64,000 bases of DNA, from contig NZ_CP022203.1 in assembly GCF_002305895.1 (NCBI RefSeq), positions 2,272,501-2,336,500 on the forward strand, given 5' to 3'. This document shows positions 1 to 64,000 of the stretch, piece after piece. Origin of the DNA: Corallococcus macrosporus DSM 14697 (GTDB lineage: Bacteria > Myxococcota > Myxococcia > Myxococcales > Myxococcaceae). The position numbers and the translations under genes are program-made. Under the pieces are notes generated by a model. It was not told the origin of the DNA. It saw nothing but the letters and a program-made list of their open reading frames with translations, and did not search any database. How positions within the stretch are numbered: position 1 is the first letter of the stretch; each line of letters begins with the position of its first letter.

Positions 1-1233
<1,233 letters not shown>

Positions 1234-1237
<4 letters not shown>

Positions 1238-1437
1238 GGACGGCCCTCCACGTAGGCCAGGAGGCCCGTGGGGGTGTGAGAGACGGCGCGCACGCGCTGG
1301 CCGCGGGCCGCAATCTCGACGCGTGCGGCCTCCAGCAGTCCGTCGAGGGTGGAGGCTTCGACGGTGAAGCTCGGCCCAGGGAGTGGCGCGCCGCCCGAGC
1401 CAGAGGAGAGGACGAAGACTTTGACGTCACGCTGCAC
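1234..1437 (-). CDS. Small phage protein translationally coupled to portal
   Basis: This short protein (67 residues with the GTG start at 1437) lies directly upstream of the portal gene and overlaps it by four bases (GTGA), so the two are probably co-translated. A GGAGG lies five bases before the chosen GTG; the frame stays open further upstream but that part looks non-coding. The sequence reads as one alpha/beta unit with a glycine-rich loop near the N-terminus (SSGSGG) and ends GLLAYVEGRP. I do not recognise a family. Position suggests an accessory packaging or head-assembly role, but that is context only. Confidence 0.55.
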
Positions 1438-1681
1438 ACGGGCCTCCCACACGAAGTGGAGGCAAGGCGCGCAGTGGGAGGGGTGCCCTCGTCGTGAGAG
1501 GGCGTTAGGGGCCGCGCGCCTTACCTCCAGCGAGGACAAAGGCCTCGGGCCCGATTTCGGGGACATCGGGTGGGAGTGCTTTGCGGTTGTGTCGAGACGA
1601 GCTGCGACACGCCAGGGAGGGCGCTGCGGTGCCGTCTGTGGCGAACACGTTGAAGTCCCTCTTCAACGCGGAGGAGACACC

Positions 1682-2197
1682 ATGGACACCTACCATGTCG
1701 CGAAGCTGCCCGCGCGCCTGCGTGGCTTCGCGCTTCCGGACACGAGCACGTCACCCGAAGGCTTCGTCGAGGCGGGCGACTACCTGGTGCTTGAGGAGAA
1801 GGCCCGATACCCCACGCCCGACACCGACTACGCCCGGCTGGTGGTGCCGCAGTTGGGCGTGCTCGGCACCTGGATTTGCACGCGCTGGCGCACCCAGCGC
1901 TACGCGACGCTCGCCTCCCAGGAGCGCGCGCCCGCCATGGCCCGGCTTTCATTCGACGACGAGCGGCTGGCCGTCCCGGAGGAGCGGCTCACCACGCTCC
2001 TGGGGGCGTTCCTCGACTACAGGTACGACGTGAACCGGGCGTACTACCCGTGGGCGCTGCCGGGCCGTTACCACACATTACGACAAGACGGCGACCAGCT
2101 ACCTCGCCGTCCTGAACATCGCATCCATGCTTCTGCGGCTGCTCTATTTAGGGGCAGCCCCCTAGGGGCGAGCTCAAGAAAAGCGTGCCGCTACTGA
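1682..2197 (+). CDS. Hypothetical protein, C-terminal part probably frameshifted
   Basis: The ATG at 1682 follows a GAGGAG about seven bases upstream, and the first 130 residues have strong GC3 coding character (SH3-like beginning MDTYHVAKLP, later LDYRYDVNRAYYPWALPGRY). It is transcribed opposite to the phage genes around it, so it is likely cargo. After about 2065 the frame given here becomes Arg/His-rich, whereas another frame reads HYDKTATSYLAVLNIASMLL, which looks like genuine protein. After about 2162 a third frame reads RGELKKSVPLLNEV up to a TAG at 2236. The 3' end therefore looks damaged by one or two indels. I do not recognise the family. Alternatives are a sequencing error or an intact short protein. 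Confidence 0.45.
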   Translation: MDTYHVAKLPARLRGFALPDTSTSPEGFVEAGDYLVLEEKARYPTPDTDYARLVVPQLGVLGTWICTRWRTQRYATLASQERAPAMARLSFDDERLAVPEERLTTLLGAFLDYRYDVNRAYYPWALPGRYHTLRQDGDQLPRRPEHRIHASAAALFRGSPLGASSRKACRY

Positions 2198-3444
2198 ATG
2201 AAGTCTGCAGCTCGAGGGATGAGGCTCAATTGGCTTAGAAGTTCAATGCTGACAGAAAACAGAAATTCTGTTTGTTTGTCAGCTCCATCTTCGCGGGTCC
2301 ACTGGGCGCGTGGAATGATTCTGAATATGCCTTTGTATTCGCCAGAGTATGTGCCCGGAAGAGAAAGGAGGCTAACATATAGTGGCATCTCAATTCCCCA
2401 CTCGGTTGCTTTGCTGGATTTGCCTAGAGTGGGGCCAAGGGCAATCCTCCAATCGTCGTTGAACTTGTCGATGATGCCTACGTATGGCGCAATGCGGAGT
2501 TTGTTGTTTCGTTCTATAGGGCCAAGAGAGAGCGTCTTGCAGATCTCTGCTGGGTCTGTCACGGGGGAGTCGGGTCTCTGTACAGCGCCTGCCGGCACAC
2601 AGTATTCGGCAGAGTCTTTTTGGGTGGTCCAGGCCGAGTTCCATGTCGCCATGATTTCGAATGTTATGTTTGTTTTTCTTTTGCTGGATTTTGCATGTTC
2701 TGTGAGGTTGATGAAATAGCTTGCTGCGGCGTTGAAGCCGTTTTTTGGGGTGGATTCGCTCTTGAGTATGTTTTGCGTTGTGGTCGGATTGAGGTATTCG
2801 AGGCGATCTTGTCCATAGGCAAATGCCGCTGAAAACGTTGATGCTGGGTAGATGCCTGTGAGTTCGGGCTTTAGTTTGTCGCTGTGTTCCTTCATGAAGG
2901 ACCTGCCGTTGCTGCATAGGTCTTGGATTTGTATTGATTCAGGTGAGTGGCTGGTGGATTTTTCGCGAAAGATTTTGCAGTTCTCATCATCCTTTCCGGC
3001 GGTGCATATCCCCTTGCAGATATTAAATGCGTTGAATCTGGCGTTTTGATCTTTCTCCTTGTCTTCGCCTTGGCGAGGGTGAAGAACTCCTAGCCGTAGG
3101 ATGGTGATGCCTAGGCCGACTCGCCAGTTTGTGGATGGACCATCTTTCTTGTCGTTGGTGGATGTGGATATTAGGCGGGCTATCCCGGATTTAGTGTTCG
3201 TGTTTAGAAATGGCGTGATGGTTAGGTTCGTTCTGGCGAACCAAGGAAGGCCTTTGTTGATGTCGGCACCGATGCTGAATGCGGCATCGCCGGTGAGTTT
3301 TCCGGAAGCGCGTAGGTATGGAAATAGCGGGACGATTTTTGTTTTTATTTGAGGGGAGTCGGGTGGTGGCTCGCCTCCTTGGCTCTGCCTGGGGAGGGCG
3401 AGAATTGTTAGCAGTATCGTGAGTGTTATGTTTTTCTTGATCAT
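2191..3444 (-). CDS. Exported protein of unknown function, cargo operon gene 2
   Basis: A 417-residue protein with a clear signal peptide (MIKKNITLTILLTILALP, then a polar cleavage region). The mature part alternates short hydrophobic and polar stretches, as outer-membrane or periplasmic beta proteins do, and contains several Cys residues in the middle (ICKGIC, NCKIF, LCSNG) that could form disulphides. No family was recognised. It overlaps the 112-residue gene before it by four bases (ATGA), so the two form an operon. The DNA is visibly richer in A+T than the flanking phage genes and uses many A/T-ending codons, which points to recent transfer. It sits between terminase and portal genes, a classic place for a lysogenic-conversion (moron) insertion. 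Confidence 0.7.
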   Translation of the reverse strand: MIKKNITLTILLTILALPRQSQGGEPPPDSPQIKTKIVPLFPYLRASGKLTGDAAFSIGADINKGLPWFARTNLTITPFLNTNTKSGIARLISTSTNDKKDGPSTNWRVGLGITILRLGVLHPRQGEDKEKDQNARFNAFNICKGICTAGKDDENCKIFREKSTSHSPESIQIQDLCSNGRSFMKEHSDKLKPELTGIYPASTFSAAFAYGQDRLEYLNPTTTQNILKSESTPKNGFNAAASYFINLTEHAKSSKRKTNITFEIMATWNSAWTTQKDSAEYCVPAGAVQRPDSPVTDPAEICKTLSLGPIERNNKLRIAPYVGIIDKFNDDWRIALGPTLGKSSKATEWGIEMPLYVSLLSLPGTYSGEYKGIFRIIPRAQWTREDGADKQTEFLFSVSIELLSQLSLIPRAADFIQ

Positions 3445-3779
3445 GCGATCCTGAAGGTGAATGAGTGGTTGACGAGTCCGTCCTTTTGGGTGTCGTAATC
3501 GTCTCGTGAGACGAGGGGGAATGTTCCATTTTCGCGAGTGATGGAAACGGAGAACTTTCCCTCCCCTCTCTGGATATCAAAGATGTATGCGTATTTTCCG
3601 GGGGCGAGGGGGAGTATTGTGCTTCCGGTGGGACTGGCCACAATGGTTTCGCCATCAAATAGAGGGGGGTGAATAAGGTCGAATTTTTCGGTGGTGCGGA
3701 ATATCTGTCCGACAGCGGTTAGTGTTATTGGTGTCTTGAGTGCGCCTGGGTCTCCGACAGAGAGCTCGAATCGTTCCAT
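3441..3779 (-). CDS. Small hypothetical protein, cargo operon gene 1
   Basis: A 112-residue protein without signal peptide or membrane segment. It starts MERFELSVGDPG and is rich in short beta-strand patterns (TPITLTAVGQIF, KYAYIFDIQRGEGKFSVSI), suggesting a single beta-sandwich. Its stop overlaps the start of the exported protein downstream (ATGA), so they are co-translated. Like its partner it is A+T-richer than the surrounding phage DNA. No family recognised; a chaperone, immunity or regulatory role for the exported partner is possible but unsupported. Confidence 0.6.
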   Translation of the reverse strand: MERFELSVGDPGALKTPITLTAVGQIFRTTEKFDLIHPPLFDGETIVASPTGSTILPLAPGKYAYIFDIQRGEGKFSVSITRENGTFPLVSRDDYDTQKDGLVNHSFTFRIA

Positions 3780-4051
3780 GTGGATTTCCTGGGGAGCTGT
3801 GTGGGTTTTTGTGGTTGAGGGTGGGTGGCACTTGTTCCATCGTGCTCTTTAGTTGATGGAGATTGTATTTGTGATGAGTGACCTTTTGTAGGTGGGTGGA
3901 AAACGCCCCGGCCTGGGGTTGTCTGTCCTACTTGGGTGGTTGTGGAGTGGGTGGAGTTGAGGTGGAGTCTGTCTCTTTAGTCCCTTGAATGGTTGGAGCT
4001 TTGCGCGAGGCAGTCCGTGTATGCCCAGGCTTGGTGTGCGACTCCCGAAAA
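3780..4051 (-). promoter_or_regulatory. A+T-rich upstream region of the cargo operon
   Basis: This stretch lies between the terminase stop and the 112-residue gene. The part from 3780 to 3900 is unusually T-rich on the plus strand for this genome and is the only place from which the leftward operon at 2191-3779 could be independently transcribed. I cannot name a -35/-10 pair with confidence. Confidence 0.3.
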
Positions 4052-5486
4052 TTACCCAATCACCCTCACTCCGATTTCCCCACGAAATCGTCGGTCTGGC
4101 GTGCGTTCCCTCTGGCAGGCTAGGGCCACGGCCCAGAACTTGTCCGCGTGCCCGCGGTTGGTGCGCTCGGCGTCGAAGGACACCTTGCCGGAGGGGAGCA
4201 CGCGCCGCTTGATGGAGTGAATCTGCCCGACAAGCTCACGCTGGCGCGGAAGGGTGACGTCGCGGCGCTGGAGGAGAATCTTGAAGTCGGTGGCCCAGCG
4301 CTCCTTGGCCTCGTTGCTGAAGTTCTCCTCCACCACCTGGGGGAAGTCGCGGGCGAGGTTCTCCGCGAGATTCATTCCGATGCCGCTCCGGTCGACCGAG
4401 AGGCGCGCCACGGGCAGGACGGAGAGGAGGCGGCGCAGGTGGGCCTCCTGCTCCGCGAAGGGGACACCTTCGAAGCTCTTCAGCATGCGGCACGTGAAGC
4501 GGCCCTCCACCTCTTCGAAGACGGCCAACTCGGAGCGGTCTCGCGTACGGCCCACGTCGAAGCCCGCGACCAGGCGGCCCTGGGGCACGGGCACGTCGGA
4601 GGCGTCCTGCGCCAGCGGCAGCTCGTCGGTGGTGCACGGGAGGATGAGTTCGTAGGGGAGGAAGCTGTAGGACTCGTCGACGTAAAAGGCATTCGAACTC
4701 CTGCTGGAAGTCCTCCTGCGGCAGGGAGTCGAACTGCTCGGTGAGGACGGGGCGCCCGAATCGAGCGACGCGCTCCTCGGTGGACATGAGGGGCGCCTCC
4801 ACTGCGGCGCGCCTCACGTTCAGGCTGAAGAAGCGGCACAGCCACCAGGGCACCAGTTGGCGGGTGTGGTGCGGGTACTTCCGCAGCTCCTGCGTGTCTA
4901 TCTCCCAGAAGATGCCGCGCCGGCCGAGTGGGGTGCTGCCCCCAGTGAGCTGACCATGCGAGCGCAGGATGAGGGCGGTGCTGCCTGTATAGACTTCGCG
5001 GTCGTTGACCAGGTGCGCCAGCTCGTCCAGGTACACGTCACCGCGCTTCCCGCGCGGAGGTTTGGCGGGAACGGAGATGATGCGCGAGAGGCGCCGGCCT
5101 CGGGAGTTCGACTCGAAGGCCAGCTCCGTCTTGGCGTCCGTCACGAGCTTCTTCTGGTAGGCGAGCGGCAGCTCCTCGTACACCTGCCGGGCGATGAGCA
5201 CCTTCTCCACCGCGTCGCTCAAGTTGTACGAGACGAACACCGCCGTGTGGCCGTCGCGCAGGTGGCACCGAGCCAGGGCCTCGAGGGCGAAGAGGAAGGA
5301 GAAGCCCACCTGGCGGCTCTTCGCGACCCAACGGAAGCGGGAGCGATTGCCGAGGAAGGACTGCTGGTACGGCTCCAGCACCACGGGCTCGTTGTCGTAT
5401 TGGCACAGCCCGGAGATGAATCCGGACTCGGTGGCCAGCCACTGGGTGAGGTCATCCTCGGTGCGCTTGACGATGCCGAGCGTCAC
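4052..5486 (-). pseudogene. Phage terminase large subunit, single frameshift
   Basis: TerL is the packaging ATPase/nuclease that cuts concatemers and pumps DNA through the portal. Translation starts at GTG 5484-5486 behind GGAGGA. The ATPase half shows a Walker A region (AKSRQVGFS), and a Walker B ([10 protein letters not shown]). After ...QQEFE the frame turns into Arg-rich nonsense near 4688, while the next frame continues [13 protein letters not shown] and then the nuclease half ([29 protein letters not shown]) to a TAA at 4052. Removing one base near 4688 restores a full protein of about 477 residues. This is a disabled gene, a sequencing error, or, less likely, programmed frameshifting. 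It is divergent from the integrase at 5567. Confidence 0.8.
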
Positions 5487-5566
5487 GCTGTCCTCCCTGC
5501 ATGTTCCGTTGCTTTCTCTCGGCACCCGAGCGCGTATGGCCGCGTCCTCTTCACGAAGGAGCCGCC

Positions 5567-6181
5567 ATGTCTGCCTATGCCGCTGTCGCCCGAGCCCCGC
5601 GCACCCTCACGGAGAAGGAGGTGGCGCTCCTGCTGCGCGCCACGGGGTTGCACAAGGAGGGATTCAGGGACCACTGCCTCTACAGCCTCGCGCTGGCTTC
5701 GGGCCTGCGTGAGCACGAACTGGTGGCACTCAACATCGGCGACGTCTTCGACGAGCGCGGGCGCGCACGCCGGCACGTGATGCTGACCGTCTTCAAGGGC
5801 AGCCGCCGGCACCCGGGTCCCCAGGAGGTTGTCCTCTCGGACACGGTGCGCGCGAAGCTGGAGAAGCTGCTGCGCCTCAAGCGCGCGCAGGGGCATGAGG
5901 TGGGGCCCCAGGCGCCGCTCTTCCTGAGCCGCAAGGGTCTGCGCCTGTCCACGCGGCAGGTGCGCCACGGCTTCGCGGTGTGGCAGGAGCGCGCGGGGCT
6001 GGAGCGGCACCTGAACTTCCACGCCGTGCGCCACACCGCGTGCACCGGGGTGTACCGGAGGACGAAGGACATTCGCCTCACTCAGAAGTTCGCGAGGCAG
6101 CGAAGCGTCGACTCCACCGTCATCTACACGCACCCCTCGGACGACGAGCTGGTGCGCGTGACGAACGACTTGCCCTGCTGA
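5567..6181 (+). CDS. Small tyrosine recombinase / phage-type integrase
   Basis: A 204-residue site-specific recombinase consisting almost only of the catalytic domain. The ATG at 5567 follows GAAGGAG. The visible catalytic residues are Arg I in ASGLREHEL, the HxxR box HAVRHT, and the nucleophilic Tyr in [10 protein letters not shown]. The N-terminal SAM-like core-binding domain of most integrases is nearly absent, as in short XerD-like or FimB-like recombinases. It is divergent from terminase with 80 bases between starts, and is followed by the repeat-rich block at 6.2-7.3 kb. It could drive integration or excision at the tRNA-Asn end, resolve element multimers, or invert a local segment; sequence alone does not decide. 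Confidence 0.85.
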
Positions 6182-7366
6182 TGGGGCACGCCGCCTCCGC
6201 GCTGAGCGCCCGCGAGAGCCCCAGGGCGGGGCGGGCAGCCGCGCGGAGGCGGTGAGGGGTGGCCGTGCTCGGGGCCCGCGCGGACTGCCCCAGGCGCAGG
6301 CGCAGCCAGCGAAAGTGAACAGCGCGAGGCGTTCACTTACCGGGTGCAAATGAACAGGGGAGGGGTGTTCACTTTTTCGGGGGTGACTCTCTCGAAAAGG
6401 GCCCCAGATACATGCCCCGGCGGCGAGGCCCGCACGAAAGATCGCACCACCCCCCACCCTGGCGTCAGGGGTAGGCGGGGTAGGCGTGCTGGCGTCATCG
6501 GTAGGCATGGTTGCGCCCGGCGGGGGCAGGCGGTGAAGGTGGCGGGGGAGGAACTGGACCGCGCGATGGGCGGCTGGCGGCCCCAACCAGCGGAAAGCGG
6601 CAATCGGCCTCGGCGCTTCGGCCCTTCATGAGGGCTCGTAAGCGCGCGAAACAGCGTGGGGGCGGTGACGCCGAATGGCCGCCTTTACCCATTTCCGGCC
6701 ATTCGGCTCGGCCCTGGTAACGGCACGCGCGCCCAGGTGCGCGCGGGGCGGAGGGTGGGGGCGCGGGGGCTCTGGCTCGGAGTCGTGGGGCTCACGAGGA
6801 GGACAAAGGCCTGCGGCCCGAAGCGCTGGGGGACACGCGCGCACGAAAGGGGCGCCACGCGGCGACAGACGCGGTGCGCGGGGCCAAACCGGGGCCGCGC
6901 GCCAGGTGGGCCACGTGGCCGCCAGGGGGGCTTCGGGGGAGGGGGGGCAGGTGGGCGGGAAAGTGAACGGCGCGCATGCGTCCGGCCCGCTGGACGGGGT
7001 GTGCTTCCGGGCCCGAGTTATGGCCCGGGGCGATACCGCGGTGCTCAAGCACCTGGTGGCTGTCCGCCCCAACCCCGCGAAACTACGGAGGCTGTGGCGC
7101 CGGGCGTGTGCATCCGCGCGCCAGGTGGAGCTCCCGGGGGAAAGTGAACGGGTGTGGCCTGGCGCGGCGAAAGTGAACGGCGAAAATGAACGCGAAAGTG
7201 TCCGTTCACTTACCGCTGGACACTTTCAGACGGGGGCGGCGGGGGGCAGGGGCTTCCAACGCGAGCTCTCAGGGCTCTGCAGCAGAATCGTGCCCTCGCG
7301 TCACATCCATGCGATAGGGGCGGCAGAGCACGCCTGCGTACATCTGTGCTCGTCGGAGGACACCCC
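6182..7366. repeat. Non-coding block with dispersed AAGTGAAC-type repeats
   Basis: About 1.2 kb with no convincing gene despite open frames, which follow from extreme GC content. It contains at least eight copies of a short motif around AAAGTGAACGGCG: direct copies near 6312, 6348, 6959, 7141, 7169 and 7182, and inverted copies (GTTCACTT) near 6331, 6367 and 7204; a partial CACTTTC is at 7221. The densest cluster is 7136-7227, about 140 bases before the next gene. Such spaced, partly inverted short repeats are seen in iteron origins, partition centromeres, recombinase accessory sites and multi-operator promoters. The flanking tyrosine recombinase is one candidate user. Confidence 0.65.
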
Positions 7367-7993
7367 ATGCGTCGTCTGGGCTTCCCCTATGTGATTCCGT
7401 ACTCGGCAGGCGAGCACGTCGTCTCATTCGGCGCCACACGCGCAGTACTAGAGCCGCTGGGCCAACCGGCCTACGTGGACGACGACTCCTCCCGAACTGC
7501 GGGGGGGCGCGAGGTCTTCTGGGCGTTTGAGCGTGAAGATGGCCTCCGGTTCGAAGTTGTCTGGAAAGAGCCGTACGGGGTTGCCGCGGTGCATGCGGAC
7601 CCGCCTGATGCAGAGCAGGTCATCACAGCGCTGCGCAGCCTCGGACTTGAAGGCCCTTTCGAGAAGCACCATCTCCCCGAGGGACGCTCCTTGCGGCGCG
7701 GCCATGCACGCTGGGCAGTGTGGCTCTTCACCGGCCAGAATGCCGCAATGCCGACGGCGGTCTTCTCCAGGAAGCAACTGGCGGACGCTTGGCTGGCTCA
7801 GACGAGGTACTCCGGAACACTCGTGGCCTACCCGCTCGACAGGTCCCTCTACGACGCTGCGAGGAGCTTCGGCGTTCAGCACTTGCCTCCAGATGGCTCA
7901 GCGGAAGCGCAGCAGTACGTCGGCACCACGGTCGAGAGCTATGTGTACGTGGCCGGAAAGCAGGTGGCGAAGAGTGACGATGCACATCTCTGA
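7367..7993 (+). CDS. DUF7710-like protein, possible immunity-type protein
   Basis: A 208-residue soluble protein; the ATG at 7367 follows GGAGGACACCCC. The C-terminal half, from WAVWLFTGQNA through TAVFSRKQLADAWLA to LVAYPLDRSLYDAA, matches the pattern I know from DUF7710 proteins (a Trp-Val-Phe strand, a helix with the aligned Trp, then TAYPLD). The N-terminal half is unassigned. Proteins with this domain often sit in polymorphic-toxin immunity islands. Here it is followed by a toxin-gene tail and a SUKH-3 gene, which supports that setting. Function is not shown by sequence. Confidence 0.6.
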   Translation: MRRLGFPYVIPYSAGEHVVSFGATRAVLEPLGQPAYVDDDSSRTAGGREVFWAFEREDGLRFEVVWKEPYGVAAVHADPPDAEQVITALRSLGLEGPFEKHHLPEGRSLRRGHARWAVWLFTGQNAAMPTAVFSRKQLADAWLAQTRYSGTLVAYPLDRSLYDAARSFGVQHLPPDGSAEAQQYVGTTVESYVYVAGKQVAKSDDAHL

Positions 7994-8148
7994 CTTGGTG
8001 GTGGGCGTTCGCCGATGAGGAGACGCTACAGAACTACGGGTGCACCGTCGGATGGGCCTGCCGGCTCCAGTTCCCCGCCGCCGCTCACCACCTCCGCGCC
8101 CACTTCGCCGCGACCCATGCCGTGCAGGGGGCACCAGCGTTGGTTTAG
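7978..8148 (+). pseudogene. Tail of a truncated gene just before the group II intron
   Basis: A 56-codon open stretch with strong GC3 coding bias and no start codon, reading WAFADEETLQNYG, then GWACRLQFPAAAHH and ending at TAG 8146-8148. It overlaps the end of the gene before it in another frame, so it looks like the leftover 3' end of a deleted gene. It lies 14 bases before the intron insertion point and would abut the SUKH-3 gene after splicing, so it may be the end of the matching toxin. That identity is inference. Confidence 0.35.
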
Positions 8149-8690
8149 GTTGTGCCGTCATGGTGCGTCCTGAAGGACGAGCAAGAGGAGCACGTCCATG
8201 CTCCACCAGACCGGCGGGTGAAAGTCCCGTCCGGGTAGACACCGGAGTGCCCGGTAGCAGGCCCCAGCCGACCGCCGAGAGGCGGCAGGCCACAGCGGGG
8301 CGTCAAAAGCCTCCATTCGGGAGGGAGCAAGAGCGCGGGCCGCAACATCAAGTGAAGCCTGCCGCCTCGACAGATACACAATGGGAGCGCCGAGCCGAGC
8401 ATGTCGCGGCGAAGGCCAGGTCCGCTGCGGACGAGTCCGGATGGGAAGCAGCGGGGCTCCCCGGGGTATGGGGCGTGGCACGTGCTCAAGGTCTGGTGGG
8501 GAACAGGAGAGACCCGTCTGCGCGGCCGTCGTCGCGGCAGGGCCCCGCGTATAAGCCGAAGGTGAAAGCGTGGGGAGCGCAGCGGGAGTCCGAGGGGGCC
8601 GTAGTACCGGCGAGGGGCGTGCAAGACAACGCGCCCGGAGGGAAGGGCCCCTGCTTGGGTGGTGCTTGGGCGGGAGGTAAGAGCGAGGGC

Positions 8691-10124
8691 ATGAGCCGCC
8701 AAGAAGGCTCCAATCCCCCCGGTGGGCCAGAGTCCACCGACAAAGTTCGACAACTCCAGCGCAAGCTCTTCGTGGCAGCCAAGCGGTGCCGGGAGCGCCG
8801 TTTCCATGCGCTGTATGACCGAGTCCACCGGAGTGACGTCCTGTGGGAAGCATGGCAGCGGGTCCGACGCAACAAGGGCGCTGCCGGCGTGGATTCAGTC
8901 ACGCTGGCGGCGGTGGAGCAGTACGGCGCACAGCGGCTGGTGCAGGAGCTGGGCGAGGTACTGCGAGCAGGAACCTACAAACCGCCCGCGGTGCTCAGGC
9001 GGTTCATTCCCAAGGCGGACGGGAAACTCAGGCCGCTGGGCATTCCGACGGTGCAGGACCGTATCGTGCAGATGGCGGTGAAGCTGGTGCTGGAGCCTGT
9101 CTTCGAGGCGGATTTTCTTCCGTCGTCGTATGGCTTCCGGCCACGTCGAAGCGCGGTGCAGGCCCTGGAGCGCATCCGGGAGGCAGTCAATGCCGGGTGT
9201 CACCACGTGCTCGACGCGGACATCCGCGACTACTTCGGCAGCATCGACCATGAGCTGCTGATGGAGCGGGTGGAGCGGCGGGTGTCGGACCGGAGGGTGC
9301 TCAAGCTGCTGAGGCAGTGGCTGAGTGCGGGAGTGGTGGAGGAGGGCCGGTACTCCGAGACGGTCTCGGGGACACCGCAGGGGGGAGTGATTTCCCCGCT
9401 GCTCTCCAACATCTACCTGCACTTCTTCGACAGCGTGTGGCAGCGGCAGTGCGCGCAGGTGGGCGAGCTGGTGCGCTACGCGGATGACTTCGTGGTGCTG
9501 TGCAAAGGCCGCGAAGCTGCCGAGGAGGCCGAACGAAGGGTGCGCATCATCTTCGGGAGGCTGAAGCTGCAACTGCACCCGGAGAAGACGCGGCGAGTGG
9601 AACTCACCGAGGGCAAGGAAGGCTTCGACTTTCTGGGCTGCCACCTGCACAAGCGCATGTCGGGCAAGCTGTGGCAGCAGCGGGGAGTGCGCCGCTACTA
9701 CCTCCAGCGGTGGCCGTCAGCGCGGAGCATGAAGCGGGTGAGGGCTCGGGTGAAGGAGCTGACGAGCCGACAGCGGCACGGGGTGAAGGATGTCCGAGAA
9801 ATCATCGGCGGCCTGAACCCGGTGTTGCGAGGATGGGGCAACTACTTCCGCACCGGGAACGCGGCCCGAAAGTTCAATCAACTCGACTCCTACGTCTTCC
9901 GGCGGCTGCACCAGTTCATGGTGAAACGCAGAGGCAGGAAGCTGCGGGCCGGCCAGGCGGACGCATGGAATCGAGCGTGGTTCTGGGAAAGAGGCCTGCA
10001 CCGGTTGCATGGGACGATTCGCTACCCGAAACCGTGCATGCTGCACGACAACACTCTCGTTAAGCCGTATGCGGGAAAACCGCACGTACGGTTTGAAAGG
10101 AGGAGGGTGGAAACGGGCCGCTGA
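8691..10124 (+). CDS. ltrA: Group II intron-encoded reverse transcriptase/maturase
   Basis: Reverse transcribes the intron during retrohoming and helps it splice. The ATG at 8691 begins a 477-residue protein with RT block RT1 (LYDRVHRSDVLWEAW), the fingers (RRFIPKADGKLRPLGIPTV), palm motif A (LDADIRDYF), block 4 (GTPQGGVISPLLSN), the catalytic YADD (RYADDFVVL) and the maturase X region (GLNPVLRGWGNYF). No HNH endonuclease Cys pairs are visible at the C-terminus, so it is probably an endonuclease-less type. The frame continues upstream to 8040 but that is intron RNA. The last 20 codons read through domain V, as in many such introns. Confidence 0.92.
   Translation: MSRQEGSNPPGGPESTDKVRQLQRKLFVAAKRCRERRFHALYDRVHRSDVLWEAWQRVRRNKGAAGVDSVTLAAVEQYGAQRLVQELGEVLRAGTYKPPAVLRRFIPKADGKLRPLGIPTVQDRIVQMAVKLVLEPVFEADFLPSSYGFRPRRSAVQALERIREAVNAGCHHVLDADIRDYFGSIDHELLMERVERRVSDRRVLKLLRQWLSAGVVEEGRYSETVSGTPQGGVISPLLSNIYLHFFDSVWQRQCAQVGELVRYADDFVVLCKGREAAEEAERRVRIIFGRLKLQLHPEKTRRVELTEGKEGFDFLGCHLHKRMSGKLWQQRGVRRYYLQRWPSARSMKRVRARVKELTSRQRHGVKDVREIIGGLNPVLRGWGNYFRTGNAARKFNQLDSYVFRRLHQFMVKRRGRKLRAGQADAWNRAWFWERGLHRLHGTIRYPKPCMLHDNTLVKPYAGKPHVRFERRRVETGR
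10062..10094 (+). ncRNA. Group II intron domain V hairpin
   Basis: Catalytic domain of the intron. It shows the AGC triad near its 5' end, a helix of CCGTATGCGG type closed by a GAAA-type tetraloop, and the matching CCGCACGTACGG strand. It overlaps the last codons of the maturase. Confidence 0.8.
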
Positions 10125-10148
10125 CGGTACCGCGCCACCCCTCTACCA

Positions 10149-10706
10149 ATGACTTCATATGAGGCTGCGGTGCGCTGCCTGAGCGAGGAGGTTCTTAAGC
10201 TTCTTGCCGAGCGCGGTTGGACTGTGGACCGGCGCGCCCCTCTGGACGAGGCAAGGGCTTCACTGGAATTGGCGAGTGCGCCCCTTCACGCCTATGCAGA
10301 GGCATTTCTCAGGGCATTTGACGGGCTTCAATTCCACCATCCCGGCACAGGCCGGAGCATGAAGGTGAGCGCTGCGGACACCTGTTCATGGTTCGATGAG
10401 GAGGCGTTGCCATACGTCCAGGCCCTCTTTTCCAAGTCTGCGTGCCCAGTGGCGCTGGGCGCCCGCTCTTCTTTGGAAATCTCGGTACCAAGCGGGCCTG
10501 GCTCAAGTGGCGCGTTTCCTGGCTGCTGGTATTTTGTCGCGGAGGATGGCCGATGGCTGTGCATCGACATCTACTGGAGCGGTGCCTGGTTTCTCCCCAG
10601 CCTGGATGCGGCTCTTCGGTTCGCACTGCTCGATGAGGGGGCCGAATCTGGCCGGGTGCCACTCACCCGCGAGCAGTGCCCCCCTGGAACATGGTCAGAC
10701 TCCTGA
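10149..10706 (+). CDS. SUKH-3 family immunity-like protein
   Basis: A 185-residue cytoplasmic protein. The N-terminal pattern LAERGWTVDRR, followed by a helix, FLRAFDGLQF and later WYFVAEDGRWLCIDIYWSGAWF, matches SUKH-3 proteins, which neutralise nuclease-type polymorphic toxins. No Shine-Dalgarno sequence is visible before ATG 10149; the group II intron ends three bases upstream, so normal expression may depend on splicing or on coupling to the truncated frame at 7978-8148. No intact toxin gene is next to it, so it is an orphan immunity gene here. The family call is good; the cognate toxin is unknown. Confidence 0.7.
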   Translation: MTSYEAAVRCLSEEVLKLLAERGWTVDRRAPLDEARASLELASAPLHAYAEAFLRAFDGLQFHHPGTGRSMKVSAADTCSWFDEEALPYVQALFSKSACPVALGARSSLEISVPSGPGSSGAFPGCWYFVAEDGRWLCIDIYWSGAWFLPSLDAALRFALLDEGAESGRVPLTREQCPPGTWSDS

Positions 10707-10723
10707 GCGGACGAACTCGACTC

Positions 10724-11878
10724 TCACGCATCCTGGGACATCAGGCGCCTCGATTGTCCAGAGGCGAGAATCTCGTCACTCGGATGGCTCGCGCTATCGC
10801 TCTCCTTGTCCTCGCTCTCCACTTCAGCGTCGACCTCACCGCGCTCGGCGGGCGTCGTCTCCCGCGCGACGCGCAGGGCCTGGGCGTGCCGGGCCTGGAG
10901 TCCCTCCAGCGAGAAGCTGGCGTGCAGTTCCTGGCGTGAGTCGGCGCCGCCCATGACGAACTCCTTGAGCCTCACCATGGTGTTGAAGTCGGTGGGGTTG
11001 TCGACGCGCACGCGGCCCTCGGCCAGCGCTTCCTCGAAGCCGAGGAGGTAGCCGTCAATCATCTTCAGGGCGTCGTCCTTGCTGACGGCGATGGCGTTGG
11101 CGCGCAGTTCAATCAGCTTCTGGTCCGCCTTGGTGGCGATGCGAGTCTTGGCCTCCTCGCGGCGGCGCAGGCAATTGTGCTCCCTGGAGTAGTTGGCGAT
11201 GAGGGAGGTGGCGACGCCGAAGCGCTCGGCCAGCTCGCGGTAGGACGCGTAGGACGTCATGGTTGAGCCGTCGGGGAGCGCCTTGACGTCGCCGAAGACG
11301 AGGGCCTTGTCGAGCTCCTGGCGCGGGAGGGCGGGCTCCGCGGACTTGAGGGGGCGGCCCAATTTGCGCTGCGCGGTAGGCGGTGGGGGAGGTGGCGCTT
11401 CGGCAGGCGCGGACGTCGGTGGCGGAGGGTGTGCTTCGGCAGGCCCGGGCGGCGCGAGTGGCGCGGGAGGAGGCAGCGCTTCGGTGGGCGCGGGCGGCGG
11501 CGGGAGAGGTAGCGCCTCGGCAGGAGCAGGCGGCGGGGGAGGTAGCGCTTCGGCGGGCGCGGGCGACGCGAGTGGCGCGGGCCGCGGCGGAGGATGCGCT
11601 TCGGCGCGCACCGGCATCGCACGTGAGGTGCCCGCGAGGAGGCGCTTGCGGCGGCCGAGGCAGTCGTGGTGCTCGGCGTACCGGGCAATGGCGCTGTGGG
11701 CGACGCCGAAGCGCTGCGCCAACTCGCGGAAGGAGGGGAAGCGCCTCCTCACATAGCCCCGTGGGGTAGTCACCTCTTCGCCCTCGACGAGGAGCCGGTC
11801 CACGGTGTCAGAGGGAAACCGGGGGCCTTCGGCCTTGGTGGGGCGCCCCAGCTTCTTGAAGGGCTTCTTCTGGGCCAT
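10724..11878 (-). CDS. Duplicated-HTH protein, terminase small subunit-like
   Basis: A 384-residue DNA-binding protein built from two copies of one unit. Copy 1 (residues 7-80) contains [28 protein letters not shown] and HDCLGRRKR; copy 2 (about 170-245) contains [29 protein letters not shown] and HNCLRRREE. Both carry a helix-turn-helix. They are joined by about 85 residues of Pro/Ala repeats ([11 protein letters not shown] type). A third, alpha-helical part and an acidic tail follow. Terminase small subunits have a similar HTH plus oligomerisation layout, and this gene ends the leftward run that precedes the terminase. It could instead be a regulator. Eight bases separate it from the gene upstream. 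Confidence 0.5.
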
Positions 11879-11886
11879 GCCTTCCC

Positions 11887-12696
11887 TCAGCAGCCTCTGG
11901 AGGGTTGCGCTGCGGCGTCGACGGCCTGGGTGCGCAGGCGCTGCATCAGCCGCGTGCGTTGGCGCTTCAGCCGCTGGTACGTCCTCTCAGCCTCGGCAGC
12001 GTCACCTTCGACGAGACGGCTGACGTAGGCGCGCAGCTTCTCGCGCCGGACGACGGTGGCCATGAGGACCTCGACGTCGCTGCGAGGCAGGGTGGCCTGG
12101 GCCAGGTGCACCAGCACCGCATCCCTCCGCACGAAGCTGCGGCGGACGCTGGGGCGCCTGGGGCTCTCCACCGGCGCGGCGTGCCGCGTGTCGGGCAGCC
12201 ACTCGGCGAGCTGCGCCTGCGTGTACGTCTCGTGCTGCTCTGCGCGCTCCTTGCGGAGGTGACGGAACACCTCGCGCGCCGTCTGCTGGCGCAGGCGGGC
12301 CGCCGTCCAGTCACCCCAGCGCATGAGGGGAAATCCGCGCGCGACGGAGAGGAAGGTGGCGAGGACGAGCTGGTCCAGGTCCTCGCGAGGCACCGCGTTG
12401 CCGATGATGCGTCGGCGCAGGCGATGCAACATGGGGGCGTAGGCGGAGGCGAGGGCAGTCGTCCACGCCGGGGTGGAGGAGGCCTGGCACTCGGCTAGCA
12501 ACGCCCGGGTGAGGGCCTCCCGTTCCGGGTACGTCTCCTCGCGTGCGTCAGCCATGGTGGACAGCACCGATTCGAGGCCGACGTGGCGCGCGAAGGCAGG
12601 CCGCCGCGTCCGCGCAGCCGTGAAGACGGCCTGGTGCCGAGCCGAGAGCGCCTCCACACGCAGCAGGCCCAGGAGGTGGCCAAAGAAGTCACTCAC
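11887..12696 (-). CDS. Sigma-70-like protein of phage leftward operon
   Basis: A 269-residue protein starting with GTG 12696 that overlaps the upstream stop as GTGA. The middle contains [21 protein letters not shown], which matches the sigma region 2.2 pattern (EDLxQxxFL), followed by a helix with the basic run [10 protein letters not shown]. The C-terminal part has [12 protein letters not shown] and a helical region where region 4 would lie ([14 protein letters not shown], then a long basic helix). It may redirect host RNA polymerase to late phage promoters. A second, distinct sigma-like protein lies at 16922. The resemblance is partial, so a different DNA-binding role remains possible. Confidence 0.45.
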
Positions 12697-13031
12697 CGCG
12701 GACGGGCCTCCCACCACTCGCGCACCAACTCGAGGAAGTCGTCCAGCGGCATGGCGACGAGGGGCGGCTGCCCGTCGTCCTTGCACACGGCCAGCGGCCA
12801 GCGCCCCGCCGGGCACGTCTCCACAGCCTGACGCAGGGCTTCGCGGACGTTGGTGCGCCGATGGGCTTTCGATTCCACCCAGAAGCAAGGCACCTCGACG
12901 TCCGGCACCTCTTCACCACTGCGGTACTGAAGGCCGCGGCGGATGAGAGCGTCGGGCATGGCCTCGCGAAAGCGATGGACGAGGGCGCGTTCCCAATCGG
13001 CACCCTTGCGACGAGAGGAGGCGCCGCTCAC
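12693..13031 (-). CDS. PD-(D/E)XK nuclease, Holliday-junction-resolvase-like
   Basis: A 112-residue protein starting GTG 13031, overlapping the exonuclease stop as GTGA. The small nuclease core is visible: RRKGADWERALV (conserved Glu helix), a beta strand with EEVPDVEVP (catalytic Asp), then FWVESKAHRR (the ExK pair). This is the arrangement of archaeal Hjc and phage resolvase-like nucleases and of VRR-NUC-like enzymes. In a phage it would trim branched DNA before packaging. It is the third gene of a tightly overlapping leftward DNA-processing operon. Confidence 0.65.
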   Translation of the reverse strand: MSGASSRRKGADWERALVHRFREAMPDALIRRGLQYRSGEEVPDVEVPCFWVESKAHRRTNVREALRQAVETCPAGRWPLAVCKDDGQPPLVAMPLDDFLELVREWWEARPR

Positions 13032-13687
13032 GAGACACCTCCCGACTCCTCCATCAGCCGCTCCATGTGGCCGCCCCGGGCCATGCGCACCGCGAGGCAG
13101 CGGGCCACCTCCAGCGCGCAGCGGGCGTCCGCCATGGCGCGGTGAGGCGTCGGCCGGTGGAGGCCGAAGCGCTTGGCCAGGGCGTTGAGGGAGAGAGACT
13201 CCACCTCGCCCGTGGCGAGCAGCGGCCACGCGAGGCTGGCGGTGTCGAGGCGGTGGTAGTCGACGCCGGGCAGGGGCAGCCCGGCGCGGCGGTAGCCCTC
13301 GACGAGGAAGCCCCAGTCGAAGCTGGTGTTGTGACCGGCAACGAGGGTGCCCGCCAGGAGCGGCGTCACGGTGGCGAGGGCCTCCTCCAGGGGCAAGGCG
13401 TCCCGCCACTCCTCGTCGGAGTAGCCGCACACGGCCAAGGCCTCGGGGTGGGCGTCGGCAAGCCGGGTGGGCTGCACGCGCGCCTCGTACTCCGCCAGCA
13501 CCTTGAGGCTGCGAGCGTCGACGCGCAACACCGCCACCTCCAGCACCTCGTGGCGGGAGGCGTCCAGGCCCGTCGTCTCCAAGTCAATGAAGGCGAGCGT
13601 GCGCAGGTGCGGCGGGAGGCCACGGAAGAGGGGCTGGTGAAGGACGGGGGTGGGGGTGGTGTCGGAAGCGGGGTGGGCGAGCAGCAC
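13028..13687 (-). CDS. DnaQ-like 3'-5' exonuclease (DEDDh)
   Basis: A 219-residue exonuclease with all DEDDh motifs: Exo I FIDLETTGLD, Exo II VAGHNTSFDWGFL and Exo III HRAMADARCALEVARC, where the His and Asp five residues apart identify the h subtype. The first 30 residues are a Pro-rich leader. The start is GTG 13687, one base into the stop of the nuclease gene upstream (TAGTG). It resembles the epsilon proofreading family rather than RNase T. In this operon, with two other nucleases, it is likely part of phage recombination or DNA maturation. Confidence 0.85.
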   Translation of the reverse strand: MLLAHPASDTTPTPVLHQPLFRGLPPHLRTLAFIDLETTGLDASRHEVLEVAVLRVDARSLKVLAEYEARVQPTRLADAHPEALAVCGYSDEEWRDALPLEEALATVTPLLAGTLVAGHNTSFDWGFLVEGYRRAGLPLPGVDYHRLDTASLAWPLLATGEVESLSLNALAKRFGLHRPTPHRAMADARCALEVARCLAVRMARGGHMERLMEESGGVS

Positions 13688-14862
13688 TATGCAACCTCCT
13701 TGGCCCAGAAGCGGGGCGAGTGGTGTTTGGCGGCGAGGGACTCCAGCTCGGCCTTCAGCAGCGCGACGCGCGCGGTGCCCAGGCGCTTGCCCGCGTCCTT
13801 CAGCAGCGCGTCGAGGGCCTTCTTCTCGACGCTGGCGAGGCGCTCCACCAACTCCTCACGGGAGAGTCCGGTGGCGCGGGCTAGCACCTCGACGGTGGGC
13901 TCTAGCGGGTAGTCGAGGCTGGTGGTGTTGAACATGCGGTAGCGCGTGCCGGCGAGGACGAGCTCGTCCTGCTCGGCGAGGTGGGCCCGGAGGACGCCCT
14001 CCAGCTCCGCCTTTCGCGCGCCGAGAATCTTCGCGAGGTGGGCGACTTCCTGGCGCTCGCGGGCGACGGACTCCAAGTCGCCCGTGTCCCGGCAGACGAC
14101 TTCACGCTGGCCCGTCAGCGCGCGGGCGTAGGTGGGGCACTGGCGCCGGTGGTCGCAGTAGACGCAGTTGGGGTTGAGGCGGGCCGGGAAGGACTCCGCC
14201 TTCTCCATCTGCTGGCCCAGCGTCTCGACGTAGGCGAGGGCGGCGTCCAACTGCTCCTCGGCGCGCGTCGTCTCCTGCAGCACGCCGTGGCGGAGCATCC
14301 ACATGGACAGGCGCACGCGCTTGGCCCAGGGCCAGAGGCGGCGCGCGGCGAGGGCGTAGAGGCTGAGCTGGAGGCTGGCGTCCAGCTCCTCGCGGGTGAA
14401 GAGCTGGTGGTTGGACTTGTAGTCCATGACATGGACTGTCTCGTCGTCCACCCAGTCGACGCGGTCGATGAAGCCCAGGACGGTGAAGGGCCCCACCGGC
14501 AGGCGGAACTCCTTCTCCACGGCGAGGATGTCGCGGCAGTCCACGTGGCCCTGCTGGCGGACGAAGTCCTGGAGGATTCCGAGGCCCTGCTGGAAGAGGG
14601 AGAGGCCACAGAGGCCCGAGGTGGCCCACGCTTCACGGTAGAGCTGGAGGGCGCGCTCCTCGGAGAGCGGACCCGCGTACTCGGTGTCGATGACTTCCTG
14701 GAGGAGCCGCTCGAGCACGGCGTGCAGTGCCTTGCCGAAGTTCAGGGGGACACCGGGCTCGGCGGTGTGCTTGTCGAGGTAGTGCAGCCGGTAGGACAGC
14801 GGGCAGGCCTCGAAGCGGCTCAGCCGGCTGTATGACAAATGCTGGTTTCGCAGGGCGCTCAT
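13687..14862 (-). CDS. RecB/Cas4-like PD-(D/E)XK nuclease with Fe-S cysteines
   Basis: A 391-residue nuclease of the PDDEXK_1 (AddB/RecB/Cas4-like) group. It starts [20 protein letters not shown] at an ATG behind GGAGG. Residues seen: the first cluster Cys in FEACPLSYR, His in [12 protein letters not shown], catalytic Asp in HVMDYKSN with its Lys, the QLSLYALA helix, and the C-terminal triplet [14 protein letters not shown], which with the first Cys would bind a 4Fe-4S cluster. The tail of about 120 residues is helical. It is a stand-alone nuclease domain without helicase. It heads the five-gene overlapping leftward operon. Confidence 0.85.
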
Positions 14863-14992
14863 GACGTGGGCCTCCGGGCCGGTGCAGGGGCGTGTCGCGA
14901 GTCAGTCATCACGCTCTTTTCGAGAGACACATCAAGTCGAAGGGGACAGGCAGCATGGCCCGCTGCGTGTGTTTCACAGGCGCGGGGTACGC

Positions 14993-15601
14993 TCATCGCG
15001 ACACCTCGTCCGCGGAGGCGGAGGGCTTCTCGAAGGACATGACGCGCGAGCCCGGGAATGCGGAGAGGACGCGCACCAGGGTGGCGGCGTGCTCGGGGGT
15101 GAGCTCCTTCCGGGCCTGGCCGGTGTAGGCCGGCACGAGCCACACCTCGCCGTAGCCTTCGGAGGCGAAGCACACCTCGGCGCCGAGGGCCTTGAAGCTG
15201 GCGATGTCCTCGTCGGTGAGGCCGCGCAGGGGGGAGGGCAGTGCCTTCGCGTGGGGCGCGGCCAGCTCCGTCACGTCAGGAGGTGGAGCGGGTGGCGAGG
15301 GCTTGGCGGAGGGCCTCTTCGAGCCAGCCTCGGGCAGGGGATGGCCGAACAAGTCCACTGCGGCCGGAGCGGTCTTCACCGGAGGCGCAGGGACAGGTTG
15401 AGCGGCCACGTCACGATGAGGCCGGGCCAGCCCATTCGCCTTCCGCCACTCGGTGCACGTGCCCACACCGGGCAGGGCGCAGCCGCCATTGGCGAGGTAG
15501 TGCCGGCAGCGCTTGCCCTCACCGCGGACGTACATCTCGCACGTCACGCCGGCGGGGCGCTGAGGGGCAGCCGTGGGTTGAAGGTGGTGAGTGAGGGCCA
15601 T
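14993..15601 (-). CDS. Zinc-finger-like hypothetical protein
   Basis: A 202-residue protein. Residues 20-50 hold a Cys/His cluster (TCEMYV...KRCRHYLANGGCALP...CTEW) resembling a small zinc-binding motif. A Pro/Ala linker follows (about 65-110), then a C-terminal alpha/beta domain containing EVCFASEGYGEVWLVPAYTG and ELTPEHAATLVRVLSAF. No family recognised. It lies 130 bases upstream of the nuclease operon in the same direction and faces the repeat-rich centre of the element, the usual place for an early regulator or replication accessory protein. Confidence 0.6.
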   Translation of the reverse strand: MALTHHLQPTAAPQRPAGVTCEMYVRGEGKRCRHYLANGGCALPGVGTCTEWRKANGLARPHRDVAAQPVPAPPVKTAPAAVDLFGHPLPEAGSKRPSAKPSPPAPPPDVTELAAPHAKALPSPLRGLTDEDIASFKALGAEVCFASEGYGEVWLVPAYTGQARKELTPEHAATLVRVLSAFPGSRVMSFEKPSASADEVSR

Positions 15602-16674
15602 CCGCAGTGTCCGGCGGCGTGTGCGTTGCCGCTACAAGGTAAATGCGGTGCCTTGAGGCGACGTGGGACACGGGCGGATTTAGAGCGAATTCTTTTCGGA
15701 ATTTCGGCAGGGCCCGTGCGCGCGTGTCCCTTCACATGGAAGGCGTGCCTCCTTCGCGTGAATGCCCTTGGACTGCTGACACACGTCGCGGCGGTACAAA
15801 GGCACCGTCCTCGAACTCGGGGACATGGACAGGCGCGTTTTCGCGAGGGGCCATGAAGTGCTGTCCACCTGGCCACTTGCTGGACGCGGGTGTGTCCGCC
15901 GAATTCCTCAGCAATCCCATGGAGTTACACCGAAGTGGACAGGTGGACAGCATTTTGAGGGGTAGGGCTACTTTCGTAAGCCAGCTTCCCCGCGACTGCT
16001 TTTACAGGTTTTGGCCCAGGGAGATTCGGCGCTGCCTCAATAGGGGTACCCGTAGAAAGCTGTCCATGCTGTCCACTTAGTAGTTAACAATATAAATACA
16101 TAATAATAATGGATGGTTAGAGGTAAAGAGGGGTGGACAAGGTGCTGTCCCGGCCCTGTCCCAGGTGTCCACGCAGCCGTCCACCTGTGCCGGGAGGCTG
16201 CCCTCAGAGAGGGAAAGGCCTCGGTAGAGTCCAGCCCGCGGCCAGGCTGTGAAGAGGCCGGCCTCCGAGACGACACCAGCGCCCCAGGCAGGCGCGGCCC
16301 AGGACTTGAAACCGGGCGTGGCCTGAAAAGCCAGAAGGCCTCGTGTCGCGTGGCTTCGTCCTTCGGCCCGCGACTCGGCCTGTTGATACACAGTGAAACT
16401 GTGTTTCACATGGCGCACGTCTCCCCGCGTGGACGCACGTCCCAGCCTGTGCCGGCGGCCTTGCTACGCAGCGTGTGAATTCAGCCGACGCAGGTGGGTG
16501 CGTCCGGACTGTGCGTCACTGGGCATGGATGTCGCAGAGGGGGCGCGCATGTCCCCGAATTGAGGCCCGCGGGCTTTGCCGTGAAGGAGGACGCTGGCCG
16601 CAGGAGTCACGTCCCGCCAGGCCGTTGAAGGGGGAGTCCCGTCGCCGCTGTCGCGACGAAGGAGGGGGAAGTCC
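15602..16674. repeat. Non-coding centre with GTGGACAG repeats and an A+T-rich tract
   Basis: Divergent intergenic region between the leftward and rightward arms, with no convincing gene. Motif GTGGACAG or its complement occurs near 15858, 15935 and 15943 (two in direct tandem), 16060 (variant), 16069, 16133, 16164 and 16178, with looser copies near 15830 and 16144. The cluster brackets a tract at 16081-16120 that is nearly all A/T, striking in this GC-rich DNA. Repeats next to an easily melted tract are the usual layout of an iteron-type origin; they could equally be operators for a repressor controlling both arms. Confidence 0.6.
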
Positions 16675-16830
16675 GTGAAGCTGAAGTCACAGAGTACGCC
16701 AGCCAGGGAGGCGCGCCGCGCCGCCTCTACGCGTGTCCCGCCCGCGGCGGCCGACTCGCACCGCGTGGACGGCACCTGCTGTCCTCCGGCCGTCGCTTGC
16801 TACCGCGCGCAGGCGCGCCGGTTAGCGTAG
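16675..16830 (+). CDS. Possible small protein behind a strong ribosome site
   Basis: A 51-codon frame starting at GTG 16675 behind GGAGGGGGAAGTCC, the best Shine-Dalgarno in the central region. The product begins MKLKSQSTPAREARR and contains GTCCPPAVACY. It is basic with three Cys. It lies 92 bases before the sigma-like gene. It could be a real small regulator or a leader frame; high GC content alone can produce such frames. Confidence 0.3.
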   Translation: MKLKSQSTPAREARRAASTRVPPAAADSHRVDGTCCPPAVACYRAQARRLA

Positions 16831-16921
16831 CCCGGCCTCTCCGCAAGCGAAGCGACGCCCACTTCCACCGCTGCCGTGTGCAGGTGGCCGGAGGAAGGGC
16901 CGTCGTCGGTTTCCACGGGGC

Positions 16922-17761
16922 ATGACTGCCTCCATTCCAACCGGCCCCTGCCCCGCGCAGGACGCCCGGCAGGACAGGCATTCCATAGTGAGAAGGTGCT
17001 GGAAGACGCTGCACGAGGGCTTCGGTACCGCCCTCCAGACAGCCCAGGCGCAGCGCGCATTCGACGAGGCGAAGTTGCACCGGGCGTGCCTTGCGGCCTT
17101 TGACGGGCCCGAGGCCCTCGTCAGCTACCTCGTCAGCCCGGACGTGCCCGCGGACGAGAAGAATGGCCTCTACACGGGGCTGGTGCTGCTGGTGCAGGGG
17201 CGGGCGGCGTGTGAGGTGGCCTGGCCGCTGCTGTGGCTGGGGCTGTGGCCCGGGTTGGACGCCGTGTACCAGCGGCGGCTGAAGTACTTCCCTGGCGCGG
17301 CCGACGAGCTCGCCTCCACCCTGGCCACGGCCTTCACCGCGTTGGTGAAGCGCCTCAACCTGGACACCACCCAGCGCGTGGCCGCGACACTCGTGCGCAG
17401 CACGGAGCGCGACGTCATGGACGCGTGGCGGCGTGCCCGTACAGAAGACGTCCGGTACAGCCGGTACCGCGAGAGGGAGGAGGCCGTGGCCGCCGAGGCC
17501 GGGCTGCTTTCTCCAGCCCTCTCCGAGGTGGGCCTCTCCGTGAGGATGCAGGTGGAGTCCCTGGCGAAGTGGCTCCACCCGCTGGCCCCCATGGACGCAA
17601 AGCTGGTGCTGTCCGTCCTCCTCTTGGACGAGGAACAGTCAGCCGTCGGCGCGCGCCTGGGGCTGGCGCCCGCGGTGGCCCGGAAGCGCTTCCAGCGCGC
17701 CCTGCTGCGCCTGCGCCGGGAAATGGAAGCTGCAGAGGACTCCGACGGCACAACGGCGTGA
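16922..17761 (+). CDS. ECF-like sigma factor, first main gene of rightward arm
   Basis: A 279-residue protein. The middle holds ADELASTLATAFTALVKRLN, then ERDVMDAWRRARTEDVRYSRYRERE, a layout like sigma region 2. The C-terminus, LVLSVLLLDEEQSAVGARLGLAPAVARKRFQRALLRLRRE, is a good sigma region 4 helix-turn-helix. The N-terminal 80 residues are unassigned. It is unlike the sigma-like protein at 11887. Placed first in the rightward replication arm, it may switch on early genes. Myxobacterial chromosomes have many ECF factors, so a captured host factor is also possible. Confidence 0.55.
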   Translation: MTASIPTGPCPAQDARQDRHSIVRRCWKTLHEGFGTALQTAQAQRAFDEAKLHRACLAAFDGPEALVSYLVSPDVPADEKNGLYTGLVLLVQGRAACEVAWPLLWLGLWPGLDAVYQRRLKYFPGAADELASTLATAFTALVKRLNLDTTQRVAATLVRSTERDVMDAWRRARTEDVRYSRYREREEAVAAEAGLLSPALSEVGLSVRMQVESLAKWLHPLAPMDAKLVLSVLLLDEEQSAVGARLGLAPAVARKRFQRALLRLRREMEAAEDSDGTTA

Positions 17762-17890
17762 CGAGCCAGACGCGACAGCGACGCGCCCAAACTCAAAAAG
17801 AATTCACCAATAAATGTCCGGTGTCCCACGGCGGCTTGAAACACCGCATTTGTATGAAGAGGGGGCCGCGTCGGCCCTGAAAGGCACTCA

Positions 17891-18193
17891 ATGAATATGA
17901 CAATGCTGCTGGGCACCGGTGTACTGGCACTCGCCCGCGTCCCCCTGGGGGACTCTCCTGCGCAACCTCGCGTCCACACGCGTCCCCAAGGAAGCGCGAA
18001 GGGCACGGACGCATGGCGCACGCCCGAGGACAATGACTTCATCCGCCTACCGGGCCTCTTTCGCCGCTGGGAGTTTCAGCAGGTGGTGGACACCGACGCC
18101 GACTTCCACATTGAGGCAGCGGGCTGCGCTGAGGACGGCACTGAGTTGTTTTCCGTGTACCGGCGCGAAAACGCCGCGGCGAAGGAGGCCTGA
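17891..18193 (+). CDS. Small hypothetical protein of replication operon
   Basis: A 100-residue protein starting MNMTMLLGTGVLALARV. The first 20 residues are hydrophobic but lack a positive N-terminus, so export is uncertain. The C-terminal half (FIRLPGLFRRWEFQQVVDTDADFHIEA) has steady coding character. It ends five bases before the next gene, so they are likely co-transcribed. No family recognised. Confidence 0.5.
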   Translation: MNMTMLLGTGVLALARVPLGDSPAQPRVHTRPQGSAKGTDAWRTPEDNDFIRLPGLFRRWEFQQVVDTDADFHIEAAGCAEDGTELFSVYRRENAAAKEA

Positions 18194-18198
18194 CGCCA

Positions 18199-18924
18199 AT
18201 GGCCAATATGTGGGAACAGACGGAGGAATTGGCGAAGCGGCACGAGCAGGCCGGAGGCGCCTGGCTGAAGCTGGTGAATGACGGGGACACGGCGGTGGTG
18301 GTTTTCCTCGGAGAGCCGCACCCGCGCGAGGTGGTGTTTCACGAGGGCAAGTACGTCCTCTATGACGAGAAGCTGCGGGCCCAGGGGCACAAGCCCTCGC
18401 TGCGCGTGGCCCTCAACGTCGCCCTCTTTGACACCCGCGAGGTGAAGGTGCTGGAGATGGGCGTGGCGGTATTCAAGGACGTGCGCCAGTTGCGGGCGAA
18501 GTACGGCCTGGAGAAGTGGGCCTTTGAAGTGAAGCGGCGCGGGGCCGCGAAGGACCCGAAGACAACGTACTCCCTGCTGCCCGAGCGCCAACTGACGCCG
18601 GAAGAAGCCTCCGCCTTCCAGGCCCTGCGCCTGCACAACCTGGCGAAGCTGTACGCGGCGGAAGCCGAGGAGGACGGCGCCCCTCCGACTGCCGAAAGCC
18701 CAAGGGCAGCGCCAGTGGACGTTGCCGCAGCGCAGGCGCTGGCGGCGCAGCTGAAGTCCCTCCCGCGCGAGGCGGTGGACCGCTTCCTCCAGCATTTCGG
18801 CGTGCAGCGGATTCGGGACGTGCCGGCAACGCGCGGCGAGGAAGCGAGAGGCTTCGTCCAGTCCCTCGTCGCCCGCTACGCGCCGCCCGAAGACTCGGCA
18901 GACGTCGACCCATTCGCGGGCTGA
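18199..18924 (+). CDS. Possible phage single-stranded DNA-binding protein
   Basis: A 241-residue protein with an N-terminal beta-rich domain (residues 20-120) beginning AWLKLVNDGDTAVVVFLGEP and including KVLEMGVAVFKDVRQL and KWAFEVKRRG, a pattern that recalls gp32-type OB-fold proteins of phages. An Ala-rich linker and a C-terminal helical part ending in the acidic tail EDSADVDPFAG follow; acidic tails are usual in such proteins. It sits five bases after a small gene and directly before helicase and primase genes, which fits. I did not see a conserved zinc motif, so this is a moderate guess. Confidence 0.4.
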   Translation: MANMWEQTEELAKRHEQAGGAWLKLVNDGDTAVVVFLGEPHPREVVFHEGKYVLYDEKLRAQGHKPSLRVALNVALFDTREVKVLEMGVAVFKDVRQLRAKYGLEKWAFEVKRRGAAKDPKTTYSLLPERQLTPEEASAFQALRLHNLAKLYAAEAEEDGAPPTAESPRAAPVDVAAAQALAAQLKSLPREAVDRFLQHFGVQRIRDVPATRGEEARGFVQSLVARYAPPEDSADVDPFAG

Positions 18925-19001
18925 GGGGAACCTCGTCCGCGGCAACACATGACGCGCAGGGCTGAAGGCCAACGCCCGCGCACCTTCCCAATGGAATTCA
19001 T

Positions 19002-20525
19002 ATGCAGAACCACCACTCCGAAACCTTCGGGGCCGGGAGGGCCTTGCCCTCAGCCAGCCCCAGTCCAAGCCGGCGCATGGGGCCGGCGCCGTCCACCTCT
19101 CCGGGGGCCGCCACCCTGCGCGTCCTCGTGGACTCCGGACTGCGCCTCGCGGCGGCAGACGTGCCACCGAAGCTGCTGGAGGGACTGGTGAAGGCCCTCT
19201 GCTTGCCCAACCCCGCGTACTGGAAGCTGGTGCGGCTGGGGAAGCGCCCGGGCAGTGAGCCGGAGATGCTGTACTTCCTCAAGCAGGAGGGCGGGGAGGT
19301 AAGGCTACCCCGCGGGGCCATTCACCTCCTGCGGCGCTTGGCCACCGAGGCTGGCCTCACCTTGGCGCTGGAGGATGCGCGGACTCTCCCCAGAGAGCGC
19401 CTGCCTCCCATGCCTACGGTGCCGCTGCGGGACTACCAGGCCGCGGCCGTGGAGAAGCTGGTGAAGGGGACACAGGGCACGGTGGTGCTGCCGTGCGGGG
19501 CGGGGAAGAGCGTCCTGGCGGTAGGGGCCATGGCCCGCCTCCGGACGCCGACACTCGTCCTCGTCCACACGTTGGACTTGGCCGAGCAGTGGCGACAGCA
19601 CATTCGCGAGCGCCTGGGCCAGGAGGCCGGCCTCGTGGGGGCGGGGGAGGAGGCGGTGCGCCCCATTACCGTGGCCGTGGTGCAGTCTCTCGCCCGCTGG
19701 GACGAGGCGCGGCTGGCGGACTTCCTCGCGCGCTTCGGCTTCCTCATTCTCGACGAGGCCCACCATGTGGCCGCCAGCGCCTTCTACCGCCTGGTGGATT
19801 GCAGTCCGGCGCGTTACCGGCTGGGCCTGACGGCCACGCCAGAGAGGGAGGACGGACTGACGCCGCTGCTGCGCCTGTACCTGGGCTCCACCCTGGCCGC
19901 CGTCTCCCATGAGGAACTCGTCTCCCGCGGCGTGCTGGTGGTGCCCGAGGTGCGCACCGTGGAGACGGCCTTCGACTACCCCTACTTCGGCGCGGCGGAC
20001 TACATGCCCATGCTGGAGGCGCTGGCGGAGGACAAGGAGCGCAACAACCTCATTCTCGGCGCCGTGGCCCGCGAGGCCTGGGCGGGCCACCTGTGCCTCG
20101 TCCTCACGGGCCGGGTGGCGCATTGCGAGCTGCTGGCGCAGCGCCTCTCAGCCACGGGCCTGCCGGCCGCGGCGCTGACGAGCGAGGTGTCGCGCGAGGA
20201 GCGCAAGGCCCTCCTGGACAAGGCCCGCGCGGGGCGCGTGTCCGTCCTCGTGGCCACAAGCCTGGCTGACGAGGGCCTCGACGTGCCGCGCCTGTCCCGC
20301 GTCTTCCTGGCCTACCCGAGCCGCGCCCGGGGGCGCACCGTGCAGCGCCTGGGCCGCCTCATGCGGCCCCACCCGGAAAAGAAGAGCGCCGTCCTCTTCG
20401 ACTTCGTGGACGGGAAGGTACCTCTCCTCCGGCGACACCATGCCGAGCGCCGACAGCAGTACGCGCAGGTGCTGGGGACGGCCCCGGTGGCTGCGGCTGC
20501 ACCGCGGCGGGCCGCGAAGGGGTAG
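19002..20525 (+). CDS. XPB/RAD25-like SF2 DNA helicase
   Basis: A 507-residue ATP-dependent helicase. After about 140 residues of unassigned N-terminus come the Q-motif-like LRDYQAAAVEKL, Walker A PCGAGKSVLA, motif Ia LVLVHTLDLAEQW, DEAH box FLILDEAHHV, motif III LTATPER, then the second RecA domain with LVLTGRVAHCELLAQRL, VATSLADEGLDVPRLS and motif VI VQRLGRLMRP. This is the XPB/UvsW-like branch used by phages in replication and recombination. No clear ribosome site precedes ATG 19002; ATG 19077 is a later option. It sits six bases before the primase-helicase gene. Confidence 0.88.
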   Translation: MQNHHSETFGAGRALPSASPSPSRRMGPAPSTSPGAATLRVLVDSGLRLAAADVPPKLLEGLVKALCLPNPAYWKLVRLGKRPGSEPEMLYFLKQEGGEVRLPRGAIHLLRRLATEAGLTLALEDARTLPRERLPPMPTVPLRDYQAAAVEKLVKGTQGTVVLPCGAGKSVLAVGAMARLRTPTLVLVHTLDLAEQWRQHIRERLGQEAGLVGAGEEAVRPITVAVVQSLARWDEARLADFLARFGFLILDEAHHVAASAFYRLVDCSPARYRLGLTATPEREDGLTPLLRLYLGSTLAAVSHEELVSRGVLVVPEVRTVETAFDYPYFGAADYMPMLEALAEDKERNNLILGAVAREAWAGHLCLVLTGRVAHCELLAQRLSATGLPAAALTSEVSREERKALLDKARAGRVSVLVATSLADEGLDVPRLSRVFLAYPSRARGRTVQRLGRLMRPHPEKKSAVLFDFVDGKVPLLRRHHAERRQQYAQVLGTAPVAAAAPRRAAKG

Positions 20526-20531
20526 CGACTC

Positions 20532-23500
20532 GTGACGGCTGTGTCTCCCTCGACTCCGGCGCCCAACCCCGAGGCCATTCGTGCCACGCGGCGGTGGCTG
20601 GCCCATGCGGCGCACGGGGTGAGTGAAGTCCGCGTCATTCGCCCTGGCGGTGGGGGCGTGGTGGGCCTGGGCTTCTTCGACGACGAGGACGCCTTCGTAG
20701 CGGCCTGTGTGGAGGCCAACGCCGCCGGCAACGTGTACGTGGGCATTCAGCCCCGGCCACGGCACCTGTTGGCGCTCGCCCCCAACGTCCTCCGTCCCCT
20801 CAAGAATGGGGCGGGCAGCAAGGACATTGAAGTCGTGACGGCCACCGTCCTCGACTTGGACCCGGTGCGCCCGAAGGACACGGCCAGCACCGAGGACGAG
20901 CTCGCCTCCGCCCTCCAGGCCGCGGAGGAGGCCGCGGCCTGGTGCGAGGGGCAGGGCCTCGTCCGCCCGCGGCTGATGATGAGCGGCAACGGGGCGCAGC
21001 TCTGGTTCGCCCTGCCGCCGCTACCGCTGGAGGGGGAGGCCAGAGAGCGCATTCAGGCCGGGCTGAAGGACTTCGAGGCCGAGGTGCGCGCGCGCTTCCA
21101 GTCCGGGCGCGTGCACGTGGACTCCATCCACGACGTGGCCCGCATCATCAAGGTGGTGGGCACCGTCAGCCGGAAGGGGGATGGCGCCCGCGAGCGTCCG
21201 CACCGCGTCGCCCAGGCCCCCTCCGGCTTCGAGCGCGTCGAGGACGCACCCCTCGCGGAGCGTCTGCAGCGGGCGCCTGTGCAGCAGGAGGCAGCGCTGC
21301 CCCGTCCCGCGCGCGTGTCGGTGCCGGCTTCCAGTGAGGCCGCGCCAGGGATGGTGAAGGCGAGGCGCACGCCGGAGGGCGCCTACGACTGGGAGCACCC
21401 GGTAGACATGTGTGGCCCGGTGCAGCGCCTATGGAATGAGGGCGCCGAGGACAGAAGCGTCGCCATTTTCGACATGGTGCGCTTCTTCGCGCACAAGGGC
21501 CTGGGCTTCGAGGAGATTACCGAGCTCGTCCTGGAGTACGACAGGCGGGGCCTGGGCAAGCTGAAGGGGCGCGACGGCAAGGCGTACGTCCGCAATGCCT
21601 ACGAGAAGGTGGTGGCCACCGGGCGAGAGGACGGGACGGTGGCGCCGCCCTGCCACTCGCTGCAGAAGCTGGGGTACTGCCACGTCAACCGCGAGCCGGG
21701 CGTCCGGTGCGAGTTGTACGACGCGGTTTTCGACATTGAGAAGGCCGTGGAGAAGGTGCCCGCGGACGCGCCGGCGAAGGAGGTGGAGTACCGCCTCAAG
21801 CCCATACTCGAGGCCATTGCCCACCGGCACCCCGCGCTGCACGACTTCTACCTGGAGTCGCTGCAGCAGCGCTTCGGCCTCGAGGCCGAGAAGCTGCAGA
21901 AGGCCCTGGCCCGGGTGACGGGGCAGCAGAAGAAGCCCGCGCCCTCCAGAGGCGACGCAGAGGCCGAGGACGCGCTGGAGGGCGAAGTCGTTGAGGGGCC
22001 GGACGGCTACTACGTGAAGGGCTACGAGGACGCACCCAAGCGCGTCTCCTCCTTCCTCCTCACGTTGACGGCGCGCCTCGAAACGGCAGACGAGGAGGTG
22101 TACGTGCTGGACGCACGCACGGACAATGGGACGCACCTGAAGGGCCTGAAGCTGCCGCTGAAGGCCTTCCACTCGAAGCGGGACTTCATCCGCCACCTGC
22201 CGCTGGGGGACATGCAGTGGGTGGGCACGGACAACAACGTCCAGGGTGTGCTGCGCCTGCTGACGCGCAAGGTGGTGCCGCGAATGCCAGCAGCGCGAGT
22301 CCTGGGCTACTACCAGCACCAGGGGCAGCCGCTGTGGCTGTCGCCCCGGTGCACCCTGGGGCCGGAGGGCTTCCTCACCGACTCCCCCGTGGTGTACCTG
22401 CCCAACGGGGCCACGCTGGAGGGCCACCTGCGCTACGAGGCGGCCAGCGACGAGGCCTTCCTCGAGGTGGCGCACACGGCCTTCGAATACCTGCCCCGCG
22501 TCAACACGCCCCAGGTGCTGCTGCCCATGCTGGGGTGGTTTTTCGCGACGCCGCTGAAGCCTCGCCTCATGGCGGCGGTGGGGGCCTTCCCGCTTCTCTT
22601 CATTCACGGGACGCAGGGCGGAGGGAAGTCCTCCCTCTGCACGGAAATATTCTGGCGACTCTTCGGCGTGGTGCACAAGGACGCCTTCAGCGCGACGGAA
22701 ACGGAATTCGCGCTGGTGAAGCTGCTGTCCTGCACCACCTCCGTGCCGGTGGTGGTGGACGAATACAAACCCCACGACATGCCCCAGCCGCGTCTCAACC
22801 AACTGCACCGCTACATGCGGCGCCTGTACCGCGGAGAAACCGAGGAGAGAGGCCGGCCTGACTTGAAGGTGAATAGCTACCCGCTGCAGGCCCCCTTGTG
22901 CATTGCCGGCGAGGCGCGCCCCCAGGAGGCTGCCCTGGTAGAGAGAATGCTGACGGCCACGCCGGAGAAGGCGACGGTGCTGCTGCCGGAGTACCGCGCG
23001 GCCTTCCAGAAGCTGAAGTCTGTCGACTTGCCCCTCTTCGCCCCTCGCTACATTCAATTCTGCCTGGGCCGGGACTTCGACGCGGACATGCGCGTGGCAC
23101 GCGCCGTGGCGGACGTCCTCTTGGATGGACGGCGGGTGCCACCGCGCGTCGTCGACAACGTGGTGGCCATGTTGCTGGGCATTCACCTCTTCGAGGAATT
23201 CGCGAAGGAGTGCGGCTGCGCGCTGCCCGTGGACTTGGGGGCACGTGAAGCGGTGGAGGCCCTATTGGCCGACGTCCTCGAAACCGAGGCCGGGGTGAAG
23301 AATGCCCTCGACGCCTTCCTCGAAATGCTGGGCGTCATGGCGATTCAAGGCGAGGTGCGGCACCGCGTCCATTACACCTTCGACAAGGAGGGGCGCCTCT
23401 GCGTCCACCTCGAGTCGGCGTATGACGCCTTCCGCGCGCACTGCAAGCGGATTGACTACCGCGGCGAGGTGGCGGACGTGAAGGCGCTGCGGCGCATGCT

Positions 23501-23690
23501 GCACGAAAACCACCGGCAGGGAGGCTACGTCGCGGCCATGGGGGAGCGCGTCTGCTTCGCCGGCGTGGAAAGCCGGCGCCGCGCATTCCTCGTCGACTTC
23601 TCCAAAACCAACCTCGTCACCGCTGACGACTTCCCTCGGGCGGACAGAGGACACTCCGCCCACCCTGGGGAGGACTACTTCAATGCATAG
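20532..23690 (+). CDS. Primase-polymerase fused to DUF927-like helicase
   Basis: A 1052-residue replication protein with two engines. The N-terminal archaeo-eukaryotic primase (about residues 1-230) shows the metal Asp pair in TVLDLDPVR, LMMSGNGAQLWF and DSIHDVARIIKVVGTVSRKG. A Cys-bearing segment follows (PPCHSLQKLGYCHVNR, GVRCELYD), as in primase C-terminal metal sites. The C-terminal half is a DUF927/SF3-like ATPase with Walker A FIHGTQGGGKSSL and Walker B VPVVVDEYKP. Such fusions prime and unwind phage or plasmid DNA. The GTG start at 20532 lies six bases after the helicase gene. Its stop overlaps the next start. Confidence 0.85.
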   Translation: MTAVSPSTPAPNPEAIRATRRWLAHAAHGVSEVRVIRPGGGGVVGLGFFDDEDAFVAACVEANAAGNVYVGIQPRPRHLLALAPNVLRPLKNGAGSKDIEVVTATVLDLDPVRPKDTASTEDELASALQAAEEAAAWCEGQGLVRPRLMMSGNGAQLWFALPPLPLEGEARERIQAGLKDFEAEVRARFQSGRVHVDSIHDVARIIKVVGTVSRKGDGARERPHRVAQAPSGFERVEDAPLAERLQRAPVQQEAALPRPARVSVPASSEAAPGMVKARRTPEGAYDWEHPVDMCGPVQRLWNEGAEDRSVAIFDMVRFFAHKGLGFEEITELVLEYDRRGLGKLKGRDGKAYVRNAYEKVVATGREDGTVAPPCHSLQKLGYCHVNREPGVRCELYDAVFDIEKAVEKVPADAPAKEVEYRLKPILEAIAHRHPALHDFYLESLQQRFGLEAEKLQKALARVTGQQKKPAPSRGDAEAEDALEGEVVEGPDGYYVKGYEDAPKRVSSFLLTLTARLETADEEVYVLDARTDNGTHLKGLKLPLKAFHSKRDFIRHLPLGDMQWVGTDNNVQGVLRLLTRKVVPRMPAARVLGYYQHQGQPLWLSPRCTLGPEGFLTDSPVVYLPNGATLEGHLRYEAASDEAFLEVAHTAFEYLPRVNTPQVLLPMLGWFFATPLKPRLMAAVGAFPLLFIHGTQGGGKSSLCTEIFWRLFGVVHKDAFSATETEFALVKLLSCTTSVPVVVDEYKPHDMPQPRLNQLHRYMRRLYRGETEERGRPDLKVNSYPLQAPLCIAGEARPQEAALVERMLTATPEKATVLLPEYRAAFQKLKSVDLPLFAPRYIQFCLGRDFDADMRVARAVADVLLDGRRVPPRVVDNVVAMLLGIHLFEEFAKECGCALPVDLGAREAVEALLADVLETEAGVKNALDAFLEMLGVMAIQGEVRHRVHYTFDKEGRLCVHLESAYDAFRAHCKRIDYRGEVADVKALRRMLHENHRQGGYVAAMGERVCFAGVESRRRAFLVDFSKTNLVTADDFPRADRGHSAHPGEDYFNA

Positions 23691-23877
23691 CACGCAGCCT
23701 CCGGCCGCCGACGAAGCGAAGGCGCTGGCGCAGCGGGAGGCAGAGGCCGCGCGCCTTCGCCGCGAGGACGCGGTGGACGTCCTCGCCGAGGCCCTCTGGG
23801 AGTTGTGGGTACGCCAGCACTTGGCGCGGACGCCTCAGCCGAAGGTGGAGCGCGCGGAGAAACACACGCATGGCTGA
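23683..23877 (+). CDS. Small helical protein of recombinase module
   Basis: A 64-residue, highly charged, helical protein (ALAQREAEAARLRREDAVDVLAEALWELWV in outline). Its ATG overlaps the primase stop (ATGCATAG), so it is translationally coupled. It opens the five-gene module that ends with the serine recombinase and its HTH partner. No family recognised. Confidence 0.6.
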   Translation: MHSTQPPAADEAKALAQREAEAARLRREDAVDVLAEALWELWVRQHLARTPQPKVERAEKHTHG

Positions 23878-23968
23878 GCCGCAGACTCTCGACTTGTCTT
23901 CTTCCGGGGACAGAGCGTCCATGGTTTTCGCCCGAGGGCGTGCTGCCACGGACGAAGGAGACACCACC

Positions 23969-24520
23969 ATGGCGAAGAAGGGGACTGCGCGTGCCGCGCG
24001 CCTGCAGTTGGCGGACGTGCCACAGCAACTGGCCGCGCTGGCCAGCATGTCGGTGCCGGAGTTGGCGGCGAAGTACCTGGAGCTGTACGGCGAGCCCACG
24101 CGCAGTCGCAACCGGGACTACCTGAAGAAGCGCCTGGCGTTCCGGATTCAGGAACTGGCCGAAGGGGGCCTCTCCGCGCGCGCCGTCGCGCGCATCTCGG
24201 AGTTGGGCGACAAACTGCCCGAGCGCTGGAGGATGCGACAGGTGGAGGAGACGAAGCCCGCGACGGCGCCGCCGCCCCCACCTCCTTCTCCTGCTCCGGT
24301 GGACGGGCGCGACGCGCGCCTGCCTCCGCCGGGCACGGTGCTGACGCGCGTGTTCAAGGGCGCTCAGCACCGGGTGACGGTGCGAGAGGGCGGAATTGAG
24401 TACGAGGGCCAGCTTCACCGCAGCCTCTCCAGCGTGGCCAAGCTGATTACGGGCACGGCCTGGAATGGCTTTTCCTTCTTCGGCCTCAAGGCAGGCGGCC
24501 CCAAGGCGGTGACGCGATGA
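23969..24520 (+). CDS. DUF2924 domain protein
   Basis: A 183-residue protein from the ATG at 23969, chosen because GAAGGAGACACCACC precedes it; ATG 23870 overlaps the upstream stop and would add 33 residues. The DUF2924 signature is clear: a helix (ELAAKYLELYGEP), RSRNRDYLKKRLAFRIQELA, a Pro linker, then the beta-rich part PPGTVLTRVFKGAQHRVTVREGGIEYEG and LSSVAKLITGTAWNGFSFFGL. DUF2924 genes are almost always next to a large serine recombinase in phage-like elements, as here, so a role as recombination partner or directionality factor is plausible but unproven. Confidence 0.85.
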   Translation: MAKKGTARAARLQLADVPQQLAALASMSVPELAAKYLELYGEPTRSRNRDYLKKRLAFRIQELAEGGLSARAVARISELGDKLPERWRMRQVEETKPATAPPPPPPSPAPVDGRDARLPPPGTVLTRVFKGAQHRVTVREGGIEYEGQLHRSLSSVAKLITGTAWNGFSFFGLKAGGPKAVTR

Positions 24521-24710
24521 GCGGCCCCGCCTTCTTCCAAACGTACATGGGACAGCGCTTCTACGAGTCGACGATGCCGAACTTTGTCCGCGAGCTGAAG
24601 CGCCTCAACGACAACGTGGAGCGGCTGGTGGCCGTGGCGGAGCAACTCGCCGGGCGAGATCCCTCCAGCGTCAAGCCAGTGGCGCCGACGCCCGAGGATT
24701 CGGAGGGGAG

Positions 24711-24714
<4 letters not shown>
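24517..24714 (+). CDS. Small conserved partner of DUF2924/recombinase
   Basis: A 65-residue protein, MSGPAFFQTYMGQRFYEST followed by a helix (RELKRLNDNVERLVAVAEQLAG). It overlaps both neighbours as ATGA, so it is translated with the DUF2924 protein and the recombinase. The FxxTxMGxxFYExxMP pattern recurs, to my knowledge, in front of such recombinases. The helix could be a short coiled coil for binding one of its neighbours. Confidence 0.7.
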
Positions 24715-26254
<1,540 letters not shown>

Positions 26255-26258
<4 letters not shown>

Positions 26259-26680
26259 GCGCGAGCCCCGAGTCTCCGCCGGCGGAGGCCGGCCTCGTCA
26301 GCGCGCACTTCCACCGCGTGCGTCGTCGAGCGGAGGTGCGCTTCCGAGAGGGGGCACCCCCCCCGCCGCGAGAGGTGGCGCGCCGGCCAGCGCACGTCGC
26401 GCGAATGCTGGCGCTGGCGCACCATGTGGAATCCGCCATTGCGCGGGGGCTGGTGGTGAGCGCAGCGGACGTCGCAGGCCAACTGGGCTTCACCCGGGCG
26501 CGCGTGACGCACCTGCTGGACTTGCAACTGCTGGCGCCTGACATCCAGGAGGAGGTGCTGTTTCTCGAAGCCGTCGAAGCGAAAGAGCCCCTCAGCGAGC
26601 GAGTCCTCAGGGCCGTTGCACACGCGGGGACGTGGGAGGCGCAGCGCGAGCGCTGGCGCGAGGTGAGGGCTTCATTTTGA
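26255..26680 (+). CDS. HTH protein at end of recombinase module
   Basis: A 141-residue protein whose GTG overlaps the recombinase stop (GTGA). It has a helix-turn-helix (VVSAADVAGQLGFTRARVTHLLDLQLL) and flanking helices: PAHVARMLALAHHVESAIARG before it and DIQEEVLFLEA after it. This arrangement, a small HTH protein coupled to a DUF2924-type serine recombinase, suggests a recombination directionality factor or an autoregulator. Confidence 0.75.
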
Positions 26681-26798
26681 AACCGGGGCCGAAATTGTCG
26701 GAATCCCTGGTGTAGCGTGAATGCAAGAGACTGAATTGTTCCCCGGGTTTTGAGAGTGCGCGGGCTGTAAGCCCCGCGAGGAAAGAGAGCGAGAGCAC

Positions 26799-27299
26799 AT
26801 GCAGAACGACATGAAGAGCATCATCCAGGCAGCGGTGGCGGAAGCGGTGGAGCAGGCCATGGGCCGGCAGATGGAGTTGCTGGAGAAGGTTGCTCAGTTC
26901 CTGGGCATTGAGTCCGGCTCGGCTCGTGTGGCGTCCGCGCCGAAGCGCACCCCCGCGTCGGTGCCCGCGCCGAAGCGCCCGTCCACGGTGCCCGTGCGGA
27001 AGTATGTGAGGCCGGAGGTTGCGCCGAAGCCCACGCGGGCCGGGCCTTCGCCCCAGAAGAGCCGCGTGCGGGCGCGCGCGCGTGCCGCAGGCCGCACGGC
27101 GACGGCCGCCACCCCCAGCCCCAGCGCAGAGGCGTCCGCCTCCTTCAAGGAGGGGCAGGAGGTAAGCTACAAGCAAGGACGGGGCACCTTCCCCGCCAAG
27201 GTGAAGGCCGTCAACGAGGAGGCGAAGACGGTGACGGTGGAGCGTGTCGGCGACGGCAAGGAGGTGGTGCGTCCCTTCGAGAAGGTGACTCCAGCCTGA
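26799..27299 (+). CDS. Basic nucleoid-like protein with KOW/Tudor-like C-terminus
   Basis: A 166-residue protein in three parts. Residues 1-45 form an amphipathic helix (MKSIIQAAVAEAVEQAMG, then LLEKVAQFLGI). Residues 45-110 are a disordered, Arg/Lys/Pro/Ala-rich tail-like segment (APKRTPAS, APKRPSTVPVRK, SRVRARARAAGR) like eukaryotic H1 or myxobacterial basic proteins. Residues 115-166 form a small beta barrel (EGQEVSYKQGRGTFPAKVKAVNEEAKTVTVERV in outline), like KOW/Tudor domains. It follows the recombinase module with a GC-rich hairpin upstream (26757-26777). It may compact or mark element DNA. Function is inferred from composition only. Confidence 0.6.
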   Translation: MQNDMKSIIQAAVAEAVEQAMGRQMELLEKVAQFLGIESGSARVASAPKRTPASVPAPKRPSTVPVRKYVRPEVAPKPTRAGPSPQKSRVRARARAAGRTATAATPSPSAEASASFKEGQEVSYKQGRGTFPAKVKAVNEEAKTVTVERVGDGKEVVRPFEKVTPA

Positions 27300-27313
27300 C
27301 GCTCGTCCCCGAA

Positions 27314-27333
27314 GCGCCCTCTCCGGAGGGCGC
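27314..27333 (+). terminator. GC hairpin after the basic protein gene
   Basis: GCGCCCTC and GAGGGCGC are perfect complements around a four-base loop, 15 bases after the stop codon. No T-run follows, so termination strength is uncertain. Confidence 0.4.
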
Positions 27334-27577
27334 TCCTGCGGCAAGAGTTCCTTTTGAAGTCCCTTTGGGCTCCAGAGTCTGCTAGGGCATCCCGCTCAGT
27401 GGTGATTGCTGAAAGGAGTTCTTGGTACTGCTGATGATGGACGCTTGAAGTTCCGAGCTGCCGCTGCCGCAGTCTGGATTCCAAGGTTGAACACTTGCCG
27501 TTTTTCATGGTCAGGGCCACTCACGTTGAGAGGGTGGATTTTGAGTTCGTAGGTGAGAAGGGACGGTGCAATTCTAA

Positions 27578-28042
27578 GTGCGCGCAGACTCAATTGAAAT
27601 CCAGGTTCGTCTCGCATCCTTTGGCGATGAGGAGCCTGCGGGAAGAGTCCTCCGTTCGGTGTTGTCGCCACATCAGTACCGGTATGAGCGAAATATCCAT
27701 TCGCCAAACTGTCAGAATTTGGTGGCTGTGGATGCTGGCGGTTCTGTTGTTGGGTATACGTCGCTCTTGCTGGATGTCTATCCGCATTCGGGGCCCGAGG
27801 TTTGGCGCAAGTACCCACTCTACATCGGAGTCATGGCTGTTTCTCCGGAATGGCAAAATCGAGGAGTCGGGACTCGGCTTCTTGAACGACAGGTTGCGGA
27901 GTCTCGCCTTTCGAGGCCGCAGTATTCATTCATTCACTTGGAAGTTGATCCCGAGAGTGCGGCCCGTCGTCTCTACGAACGACTGGGATTCGAGAAGTTG
28001 GAGGTGAATCAGGGCAGTTGGTTGATGCGGAGGGCGATCTAG
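27578..28042 (+). CDS. GNAT-family N-acetyltransferase
   Basis: A 154-residue acetyl-CoA-dependent transferase. The core is clear: VGYTSLLLDVYPH (beta 2-3), YIGVMAVSPEWQNRGVGTRLLERQVAESRL (motif A with the R/QxxGxG/A acetyl-CoA loop as QNRGVG), and AARRLYERLGFEKLE (motif B). The GTG at 27578 is the longest reasonable start but lacks a good ribosome site. The DNA is less GC-biased than the phage genes before it. Substrate unknown; small GNATs modify antibiotics, ribosomal proteins or tRNA toxins. Confidence 0.85.
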   Translation: MRADSIEIQVRLASFGDEEPAGRVLRSVLSPHQYRYERNIHSPNCQNLVAVDAGGSVVGYTSLLLDVYPHSGPEVWRKYPLYIGVMAVSPEWQNRGVGTRLLERQVAESRLSRPQYSFIHLEVDPESAARRLYERLGFEKLEVNQGSWLMRRAI

Positions 28043-28449
28043 CTCGCCTTCGGTTTTAGGGGGATGCGGTAACCCTTAGGGCAGGGAGGGGGCGCTTTGG
28101 TTGATGCGGTGCGCTAGCGACGCGTGGGGCCAGGGGCATTCAGGGTGTGGTGCTGTGCACGGACACATCCGGCGAATCGGATAGTGGATTGCCACGCTAT
28201 GGACCTCGGATGGCGCAGAACGATGAGGCGCGAACGGGGGCGCGCCGCCCTGCGTACGCACCACTTCCCATTTCCCACTCAGGGTGGTACTTAAAAGGTG
28301 ATCCGAATTTCACCTGTTGAGTGACTCCTTCGGTCGAGTCAGTTGGAGCCACTCAACGCTCCGGTGCTTGTGTTGCCGTACGCGGCTTCCTCTCGAAGGA
28401 GTGGTTGCGTATGGCTTGGTCCAATTAGCTACCGAATGGAGTGTCACCC
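28043..28449 (+). promoter_or_regulatory. Non-coding leader with nested hairpins before pseudokinase gene
   Basis: About 400 bases without a gene. The last part is strongly structured. AGGTGA/TCACCT pair around 28296-28314. GTTGAGTG near 28316 pairs with CACTCAAC near 28349, enclosing a smaller stem of GACTC and GAGTC around CTTCGGT (28324-28341). This nested inverted repeat could be a terminator for upstream transcription, an operator pair, or a transcribed leader. Confidence 0.4.
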
Positions 28450-29607
28450 ATGGCCAGTACCGCCGATGAAGTCAGCACGGACGAAGGCCTCTGCTCCCCT
28501 CCCTCCGTGGCGCCGCCCTTCACGCCTCACTTTCTCTTCAAGGTGGGCGAAGTCTGGTACGAGGCCGTGGCGGAGTTGGAGCGGAGGCAGTCCGGGGAAG
28601 TACTGCTCTTGGCCCAGCGTCGGGTGCGGAAGGAAGCGTTGACGGGCCACTGCCTCGTGCGGCGCCTGCCGAGCCCCTCCACATACATGCGCAGGCGGAG
28701 GCTGGTAGAGGAGGTGCAACTTGCCTTTCGACTCCACCACCCGTCCATTGCGCAGGTACACCACCTGGGCGTTTACGGCGACGCGCCGCACGTTGTCATG
28801 GAGTACGTGCCGGGCCCTTCGCTGGAGACGCTGGTGACGGCATCCGTGGTGCGTGGGCGGGCTATGTCCGAGGACTTCGCCCTTTACGTCGGCGTAGAGT
28901 TGACGGAGGCGTTGCACTACGCACACATGTTGATGGATGAGGAGGGGCGCTCTCTGGGCATCGTCCACCGAGACGTCAACCCCCGGCACGTGGTTGTTGG
29001 CCCTCATGGCGAGGTGAAGCTGATGAGCTTCGGTGCGGCGTACTCGCTGCTGGTGGGGCGGGAGGAATCGCCGAAGAGCCTCGTCCGCGGGGACGTGGCC
29101 TATGCCTCACCAGAGTACATTCGTCGCGAGTCGCTCACCCCGCGCTCGGACGTCTTCAGCTTGGGTGTTCTGCTGGTAGAGCTCCTGACGGGCACCCACC
29201 TCTTTGACGTGGCGGATGTGCCACGGCCTCCTCAGGGGCGGCGACTACGCGCGGAAAGCATTCCGTCGCTGCCGTTGAAGCAAATGCGCGCGTTGCTCGC
29301 CAGCTTCGACTCAGACTTCGTGGAGAAGGCGGTGGCGGCGTTGGCGCCGGACGTGAAGGCCATCCTCCACACGACCCTGCATGCCAACCCCGAGGAGCGC
29401 TTCGCCTCGGCTGCGGAGCTGCGTGACGCACTGCGGGCGGCGCAGTCTCGGCGGGGCGAACCCTACGGGAGGCGGGAGGTGGTGGGGGAGGTGGCGCAGG
29501 TGCTGTCGGAGGGCGGCCGCATGCGCGACAAGGTGGAATTCGGTGAGGCGGGCCTCTACCCGGAAGGGCTGGACGCGCACGAACTGATGGTCTCGAAGGA
29601 GAAGTAG
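28450..29607 (+). CDS. Hanks-type pseudokinase
   Basis: A 385-residue protein with a Ser/Thr kinase fold but altered active site. The ATG at 28450 follows GGAG. The glycine-loop region is not recognisable. The catalytic loop reads IVHRDVNPRHVVV: His-Arg-Asp is kept but the metal-binding Asn position is His. The DFG motif reads MSFGAAY, so the magnesium Asp is Ser. The APE (YASPEY) and DVFSLGVLLVELLTG helix are normal. Loss of both metal ligands suggests no normal phosphotransfer, so a scaffold or allosteric role. Two XRE repressor genes and an active-looking kinase follow at 29847-32763. Confidence 0.8.
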   Translation: MASTADEVSTDEGLCSPPSVAPPFTPHFLFKVGEVWYEAVAELERRQSGEVLLLAQRRVRKEALTGHCLVRRLPSPSTYMRRRRLVEEVQLAFRLHHPSIAQVHHLGVYGDAPHVVMEYVPGPSLETLVTASVVRGRAMSEDFALYVGVELTEALHYAHMLMDEEGRSLGIVHRDVNPRHVVVGPHGEVKLMSFGAAYSLLVGREESPKSLVRGDVAYASPEYIRRESLTPRSDVFSLGVLLVELLTGTHLFDVADVPRPPQGRRLRAESIPSLPLKQMRALLASFDSDFVEKAVAALAPDVKAILHTTLHANPEERFASAAELRDALRAAQSRRGEPYGRREVVGEVAQVLSEGGRMRDKVEFGEAGLYPEGLDAHELMVSKEK

Positions 29608-29846
29608 CTGGCCGCGGCGGGGGGACTGGTGCGGCGGCACGAGAGGATGGTTCGGCCTGGATGCACCCACCGCCACCGGCGAGATGCGTGAGGCCGCAGC
29701 TTCCGACTCGCCGTTCCTCTCCTCCTGCAGGCAAAGGAGGGCCTTCGGCGAGGTGGTCCGGCTGCGGTGGGAGTTGCAACTGCTGGCGGCCAACCAGTCC
29801 CAGGCGAGCTGCACTCGTCCTATTCAGGGGCGGGTAGCTACCTTCT

Positions 29847-30212
29847 TCACCTCGCCATGACTGTGGCGACTTGAAGAAGGGCTTCCAGCTGCTCCCCATC
29901 CAGCTTCCGCGCCAGGTACAGCAACCGACGCAAGGAGGGCGTGTCGTCCTCCTTCGCGCGCGGCCCTTTCCCCCCATGGGATGGTTCCGTGAGGCCGAGC
30001 ATCTCCTCCGGAGACACCTTCAGCTCGGTACACAGCCGGTAAAAGGTGGGGATGCTGGGAAGCATCTGCCCGCGCTCCAGTCGGCTGTACACGGGGGGCA
30101 CCAGTCCGACGCGGGCTGCGGCATCGGTCCGGGTGAGGCCCATCTGCTCCCGCGCGGCCCGGGCCGTCGTGCCAATGGTGATTGCCAAGTCCTGGTCCAT
30201 GAGGTGAGGCAC
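29847..30212 (-). CDS. XRE-family transcriptional regulator A
   Basis: A 121-residue repressor-type protein with an N-terminal Cro/C1 helix-turn-helix (RAAREQMGLTRTDAAARVGLVPPVYSRLERG, then MLPSIPTFYRLCTEL) and a C-terminal helix (RLLYLARKLDGEQLEALLQV) that may dimerise. ATG 30200 is an alternative start. It is paralogous to the protein at 30253, with the same YSRLERGxMLPS block. It is convergent with the pseudokinase gene and has 40 bases to its paralogue, so the two are an operon. Confidence 0.85.
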   Translation of the reverse strand: MPHLMDQDLAITIGTTARAAREQMGLTRTDAAARVGLVPPVYSRLERGQMLPSIPTFYRLCTELKVSPEEMLGLTEPSHGGKGPRAKEDDTPSLRRLLYLARKLDGEQLEALLQVATVMAR

Positions 30213-30252
30213 ACTGTACCCGAGAAGGCTTCTTCTCCGGCACGTGCGCGAC

Positions 30253-30618
30253 TCACCGCATCGCTGGAATCAGCCTCAGAAGTGCCTTCACTTTCCGCTC
30301 ATCCAGTCGCCGCACCTGCTGCACCAGCAGTCGCACTGAAGGCGAGTCTGGAGGTGGCTCTGCGTGGAAGCCGTGGCCAAGTAGGGCGTCTGGCGACGTG
30401 CAGAGGACGGTGGCGAGGCGGTAGAGCGTGCGGACGCTGGGAAGCATTCGGCCACGCTCCAGGCGGCTGTAGACGGCGGAGGCGAGGCCCACCCGCTGCG
30501 CGACGTTGGCCTGGGTGAGGGAAAGGCGCAGCCGTGCCGCCCGGGCGTTGGCGCCAATGGTGCTCGCGAGCTCGAGCGACGACATAGCCTGTTGGCTCTC
30601 TGGTGACGAGGCGGGCAT
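30253..30618 (-). CDS. XRE-family transcriptional regulator B
   Basis: About 121 residues from ATG 30618; ATG 30585 matches the paralogue start better and TTG 30648 is possible. The HTH reads LRLSLTQANVAQRVGLASAVYSRLERG and then MLPSVRTLYRLATVL, clearly duplicated from the neighbour at 29847. The C-terminal helix (VRLLVQQVRRLDERKVKALLRL) is also shared. It is divergent from the kinase at 30814 and so is well placed to control that promoter and its own. Confidence 0.85.
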   Translation of the reverse strand: MPASSPESQQAMSSLELASTIGANARAARLRLSLTQANVAQRVGLASAVYSRLERGRMLPSVRTLYRLATVLCTSPDALLGHGFHAEPPPDSPSVRLLVQQVRRLDERKVKALLRLIPAMR

Positions 30619-30813
30619 GAGGGAGGAGGCGAGGGTGAGTCGCTCCAATGTAGCGAGTCATGCGAGCAACTGGCAATCCTCTGAGTAGGAATGCCTCCGG
30701 AAGCAGAGGACTGTCACTTCGGGGTTTGGTAGCGTGGTGGCTCTGCCGGGAGGGAGAAGCCGCATGCGGCAAGGTGGAGTCCTTCAGTCCGCAATGCCTG
30801 GGTGGGAGGCGTC

Positions 30814-32763
30814 ATGAGGGACGACGGGCCCCCGGCCGTGCTGTCCCCCGGGGACGTGGTGATGGGTTACACGGTGGTGAGTCAGTTGGGCCGGGGCGGC
30901 TTCGGCACCGTGTACCTCGCGACGCATGACGGACAGCCCTCCGCCTTGAAGTTGGTGGAGCGGCGGCGCATGGGTGGGCGGGTGGAGCGGGAAGTCTCCA
31001 TCCTCTTGCGCCTCAAGCACGCCAACGTGGTGGGGATTCGCGGTTTCTCCTTCTGGCAGGAGGGGGAGCACGAGTTCGCCATCATCGTCATGGAGTACGT
31101 CGAGGGGCGGCAGCTGGACGCGTGGGTGAAGGAGGAGAACCCCTCGGCTCGAGAGGTAGCGAGGGTGACGCTCGATGTGGCGCGGGCGCTGGCGGCCTCG
31201 CACGAGGCGGGGGTGGTGCACCGGGACGTGAAGGAGTCCAACGTCATGGTGCGCGACGCGGACGGCGTCGCAGTGGTGGTGGACTACGGGGTGGGGGACT
31301 ACAAGGGCGCCCCCGGTGTCACCCAGTCCATGATTCCACCTGGGACGACGGAGTACCGCCCGCCGGAGATGTGGCGCTTCATGGAGAATCCCATGGGGGG
31401 CGGCGGAACTCGCTACGTGCCGGGCCCGGCGGACGACGTGTGGGCCCTGGGGGTTGTCCTCTACCGCCTCCTCACCGCGAGGTGGCCTTTTGAAGCCGAG
31501 GATGACCAGGCCTTCATCAACGCTGTCCTCACGCAGTCGCCCGTGCCGCCCCATGTCGCCAACCGGTACGTCCCGGAGAAGCTGGGCATGTTGTGCATGC
31601 GGCTGCTGGAGAAGGAGCCTGCAGAGCGTCCCGAGGCGAGCGCAGTCTGTGATGCCTTGGCGGAGGTGCTAGTCGAGGCGGAAGGGGAGGCGTGGGACAG
31701 CCCCCTGTGCGACACGTATGGCCCGCACTCGGCAACCACCGAGGGGGAGGTGGACGAGCTCATGCAGTGGGCGAAGGTGCCCTTGCGCCAGCTGCGCCGT
31801 GGCAATGCGCCCGGGCCGGAGCTGCCGGAGGCCCCCAGCGAAGGTCCGCCCGCGGAGTTGCTGCCCCAGGCCGCTCCGGTGGCTGCTGCCACGCCGCCTG
31901 TCGAAGCGGAGCTGCTGGGATCGGAGCTGGAGGAGGGGCTGGGCGCCGCAGAGAGTGCGGCGGAATCCGCGCTGGCGGCCCCCATCGTCGAGGTAGGGCG
32001 GCGCTCGTTCTTCTCGCGACTCAGAGTGGGGCGCGTGCTGGGTGTGGGGCTGCTGGTCGGCGCCCTGGCGGCAGGGGCGCTTCTCTCGCAGCGGACGCCT
32101 CCGGCACCGGAGGCTCAAGCCCCCTCCGCCCCTGGCCAAGAAGTAGCGACATATACAAAGAAACCTCAAGCTGCCCGAGCCGCAGCTCCCACTGGGCCGG
32201 AGGCAACACCTGCGGCCGTCGCGCCTCCCGCGACGCTTCCCGAGGTGACTGCCACCGTGACGACACTCCAGAGTGACACCCCTTCCTCCCCACCGATGCC
32301 TGCCAAGAAGGCCGCGAGGAACGTCCGCAATGTCCTGGCGACGATGGCTCTCTGTGGCGCGCTTGGCTGCACGGGCCCGCAGGTGCGCTCGCCGCCTGAG
32401 CCCGAGCCGTGCCCGGAAGGGGCCACCGAGGGCATGAAGAGGCTAGGCCTGGGTATTGGGGGTGAGGAGACCGCGACTTTCCCCATCAATGGGCCTCCCA
32501 AAGTCATAACGGTGAAGGAGGGCACTGCTCAGGTCCGCCTGCTGGACGGTAGAACCTTTCTGTCCGGGCGATTCATCGTGGGGGACCGCCTCTATGGTCG
32601 GCTGACTCGAGCGCGCACGAGCAAAGGCACCTTTCCGGTGTGCTTGGAGTTGCAAGATACATCGGGGATGCGTGGGCTGGAGATCGAATCTGGCGGGGGG
32701 GATTCTGGTGAGGTTCGCGTCTTTTCTACAGTTACCCTGAGGGCGGTACGCGAGTTCGAATGA
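30814..32763 (+). CDS. Ser/Thr protein kinase fused to lipoprotein-like C-terminus
   Basis: A 649-residue membrane kinase. ATG 30814 follows GGGAGG. The kinase domain (1-290) has GRGGFGTVYLA, the Lys in ALKLVE, VVHRDVKESNVMV, VVDYGVGD (DYG for DFG, metal Asp kept), YRPPEM and DDVWALGVVLYRLL, so it should be active. A Pro/Ala/Glu-rich linker leads to a membrane helix (VLGVGLLVGALAAGALL, about residue 410). A second hydrophobic stretch at about residue 500 ends in a lipobox-like ALGC, preceded by an in-frame ATG (32296), followed by a beta domain ending at 32763. That part looks like a separate lipoprotein joined to the kinase. Confidence 0.85.
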   Translation: MRDDGPPAVLSPGDVVMGYTVVSQLGRGGFGTVYLATHDGQPSALKLVERRRMGGRVEREVSILLRLKHANVVGIRGFSFWQEGEHEFAIIVMEYVEGRQLDAWVKEENPSAREVARVTLDVARALAASHEAGVVHRDVKESNVMVRDADGVAVVVDYGVGDYKGAPGVTQSMIPPGTTEYRPPEMWRFMENPMGGGGTRYVPGPADDVWALGVVLYRLLTARWPFEAEDDQAFINAVLTQSPVPPHVANRYVPEKLGMLCMRLLEKEPAERPEASAVCDALAEVLVEAEGEAWDSPLCDTYGPHSATTEGEVDELMQWAKVPLRQLRRGNAPGPELPEAPSEGPPAELLPQAAPVAAATPPVEAELLGSELEEGLGAAESAAESALAAPIVEVGRRSFFSRLRVGRVLGVGLLVGALAAGALLSQRTPPAPEAQAPSAPGQEVATYTKKPQAARAAAPTGPEATPAAVAPPATLPEVTATVTTLQSDTPSSPPMPAKKAARNVRNVLATMALCGALGCTGPQVRSPPEPEPCPEGATEGMKRLGLGIGGEETATFPINGPPKVITVKEGTAQVRLLDGRTFLSGRFIVGDRLYGRLTRARTSKGTFPVCLELQDTSGMRGLEIESGGGDSGEVRVFSTVTLRAVREFE

Positions 32764-32837
32764 AATGATTTTCACCAGCAGCTGCCCATTGGTCACAGGA
32801 ATTAGTGCTGCTGGTTTCGCCCAGGAGTGTTGAGCGC

Positions 32838-33758
32838 GTGCAACATCCAGTGTCGACCGTTCTCCTCTTTTTTCTACTCTTAGGCGAAGGAACAGCTCGG
32901 GCGCAGCAGGCACCTTCTCCAGCGGGAATGGGCGTTCGTCGCGTCGAATTGGCACCGGAAGACGCCCAAGTGGTTGCGGAGGTGGCGGTGAGCCCAGGGC
33001 TGTCAACGGTGTTTATCTTTGACTCCGAGGTGAGCCGCGAAGGGGTGGAACTGCAGGGGCGTAATCGCTTCACCGTTCTAGACGCCGGACAAAGCACGTT
33101 GCGTCTTGTTCCTTCAGAACGAATCTCCGCAGGAGATCGGCTCAGGCTGACTGTGCGCTTCCTGGATGGGGCGGCGCCAGCAACCGCGACGTTCGTCCTG
33201 ATCGCACATCCCGCACGGCCGGAAGCGCTCGTCGAGGTGTATCGCCGCAAGAGGGGCGTTGAAACGTACCAAGAAGAAGCTCGGCAGGCGCGTGCTGAGG
33301 CCCAACAGTGCAAAGAGGAGAACGAGCGTCTGCGTGGTGAACGAAACGCTCCTGGTGGATTGACGGGGCTCATCTCGACCGCGGTGTTGGATAAACGAGG
33401 GGTTGATTTTCGCGACTTGAGCCCGACGGTCGCTCAGTCCCCTGGAGTCTTGCCTGTCGCTCGTTCAGTCTACACGTATCGCTCATCACAGCGGGTCGCG
33501 GTGGTGGTTGAGTTTGATGCGGCAGGGGCCGCGCAACCCTGGACTGCAAATGGGGCGACTCTCCGGGGCAAGGCCAACGAGGAGTTGAAGGTGCTTCAGG
33601 TGTGGCAGTCCGGCCCCGTGTCCCCAGAGTTGAGGGGCCTGCGAGTGGTAGTGGAAGCGGAAGCAGCATCAGATGCTCCTCGAGGGAGCTTTACGCTCAA
33701 GCTCTGGGAGGCGGACGGGCCCCGCACCGTCACTCTTGGAAACGTGACATTCCCATAA
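32838..33758 (+). CDS. DUF2381 family exported protein
   Basis: A 306-residue protein of the DUF2381 paralogous family, found nearly only in myxobacteria. GTG 32838 follows AGGAGTG; GTG 32805 is an upstream alternative. Signal peptide: VSTVLLFFLLLGEGTARAQ. Then a beta-sandwich (RRVELAPEDA, VFIFDSEVSREGVELQGRN, RLTVRFLDGAAPATATFVL), a short coiled coil (YQEEARQARAEAQQCKEENERL) and a second beta domain (YRSSQRVAVVVEFDAAGAAQPW). DUF2381 genes commonly pair with Ser/Thr kinases in these bacteria, as here (gap of 74 bases), so it may be a periplasmic sensor or target. Confidence 0.85.
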   Translation: MQHPVSTVLLFFLLLGEGTARAQQAPSPAGMGVRRVELAPEDAQVVAEVAVSPGLSTVFIFDSEVSREGVELQGRNRFTVLDAGQSTLRLVPSERISAGDRLRLTVRFLDGAAPATATFVLIAHPARPEALVEVYRRKRGVETYQEEARQARAEAQQCKEENERLRGERNAPGGLTGLISTAVLDKRGVDFRDLSPTVAQSPGVLPVARSVYTYRSSQRVAVVVEFDAAGAAQPWTANGATLRGKANEELKVLQVWQSGPVSPELRGLRVVVEAEAASDAPRGSFTLKLWEADGPRTVTLGNVTFP

Positions 33759-34010
33759 TAGAATACTAGAGGTGCCCGTTTGGGCGAGCGTCAGCCTCAA
33801 GCTTCGAGATCTGGTGGTAGTCGCTTTGGTTCTGGGCTCGAATGTTCCTTGCAGCGTCTCTTTCAGTCGACCATCTTCTTCGATGTGAGAACGCACGAAT
33901 TCACGTTCGGCTCCGAGTGCGAAAGACGCAAGGCTCATGTTACCGTGCTCTAATGGCTTTGTCGGCTGCTCTACCTCGATGACCACGAGGACTTCGCCGT
34001 TTGCGTCCTA
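33750..34010 (-). pseudogene. Possible gene fragment opposite to DUF2381 gene
   Basis: A coding-like stretch on the minus strand (NGEVLVVIEVEQPTKPLEHG, then MSLASFALGAEREFVRSHIEEDGRL) without convincing ends: a TAG precedes it and beyond about 33780 it loses coding character. It looks like a remnant. Otherwise the 340 bases between the DUF2381 and OLD genes hold nothing I can name. Confidence 0.25.
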
Positions 34011-34100
34011 TATGCCCTATTCCCGGCGCTCACTACGACGTAAGGAACGGCCCAACGCTTATGCTTTGCGCGTGTAAGCACGGCTTTGTAAGGTTGTCTG

Positions 34101-35867
34101 ATGAGTCCATCTCTCTTCCTGCAGCAAATCACGTTCAGCGGTGGTGCGAGCATTGAGCTCGAACCCGACTCCATTGTCGTCATCGTCGGTCCAAACAACG
34201 CTGGGAAAAGCGAGACGCTTCGCGAGACTCTCGGTCTGGTGGTGATAAATGGTGAAAAGACGCGCCATGTCGTCTCTAGCGTGACGGTGGGGCGTTCCGG
34301 GACTGCAGATGAGTTTATTCGGCGGATGGCCCCCTACCGTCTCCCGAATTCTCCGCACTACGACCTCAAAGTGCTTGAGGACTCGACGCCGCCTTCGGGG
34401 TTCCGGAGCGACAGCCGCATGTGGGACACCTTGATGGGCGTCAAGCTTGCACGGGTACACGAAACTGAGCTCCGGATGTTTTGGGAGAAGAGGGGCTTCG
34501 AGGGCTTCACCGCACTCTTTTTCTTTCTGCTCGACATTTCTACCCGCTTCAATGCCATCGAGCCCGCCAAGGTCTTCAATCTCGCGACAGGCATCCCATA
34601 CCTCCCCATCCAGAAAATGTGTGTGGATCCGGGGCTGGCGGAACGGCTCAGCCGCTCTTTTCAACGCGCCTTCGGGCAAGCGCTCATCGTCAACCGGACC
34701 GCAGGTTCGAAGATGCCGCTCCATTGCGGCGAACTGCCTCGCTTGGAGCCTGGCGAAGATCGGGTCTCCCCTAGCTACGCCCAAAGGCTTGAAGCGCTTC
34801 CTTTGCTCCACCAGCAGGGGGACGGGATGCGCAGCTTCGCGGGCTGCCTCCTCCAGGTCGCGGCTGTCGACAAATCTGTTGTCATGATCGACGAACCCGA
34901 GGCATTCCTCCATCCACCTCAAGCACGCTATCTCGGAACGCTGTTGGCCAAGGAGAAGCCTGCCGGGCGCCAGCTTATCATCGCTACTCACAGCGGAGAT
35001 TTGCTTCGTGGCCTCCTAGATGCCAGCCCCTCAGCCCTCAAGGTCATTCGACTCACTCGCGAGGGGAACCTCAACCATGCGCGTGCGCTGAATACTGACC
35101 AAATTAGGATGCTTTGGGGTGATCCGATTCTTCGCTTCTCCAATGCCTTGGACAGCCTCTTTCATGAGCAGGTCGTGCTTTGTGAGGCGGATGGTGATTG
35201 CCGATTCTATTCCGCAATTTTGGATGCGATTCAGCCCGTGGATACGGACATCCGGATGCCCGACGTCATGTTCACGAGCACAGGGGGTAAGCACAAGATG
35301 CCGACGATTGCTAAAGCCCTTGCCTGCATTGGCGTCCCCACACGAGCCGTGGCGGACTTCGATATCTTGAACAGCGACTCCCCTCTCAAGGATGCCATCT
35401 GTGCCCTTGGCGGCTCGTGGGACGACTTTCAATCACGTTGGAAACAGGTCAAGGCAGGCGTTGAGCAATTAAGGCCGGAACTGGAGACCACTTACGTTCG
35501 AAATGAGGTGGAAAAGCTCCTGCGCCAGGTCAGCACTCCGACCTTCCCGAATGATGTGGCAAAGAGCATCAGGGAGGTGCTCAAGCGCGCTTCGCCCTGG
35601 GATGTGGCGAAGCAGCAAGGCTTGGCCGCGGTACCCAAGGGGCCGGCGCGCCAAGTTGCTGAGAAACTTCTCGCTGACCTCAAACGACTAGGTCTCTTCG
35701 TAGTCGAGTGGGGAGAGATGGAGAGCTTCGACCCATTCATCGGTGGACATGGAAACGCTTGGCTCATGGAGGTGTTGCGTAAGGACCTCCGGCAGGATCC
35801 CCACCTTGAGAACGCCAGGAGGTTCGTCCGCGGATTGTTTTCCCTCGACCCTGCTAGCCCGACCTAG
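34101..35867 (+). CDS. OLD-family ATPase with TOPRIM nuclease domain
   Basis: A 588-residue stand-alone OLD (overcoming lysogenization defect) protein. ATPase: Walker A VGPNNAGKSE near residue 30, an ABC-type signature-like QGDGMRSFAGCLL, Walker B VVMIDEPEAFLHPPQ, and the switch His in IIATHSGD. TOPRIM: VVLCEADGDCRFY with the invariant Glu, and RAVADFDILN with the DxD-like acidic pair. Class 1 OLD proteins act alone; a GajB-like UvrD helicase that would make Gabija is absent downstream. Such proteins cleave DNA and defend against phages. Its base composition is less GC-rich than the phage arms. A defence role is an inference. Confidence 0.85.
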   Translation: MSPSLFLQQITFSGGASIELEPDSIVVIVGPNNAGKSETLRETLGLVVINGEKTRHVVSSVTVGRSGTADEFIRRMAPYRLPNSPHYDLKVLEDSTPPSGFRSDSRMWDTLMGVKLARVHETELRMFWEKRGFEGFTALFFFLLDISTRFNAIEPAKVFNLATGIPYLPIQKMCVDPGLAERLSRSFQRAFGQALIVNRTAGSKMPLHCGELPRLEPGEDRVSPSYAQRLEALPLLHQQGDGMRSFAGCLLQVAAVDKSVVMIDEPEAFLHPPQARYLGTLLAKEKPAGRQLIIATHSGDLLRGLLDASPSALKVIRLTREGNLNHARALNTDQIRMLWGDPILRFSNALDSLFHEQVVLCEADGDCRFYSAILDAIQPVDTDIRMPDVMFTSTGGKHKMPTIAKALACIGVPTRAVADFDILNSDSPLKDAICALGGSWDDFQSRWKQVKAGVEQLRPELETTYVRNEVEKLLRQVSTPTFPNDVAKSIREVLKRASPWDVAKQQGLAAVPKGPARQVAEKLLADLKRLGLFVVEWGEMESFDPFIGGHGNAWLMEVLRKDLRQDPHLENARRFVRGLFSLDPASPT

Positions 35868-36104
35868 ACCTGGTAGGAGAATGCTTCGATGGTCGGCTAG
35901 GGCATTTCACGGGGGAGTTGTGCCTTCGCTCTTCCCTAAAAGGGCGTTTATTCACTCTCTGTCGATTCGATGGTCCTGGGTTTTCTGGCCCGAATGCTCT
36001 AATTGGCCGGTTGTCGTGCCTGCTTGGTCGCCCGTGGGAAGCCAGGACGTAGGGGAAGGCTGCGGACCTTAGCGAGATTTCGGGCTTGCTCTCCGGAACC
36101 TGAA

Positions 36105-36515
36105 TCACTTGGCTTCGCTGACCGTCCCGTCGTTGTTGACGCGATATCGCAAGCCTCCGCGCGCTTCGCCAGCAACTGCAATATGGTAGGTGCGTCCGCG
36201 TGTCAGCAGTCTTGCAGGTTGTAGTTCCTCGAAGCCGTAGGGGAGGACACCGTAGTTGAGGTGCGCTGGGAACGGCCCGGTGCGCGGTGGCAGCGCGCGA
36301 ATGGACCACATGTGAGTGCCGTCAACGTCCATGACGCTGATGGAGTCGTACCGAGGTGAGTCCCCAGGTTGGGACGGCTCCCGGATGACGAAAGCGGGAG
36401 AGGGAATCCGTTCTGCGGCAGATGCCAACTCCACGATGAGCGGCGGCTCGCAGGCGCCGACCAACGTGGCAAGGAGGACTGCCACCATGAGCCGCAGGAG
36501 CCAGTTATGGCGCAT
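36105..36515 (-). CDS. Small lipoprotein next to DUF4157 protease
   Basis: A 136-residue protein with a lipoprotein signal (LLRLMVAVLLATLVGAC, Cys at 22). The mature part is a small beta domain (SISVMDVDGTHMWSIRALPP, YHIAVAGEARGGLRYRV). ATG 36515 lies two bases after the DUF4157 stop, so the genes are co-transcribed. A periplasm-facing lipoprotein tightly linked to a secreted-type protease could be its inhibitor or immunity protein; no family recognised. Confidence 0.65.
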   Translation of the reverse strand: MRHNWLLRLMVAVLLATLVGACEPPLIVELASAAERIPSPAFVIREPSQPGDSPRYDSISVMDVDGTHMWSIRALPPRTGPFPAHLNYGVLPYGFEELQPARLLTRGRTYHIAVAGEARGGLRYRVNNDGTVSEAK

Positions 36516-36517
36516 GG

Positions 36518-37579
36518 CTACGGCGCTCCACGTCCGGCCCGGACTTCGCGCAGCGCCGCTTCGAGTTGGGCGGTGTAGTCCACTCCATCGACGTAGAGTC
36601 GCTTAGGTGGCGTCTCGAAGAAGCCGGCGCGGTATCCCTGCTCCAGTAGCTCGGCCTGCTGCTCCGGGTTCATCTCGCTCCAGCCTTTCCCCTCCCGGAG
36701 GGCTTTTCCGAGGTTGTAGCCGTCGCCGAAGGTTTGGGCGAAGAGAGCCTCGCTCATGTAGTCGGTGCCGCCATTCTGGTGCTGCCAGACGTGCGCGGCC
36801 TCGTGGACGAGCAGGTCCGCCTGCAGCGGGAGGAATCGCTTGGGAATATAGATGGTGTTCCCGTGGGCAAATGGCCGGCCGGATGCCGTGAGGAGTCCCG
36901 CGTCGCCCTCCTTGATGCTGATGCTTGAGTAGTCGAGGGCGTCGCCGTACACCTGCCGAAGAGCGGCTTCCTCGTCTCCTGTCAGCCCTCGCCGGACCGG
37001 CTCCACGCCCAGAAGCGTCTGGACTGCGCTGAGTGCCCGGCCGCCCACCATGAGCACCGCGTCGACCGGCGTCTGGCCCAACTGCACCAGGCCGCGCGCG
37101 AGCTCGCCGAAACCCTCCCGGAAGCGCCCGGTGAACACCTGCCCAAGGCCGCTGGCCAGCGTCTGCGTAGCCTCCATGCCGTTACGCACGAGTCCCACGA
37201 CAGCGTCCTTTGCGCCCGTCACGAGGCCACCGACGGCGTCTCCCACCCGCCGAAGCCCTCCGGTTACGATGGAGCCAATGCGGCTCAGGAGACCCTTCGT
37301 CGCCGATTTCTCCTCGGCCCCGTGAGCCTTGAGGTCCGCTGGGGGTATGCGTTCAGCCACCGCGATAGCTCCCGGCCGCACGCTGGCGAGGGCGAGGGCC
37401 GTAGCCGCGGATTCAGATGCTGGTCCCTGCGGCCCCGTGGCGCGGCTGCCGAAGGACTCGACGACGTTGCCCGCCTTCATGGCGTCTGCTCCGCGTGGGC
37501 GAGCCGCGCCCTTGACTGCCTCCGGTGGCTCGGGCTCAAGCCCTTGCAAAGCGGTGCTGCGTGACGTGATGGATTCCAT
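36518..37579 (-). CDS. DUF4157 zinc metallopeptidase-like (eCIS core domain) protein
   Basis: A 353-residue protein. The DUF4157 signature is in the C-terminal half: IYIPKRFLPLQADLLVHEAAHVWQHQNGG, with the HExxH zinc motif (HEAAH). The N-terminal 160 residues are Ala/Gly-rich with amphipathic repeats (LVTGAKDAVVGLVRNGMEA, GLGQVFTGRFREGFGEL), as in effectors that cross membranes. There is no signal peptide. DUF4157 proteins occur with contractile injection systems and as toxin modules. It lies between a Cys-rich lipoprotein gene and a small lipoprotein gene in the same direction. The protease label is from the motif, not from a known substrate. Confidence 0.8.
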   Translation of the reverse strand: MESITSRSTALQGLEPEPPEAVKGAARPRGADAMKAGNVVESFGSRATGPQGPASESAATALALASVRPGAIAVAERIPPADLKAHGAEEKSATKGLLSRIGSIVTGGLRRVGDAVGGLVTGAKDAVVGLVRNGMEATQTLASGLGQVFTGRFREGFGELARGLVQLGQTPVDAVLMVGGRALSAVQTLLGVEPVRRGLTGDEEAALRQVYGDALDYSSISIKEGDAGLLTASGRPFAHGNTIYIPKRFLPLQADLLVHEAAHVWQHQNGGTDYMSEALFAQTFGDGYNLGKALREGKGWSEMNPEQQAELLEQGYRAGFFETPPKRLYVDGVDYTAQLEAALREVRAGRGAP

Positions 37580-37688
37580 TGGTGTTCCTGGTGGTGGGAG
37601 GGGCCGACACAGCCTCGCGGCCAGTGCTCCGGCGGCGAGTTGGGCCGCGAGGGTTCTGATTTGAAGGGGGAGACCGCCTGGCCGCGCG

Positions 37689-38804
37689 TCAGAAGCCGCA
37701 GGTGTGAACGTTCTGCCCTGGGAAGTACCGGCAGTCGCTCGGATTGCTGCACAGCGACCGGCACTGGCCCGCAGCGTTAGGCACAGAGCACGTGTTGCAG
37801 AAGCAGCTCGTCTGGTGGCCGAAAGCTGTCACGAAGGTGGAACAGAACCCAGCGGAGGAGTTGGTCTCAGTGGCGCAGTTCGACGCGATGAGAACGTCGG
37901 CGCTCGTCGCGCACGTGAAGTGGACCCGCGGATTAGCTACGCTGGCGCCCGTGGCGGACCCGCAGACGCCATTGGCGTCGATGCTGCCGCACCGGCACGC
38001 CCCGCTGCCGTCGGAGGCGATTCGTCTGCACTGCCCTGGGCCACAGTTGAGGGCGACGACGCCCTCCTGCGAATCACACCTCACCCAGGTATCCCCGGTG
38101 CAGTAGCCGTACTGGTTGATGCCCTGGCATGCGCCCCCGATGCGCACGCAGCCCGTTCCGGCCTGGTTTGGGACGTACCCCTCAGCGCAGGCGCAGCTCT
38201 CCCCGCCTACGTTGCACGTCGAGTTGGCCGGGCATGTCCCGCACGTTCCTCCGCACCCGTCCGAGCCGCATACCTTGTCCTGGCACTGGGGTACGCAGAC
38301 ACATGCGCCCGACGCGCTGCACGTAGTACCCGTGCGGCAGGTGCCACACGTCCCGCCGCACCCGTCCGGGCCGCACTGCTTCCCGTCGCACTTCGGAACG
38401 CACACGCACCGGCCGCCTTGGCACGCCTCACCGGAGCTGCATGTGCCGCAGCTCCCCCCGCAGCCATCGCTCCCGCACGTCTTCCCGGAGCAAGACGGAG
38501 TGCAGGTGGCCGTGCAGCGGCCGTCGGAGCCGCACACCGTCCCTGCCCGACAGTCTCCGCACGTTCCCCCACAGCCGTCCGGGCCGCACGTCTTGCCCGA
38601 GCACCTCGGGGTACAGGTGCTGCCGGCGTCCACGTAGGGCACTCCAGCGTCGTCTACGGTGGATCCACCGTCTCGCGAGGTGGACGGAGGCGTGCGTCCA
38701 TCATCCGGGTCCTCCTCAGTGGGGCCGCAATGCAGGACCGTTGCGGCGACCAGTATCGGGATGAAGATGCGGAAGAAGGCGGGAGCTGGGCGTCCAAAGG
38801 CCAC
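37689..38804 (-). CDS. Cys-rich repeat lipoprotein
   Basis: A 371-residue surface protein. Hydrophobic leader FFRIFIPILVAATVLHC looks like a lipoprotein signal, then a Ser/Asp-rich spacer. Residues 60-195 hold four copies of a unit of CxPxCxGKxCGxDGCGGxCGxC type (KTCGPDGCGGTCGDC, KTCGSDGCGGSCGTC, KQCGPDGCGGTCGTC, KVCGSDGCGGTCGTC). A second Cys-rich domain follows (to HTCGF) with about 20 more Cys, all likely disulphide-bonded. Such proteins abound in myxobacteria. It lies 109 bases upstream of the DUF4157 gene on the same strand, so possibly one operon. Confidence 0.8.
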   Translation of the reverse strand: MAFGRPAPAFFRIFIPILVAATVLHCGPTEEDPDDGRTPPSTSRDGGSTVDDAGVPYVDAGSTCTPRCSGKTCGPDGCGGTCGDCRAGTVCGSDGRCTATCTPSCSGKTCGSDGCGGSCGTCSSGEACQGGRCVCVPKCDGKQCGPDGCGGTCGTCRTGTTCSASGACVCVPQCQDKVCGSDGCGGTCGTCPANSTCNVGGESCACAEGYVPNQAGTGCVRIGGACQGINQYGYCTGDTWVRCDSQEGVVALNCGPGQCRRIASDGSGACRCGSIDANGVCGSATGASVANPRVHFTCATSADVLIASNCATETNSSAGFCSTFVTAFGHQTSCFCNTCSVPNAAGQCRSLCSNPSDCRYFPGQNVHTCGF

Positions 38805-38965
38805 GGAGAACTCCTCCGGCCAGAGCTGCGCTGGGGGAGTCCTGCGCGAGCCTGGCTCGACGCTGCCTGCCTCAGCAGGATGCGTGCCCCTGGGGTGTTC
38901 CTCTTGGAGGAGGGCGCGGGGCCATCCGCGGGCGAGGACTGGCGTGCCACGTAGAGACTCCTCCT

Positions 38966-39220
38966 ATGGGCCACCCGCACGGTGAGTTCGCGGTTTCCCC
39001 CTCACGTGACGGACTGGAGTTCCTCGAAGGGGCCTCCCCCAATGGCTCCGTCCGCCTGGCGCCATGACCTACCGCCGCCGACTTCGCCAGCGAGGATGCG
39101 CGAGTGTCCCAAGCTCGGGCCCATGTCCACCTGAGCCCGGACCTCGATTTCGGCCTGGCGCTGCTCACGCAGAGAGTCCGGCGCCGCGCTCGTTCCCGTC
39201 GAGCCGTGCTTTCGCCCTGA
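38966..39220 (+). pseudogene. Decayed small gene with in-frame stop
   Basis: An 85-codon frame with coding-like GC3 starting MGHPHGEFAVSPSRDGLEF, interrupted by a TGA at 39065-39067 and continuing in the same frame (TAADFASEDARVSQARAHVH, LSPDLDFGLALLTQ) to TGA 39218. One nonsense change would explain it. Family not recognised. The rest of 38805-39367 shows no gene. Confidence 0.35.
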
Positions 39221-39367
39221 GATGGAGGAGTCCCAGGTGCGCAGTGGCTAGCGCGTTTAGCCGCCCTTCCTTCGCGCCTACCGGTACATGCAACTCTGCG
39301 AAGCTCTGCCGAAACACGCGCACGCGCACACGCACTCGTTCGCGAGGTGGAACTGCATCAGTTCTGA

Positions 39368-39484
39368 CTAGGAGCGTGTTGGAGTAATCGGATGACCCAC
39401 TACAGGTTGGATCAAGCTTTGATGCCCGGTACCAGATCTCGTGGGTCGAATGCCGTTTTTCGGCTTACCCCGACACACTCCTAG
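39368..39484. mobile_element. MITE-like element with terminal inverted repeats
   Basis: A 117-base element without coding capacity. The ends are imperfect inverted repeats: CTAGGAGCGTGTTGGAGTAA at 39368 and, on the opposite strand from 39484, CTAGGAGTGTGTCGGGGTAA; 17 of these 20 positions match. CTAG at both tips is the target type of IS5-group transposases, which suggests a miniature derivative mobilised in trans. Confidence 0.65.
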
Positions 39485-39600
39485 CGGTAGGCGCTCAAAT
39501 ACATGTGAAGGGCGGTGATCAGGGGCACAGAGTTTGTGGCGAGGTCGATGCATGCCTTAGGATGCTGGTTGTCCCTCTGGAACGCAAAGGTCCACGAGTT

Positions 39601-40743
39601 ATGATCACTGACGAACTTCGTAAGAGAGTTGCTTTGATGCTGAAGAAGCTGAAGCCTCTTCCGAAGGACCATGAGAAGGATCGTCACTTCACTGAGTTCA
39701 AGGCAAATGACCAGTTCCCAGTCCCAGAACTTGTGCTCTTTGTTCTGCGAGATGTCCTTGGCCTGGATGCGCTCGGCCCTTGGGAGAAGACTCGATGGGG
39801 AGTTTCGTTTGAATACGAGGAGGCGTACTTTTCGGTGTCGCTCAGGAAGTCCGGATTCACGGTGACGACTCAGGCCGATCATCCAGAAGGGTCGCCGTTA
39901 GTTAGAGAGGTTTTGGGAAAACTCGAGAAGTCAGTTGGGATTGTTGAGGAATTCCTCAAACCGTTCGTTGAGGAACAAGCGCGCGACGGCAGGGTGACAA
40001 TCGCGAATAGGTTTCATCACTTTGAGCGGACGTATCGGTTCTTTCGCGAAAAAGCTACTGAGGTGTATGGGCCGCCCGAATCGCTGCCGGTAGTCAATGG
40101 TCGGGGCAATATGAATGGGCTGTCTGCTGAGTTGCGTGCTCCGTGGAGGGCTGCGAGAGAAGGCGGCTATTATTCTGAGGCAATGATGAACGCCTACTTC
40201 AGTAGGACTGAGCATGTGTTGGTGCTTTCGTTGCCGTTTTTGGGGTTCGAGCCGGGAGGCGGTCAGCTCATGGGATTTATTGCTGAGCAGTGGTCAAAGA
40301 AGATTCGTCGCTTCTTCGACTTCAAGGCGGAGTCGGCTGTAAAATCTCTATACGATCGGATGAGGCGCATTCGGGATGCCTTGCGCAATCCGTTGGCTCA
40401 TGGAGGATTTGAGCCAGGCGTTTTCTCTCTGTACTTTCATCTGCCGGACGTGGGGGCTCTCCCTGCTCGGATGAGTCGGCATGGTGATGGCTTTTCTTTC
40501 GTTATTAATCCCATTGGGCATGCTTCGTTTTGGGAGATATGTGCGGCTCTTGATGAGTTCGACAGCTATTTGCGCGAGAGGCTGGGAGGGGGCTGGCGTT
40601 GGGCCGAGGCGGGGCTCGATGTCGCTTATGATGAGCAAAGCCGTAGTGAGTATTTCGCAGCGGCGCAGTCCGTCGAGGGGATTGAGCGTCTCATTGAGCG
40701 AGTCTCGTCGGAGGGGAGTTATCATAATAATTTTGAATATTGA
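39601..40743 (+). CDS. Hypothetical protein with HEPN-like Rx4H motif
   Basis: A 380-residue soluble protein from ATG 39601; the frame is open to 39505 and no start has a good ribosome site. Near residue 265 a helix reads YDRMRRIRDALRNPLAHGGF. RNPLAH fits the Rx4-6H catalytic motif of HEPN RNases, and the preceding basic helix is typical of them. The N-terminal part (DELRKRVALMLKKLKPL) and the region after the motif are unassigned. Codon use is much less GC3-biased than in the phage genes, with many A/T-ending codons, suggesting separate acquisition. A defence or toxin RNase role is possible, but one motif is thin evidence. Confidence 0.6.
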   Translation: MITDELRKRVALMLKKLKPLPKDHEKDRHFTEFKANDQFPVPELVLFVLRDVLGLDALGPWEKTRWGVSFEYEEAYFSVSLRKSGFTVTTQADHPEGSPLVREVLGKLEKSVGIVEEFLKPFVEEQARDGRVTIANRFHHFERTYRFFREKATEVYGPPESLPVVNGRGNMNGLSAELRAPWRAAREGGYYSEAMMNAYFSRTEHVLVLSLPFLGFEPGGGQLMGFIAEQWSKKIRRFFDFKAESAVKSLYDRMRRIRDALRNPLAHGGFEPGVFSLYFHLPDVGALPARMSRHGDGFSFVINPIGHASFWEICAALDEFDSYLRERLGGGWRWAEAGLDVAYDEQSRSEYFAAAQSVEGIERLIERVSSEGSYHNNFEY

Positions 40744-41872
40744 TGGGTTGTTGAGGGTGGCTTTGGCGGCATTCCTTCTGGCCTCGGGATAAGACGCGCG
40801 ACAAAGGCACGGCATGAGGGAGACACTCAGACGGTGGGCGCCGATGTCCAGTTGAGAGTCGCTGGGCGAGTGCGAGCGGAAGGAGCGCTTACGTCGCTGA
40901 GTGGAGGCCGTGGCCGATTCTCCGCCAGCCGCGTGAGGCCCTGCTCAGAGGACAAATCTGCATGAACAGCGGCAGCCACCGCCGGCTGGTGGTTGTCCGG
41001 ACCTGCCCCCAGATCCGGATCCGTGTCTCCGGCGCGCGTCAAGGTGGTTGTCGCGTGAGAGGCTTCCGCCAGTGTGCCGCGCTTCTGTCAGGTCAAGAGT
41101 GGGGTTGAGACATATGGAAGTTGCCGGCGTCCAGTTGCGCATGCTGCGACTCCAGCGCTCGGAATGACAGTGCCGGGCGTACTGGCACACTTTGGTGACG
41201 CTGGATGAGCGGCGCGGCTCCTCGATGGAAGAGCGTGTTGTCGGGTGCGACGAAGTGGAGGGCCGGATGGAGCGCTCGGCGCAGTCGTTGCCCGCGGGAA
41301 CTCCGGACGACGACCGGGGAGGATTCGCCCCCTGCAACGCCGCGATGCCGCACACGTGGGAGGGAACTGCGGAGCCTTGGGTCTCTCGGGCGGTTTTGGA
41401 CGGGGACCGGCCGCCATGCCTGTCGGGCGAGCCCCCCGTGAAACGGCGGCGGAGACGGCTGATCAGAAACCGCTGAATGCGCCTTCACTTTGAGTATTGA
41501 TTGGGAGGGCCCCGGCTGGCCTTGCGTTGCCCCCTCCGGGACCAGCAGAGTAGGTAAGGGGCGCAACAAAAAAACTAGAGAGAGGCCCCCTCCCAGAAAC
41601 CTCAGAGCGGAAAAGTCGGGTCTCCAGGGGAATGTTGTTAACCGCCTCCCCAAAAGTTAACAGCACTTGTTAACCACTCTCGGCCTCTCTCTCCCCAGAA
41701 CGGGTGAAAAAGCGGTCCAGAGAGCCCAATTCGCAGTGGAGAAGAGGGGCATCTCGGTCTGCGGAGTGGAGAGCCGAGAGGGCCCTCTTCGTCACCGCGA
41801 GCCAAAATCCCTTGGGATTCAGGGGCTTAAGCACGAAGGCCCCGCGATGTCATCGCGAGGCCCTTGTTAAAC
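40744..41872. other. Gene-free right margin of the island
   Basis: About 1.1 kb without a gene I can support on either strand; open frames are short and Arg/Ser-rich. The last part contains GTTAAC boxes (41637-41674) and, at 41843-41857, a perfect CGCGATG/CATCGCG hairpin. It probably consists of eroded DNA and recombination sites between cargo and tRNA. Confidence 0.4.
41637..41674. promoter_or_regulatory. Cluster of GTTAAC boxes near tRNA end, possible integrase arm sites
   Basis: GTTAAC occurs at 41637, 41656 and 41669, spaced 19 and 13 bases; a near copy (GTTAAA) lies near 41867. Short spaced repeats inside an island beside the 3' end of a tRNA gene are typical of arm-type or excisionase sites. 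Which protein binds is unknown. Confidence 0.35.
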
Positions 41873-41901
41873 AAAAAGGGCCCTACCGGTTGGTAGGGCC
41901 C
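41873..41901 (-). terminator. Intrinsic terminator of tRNA-Asn
   Basis: A perfect ten-base stem GGGCCCTACC/GGTAGGGCCC with a four-base loop, followed on the minus strand by TTTTTG. It lies nine bases past the 3' end of the tRNA gene. Confidence 0.85.
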
Positions 41902-41910
41902 TTCGTTCAG

Positions 41911-41983
41911 CTCCCCGACGTGGACTCGAACCACGGACCTAGTGATTAACAGTCACCCGCTCTACCGGCTGAGCTATCGGGGA
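41911..41983 (-). tRNA. tRNA-Asn (GTT anticodon)
   Basis: A 73-base cloverleaf on the minus strand. Acceptor TCCCCGA pairs with TCGGGGA, discriminator G; D arm with AGCTCAGCCGGTAGAGC; anticodon arm GTGACTGTTAATCAC with GTT in the loop; T arm CGTGGTTCGAGTCCACG. CCA is not encoded. It marks the junction between the prophage-like island and core chromosome. Its 3' end faces the island, the usual orientation when a tRNA serves as attachment site. Confidence 0.95.
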
Positions 41984-42034
41984 ATATGTCGTCCCGGCGG
42001 AACCGCGTTGCCGTGATGAGGCGCTTTCTAGAGA

Positions 42035-43318
42035 ATGGTGCCCGCTCTGTCAACAGTCCCTTTTGATCCGTTCTCCCGGCTCCGCCTCCAGCCCTGGTCC
42101 GCACTCGACGGCCTGGGGCCCGTGGCGGCCGATTCCATCGCCCAGGTGCTCGCCGGCTCCGCCGCTGAGCGCGTGCTCGACCGCACTCTGCGTGACCACC
42201 GCTCCCTGACCCGCGAGCAGCGCCAGGCCCTCAAGGAGGCCGTCTTCAACGTCGGGCTCTGGCGGCGCCGCCTTGGCTTCCTCCTGGGGCGGGACGACGC
42301 CGCGCCTCCCTTCCTCCTCCACGCCCTGCTCCAGGGCCTCGCGGGCGTCCCCGCCTCGGAGGCCGCCGCCCTGGCCGGGCTGGGGGAGGGGACGCCGCCC
42401 CCCTTGGTGTCGGCACCGCCCCCCTCGCTCGCGCTCCGGGCCTCCCTGCCGGACTGGCTCGCGGACCACTTCGCCCGGGAGTTCGGTCCCGAGGCCGATG
42501 ACTTCTGCGCCCACCTGAACGTCCCGGGCCCCATCACCCTCCGGGCCAATGTCCTGCGCAGCTCCCGGGAGGCCCTCGCCGAGCGCCTCCGCTCCGAGGG
42601 TGTGGAGACGCGCCCGGGGCCCTGGAGCCCGCTGGCGCTCCATATCGAGGGGCCCCGGCCCAACCTCTATGGGCTCCGCTCCCTCCAGGAGGGCCTGTTC
42701 GAGGTCCAGGACGAGGGCAGCCAGCTCCTGGGGCTCATCGTGGGGGCGCAGCCCGGGGAGACGGTGCTGGACCTCTGCGCCGGGGCGGGCGGGAAGACGC
42801 TTCAGCTCGGCGCGGACATGAAGGACTCGGGGCGGCTCCTGGCCTATGACCCGGACCCTGAGCGGCTCGACCGGCTGCTTCAGCGCTCCGCCCGGGCACA
42901 CCTCACCCGGGTCCAGGTGCTCCGGAGCCTCCCCGAGGGGCTCGACGCGGACCGGGTGCTCGTGGACGCGCCGTGCTCGGAGCTGGGCTCCCTGCGCCGG
43001 GGGCCCGACCAGCGCTTCCGCATCCAGCCGGAGGTGCTCACCCGGTTCCCGGCGCTCCAGCAGGACATCCTCCAGCGCGGGGCCCACCGGGTGCGTCCCG
43101 GCGGGCGGCTCGTCTACGCCACCTGCACCGTCAACCGCGCGGAGAACGAGGACGTCGTCGCCACCTTCCTGGCGTCCCGCCCGGACTTCCGCCTCGCGCG
43201 GCCCGGGGCGGGGTGGCTCCCCGACGTGTGTCTCCGTGACGGCTTCCTCTTCGTCGCGCCGCACCGGCACGGCACGGACGCCTTCTTCGCGGCCGTGCTG
43301 GAGCGGTCGGCAGGGTAG
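42035..43318 (+). CDS. rsmB: 16S rRNA m5C967 methyltransferase RsmB-like
   Basis: A 427-residue SAM-dependent RNA cytosine-C5 methyltransferase (NOL1/NOP2/Sun family). The N-terminal NusB-like helical domain (about 1-140: RDHRSLTREQRQALKEAVF) marks RsmB. Catalytic domain: EVQDEGSQLLGLIV, SAM motif DLCAGAGGKTLQL, motif IV VDAPCSELGSLRRGPDQRFR with one catalytic Cys, and motif VI ATCTVNRAENEDVV with the other. It is the first rightward core gene after tRNA-Asn, 108 bases from the next gene. Specificity for C967 is assigned from the RsmB layout. Confidence 0.88.
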   Translation: MVPALSTVPFDPFSRLRLQPWSALDGLGPVAADSIAQVLAGSAAERVLDRTLRDHRSLTREQRQALKEAVFNVGLWRRRLGFLLGRDDAAPPFLLHALLQGLAGVPASEAAALAGLGEGTPPPLVSAPPPSLALRASLPDWLADHFAREFGPEADDFCAHLNVPGPITLRANVLRSSREALAERLRSEGVETRPGPWSPLALHIEGPRPNLYGLRSLQEGLFEVQDEGSQLLGLIVGAQPGETVLDLCAGAGGKTLQLGADMKDSGRLLAYDPDPERLDRLLQRSARAHLTRVQVLRSLPEGLDADRVLVDAPCSELGSLRRGPDQRFRIQPEVLTRFPALQQDILQRGAHRVRPGGRLVYATCTVNRAENEDVVATFLASRPDFRLARPGAGWLPDVCLRDGFLFVAPHRHGTDAFFAAVLERSAG

Positions 43319-43426
43319 GGGCGGGGGCGACAGGCGCTCGCAGTGTCCGTGTTCCGACGGACGGGAGAACTCAACGCTTCTCCCGTCCGGGCCGCGAATC
43401 ACCGTGCCCCTCCGCCCCCGGGTGCT

Positions 43427-44338
43427 ATGAAGCGCACCGTGCGCTGGCTCAAGCCCCTCCCGCTCCGTCCTCGCGACGCCGTGCATGTCGTCGCCCCCTC
43501 CGGGCCCTTCGACCGCCCGAGCTTCGAAGCCGGCCTGGCCGTCATCGCCGAGCGCTACCGCCCCACCCACACCCCCGACCTCTTCGCCGCCCACCGCTAC
43601 CTCGCGGGCGACGACGGGCGCCGGGGCGGGGAGCTGTCGCGCGCCCTGCTGGACCGGGACGCCCGCGCCATCTTCAGCGCTCGCGGTGGCTACGGCAGCG
43701 CCCGGCTCCTGCCGGACCTGCCCTTCGCGGACGCCTCGCACGCGGCCTTCGTCGGCTTCTCCGACCTCACCTCCGTCCACGGCGCACTCCAGGCGCTGGG
43801 CCGCGTCTCCTTCCATGGGCCCGTCCTCACGCAGCTCGGCCGGCAACCTCCCGCGGTGCGCGAGTACCTGTTCCGCCTCCTGGAGTCCCCCGAGGCGCCG
43901 CCCCCGCTGACGGGCTCGGCCACCTACGTGCCCGGCATGGCGGAGGGGCACCTCGTGGGCGGCAACCTGTCCGTGCTGTCCCGCCTCATCGGCACCCCGT
44001 ACCTGCCGCCGCTCGACGGCGCGGTGCTCCTGCTGGAGGACGTCACCGAGCGCCCGTACCGCATCGACCGCATGTGGACCCACCTGCGCCTGGCGGGCGT
44101 CTTCTCCCGCGTGCGCGGCATCGTCCTGGGCGACTTCACGGGCTGCGAGGAGAAGGGCGCGGACTACACCAGCGCCGACGTGCTCCGGGAGCTGGCTCGC
44201 GAGGCGGGCCTCCCGTGCGCGGCGGGCTTTCCCATTGGCCACGGTGACCTCAACTACCCCGTGGCGCTCGGCACGCAGGTCCGCCTGGACGCGGACGCCG
44301 CGCGCCTCACCTTCCTCGAAGGAGCCGTGCTCGCATGA
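43427..44338 (+). CDS. LD-carboxypeptidase (peptidase S66)
   Basis: A 303-residue cytoplasmic murein peptidase that removes the terminal D-Ala from recycled tetrapeptides (LdcA type). Start is ATG 43427 (MKRTVRWLKPL). Visible: the nucleophile region ARGGYGSARLLPDL, VGFSDLTSVHGAL, SFHGPV, VGGNLSVLSRLIGTPY, LLEDVTERPYRIDRM (catalytic Glu) and FPIGHGDLNYPVALG (catalytic His). It overlaps the next gene by four bases (ATGA) and is close to mpl, so the operon serves peptidoglycan recycling. Confidence 0.88.
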   Translation: MKRTVRWLKPLPLRPRDAVHVVAPSGPFDRPSFEAGLAVIAERYRPTHTPDLFAAHRYLAGDDGRRGGELSRALLDRDARAIFSARGGYGSARLLPDLPFADASHAAFVGFSDLTSVHGALQALGRVSFHGPVLTQLGRQPPAVREYLFRLLESPEAPPPLTGSATYVPGMAEGHLVGGNLSVLSRLIGTPYLPPLDGAVLLLEDVTERPYRIDRMWTHLRLAGVFSRVRGIVLGDFTGCEEKGADYTSADVLRELAREAGLPCAAGFPIGHGDLNYPVALGTQVRLDADAARLTFLEGAVLA

Positions 44339-45516
44339 GTGGCGGTACGCACCCCATCGCGATTCTGCAGAAGGTCCTCGATGACGCCTGTGGCATCGGC
44401 GTCTTCCCCGCGGCCCAGGCCGTGGTGCTGCACCGGGGCGTCCAGGTGTTCGGCGGCGTCGCGGGCAACGTCTCCGGCGACACCCGCTTCGACCTGGCCT
44501 CGCTCACCAAGGTCCTCAGCACCACCTCGCTCTTCCTCCGCCTCTGGACGGAAGGGAAGGTGGGCCCGGAGACGCTCGTCTCCCGCTACTTCCCGGGCAC
44601 GCCCGCGGGCGACGCCGGCGTCACCGTGGCGGACCTGCTCTACCACCGCTCCGGCCTGCCGCCCTTCGTGCCCTTCTTCGCCCAGGCGCTCACCGCGCAC
44701 CCCGAGTTGCTGGACGCGGACTGCCCCTCCGCCCTGCGCGCCCGCGTCCGGGACGAGGTCATCCAGGCCGCCGCCGCCACGCCGCTCGCCGCCGAGCCCC
44801 GGACGCGCGCCGCCTACAGCGACGTGGGCTTCATCCTCCTGGGCGAAATCCTCTCGCGGGCCGCGGACGCCTCGCTGGACACGCTCTTCTCCCGCCACGT
44901 CGCCGAGCCCCTGGGCCTCAGCGCCCGCTTCCACCGCCTCACCGACTTCCCCGCGGACGCCATGCCCGCGCCCACCGGCGCCACCCGCCCGCGCGAGCCC
45001 GCGCCGGGCCAGGAGGGGCTGTGGAAGGACGTGCCCACCCAGCCCACGCGCCCGGGCGAGGTGGATGACGACAACGCCTGGGTGATGGACGGCGTCGCCG
45101 GGCACGCGGGCCTCTTCGGCACCGCCGTGGACGTGGCGCGATTCGGCCAAGCCGTGCTGGACGGCTGCGCGGGCGGGGCCGTCATCGCGCCGGGGCCTTT
45201 GTGGCACCGCGCGCTGGCCACGGACCCGATGGTGGCGGCCAGCACCCGCTCCATGGGCTTCGACTCGCCCTCCGAGGGCGTGTCCAGCGCCGGGCACTAC
45301 CTGGGCGACACCCCGCCGGGCGCGGTGGGGCACCTGGGCTTCACCGGCACCAGCCTCTGGGTGGACCTGCGCCGCTCGCTGGTGGTGGCGCTGGTGACGA
45401 ACCGCGTGGCCAACGGCCGCCAGGAAACGCGCATCCGGGATTTCCGCCCGCTCTTCCATGACTTCGTCGTGGAGGCGCTCGGGCTCACCGAAACGAAGCA
45501 GGGACACCATGGCTGA
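44335..45516 (+). CDS. Beta-lactamase-fold serine hydrolase
   Basis: A 393-residue enzyme of the class C beta-lactamase/esterase family. The SxxK motif is SLTK in FDLASLTKVLS; YxN-type motif is YSD in AAYSDVGFILLGEI; the third motif region contains HLGFTGTSLW, in place of KTG. There is no signal peptide, so it is probably cytoplasmic, fitting a role in muropeptide or D-amino-acid ester hydrolysis more than antibiotic resistance. It is coupled to the LD-carboxypeptidase by ATGA and overlaps the mpl start by eight bases. Confidence 0.85.
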   Translation: MSGGTHPIAILQKVLDDACGIGVFPAAQAVVLHRGVQVFGGVAGNVSGDTRFDLASLTKVLSTTSLFLRLWTEGKVGPETLVSRYFPGTPAGDAGVTVADLLYHRSGLPPFVPFFAQALTAHPELLDADCPSALRARVRDEVIQAAAATPLAAEPRTRAAYSDVGFILLGEILSRAADASLDTLFSRHVAEPLGLSARFHRLTDFPADAMPAPTGATRPREPAPGQEGLWKDVPTQPTRPGEVDDDNAWVMDGVAGHAGLFGTAVDVARFGQAVLDGCAGGAVIAPGPLWHRALATDPMVAASTRSMGFDSPSEGVSSAGHYLGDTPPGAVGHLGFTGTSLWVDLRRSLVVALVTNRVANGRQETRIRDFRPLFHDFVVEALGLTETKQGHHG

Positions 45517-46981
45517 CGACAACGGAAACGTCCTCGACACCCTCGAACCCGGCAGCGTGCGCCGCATCCACCTGGTGGGCGTGGCCGGCACGGGCATGGG
45601 CTCCTTCGCCGGCATGCTCAAGGCCGCCGGCTACGACGTCACCGGCAGCGACGAGAACGTCTACCCGCCCATGAGCGACATGCTCCGGACCTGGGGCATC
45701 CCCGCCTCCACGCCGTACCGTCCGGAGAACCTGGACGCGGCGAAGCCAGACCTGGTCATCATCGGCAACGTCATCCGCCGCGTGAATCCCGAGGCCACCG
45801 CCGTGCGCGAGCGGGGCCTCAAGCAGATGAGCTTTCCCGCCGCGCTGGGCTCGCTCTTCCTGGACCGCTCGCACTCCGTCGTCGTGGCCGGCACGCACGG
45901 GAAGACCACGACGTCCTCGCTCATGGCCCACGTGCTGGTGGCCGCGGGCAAGGACCCGTCCTTCCTGGTGGGCGGCGTCACGCAGAACTACGCGGGCAAC
46001 TACCGCGTCGGGAAGGGCCCGCACTTCGTCGTCGAGGGCGACGAGTACGACACCGCGTACTGGGACAAGGGCTCCAAGTTCCTCCACTACCGGCCGCGCA
46101 CCGCCATCCTCACCAGCGTGGAGTTCGACCACGCGGACATCTTCCGGGACTTGCCGCACTACGAGGCCACGTTCGACAAGTTCGTCCGGCTGATTCCCCA
46201 GGACGGGCAGCTCGTCGTCTGCGCCGCGTACCCCAACGCGGTGAAGCTGGCGCGCGAGGGCTGCCCGGGGCGCGTGGCGACGTACGTGGCGAAGGAGGGC
46301 GCGGACGCGGACTACACGCCGCGGAACCTGTCCTTTGGCCCCGAAGGCGCCCGCTTCGACGTGGTGGCCCACGGCAAGCCCCTGGGCACGGTGCAGCTCC
46401 CCATGGGCGGCGCGCACAACGTGGAGAACGCGCTGGCCGTCATCGCCGCGGCGCTGGGCCTGGGGCTCAGCTTCGACGAAATCGCGCAGGGGCTGGCCTC
46501 CTTCAGCGGCGTGAAGCGCCGGCAGGAGCTTCGCGGCGAGCCCGACGGCGTCATGGTGATTGACGACTTCGCGCACCACCCGACGGCGGTGCGGGAGACC
46601 ATCGCGGCCATCCACCACCGCTACCCGCAGCGGCGCCTGTGGGCCGTCTTCGAGCCGCGCTCCAACACCAGCCGCCGCAACATCCACCAGGAGGACTACG
46701 CCCACGCCTTCCCCGGCGCGGCCCGCGCCAGCCTCAAGGTGCCCGAGCGCCACGACAAGGTCCCCGTGGGCGAGGAGCTGGACGTGCGCAAGCTCGTCGC
46801 CGACCTCCAGGCCCAGGGCATCCCCGCCGAGGGCGCCACGGAGGTGCAGGCCCTGGTGGACCTGGTGGCCCAGGAGTCCCGCCCCGGTGACGTGCTGCTG
46901 GTGATGAGCAACGGAGCCTTCGGCGGCTTCATCGACAAGGTGCTCGCGGCCCTCTCGGCTCGCGCGCAGAAGGGAGCCTGA
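45509..46981 (+). CDS. mpl: UDP-N-acetylmuramate:tripeptide ligase Mpl
   Basis: A 490-residue Mur ligase that reattaches recycled L-Ala-gamma-D-Glu-meso-DAP to UDP-MurNAc. N-terminal IHLVGVAGTGMGSFAGMLKAAGYDVTGSD is the MurC-like nucleotide-binding fold; ATP loop VVAGTHGKTTTSSL; VEGDEYDTAYWDKGSKFLHY and VEFDHADIFRDL are characteristic of Mpl; C-terminal IDDFAHHPTAVRETI and FEPRSNTSRR follow. ATG 45509 lies inside the end of the gene before, so translation is coupled. Its stop is one base before the next start codon. Confidence 0.93.
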   Translation: MADDNGNVLDTLEPGSVRRIHLVGVAGTGMGSFAGMLKAAGYDVTGSDENVYPPMSDMLRTWGIPASTPYRPENLDAAKPDLVIIGNVIRRVNPEATAVRERGLKQMSFPAALGSLFLDRSHSVVVAGTHGKTTTSSLMAHVLVAAGKDPSFLVGGVTQNYAGNYRVGKGPHFVVEGDEYDTAYWDKGSKFLHYRPRTAILTSVEFDHADIFRDLPHYEATFDKFVRLIPQDGQLVVCAAYPNAVKLAREGCPGRVATYVAKEGADADYTPRNLSFGPEGARFDVVAHGKPLGTVQLPMGGAHNVENALAVIAAALGLGLSFDEIAQGLASFSGVKRRQELRGEPDGVMVIDDFAHHPTAVRETIAAIHHRYPQRRLWAVFEPRSNTSRRNIHQEDYAHAFPGAARASLKVPERHDKVPVGEELDVRKLVADLQAQGIPAEGATEVQALVDLVAQESRPGDVLLVMSNGAFGGFIDKVLAALSARAQKGA

Positions 46982-46982
46982 C

Positions 46983-47540
46983 ATGCCGCGCCTGCCAATC
47001 GCCGTCGTCGCTGGAGCGCTCGCGCTGTCCGGCTGCGCCAGCCACCCGCCCATGCCGTCCACCGTGGCGGATGGGCAGGGGGCTTCGCAGCGCGGCGGGC
47101 TCAAGGGCTCGGAGGCGCTGGACTTCCAGGTGAAGCGCTACCCGGGCGGCGAGCCGTATGACCTCGCCTCGGACCGGGGGAGCGTGGTGGTGCTCGACGT
47201 GTGGGCCACCTGGTGCGAGCCGTGTAAAGACGCGCTGCCGTACTACCAGGACCTCGCGAACGAGTACGCGGACCAGGGCTTGAAGGTCTACGCGCTCAAC
47301 ATCGACGAGGACCCGCGCGCCATCCCCACCTTCCTGGAGGAGACGAAGGTGACGCTGCCCGTCCTCATGGACGAGAACGCCCAGGTGGCCGAGCGCACCC
47401 TCAAGGTGCGGGGCATGCCCACCACGTACTTCATCGACCGCAAAGGCGTGGTGCGCCACGTCCACGAGGGCTTCGCCGAGGAGTTCCTCGCGAAGTACCA
47501 GACGGAGCTCGAGGCGCTGCTCGCCGAGCCCACCCCGTAG
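46983..47540 (+). CDS. TlpA/ResA-like thioredoxin-fold lipoprotein
   Basis: A 185-residue exported thiol oxidoreductase. Leader PRLPIAVVAGALALSGC is a lipoprotein signal with Cys at 18. The thioredoxin fold has the active site WATWCEPCKDALP (CEPC) and the cis-Pro loop RGMPTTYFID. The partner would be a membrane CcdA/DsbD protein elsewhere. It follows mpl directly and precedes the inositol phosphatase by 11 bases, so it is in the same transcription unit. Confidence 0.9.
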   Translation: MPRLPIAVVAGALALSGCASHPPMPSTVADGQGASQRGGLKGSEALDFQVKRYPGGEPYDLASDRGSVVVLDVWATWCEPCKDALPYYQDLANEYADQGLKVYALNIDEDPRAIPTFLEETKVTLPVLMDENAQVAERTLKVRGMPTTYFIDRKGVVRHVHEGFAEEFLAKYQTELEALLAEPTP

Positions 47541-47551
47541 AGGAGAGCGTC

Positions 47552-49008
<1,457 letters not shown>

Positions 49009-50274
49009 TCAGTACATCACGGAGAGGCGCGCGTACCCCTCGTGCCGCGAGTAGTTGAGGCCGCCGCCATCCACCGAGGAGGCACGGCGGCCCAGCATGT
49101 AGCCGGCCGCGCCCTTCAGCCACGGGGAGAACTGGTACTCCGGGCCGACATTCACGCCGATGACGGTGTCGCGCCGGCCGCCGTCGAAGCGCAGGAAGTC
49201 CACCGCGAGCCCGGCGGCCACCGTCAGCTTGCCGCCGAAGAGGGCGCGCACCTCGCCGTAGCCCCGGTTGTCCGTGAAGAAGTTGTAGGCCGCCACCGGC
49301 TCCAGCGTGCGCAGGTAGCCCGCCTTGAAGCTCAATGTGGGGCTGTAGAGGTAGGTGCCCTCCAACTGCCCCAGGAAGGTGCCGCCGCCGGTGCTGCCCA
49401 GGTTCTGCCCCCAGCCCGCCTTGGCCGTGACGGCCACCTTGGGGGACACGAGGCCCGCCACGCCCGCCATGGCGCGCAGCAGCGAGGCGCTGGGCGTGAC
49501 GTCGTTGAAGTAGTCGCGCACGTCCAGGTGCGCGTCCAGCACCACCGCCGTCTTCGGCAGGAAGCGCCAGCGGCCCTCCGCGCCCAGGCGCAGGTTGCCG
49601 TAGTCGAAGCGCTCCACCGCGGCCGGGTCGCACACGCTCTCGGTGCAGCCGATGGGGCTCACCGAGCTCAGCGGCTGGAAGAACTCCACCGCGTAGGCCA
49701 CGCTGGGAATCAGCTCCACCGCGCCGCCACCGGGCCGCCACGGCGCCCGCACGCGGGCTTCATTGAAGAGGCTGAGCACGCCCACGCCCACCGCCGCGGT
49801 GCGCGTGCGGTCCGAGCGGGCGAACTGGTCCGACACCTCCACCGACAGCGGGGCGTCCGGGTTGAAGCGGGCGTTGAGGTCCGCCGCGCCCTCCATGCGC
49901 GAGGCCGCGCTGGAGTTCTTCGTCACCAACCCGGTGTACATCACGTAGTCCAGGTTGGCGCCCAGGTTGAACGCCAGGGTGGAGGACGGGATGTCCAGCC
50001 GGAAGCCGGGCCGGAAGCGCAGGGCCACGTCGCTCGACAGGTTCGCGGAGACGGGGTCGCTGTTGGGCTCCGGGTTGGTGGTGGGCGAGAAGTAGCCCAC
50101 GCCGCTGTCCAGCCGCGTCTCCAGGTCGAAGTAGGGGTGCAGCCGCCCGTTGCCCACCTTGAAGCCGTTGCCCCCGGAGGGCGGCGCCGCGATGCCCTGG
50201 GCCCAGGCCGTGCCGCCCAGCGCGAACAGCGCGAGCGCCCCCAGTCGTCCCCAGAATGTCGCGGGCTGCTTCAT
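49009..50274 (-). CDS. wzpB: Outer-membrane beta-barrel of polysaccharide exporter
   Basis: A 421-residue beta-barrel with signal peptide (FWGRLGALALFALGGTAWAQG). The mature part is a series of amphipathic strands (HPYFDLETRLDSGVGYF, LAFNLGANLDYVMYTG, VVLDAHLDVRDYFNDV) ending in the outer-membrane signal Met-Tyr after ARLSVMY. In Myxococcus an 18-stranded Wzp barrel pairs with a short Wza to make the outer-membrane conduit. The gene directly upstream of the Wza-like lipoprotein and near mglBA fits WzpB of the biosurfactant polysaccharide pathway, as I recall it. The symbol rests on synteny and family. Confidence 0.8.
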   Translation of the reverse strand: MKQPATFWGRLGALALFALGGTAWAQGIAAPPSGGNGFKVGNGRLHPYFDLETRLDSGVGYFSPTTNPEPNSDPVSANLSSDVALRFRPGFRLDIPSSTLAFNLGANLDYVMYTGLVTKNSSAASRMEGAADLNARFNPDAPLSVEVSDQFARSDRTRTAAVGVGVLSLFNEARVRAPWRPGGGAVELIPSVAYAVEFFQPLSSVSPIGCTESVCDPAAVERFDYGNLRLGAEGRWRFLPKTAVVLDAHLDVRDYFNDVTPSASLLRAMAGVAGLVSPKVAVTAKAGWGQNLGSTGGGTFLGQLEGTYLYSPTLSFKAGYLRTLEPVAAYNFFTDNRGYGEVRALFGGKLTVAAGLAVDFLRFDGGRRDTVIGVNVGPEYQFSPWLKGAAGYMLGRRASSVDGGGLNYSRHEGYARLSVMY

Positions 50275-50385
50275 GGCTCAGGAGGGCTTTCCAGGTGGGC
50301 GGGGTCGGCCCTCCCACCCTTCATGCTGGCGACCGGCGGCGTCATAACACGCGTGTCAGACTGGACCGAACGTTTGTTGGCGGTG

Positions 50386-50958
50386 CTACCGGACGGGGCT
50401 GGCGGGAGGTGGGCGCACGAGGAGGAGGTCGGGTGCGAGGGGACGGCTGGGGTCTCCCCCGGGGAGGTTGTTGGGCTCTTCCACCTCCACGAAGAGGTTC
50501 TCATCGGTGCGGAAGGCGAGCTGGCCGATGCACTCCTCGGCCTCGGCGCGGAGCTGCGCCACCTTCTGCTGGGCGATCATCACCTTGGTGTACTCGTGCT
50601 CGCTGGACGAGGCCTCCTGGCGGGACACCGCCTCCTGGAGGGACACGTCCGCCTGCTCGGAGATGCGCAGCAGGCCCTTGATTTGCGTGAGCTTCTCGTT
50701 GGCGCAGTTGAGCTTCACCACGTCCCGGGTGCGCCGCGCCTCCTCCACCTTCCCCAGCACCGAGCGCAGCACCTCGCGCATGCCGCCCAGGGCCTGCGTG
50801 CTGCGCACCAGCTTCGCCGAATCCGGCACGTCGCTGGCCTTCTCCAGCGCCGCGGTGGCCGCGGGAGGGGCGGGCGGCGTGGCGGGGGACGGACCTTGTG
50901 CCGTCGCCATGCCGGCGGCCAGGACGGCAATCAATCCGACGGTTCGCTTGCGGCTCAC
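50386..50958 (-). CDS. Exported hypothetical helical protein
   Basis: A 190-residue protein from GTG 50958 (upstream codons to 50997 are also open). Signal peptide KRTVGLIAVLAAGMATAQG. The body is helical (LRSVLGKVEEARRTRDVVKLNCANEKLTQIKGLLRI in outline, QKVAQLRAEAEECIGQLAF) with one conserved-looking Cys pair, then a Pro-rich tail. I know similar proteins in myxobacterial polysaccharide or gliding loci but no function. It lies 111 bases before the wzpB gene on the same strand. Confidence 0.65.
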   Translation of the reverse strand: MSRKRTVGLIAVLAAGMATAQGPSPATPPAPPAATAALEKASDVPDSAKLVRSTQALGGMREVLRSVLGKVEEARRTRDVVKLNCANEKLTQIKGLLRISEQADVSLQEAVSRQEASSSEHEYTKVMIAQQKVAQLRAEAEECIGQLAFRTDENLFVEVEEPNNLPGGDPSRPLAPDLLLVRPPPASPVR

Positions 50959-51036
50959 GATGCCGCAGAGCGTAGAGCCGGGGGTGGGGGGTGTCAAACC
51001 AACACGAGGGCAATGAAAGTCGTTCTGGCTGACTAA

Positions 51037-51483
51037 TCATGCCTTCTGGGCGAGGCGCACATTGGCCTCTCGCAGACGGGCAGACAGGCTCCTGGCGATG
51101 TTCACCACGATGAAGGTGAAGCCCTCTCCGTGTGTCCTCCGGAACTCGCGGAGGTCCTGCGCGCTGAGCTGAAGCAGCTCCACCTCCGTCTTCGCCCGCA
51201 CGGTGGCGGAGCGGAACTCCTTGTCGATGAGGCCCATCTCCCCGAAGAACTCGGGCGGGGACAGCACCGCGAGCGGATGCAGGCCGCCGTGGGTCTGGCG
51301 GCGGGCGACCTCCACCTGGCCGCGCACGACGACGAAGAGGCTGTCCCCCAGGTCGCCTTCCTCGAAGATGACGTCCCCGGTCGCGAAGTGCCGCGCGCGC
51401 GCCAGCTCGGCGAGGCGGGTGAGCTCCGCGGAGGAGAGCATCTCGAAGAGTGGCGACGAGGCGATGACGGACAGCTTCTCCAT
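51037..51483 (-). CDS. Stand-alone cyclic-nucleotide-binding domain protein
   Basis: A 148-residue protein consisting only of a cNMP-binding beta-roll: LSVIASSPLFEMLSSAELTRLA, FATGDVIFEEGDLGDSLFVVVRGQVEV, the phosphate-binding cassette FGEMGLIDKEFRSATVRA (the FGE...R-[ST]A pattern with Glu and Arg kept), then helices. No DNA-binding or kinase domain follows, so it probably acts by protein contact. It is encoded between the FHA/TonB-like protein and the export genes in the mgl run. Ligand (cAMP, cGMP or none) unknown. Confidence 0.85.
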   Translation of the reverse strand: MEKLSVIASSPLFEMLSSAELTRLAELARARHFATGDVIFEEGDLGDSLFVVVRGQVEVARRQTHGGLHPLAVLSPPEFFGEMGLIDKEFRSATVRAKTEVELLQLSAQDLREFRRTHGEGFTFIVVNIARSLSARLREANVRLAQKA

Positions 51484-51521
51484 GGTCCCCCCGGGCCCGG
51501 GCTGGTGCTCCCCAGCGGAGC

Positions 51522-52865
51522 CTAGCCCGCCGGCGCGAAGACGAAGGGGTAGGAAACGGCCGTCTCGTCGTCGGGTTTGAAGGGAAACACCCAGCTCCGG
51601 ATGGTGGTGCGGATACAGCTCCCCACCGCCTCGCTGCCCAGGGTGTTCTCCTCGATTTCAATGTCCCCCGCGCGGCCGGACGTCTTGATGGTGAAGCGGA
51701 CCACCACCTTGCCCTTGAGGCGGGGGTTGCGCTTGAGCTCCTTCTCGTAGCAGCTCTGGATGGCGGCCTTGCGCGCGCGCACGTAGCGGGCCAGCGCGTC
51801 CCGGTCCACGTCGGCGCTCTCGATTTCGGGCGCGGCGTCCTGCACGCGGCCCTTCACCACCGCCTCCTTCTTGTCGCCCAGGTCCACCTTGCCGCCGCCC
51901 TGGGTGCCGATGGCGCCAATGTCCGTCACCGTGCCGGTGCCGCCGCCTCGCGGGCCACCCGCGGCGCCCACCGAGGCCTCGCGGGCCACGCCCACGCCGC
52001 CCGCGCCCGCCAGGGCCTCGGCGATGTCACCGCCGCCGCTGGCCCCGCCCAGCACGTCCGCGAAGGCGCCCTGGCCTCCGCCGCTGTTGGAGCCCAGAAT
52101 CTTGAGCAGGCCCTTGCCGGAGACCTTCTTCACCACCTCCGCGCGGCGCTGCTGCGCGGCGTCACCGGCGGGCTTGCTCTCCGAGGGCGCGTCCTCCTTG
52201 GGCGCCGCTTCGGGCGTGTCGTTCCTGGGCGCCTCCGCGGCGCCGGTGTCCGCCGGCCTGGGGGCCTCCACCGGGCGCTGGGGGATGATGGCGCGCACGA
52301 AGCGGTCATCCAGCTCGTCCAGCTCCAGCTCGGCCACCTGCGGCGTCTCCGAGGTGATGATGAGGGCGGCGCCGGAGAAGTGGACCAGCAGCGAGGCGGC
52401 GAGGATGCCGAAGAAGACGCGGTCCATCGTCTTCCACCGGCTGACCATGACGTCCGCGGGCAGCACCGGCTTCGCCTCTTCGGGCGGCGGCGCGACGAAC
52501 TGGAAGAAGAGGGTGGCGTCCCCCAGCTCCACCTTGCCGCGCGCGCTCTCCTGCAAGGGCAGGACGTGGAGGTCACCGCGGCGGGTGGCCAGGCCCTGCT
52601 CGCGCAGGGCGTCGAAGTCCACGTCGGACGAGCCCAGGTTGACGCGGCCCTTCATGCCCGGCGCGATGACGAGCTGGAACTGCTGGTTCTGGTGCTCCAG
52701 CAGGGCGAAGCGGGCGGGCCGGCCCTCGGCCGCGGGCAGGACGATGGTGTTCTTCGCGTCGTGGCCGATGGTGACGGCTTCGCGGCGGACGTGGTGCTCT
52801 TCGACGATGCGGCCGTTCTGGATGACGCCGACGCGGAGCAGCTTGTTCTGCGAGGTGGCGGCCAT
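51522..52865 (-). CDS. FHA-like / TonB-like inner-membrane protein (GltG-like)
   Basis: A 447-residue trans-envelope protein. Residues 8-125 form a cytoplasmic FHA-like domain (VTIGHDAKNTIVLP). One membrane helix (DRVFFGILAASLLVHFSGAALIIT, about 148-171) follows. Then an acidic/Pro linker, a Gly-rich region (SGGGQGAFADVLGGASGGGD), and the AgmX/PglI-type C-terminal domain (RARKAAIQSCYEKELKRNPRLKGKVVVRFTI to RSWVFPF), which folds like TonB. GltG and GltJ of the Agl-Glt gliding motor and the Nfs spore complex share this plan. Here it is linked to mglBA. Confidence 0.8.
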   Translation of the reverse strand: MAATSQNKLLRVGVIQNGRIVEEHHVRREAVTIGHDAKNTIVLPAAEGRPARFALLEHQNQQFQLVIAPGMKGRVNLGSSDVDFDALREQGLATRRGDLHVLPLQESARGKVELGDATLFFQFVAPPPEEAKPVLPADVMVSRWKTMDRVFFGILAASLLVHFSGAALIITSETPQVAELELDELDDRFVRAIIPQRPVEAPRPADTGAAEAPRNDTPEAAPKEDAPSESKPAGDAAQQRRAEVVKKVSGKGLLKILGSNSGGGQGAFADVLGGASGGGDIAEALAGAGGVGVAREASVGAAGGPRGGGTGTVTDIGAIGTQGGGKVDLGDKKEAVVKGRVQDAAPEIESADVDRDALARYVRARKAAIQSCYEKELKRNPRLKGKVVVRFTIKTSGRAGDIEIEENTLGSEAVGSCIRTTIRSWVFPFKPDDETAVSYPFVFAPAG

Positions 52866-52869
52866 GGGG

Positions 52870-53142
52870 CTAGAAGGGTTCCTGTTCCACGCTCTTCACG
52901 ACCTTGGGCACGAAGCTCTCGGTGCGGCTGAGGTCGTCGAAGCTCAGGTTGGAGCGCTGGAGGATGTACATGGCCTGGGGCTTCTGGATGCGGCCTTCGA
53001 CGGTGATGGCCTCCAGGCGGATGACCTTGCGCGGGGCCTTCTTCGTGGACGGCGGGGCGCTCCCGGAGGAGGCCTGGTTGGCGTCCTGGGCGAGCACGGG
53101 CGCGGCGGCGAGCAGCACGATGAGGGCGAAGGCGGTGCGCAT
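52870..53142 (-). CDS. Small exported protein paired with FHA/TonB-like protein
   Basis: A 90-residue protein with signal peptide (AFALIVLLAAAPVLAQ) and a short conserved-looking body (APRKVIRLEAITVEGRIQKPQAMYILQRS). VIRLEAITVEGRIQKP resembles the TonB-interacting or secretin-associated strands that recur in Glt/Nfs loci. Four bases separate it from the FHA/TonB-like gene, so they are co-transcribed and probably work together. Confidence 0.7.
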   Translation of the reverse strand: MRTAFALIVLLAAAPVLAQDANQASSGSAPPSTKKAPRKVIRLEAITVEGRIQKPQAMYILQRSNLSFDDLSRTESFVPKVVKSVEQEPF

Positions 53143-53149
53143 GGCGGGT

Positions 53150-54616
53150 CTACTGGGAGTCGGTGGTGAGTCTATCCGAGCCGGCGGGCACCGGGGCAGC
53201 CGGCGCGCCGTCCGGTGACGGTGCCGGGCTGGGTGGAGCGGAGGTGGTGGAAGGTGAGGCGCCAGGCGCCGCGACCTGCGTGCCCGGCGCCTGCTTGGAC
53301 ACCGCGGGGGTGGGAGGTGTTCCCTCGGGAGGCTGCGCTTCGGCGGCTTTCTGGGCCTCGGCGGCCTTGCGGAGCTGGTCCTTCCGTTCGCGCTCCAGCC
53401 GCCGCTCCTCGCGGTCCATCAGCTTGCGCGTGTCCTTCACGTACTGGGGGACGCGGTCGTCGCGCCCGCCGCGCGCCTGGTAGTTGTCGAAGTGGGTGAG
53501 GACCGTCTTGTAGCGCTTCAGCGTCTCCATCCCCGGCGGCTCCACGTCGAGGTAGAGGATGGCGAGGTTGAAGTACGCATCCGCCGCGCCGGGCATCAGG
53601 AGCAACACCTGTTCGTACTCGGCGCGGGCGCGGGCGAAGTGGCCCTGGCCCCGGTAGGCGTTGCCCAGGTTGAGGCGGGCGGAGGCGAAGTCCGGCGCGG
53701 CGCGCACCGCGGCCTCCAGCTCCGTGACGGCGGCCGTGTAGTCCTGGGCCTCGTTGAGCATGGCGCCGAAGTTGTTGCGCGCCTCCGCGAAGTCCGGCCG
53801 CAGCCCGGCGGCCTCCTTGAAGGACTCCATGGCCTGGGGGCGTGCGTCGAGCGCGAGGTACACCAGCCCCAGGGCGTTGTGCGTGGCCGCGTCCTTCGGG
53901 TCGATGGCGCGCGCGTTCTCCAGCACCATGCGCGCCAGCTCGTGCTTGGCCTCGCGGTAGTAGACCTGCGCCAGCACCTGCATGGCGCGCACGTGCCGCT
54001 CGTCGCCCTTCAGCGCCAGCTTGGCCTCCGCTGACGCGCCGGCGTGGTTCTTCGCCTGGAGCAGGGTGATGGCCAGCGCGGTGTGCAGCGCCACCGAGTC
54101 CGGCTGGGATGACAGGCGCTCGCGCAGCTCGGCCTCCAGCTTCGCCGTGCGCCCGGTGCGGCCGTACAGGCGCGCCAGGCAGTCCCACGCGGACTGCTGC
54201 TCGGGGGCCACCTCCAGCGCCTCGCGGTACGAGCGCTCCGCGTCCGCGGCCTTGCCCATCCGCTCCTGGACGATGCCCAGGTTCGTCCACGCGTAGTCCA
54301 GCGTCGGGTCCAGCTCGACCAGGGTGCGCAGCGCCGCCTCGGCCGCGGTCAGCTCACCCCGGCGCGCGATTTCGACGGCCTCGGCGAAGTCGCGCTCGGC
54401 GCCGCGCGGCGCGTCCGGGCGGGCCAGTCCTGGGGACTCGGTGGCCTTCGCGTCCGGCGGCGTCGCGGCGGTGGTGCCTACGGCCTCGGCGGAGGGCGGC
54501 GCGGTGGCCTCCTCGGGCGTGGGCCGGAGGGGGGCGGGCCCGGTGGCGCACGCGGACAGCCAGAGGCTGGCGGCCAGCATGGCCGAGGTTCGCGCGAGGG
54601 CACGAGGCAGTGCCAT
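53150..54616 (-). CDS. TPR-repeat lipoprotein (GltE/AglT-like)
   Basis: A 488-residue periplasmic lipoprotein. ATG 54616 gives a proper lipoprotein signal (ARTSAMLAASLWLSAC); GTG 54753, overlapping the upstream stop, would add 45 unlikely residues. A Pro/Ala spacer precedes about eight TPR units (AWTNLGIVQERMGKAADAERSYREAL; ATHNALGLVYLALDARPQAMESFKEA; ARLNLGNAYRGQGHFARARAEYEQV in outline). The C-terminus is a charged helix then a Pro/Ser tail. AglT/GltE of the gliding machinery has this plan. It is in the leftward run below mglBA. Confidence 0.8.
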   Translation of the reverse strand: MALPRALARTSAMLAASLWLSACATGPAPLRPTPEEATAPPSAEAVGTTAATPPDAKATESPGLARPDAPRGAERDFAEAVEIARRGELTAAEAALRTLVELDPTLDYAWTNLGIVQERMGKAADAERSYREALEVAPEQQSAWDCLARLYGRTGRTAKLEAELRERLSSQPDSVALHTALAITLLQAKNHAGASAEAKLALKGDERHVRAMQVLAQVYYREAKHELARMVLENARAIDPKDAATHNALGLVYLALDARPQAMESFKEAAGLRPDFAEARNNFGAMLNEAQDYTAAVTELEAAVRAAPDFASARLNLGNAYRGQGHFARARAEYEQVLLLMPGAADAYFNLAILYLDVEPPGMETLKRYKTVLTHFDNYQARGGRDDRVPQYVKDTRKLMDREERRLERERKDQLRKAAEAQKAAEAQPPEGTPPTPAVSKQAPGTQVAAPGASPSTTSAPPSPAPSPDGAPAAPVPAGSDRLTTDSQ

Positions 54617-54750
54617 CGCAGGGTTCGCATCGGCGCGGGACCGCGTCACGGAGGCGCGGGAGCCAGGCCGCATCGTGGATGCAGGCGCCTCGGCGGGGGG
54701 CCGCGCCACGGCGGAGGTCGCATCGGCGCGAGAATGACGCGGGCCAGGGC

Positions 54751-57700
54751 TCACTTCGTTCCCTCCCCGGACAGGCGCGGGCCCTCTTGGGGCGCGGTGC
54801 GCACGGGCCCGGTGATGCTGCCCACCAGCCCGTCGGGGTAGGTGGCGTCCGCGGCCAGCGCCTGCTTGGGCTCCTTGAGCACGGGGTACTCCTTGGGCCG
54901 GAAGCGGTTGAGGGCCTCCAGGGTGCGCCGCGTCCACGCGTTGGTGAGGCGGTTCCTCCGCGCCTCGGCCAGCGTGGCGGCGTAGCTCTCCACGGCGGCC
55001 TCTTCCAGGGACGTCGTCTGCTGGACGAGCGCGTCCTGGTAGACGACCACCGCCTCCTCGCCCATCCGCTTCACCTCGGTGGGGACGGGCGTCTCGATGA
55101 TGGTGTTGGCGAAGCGCTCCAGCGCATGGCCCCGGCGGTAGAGCGCGGCCAGCGTCCACTCCAACTGCTTGTACAGGAAGACGCGCGCGTAGGCGTTGTT
55201 GACGGACTTCACGCCGTTGCGCTTCGCGGTGAAGCTCCGCTCCAGCGCCTTGCCCTGGCCGCCAATCTTCAGCTTGTCGAACTTCTGGAACTCCAGCTCG
55301 GCGAGCTGGAAGCGGCTGTAGGCGGCGGCGTCCGCGGCCAGCGGGTGCGTGTCCGGCTGGAGCTTGCGCCGGTCGAACTCCGCCGCGGAGCGCTCCCAGG
55401 CGCGCTGGGCCTCGCGCGTGCTGCCCAGCTTCTGGTGGGCGTCGCCCATGCGCCGGTGCGCGTCCACCACCAGCTCCACCTGGCCGGACTGCGAGGCGAA
55501 CTTGCGCACGAACTCCTGGAGCGCGCGGACCTCGCCGCGGGGGTTGCCCTGCTTCTCGTAGATGATGGCGGCGCGGTACTGGTTCTTCGGCGCGTCCTCC
55601 GCCTTGGGGAACAGCTCCGCGTAGCGCATGAAGGCGGCGGCCGCCTCCGGGTAGCGCTGCTGGCCCTCCAGCAGGCGCGCGGCGTTGAAGAGCGCGGCCT
55701 CCCGGTCCTTCGACGCCGGGTAGTCCTTCACCAGCTTCTGGTAGCTAATGACGGCCTTGTCGAAGTCGTAGGAGTTCTCCGCGTTCACCGCCACCCGGAA
55801 CAGGGCCCCGCCCGCCAGCGGGGACGCCGGGTAGTCGCGGTAGATGCGCTCGTACAGCTTCAGCGCGGAGTCGAAGCGGCGCGTGTTCTCATGCGCCACG
55901 GCGGCGTTGTTGAGGGCCTTGTCCGCGAACTCGTGGCGGGGCGACTCGTCCACCAGCTCGATGTACTTGGCCGCGGCCTCCTCGTACTTCGACTCGGCCA
56001 TGAGCTGGTCGGCCAGCTTGAAGCGGCCGGCGAGCTTGAACTTCACGAGCTGCGCGTGCAGGTCGCTGGCCGGGTCGATGACCTTGTCGTTGCTGGCCAG
56101 CCGCGCGCTGACGGCCTCCACGCTCCGCCAGTCCTCGTCGATGAGGTAGGTCTCGATGGTGAGGTTGGTGGCGTAGCGGGCCACCTCGTGGCTCGGGTAC
56201 GTCTGGATGATGGCCTCGAAGCGGCGGCGCGCCTCGGGGAAGTCGTCGTGCGTGTAGTACAGCTCCGCGGCCTGGTAGGCGATGCCGGGCGCCTTCTCTC
56301 CGGCGGGCAGCAGGGCCACGTACGCGTCGGCGGCGGCCACCAGCTTCTGCTCGGTGGGCGCGAAGGGGCGGGGTGTCACCTGCTGGCCCTGGGGGCGCTC
56401 GCTGGAGCGCAGCGGCTTCGACGCCGGCACCGTGCCCGCCTGGACCTCCAGCGCGAGCTGCTTCTGCCACGCGAGCACCGCGTTGAGGGCCGCGTCCGGG
56501 CGGTGCTTGTTGGCCGCGTCCGTGTCGCGCACTTCTTCATAGGCGCGCGCGGCGGCGGTGAACTGGAAGGCGTTGTAGAGGCACTCCGCGTAATAGAAGC
56601 GCATGTCGCCCGCGCTCTTGGTCCGCGGGAAGCGCTCCAGGTACGTGCCATACGCGCGCGCGGCGACCTCGAAGGCGCCCTTGGCCTGCTCGAACCTGCC
56701 CTCCTGCTTGAACACCAGCGCCTGCTGGTGGTGGTAGGTGGCGCTGCCGTAGAGGCTGCGCTCGGCCAGCGCGTTGGCGCGGTTGAGGGCCGCCGTGTCG
56801 CCCTTGTTCTTCTCGTACCAGGCGCTGCCGGGTTGGTAGAGGCTGGCCAGGGACTCGGACTCGGCGAAGGACAGGCCCAGCAGCCTGTCTCTCTCGTAGG
56901 CCTGGACGATGCGCTGCTGCACCAGGGGCGCGTCCGGCGCGTCCGGGGCCTTCTGCAGCACGCGCCGGTAGGCCTCGATGGCGGGCGCGTGCTTCGTCTG
57001 GTCGAAGTAGACGTTGCCCAGCCGCTGGTACACCTCGGCCTCGTAGGGCTTCGGGCCACGCTCCGCGAAGAGCGCCTCCGCCCGGGCGATGCCGCCCCAG
57101 GTGTCGTCCGCCAGGGAGATGGCCACGTACTGGAGCGCTTCCTCGCGCAGGTCGCCGCCCGCCGTCGCGTCACCCCTGGCCACGCGCTGGGTGTCGTAGA
57201 AGTCCACCAGCGTCAGGAAGGACGCCACCGCCGGCTCGAAGTGGTCCATGCGGTAGTACGTCCAGCCGAGCTTGTAGAGCGCCTTGTCGTAGAGCGGGTG
57301 CGCGGTGTCGCGCGTGGCGGCCTCGTAGGCCCGCGCGGCATTGGGCAGGGCCCGCGGGTCCTCGTAGTTGTCGAACCAGTGCTCGCCGATGCGCACCCAG
57401 GACTCGGTGGCGAAGCGGCTCCGCGGATAGGTCGCGATGAGCTGCTGGTACGCGTGGAGGCTGTCCTCGTACTGGTCCTGCTTCTCCAGGCAGTAGGCCA
57501 GCAGGTACCAGGCGCCGTCGTTGAGGCGGTAGTCCGGGAAGGTGGCCAGCAGCTTGCGGTAGAGCGCGATGGAGGGCGCGTAGTCCACGCGCGGCTCGGT
57601 GGGGAACTCCGCGTCCGGGTTCTGGTCGTGCGCCTCCAGCCGCTCCGCGTAGTCCTTCATCGCGAGCAGGTGGTCGTCCGACGAGCGCTCGTAATACAGC

Positions 57701-58059
57701 TCCGCCAGCCGGAACATCACGTCCGGGGTGAAGCGCGGCTCGTTGGGGTAGCGCCGCAGGAACTCCTCGAAGCGGGCGATGGCGTCCAGCCGCTCGCGGC
57801 GCTCCTGGGCCTCCAGGTCCTTGATGCGCTGCTCGTACGAGGCCGCCAGCGCGCCACGCTTCTGCTCGTAGCGCTGCTCCACCAGCTCCTGCACCTCGCG
57901 GTGGAACTCGCGGGACTCGGACTCGTAGAGCTCCAGCGCCTGGCTCACCTCCTGGAACAGCGCCTCCTGTTCGGGCGTGCGCCCCAGGCCCTGGAGGTAG
58001 GGGGAGGCGGACGCGGGGCCACTCACGGCGAGCAGCGCGGCGAGGAGACGGGCGCGCAT
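54751..58059 (-). CDS. Large periplasmic TPR protein (AgmU/GltD-like)
   Basis: A 1102-residue exported protein. ATG 58059 overlaps the previous stop (TGATG) and gives a signal peptide (RLLAALLAVSGPASASP). After an N-terminal helical stretch (ELYESESREFHREVQELVEQ) nearly all of it is TPR-like (ARFEEFLRRYPNEPRFTPDV; ALYKLGWTYYRMDHFEPAVASF; VYQRLGNVYFDQTKHAPAIEAY; ALKLYERIYRDYPASPLAGG), a long superhelical scaffold. AgmU/GltD is the large TPR protein of the gliding complex and this has the same character and size class. It is transcribed with its two TPR neighbours. Orthology versus paralogy cannot be told here. Confidence 0.8.
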   Translation of the reverse strand: MRARLLAALLAVSGPASASPYLQGLGRTPEQEALFQEVSQALELYESESREFHREVQELVEQRYEQKRGALAASYEQRIKDLEAQERRERLDAIARFEEFLRRYPNEPRFTPDVMFRLAELYYERSSDDHLLAMKDYAERLEAHDQNPDAEFPTEPRVDYAPSIALYRKLLATFPDYRLNDGAWYLLAYCLEKQDQYEDSLHAYQQLIATYPRSRFATESWVRIGEHWFDNYEDPRALPNAARAYEAATRDTAHPLYDKALYKLGWTYYRMDHFEPAVASFLTLVDFYDTQRVARGDATAGGDLREEALQYVAISLADDTWGGIARAEALFAERGPKPYEAEVYQRLGNVYFDQTKHAPAIEAYRRVLQKAPDAPDAPLVQQRIVQAYERDRLLGLSFAESESLASLYQPGSAWYEKNKGDTAALNRANALAERSLYGSATYHHQQALVFKQEGRFEQAKGAFEVAARAYGTYLERFPRTKSAGDMRFYYAECLYNAFQFTAAARAYEEVRDTDAANKHRPDAALNAVLAWQKQLALEVQAGTVPASKPLRSSERPQGQQVTPRPFAPTEQKLVAAADAYVALLPAGEKAPGIAYQAAELYYTHDDFPEARRRFEAIIQTYPSHEVARYATNLTIETYLIDEDWRSVEAVSARLASNDKVIDPASDLHAQLVKFKLAGRFKLADQLMAESKYEEAAAKYIELVDESPRHEFADKALNNAAVAHENTRRFDSALKLYERIYRDYPASPLAGGALFRVAVNAENSYDFDKAVISYQKLVKDYPASKDREAALFNAARLLEGQQRYPEAAAAFMRYAELFPKAEDAPKNQYRAAIIYEKQGNPRGEVRALQEFVRKFASQSGQVELVVDAHRRMGDAHQKLGSTREAQRAWERSAAEFDRRKLQPDTHPLAADAAAYSRFQLAELEFQKFDKLKIGGQGKALERSFTAKRNGVKSVNNAYARVFLYKQLEWTLAALYRRGHALERFANTIIETPVPTEVKRMGEEAVVVYQDALVQQTTSLEEAAVESYAATLAEARRNRLTNAWTRRTLEALNRFRPKEYPVLKEPKQALAADATYPDGLVGSITGPVRTAPQEGPRLSGEGTK

Positions 58060-60491
58060 CACTCCTTCACCTCGGACAGGACGTCCTGGAACTCGGCGTC
58101 CAGCTCGCGCAGGGCCTCGTCCTTCTGCATGGAGAGCGTCTGGATGGCGGTCGTCTTGTCCTGCTTCTCGTTGAAGGCCACGTCCACCAGGCCCACGTCC
58201 GCCTTGAGCACCAGGTCGTAGAACTGCTGCCGCACGCGGCGGACGCTGTCGTAGGCGACGCGGCCCATGAGCTGCCGGGCGTCGCCGGACACGGCGGCCA
58301 GCTCCGCCTCGTAGCGCTCCAGGCGCTGCTGCTCGGCCACGACCTTCTCGCGGATGACGCGGCCCTGGCGCTCCAGCCGCTCGCGCACCACGGCCCGGGC
58401 CGCCGTCACGCGCCCGCGCATGCCGTCCAGCCGGCCGCGCGCGGCCTGGGAGCGCCGCAGCGTGGCCACGGCGTCCGCGTCCGCCCGGGGCTCCGCCGCG
58501 GCCAGGAGCGCGTGCTCGCGTCGCAGGGCGTCCGCGTAGGCGGCGCGGAGCTCGCGCTCTCCGGCCAGGGTGGTGTCCACGGCGTTGCGCTCGTCCGCGA
58601 GCCGCGCGCGCACGGCGGTCAGCTCCGCCTGGAGGTCCTTCAGGGTCTGGACCTCGGCCTGCAACTGCAGGAGGAACTCGCGCTCCTCGTCTGGCGGGGT
58701 CCGCCGGTGGGGCCGCGAGTCCTCCACCCACTTGCGCACCGAGGCGGCGATGGCGTGCAGCGACTGGACCTCGAAGTCCAGCCGGTGTGTCTCGAGGTCC
58801 ACCTCGTCCACGCGGCGCTGCATCCGCTCGCGGCGCGCTTCCAGGGCCTTCAGCGTGGTGGGCAGCGCGGAGAAGCGGCGCTCCAGGGCCTCACGCGCGG
58901 CGCGGGCCTCCGCCAGCCGGGCCCGCTCGGCGGGCGTGAGCACGCCCTCCAGCGCGAGCGTCTCCACCCGTACCAGCTCCGCGTCGGCCTGGGCGAGGGC
59001 GGTGTCGACCGCGTCCGCGCGCGTGTTGGCTTCCTGCAGCTCCGGGAAGGACTCCAGGCCGCGCGTGTCCAGGGCATCGAGGATGCGCCGGGCGATGGCC
59101 GCGGCCTCCTCCCGGCCCCGGCGGCTGCTGTCGAGCTCCTCCACCATGCGCACCGCGTCCTCCACCTCGCGCTGCGTGGTGGCGTACTTCAGCGCGAGGG
59201 GCGTCAGCGCCGAGCGCATGTCCAGCGGGCCATCGGTGCGCACCAGCAGCTTGTCGAAGTACGCCACCGGGTCGGTGTGGGAGCCCAGCAGCGCGTCCAC
59301 CTGCTCGCGCGCGGGCCGGAAGATGTCGATGACGCGGGTATAGGTGTCGGTCGCCTCGTCGTAGCGGCGCAGCTTCTGGAGCAGGTTGCCCTGGAGGATG
59401 CGGCCTTCGGACGCGAGCTGCGAGTCGGGCGCCACCAGCACCAGGATGTCGAGGGCGTTCTTCGCCTGCTGGTAGTCCCCCTGGCGCACGTGGACCCAGG
59501 CGGATTCGTACAGCGAATCGGGGAAGGACTCGCTGTCGCGCGGCACCTGGCCGTAGTGGTCCAGCGCCTCGTCGAAGCGGCCCGTCTCGTAGAGCAGCCG
59601 TCCCAGCGACATCAGCGCCAGCTCGCGAACGCGGAGGGCCTGCTCCTCGGGCGTGGGGGTGGAGCGGCGGGGGCCCGTCTTGCCCGGGGCCACCTGCGCG
59701 GCCTGGGCCGAGGGCGGCGTGGCGAGCTGCTGGAAGCGGGTGATGGCCGCGGGGAGATCGCCTTCCTGCACGGACAAGACGCCCAGGTGGTAGGCGGCCT
59801 GGAAGCGGAAGGGGCCTTGGGGGGACCTCGCCAGCGGGGTGAAGGCGGCGCGGGCCTGGGCGATGCGGTCCGCTGGGGACAGGTCCGTGCGGCGGAACAG
59901 CCACTTCGCGTGGACGTAGGCAATCTCCGGAGGGAGCTGCCCGCCGGACAGGGCCCGGGCCCGCGCCACGTACTCCTCGATGCCGTCGTAGTAGTTGAGC
60001 CGGCCGGCCACCGTCAGGTAGCGCGACAGCGCCTCGCGGTAGTGGCCGGAGCTGGAGGGCAGGGCGAGCAGCTCGCGCAGGTACATGCGCGCGCCGATGT
60101 CGTTGCGCTGCTCCAGGAGCGCGTCCGCCAGGTAGAAGAGCGCGTCCGGGTAGCGCGGATGCGCGCGGAAGCGCGGGTCGCTCACCAGGTCGTAGAAGAG
60201 GACGGAGGCCGCCGGCCAGTCGCCCAACTGGTAGTGGATTTCGCCGTCCGAGTAGCGGCGCGCGAGGGCTTCGTCGTCATCGGGCTCGGCGCGCTGGGTG
60301 TACTGCGTCTCCACGGAGTGGAGGTTCTCCTCGGCGCCGCGCAGGGCCTGCTCCACCGCGTCCAGCCGTGGCGACAGGGCCGCCGCGGTCGGGCGGGGCG
60401 TGGGCGCCTGCACGGGCTGCTCGGCGGCGCGGACGACCGCCGGCCCCAGCAGGGCCGCCGCGAGAGCGAGGGCGCGGAGTGACGCGTTCAC
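58059..60491 (-). CDS. Exported TPR plus coiled-coil protein
   Basis: An 810-residue protein with signal peptide (RALALAAALLGPAVVRAAEQ). Residues 60-420 are TPR-like (DGEIHYQLGDWPAASVLFYDL; AYHLGVLSVQEGDLPAAITRF; MSLGRLLYETGRFDEALDHY). From about 450 it becomes a long coiled coil (LERRFSALPTTLKALEARRERMQRR; LQAEVQTLKDLQAELTAVRARL) ending in LRELDAEFQDVLSEVKE. It overlaps the 1102-residue gene by one base and follows the next upstream gene by 11 bases. A structural periplasmic role beside the other TPR proteins is likely. Confidence 0.8.
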   Translation of the reverse strand: MNASLRALALAAALLGPAVVRAAEQPVQAPTPRPTAAALSPRLDAVEQALRGAEENLHSVETQYTQRAEPDDDEALARRYSDGEIHYQLGDWPAASVLFYDLVSDPRFRAHPRYPDALFYLADALLEQRNDIGARMYLRELLALPSSSGHYREALSRYLTVAGRLNYYDGIEEYVARARALSGGQLPPEIAYVHAKWLFRRTDLSPADRIAQARAAFTPLARSPQGPFRFQAAYHLGVLSVQEGDLPAAITRFQQLATPPSAQAAQVAPGKTGPRRSTPTPEEQALRVRELALMSLGRLLYETGRFDEALDHYGQVPRDSESFPDSLYESAWVHVRQGDYQQAKNALDILVLVAPDSQLASEGRILQGNLLQKLRRYDEATDTYTRVIDIFRPAREQVDALLGSHTDPVAYFDKLLVRTDGPLDMRSALTPLALKYATTQREVEDAVRMVEELDSSRRGREEAAAIARRILDALDTRGLESFPELQEANTRADAVDTALAQADAELVRVETLALEGVLTPAERARLAEARAAREALERRFSALPTTLKALEARRERMQRRVDEVDLETHRLDFEVQSLHAIAASVRKWVEDSRPHRRTPPDEEREFLLQLQAEVQTLKDLQAELTAVRARLADERNAVDTTLAGERELRAAYADALRREHALLAAAEPRADADAVATLRRSQAARGRLDGMRGRVTAARAVVRERLERQGRVIREKVVAEQQRLERYEAELAAVSGDARQLMGRVAYDSVRRVRQQFYDLVLKADVGLVDVAFNEKQDKTTAIQTLSMQKDEALRELDAEFQDVLSEVKE

Positions 60492-60502
60492 CGTCTGGCC
60501 CT

Positions 60503-61207
60503 CTACTGCCCGGGAGTGGTGCGGGTGACGGGAGGCGGCGCGGTGGGCGCGGCCCTGCTGCCCGTCCCACGGGCGATGGAGACGTCGTAGCGCACCGCGG
60601 GCCGGTCCTTCAGGTCGGTGGTGATGCCGCCCTGCTCGTAGCCCACCACGTGCACGGTGGACGTCTTCCCGGGCTCCGCGCTGAAGGTGTAGCTGGACTG
60701 CACCTTGAACTTGTAGCCCTCCAGGTAGCTGAACACGCCGTAGCCGTTGCCCCGGTACACCAGGCGCACGGCGAGCTGGTGCTGCCCGGGGACGATGCGG
60801 CCGTTGAAGACCTCGAAGCGCTCGCGCTTGCCCAGGTCCGTCTTCCCCTCTTCATCCACCTGCGTGTAGACGGGCGCGCCGTCCAGCGCGTAGGCCACCG
60901 ACTCCAGCTCGAAGGAGCCGCCCATCTCGTTCTTGTGGATGATGACGGCGCGGGCGCCGGTGGAGACATCCCCGCCCAGCACCGTCTCCTGCAGGAGCAG
61001 GAGGCGCGCCTTGGAGCGGTAGATCTTCTCCTTCAGGTCGACGACGTTCTCCTCCAGCGTCTTCACGCGGGTGTCGAACGCCTCGTCGGCGGTCGTCGCG
61101 GCCTGGGCGGAAGGAGGAGCGGAGGCGGCGGGCTCCTGCGCGAGCGCCGGCCCACAGAGGGCGGCGCCCAGCAGGGCGAGGAGCGGGAAGGTAGCGGCGA
61201 CACGCAC
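60503..61207 (-). CDS. Exported coiled-coil/beta protein below mglA
   Basis: A 234-residue protein with signal peptide (ATFPLLALLGAALCGPALAQ), a short coiled coil (TLEENVVDLKEKIYRSKARLLLLQETVLGG in outline) and a beta-rich C-terminal domain (GARAVIIHKNEMGGSFELESVAYALDG; HQLAVRLVYRGNGYGVFSYLEGYKFKV). Related proteins occur in other Glt-like clusters of myxobacteria. It lies 121 bases downstream of mglA and 11 bases upstream of the TPR/coiled-coil gene, so it begins the envelope part of the run. Confidence 0.75.
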   Translation of the reverse strand: MRVAATFPLLALLGAALCGPALAQEPAASAPPSAQAATTADEAFDTRVKTLEENVVDLKEKIYRSKARLLLLQETVLGGDVSTGARAVIIHKNEMGGSFELESVAYALDGAPVYTQVDEEGKTDLGKRERFEVFNGRIVPGQHQLAVRLVYRGNGYGVFSYLEGYKFKVQSSYTFSAEPGKTSTVHVVGYEQGGITTDLKDRPAVRYDVSIARGTGSRAAPTAPPPVTRTTPGQ

Positions 61208-61328
61208 GGTACGACCTCAGCAGGCAGACGGTCCGACCTGACGGCAAGGGAGGACATAGCACCCTTGCCTGTGGGACGTCTTGCCACGCCGTAGGCGGAG
61301 GCCGGGGCCGCCCGCCTGGGCGCTTGCT

Positions 61329-61916
61329 TCAACCCCCCTTCTTCAGCTCGGTGAGGACCAGCTTGGCCACGGCCTTGAGCGTGTCGAACACGCCCACGCC
61401 GGTGGGGGCCACGGCCTGGTACTCCGGGATGTTGCGGGGGTTGAGCGCCTTGCGCATCTCCTCCACCGTCACGGCATTGGGCAGGTCGCGCTTGTTGTAC
61501 TGGATGACGTACGGAATCTTGTTCAGGTCGTAGCCCTGCTCGGCCAGGTTGATGCGCAGGTTCTCGAGCGACTCCATGTTCGCTTCCATGCGTTCAATCT
61601 GGCTGTCTGCCACGAACACGACACCGTCCACGCCCTTGAGGATGAGCTTGCGGCTGGCGTCGTAGAAGACCTGACCGGGCACCGTGTACAGGTGGAAGCG
61701 CGTCTTGAAGCCGCGAATCTCACCGAGCGACAGCGGCAGGAAGTCGAAGAAGAGCGTGCGGTCCGTCTCCGTGGAGAGGGAGATGAGCTTGCCCTTCGTC
61801 TCCGCGGCGGTCTTGTTGTAGATGTACTGGAGGTTGGTCGTCTTCCCGCAGAGCCCGGGCCCGTAATAGACAATCTTGCAGTTGATTTCGCGGGATGAGT
61901 AGTTGATGAAGGACAT
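61329..61916 (-). CDS. mglA: MglA, Ras-like polarity GTPase
   Basis: A 195-residue small GTPase that sets the leading pole and drives both gliding (with Agl-Glt) and type IV pilus motility in Myxococcus. P-loop GPGLCGKT (19-26); the MglA-specific switch with Arg53 ([15 protein letters not shown]); PM3 has Thr78 for the usual Asp (LYTVPGQ, with Gln82); guanine motif QYNKRDLP. These features are diagnostic. It is 11 bases after mglB, so the two are co-expressed. Confidence 0.97.
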
Positions 61917-61927
61917 GGCTTCCCGGG

Positions 61928-62407
61928 TTACTCGCTGAAGAGGTTGTCGATATCGTCGTCGGAGATCTCGGCGAAGGGCGACCCGGCTCCAGGGCTATCC
62001 GTCTTCTTCACCAGGCTCTCGAAGATCTTCGTGAGCTCGTCGCTGGCCTTCTTGATGCGAAGGCGGACGAGGCCGAGGCTGGTGCGGTTGTCGAAGATGA
62101 CGACCAGCACGACCCGGCTGCCGACGATGGTCATGTACAGCGAGTCCTTGGCCCCCTCGTGGAACTGGTTGGGGAACTCGTTCTCCCCAATCAGCTTGGC
62201 CAGGCCACCCATCGCCGCCACGTTGCCGGCCGTCAGCGAGGCCAGCGAGGTGGTGTCGATGTTCTGCGTCTGACCCGCGGAGGAGATGAGCTGCCCGTTC
62301 TTGTCGACGAGGAAGACCACCTTCGCGTTCGCGTCCTTGGTAAGCCGGTCGCAAACGGCGTTGATCTTGGTGAACTCCTCTTCGTACATCACCAGTTGCG
62401 TGCCCAT
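61928..62407 (-). CDS. mglB: MglB, roadblock-domain GAP/polarity partner of MglA
   Basis: A 159-residue Roadblock/LC7 protein that stimulates MglA GTP hydrolysis and marks the lagging pole. The N-terminal helix ([17 protein letters not shown]), strand [16 protein letters not shown], the helix [21 protein letters not shown] and C-terminal strands ([18 protein letters not shown]) give the fold; the tail ends DDIDNLFSE, which in MglB contacts MglA or acts in GEF function. It is first in the leftward run, with a 330-base divergent region upstream. Confidence 0.96.
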
Positions 62408-62734
62408 GGGCGTATGCGCTCCTCAGCGTTCGCTCGCCCCGCTCACGGCAACGCTCCGATGTTTCTGGAGTGAATCCACGAGGTTAGACGAGGCGCTACC
62501 GACCGTCAGGATGCTTAGCAAAGCGTCTCCACTCCAGCAAGAAGCCATCCGCTTCCCGCGCGAGGTTCCGTGCCCGTTCCCATGCCCACCGGACGCCCTG
62601 TGGGGTGGAGGCCACGGATCCACGGCTCCGGTCCGCGGGGCCTGAGCGGACCTGCCCCTCCGGGGTTGGGGGCCTTCCCGGCTTTCTCTATACTCCGCCG
62701 TGTTTTGCCGCCCCCGCTTCTCCCGCGTTCGTTC
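62408..62734. promoter_or_regulatory. Divergent promoter region of mglBA and a secreted-protein gene
   Basis: A 327-base gene-free region between the start of mglB (leftward) and the GTG at 62735 (rightward). It must hold the mglBA promoter. I can see no clear operator; the segment near 62690 (TTTCTCTATACT) is the most A/T-like part and could serve a rightward promoter. Confidence 0.4.
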
Positions 62735-64000
62735 GTGGCGCGCCTGGCGCTGGTGCTCCTCGTGCTGCTCGCCACGCCCGCCGCCCACGCGGAGGCGGTG
62801 GCCGAGCACGCCTCGTTGCGCCTTCGCTACGGGCTGTCCCTCCGCGACGGGCGTCAGGCGGATGTAGGGCCCGGGCTCACCTATGAGGGCTTCACGCCGA
62901 ACGACCTGGCGGTGGTGGGGACGGGGTGGTGGGGCACGTCGTGGCTGGGCGCGTGGGCCGGAGTCCAGCGGGAGGCCTTCGACCTGCGGGAAGAGGCGCT
63001 GCGGATCACCGGGGGCAGCCTGCTGAGGGCCTCGGTGGGGCCCCGGGCGCGGCTCCTCCTGGGGCCGGTGCGCGCGGAGCTGGGCGCGGGCTACGGCTTC
63101 TCGCAGCTTCCGCACTTCAGTGATTCGTCGGAGCCGGTGCTCCTCCGAGGTGTGCGGCACGCGGCGGTGGTGGGCGGCCTGGTGCGCCTGCCGTTGGTGC
63201 TGGGGCTGCGGCTGGAGGCGCGCGGCGAGCTGCCGGTGGCGCTGTCGGTGCGCGACGCCAGCGGCGCCCGGGCGGAGGCGAAGGGCTTCTCCGTGGGCGG
63301 CGCGCTGCTGGTGCCGCTGCGGCGGGCGGAGCGCTGGACGGGCACGCTGGTGCTGGACTTCCAGCACGTGCAGGACACGGTGACGCTGGAGGATGGGACG
63401 CAGTCCCGGCAGCGCCTGCGGCGGATGGGCGCGGCGCTGGAGCTGGCGTGGCATGACGCCGCCCGGCCGGCGCCGCGGGTGCCCGCGCCCGCGCCAGTCG
63501 TGGTGCCCGGGAGCGTGCGCGTCCGGGTGCTGGATGCGCGGACGGGCGCGCCGTTGCCGGGTGCGCGGGTGGTGCTGGGCGGCGTGGAGCACGTCGCGAG
63601 CGCGGAAGGTGAGGTCGAGGTCGCGTCCCTGTCGCCCGGGCCGCTGTCCGCGCGGGTGTCGGCGGAGGGCTACGCGGCCTCGGAGGCGACGGCCACGGTG
63701 GAGGAGGGGGCCCGCTCGGAGCTGGAGGTCCGGGCCACGCCGCTGCCACCGGCCACGGGCACGCTGCGCGTGACGGTGGTGGACGCGCGGACGGGCGCGC
63801 CGTTGCCGGACATCCGCGTGTCGGTGGGCGCGGTCCAGGCGCGCACGGACCTGACAGGGCAGGCGGTGGTGGAGGACCTGGCGCCCGGGCCGGTGGCCAT
63901 CTCGGTGGCGGCATCGGGCTTCCGGTCCGCGGATGAAGCGGCGGTGGTCGTCGCCGGGCAGGAGTCGTCGCTGTCGGTGCCGCTGGCGGCGGAGCGGAAG
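62735..64000 (+). CDS. Exported protein with carboxypeptidase-regulatory-like repeats, 3' end beyond window
   Basis: Open from GTG 62735 to the right edge (422 codons, stop not seen); TTG 62705 is an alternative start. Signal peptide LALVLLVLLATPAAHAEA. Residues 30-240 are beta-rich (RLRYGLSLRDGRQADVGPGL; SVGGALLVPLRRAERWTGTLVLDFQHV), barrel-like. Then come repeats of a CarboxypepD_reg/PEGA-like beta-sandwich: VRVLDARTGAPLPGARVVLG and VTVVDARTGAPLPDIRVSVG, each followed by a DLxPGPV/SLSPGPL turn. Surface adhesion or envelope anchoring is plausible. Divergent from mglB. Confidence 0.8.
   Translation, partial: MARLALVLLVLLATPAAHAEAVAEHASLRLRYGLSLRDGRQADVGPGLTYEGFTPNDLAVVGTGWWGTSWLGAWAGVQREAFDLREEALRITGGSLLRASVGPRARLLLGPVRAELGAGYGFSQLPHFSDSSEPVLLRGVRHAAVVGGLVRLPLVLGLRLEARGELPVALSVRDASGARAEAKGFSVGGALLVPLRRAERWTGTLVLDFQHVQDTVTLEDGTQSRQRLRRMGAALELAWHDAARPAPRVPAPAPVVVPGSVRVRVLDARTGAPLPGARVVLGGVEHVASAEGEVEVASLSPGPLSARVSAEGYAASEATATVEEGARSELEVRATPLPPATGTLRVTVVDARTGAPLPDIRVSVGAVQARTDLTGQAVVEDLAPGPVAISVAASGFRSADEAAVVVAGQESSLSVPLAAERK

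Follow-up and report, generated by a model that had tools for sequence, protein, structure and literature searches.

Two gene arms diverge from a gap in the window (the whole stretch of 64,000 nucleotides of Corallococcus macrosporus DSM 14697 DNA analysed here, contig positions 2,272,501-2,336,500) in which short repeats lie on both sides of an A+T-rich tract. A preliminary description of this DNA took the gap for an origin or main operator of the element, and we asked which of these functions, if any, the repeats serve.

The element and its repeat array

The array is held by an integrated phage-like (prophage-like) element with a large serine recombinase, relatives of which occur in Myxococcus, Corallococcus and other Myxococcaceae; the same module is present on two IMG/VR viral contigs. 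The left arm (minus strand) consists of a 202-aa gene, genes for a PDDEXK exonuclease and a DnaQ-like exonuclease, and those for two proteins of the viral families phrog_36246 and phrog_32085, with a terminase-like gene farther left. The right arm (plus strand) encodes a 279-aa protein, an SSB-like protein, an XPB-like helicase, a 1052-aa primase-helicase, a DUF2924 protein and the recombinase. The positions of these genes are as follows.

13028..13687, minus strand: DnaQ-like exonuclease (phrog_192)
13687..14862, minus strand: PDDEXK exonuclease, phage type (phrog_69)
14993..15601, minus strand: first conserved left-arm gene, 202 aa, no family match
16922..17761, plus strand: first conserved right-arm gene, 279 aa, no family match
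18199..18924, plus strand: SSB-like protein, replication arm
19002..20525, plus strand: XPB-like helicase, replication arm
20532..23690, plus strand: primase-helicase, 1052 aa, proposed self-loading initiator
23304..23594, plus strand: predicted winged-helix domain of the primase-helicase (residues ~925-1021), proposed to bind the iterons
24711..26258, plus strand: large serine recombinase (integrase)

The 279-aa gene (16922-17761) is the fastest-changing gene of the element, with ~43% identity between class A and classes B/C (defined below), compared to ~90% for the left-arm genes. In the phrog_32085 protein (10724-11878), an internal duplication pairs residues 8-78 with 171-241 at ~48% identity, and the first copy contains a helix-turn-helix match; directly to the left of the phrog_32085 gene lies a group II intron reverse transcriptase/maturase gene (8040-10124).

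The gap from which both arms diverge was confirmed and spans 1.3 kb, from 15601 (start of the conserved minus-strand gene) to 16922 (start of the first conserved plus-strand gene). About ten repeat copies had been described, and at a threshold of at most one mismatch we identified 10 GTGGACAG-like 8-mers at 15825-16184, of which 4 are exact and 8 carry the TGGACA core. The reported direct tandem at 15935-15950 is likewise exact, both copies reading GTGGACAG. The array lies upstream of both arms, with 224 bp between its left edge and the first left-arm gene and 738 bp between its right edge and the first right-arm gene. The array is composed as follows.

15825..15832, plus strand: iteron ATGGACAG, first set
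15861..15868, minus strand: iteron GTGGACAG, first set
15869..15876, minus strand: degenerate iteron GTGGCCAG, in tandem with the iteron at 15861..15868
15935..15942, plus strand: iteron GTGGACAG, direct tandem copy 1
15943..15950, plus strand: iteron GTGGACAG, direct tandem copy 2
16060..16067, minus strand: iteron ATGGACAG, minus-strand pair left of the A+T tract
16069..16076, minus strand: iteron GTGGACAG, minus-strand pair left of the A+T tract
16077..16132, no strand: A+T-rich tract, candidate DNA unwinding element; slot kept in 20 elements, sequence not
16133..16140, plus strand: iteron GTGGACAA, second set
16165..16172, minus strand: iteron GTGGACAC, second set
16177..16184, minus strand: degenerate iteron GTGGACGG, second set

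There are 7 exact copies of GTGGACAG in the 64 kb, compared to 2.7 expected by shuffling (maximum of 100 shuffles, 6), and 4 of these 7 copies fall in 15861-16076. At up to one mismatch, the window contains 85 matches vs. 64 expected in this GC-rich DNA. TGGACA cores number 8 in the 367-bp array region, whereas other stretches of this length in the window have no more than 3, and by this count per 367 bp no second repeat array was found in the 64 kb. The best 7-mer of the region is present in 6 copies, compared to a maximum of 4 in 2000 dinucleotide-preserving shuffles of the region. The exact tandem with zero spacer occurs once in the 8.97-Mb single-contig genome; when spacers of 0-4 bp are allowed, there is one further match in the genome, with a 4-bp spacer and distant from the array. 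An Rfam scan of 15.0-18.3 kb gave no match.

The stretch at 16081-16120, previously called nearly pure A/T, has an A/T content of 32/40 (80%), rising to 27/30 (90%) in 16081-16110; the wording was thus overstated, yet the tract is the A/T maximum of the window at the 30-, 40- and 50-bp scale. GC skew, which had been proposed as a check, shows no sign change at the array over 9-28 kb and is uninformative because the element is integrated.

Conservation of the array in related elements

Repeat conservation in close relatives had been set beforehand as the test that the origin reading could fail. We compared the gap between the 202-aa and 279-aa genes in the window and in 19 related Myxococcaceae elements. 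All 19 keep the array in position, with order, strands and spacing conserved, and each has its A+T-rich tract at the corresponding slot. The repeats of the 20 elements fall into three spelling classes.

Class A (window, L029, L030, L065): GTGGACAG
Class B (L031, L034, L035, L089, L092): TGTGGACAG (GTGGACAG-type), spacing slightly different
Class C (L028, the window genome's second element, and ten others): GTGGCAG, same slots

Between classes B and C, all iterons are respelled from GTGGACAG to GTGGCAG, with one base lost per repeat. A motif search for conserved spacing in related elements had also been suggested, and the spacing proved to be conserved across the three spelling classes, as seen from repeat positions and strands counted from the left gene start.

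Class A (window): 225+ 261- 335+ 343+ 460- 469- 533+ 565-
Class B (L092): 178+ 200+ 212- 255+ 264+ 362- 371- 415+ 427- 437- 446-
Class C (L032): 178+ 189+ 199+ 222- 253+ 262+ 271+ 385- 394- 435+ 449- 460- 469-

The interval from the minus-strand pair to the next plus-strand repeat is 62-82% A/T in 20/20 elements, compared to ~38-44% for the gap; the sequence of the tract differs between classes, whereas slot and composition are kept. In the distant elements L096, L097, L098 and L100, GTGGACAG-like repeats surround an A/T-rich dip, such that repeats flank A/T-rich dips even where the element primase is only ~60% identical. A rearranged relative, L101, carries ACGGGACAG repeats at ~18741-19050, where the array is flanked by the primase gene on one side and the left-arm gene on the other; this is possibly a fourth spelling class.

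Elements of different class reside together in five genomes, namely the window's own, which carries one GTGGACAG and one GTGGCAG element, and G004, G023, G017 and G096, whereas the co-resident elements of G019, G025 and G007 are all of class C. These genomes show no exclusion rule, and spelling classes as incompatibility groups were accordingly rejected. Orphan arrays, as expected of a satellite using the same origin, were also considered for genomes that lack the primase and were rejected, since G012, G024, G013 and G005 contain tandem matches that stand outside any array. In the second element of the window's genome, the serine recombinase gene (15274-16955) is interrupted and out of frame past about residue 69, so this element may lack autonomous excision. 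In L032 (~9900-11120) and L043 (~4010-5170), the XPB-like helicase gene contains an in-frame insert of ~1.1-1.2 kb at the Walker A motif (PCGGGK|C...HN|T), which has the look of an intein. In the class B element L089 (~6880-10950), the exonuclease and XPB-like helicase genes are for the most part gone by tblastn, yet the array and the full primase-helicase are kept.

Co-variation of repeat spelling with the primase-helicase C-terminus

We compared class B with class C for 14 element proteins, using the difference between within-class and between-class identity. For 13 of the 14 proteins, this difference was at most 0.045. In the primase-helicase, it was ~0.01 for residues 1-480 and 0.35 for the last 52 residues (B-B 0.94, C-C 0.81, B-C 0.48). 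Exact label permutation gave 1/4368 for each part of primase residues 481-1052, and in this segment the nearest neighbour was of the same class in 16/16 cases. The 202-aa gene next to the array ranked second (p = 0.016), which is the effect that physical linkage would have; the C-terminal half of the primase-helicase is encoded more than 6 kb from the array.

In phylogenetic trees, class C forms one fully supported clade for primase residues 721-1052. A class-C clade was rejected for primase residues 1-480 (p = 6 × 10−6), the SSB (p = 2 × 10−4) and the helicase (p = 0.006), with 5, 5 and 4 class changes on the respective trees. The SSB, the helicase and the N-terminal half of the primase are all encoded between the array and the primase C-terminus, which indicates that the intervening genes were reshuffled while the array and the C-terminus stayed matched. 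The repeats may have switched motif only once; the weight of the co-variation comes from the later reshufflings.

Positions at which every GTGGACAG-type protein differs from every GTGGCAG-type protein do not occur in 1-500 and are densest in 901-1052, the clearest class-diagnostic residue being R1017, changed to C, in the predicted wing. Residues 481-720, outside the winged helix, likewise sort by class, so that the co-inherited segment is longer than the winged-helix domain. An extra gene between the primase and DUF2924 genes was considered as the reader of the motif and rejected, given that it is present in only part of class C. Repeat spelling and initiator C-terminus form matched pairs, and since spelling follows the primase C-terminus and clearly follows no other of the 14 proteins, the pattern is the one predicted for an origin and its initiator. 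Of the two functions originally proposed for the array, the origin is the one that this co-variation, together with the conserved repeats, supports at the sequence level.

The predicted initiator, known systems and competing explanations

The AlphaFold model of the whole primase-helicase has a mean pLDDT of 69. Its best Foldseek matches are the SCCmec Cch helicase, SaPIBov1 Rep, the SaPI5 primase-helicase and NrS-1, and its AAA+ helicase fold matches 5dgk, 8tch, 7ola and 7pds, with SCCmec Cch (5dgk) as the best match (E = 6 × 10−12). A PDB sequence search with the primase-helicase or its profile gave no meaningful match. Residues 925-1021 are modelled as helix-strands-helix-helix-strand-strand, a predicted winged helix with a wing formed by 1000-1008 and 1015-1021. 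The C-terminal model (pLDDT 81) aligns to residues 449-567 of SaPIBov1 Rep (Z = 7.2, VIA-align), among other winged helices; Foldseek with this model alone found no match below E = 0.3, and the Z score of about 7 therefore amounts to weak, fold-level support. The element is thus predicted, from these models, to encode a cognate helicase initiator with a C-terminal dsDNA-binding domain.

Several short repeats in two sets flank the A+T-rich region, as in origins of the PICI/P4 type. In PICI origins, two iteron sets flank an AT-rich region (PMC6092414), and SaPI Rep and SCCmec Cch2 recognise origin repeats through their C-terminal domain (PMC7581432). The window shares with SaPI/PICI the two iteron sets around an A/T-rich region, a helicase initiator, allelic specificity and a predicted fold similarity; however, sequence identity between the SaPI/PICI Rep and the window's primase-helicase is ~11%, and in SaPIs and the Cch2 system the initiator gene is directly followed by the origin, whereas the array in the window is 4.3 kb upstream of the gene, in the divergent gap. 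SCCmec Cch is the best Foldseek match of the window model and Cch2 binds direct repeats via its C-terminal domain, but the Cch2 array has only three short repeats and its element type differs. The annotated type-1 repeats of ori/crr in satellite phage P4 read GGTGAACAG, compared to GGTGGACAG in the window; in both, the repeats are 8 bp long and are grouped in tandem at 8-11 bp, on both strands and to either side of an A/T-rich tract. The P4 alpha protein also reads its repeats with the C-terminal domain of a primase-helicase (1KA8 covers the C-terminus), as proposed here. In contrast, type-1 repeats occupy two cis regions (ori and crr) in P4, compared to a single array in the window, and host, element type and gene content differ. 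Comparison with P4 alpha by hhalign aligned 47 columns at the P-loop only (probability 4%), and by sequence the window is not a P4 replicon. The Mx alpha prophages of Myxococcus xanthus are similarly integrated phage-like units of the same genus, often several per genome (PMC6070905).

Because, across related viruses, a change in repeat spelling coincides exactly with a change in the C-terminal part of the primase-helicase, we conclude that the array at 15825-16184 is very probably the replication origin of the integrated element, with GTGGACAG iterons bound by the C-terminal winged helix of the primase-helicase. Known relatives are the basis from which we infer binding, melting, self-loading and origin use. 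On their model, the primase-helicase (20532-23690) would bind the iterons via its winged-helix domain, and the initiator on the iteron sets at both sides would melt the A+T tract (16077-16132) as an unwinding element. The AAA+ core would then load itself and, with the fused primase domain, start forks, as P4 alpha and SaPI/PICI Rep do; the origin would be used after excision or induction of the element. No earlier account of this origin was found in the open papers searched.

The proposed origin belongs to a known kind, the iteron origin of a self-loading helicase, and the interesting part is the concerted respelling of iterons and wing, a natural change of specificity that is unusually clean. 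We consider it reasonably probable that the array and the origin-binding half of the primase are two separated halves of one exchangeable specificity cassette, with intervening genes exchanged independently and elements of different class replicating orthogonally in one genome. The matched repeat/wing pairs serve as natural experiments in origin reading by a self-loading helicase, with one lost base per repeat on one side and a handful of residues on the other, and are candidate orthogonal origin/initiator pairs. A widespread, uncharacterised myxobacterial prophage family thereby gains a proposed origin and initiator that can be tested; autonomous replicons are scarce in myxobacteria, pMF1 being described as the only plasmid (PMC3235114).

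The other explanations account for less of these observations. That the repeats are a functionless product of chance or composition agrees with the motif being common at one mismatch in this GC-rich DNA, but density, uniqueness, conserved geometry and concerted respelling all argue against it, as do the tandem matches in element-free genomes that have no array around them, and we regard its probability as negligible. A role as the main operator, through which a lysogeny-switch repressor or activator controls the two divergent arms, would suit the location in the divergent gap, the start of the repeats 224 bp from the first left-arm gene and the only sigma-70-like promoter match of the array, which overlaps the A/T tract in the window. 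This promoter is missing from the same slot in nearly all relatives (by a consensus scan; myxobacterial promoters may differ), and the array was not found to overlap conserved promoters of both arms. Moreover, the array stops 738 bp short of the first right-arm gene, repeat spelling is tracked by the primase C-terminus and not by the helix-turn-helix protein phrog_32085, any regulator-like gene tested or the other element genes, and 16384-16408 holds a separate, conserved palindrome that makes a better candidate for an operator. The operator half of the original proposal is therefore unlikely.

Initiators of iteron replicons often autoregulate, and the same co-variation would fit a primase-helicase that binds the repeats mainly for transcription control, with replication starting elsewhere in the element. 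Against this, the A/T tract between the iteron sets is kept by composition and not by sequence in all classes, and the window contains no second array; we find this explanation very unlikely as the main function, while the initiator may autoregulate at the array. Apart from the proposed origin, the gap contains the near-perfect palindrome 16384-16408 (TGATACACAGT-3-ACTGTGTTTCA), which is kept as TGATACA...TGTTTCA in most elements and is a candidate operator or promoter of the right arm. Most related elements have TGATACA...TGTTTCAC and, after it, a GTCC...TGGACG pair, with the first right-arm gene ~500-780 bp farther downstream.
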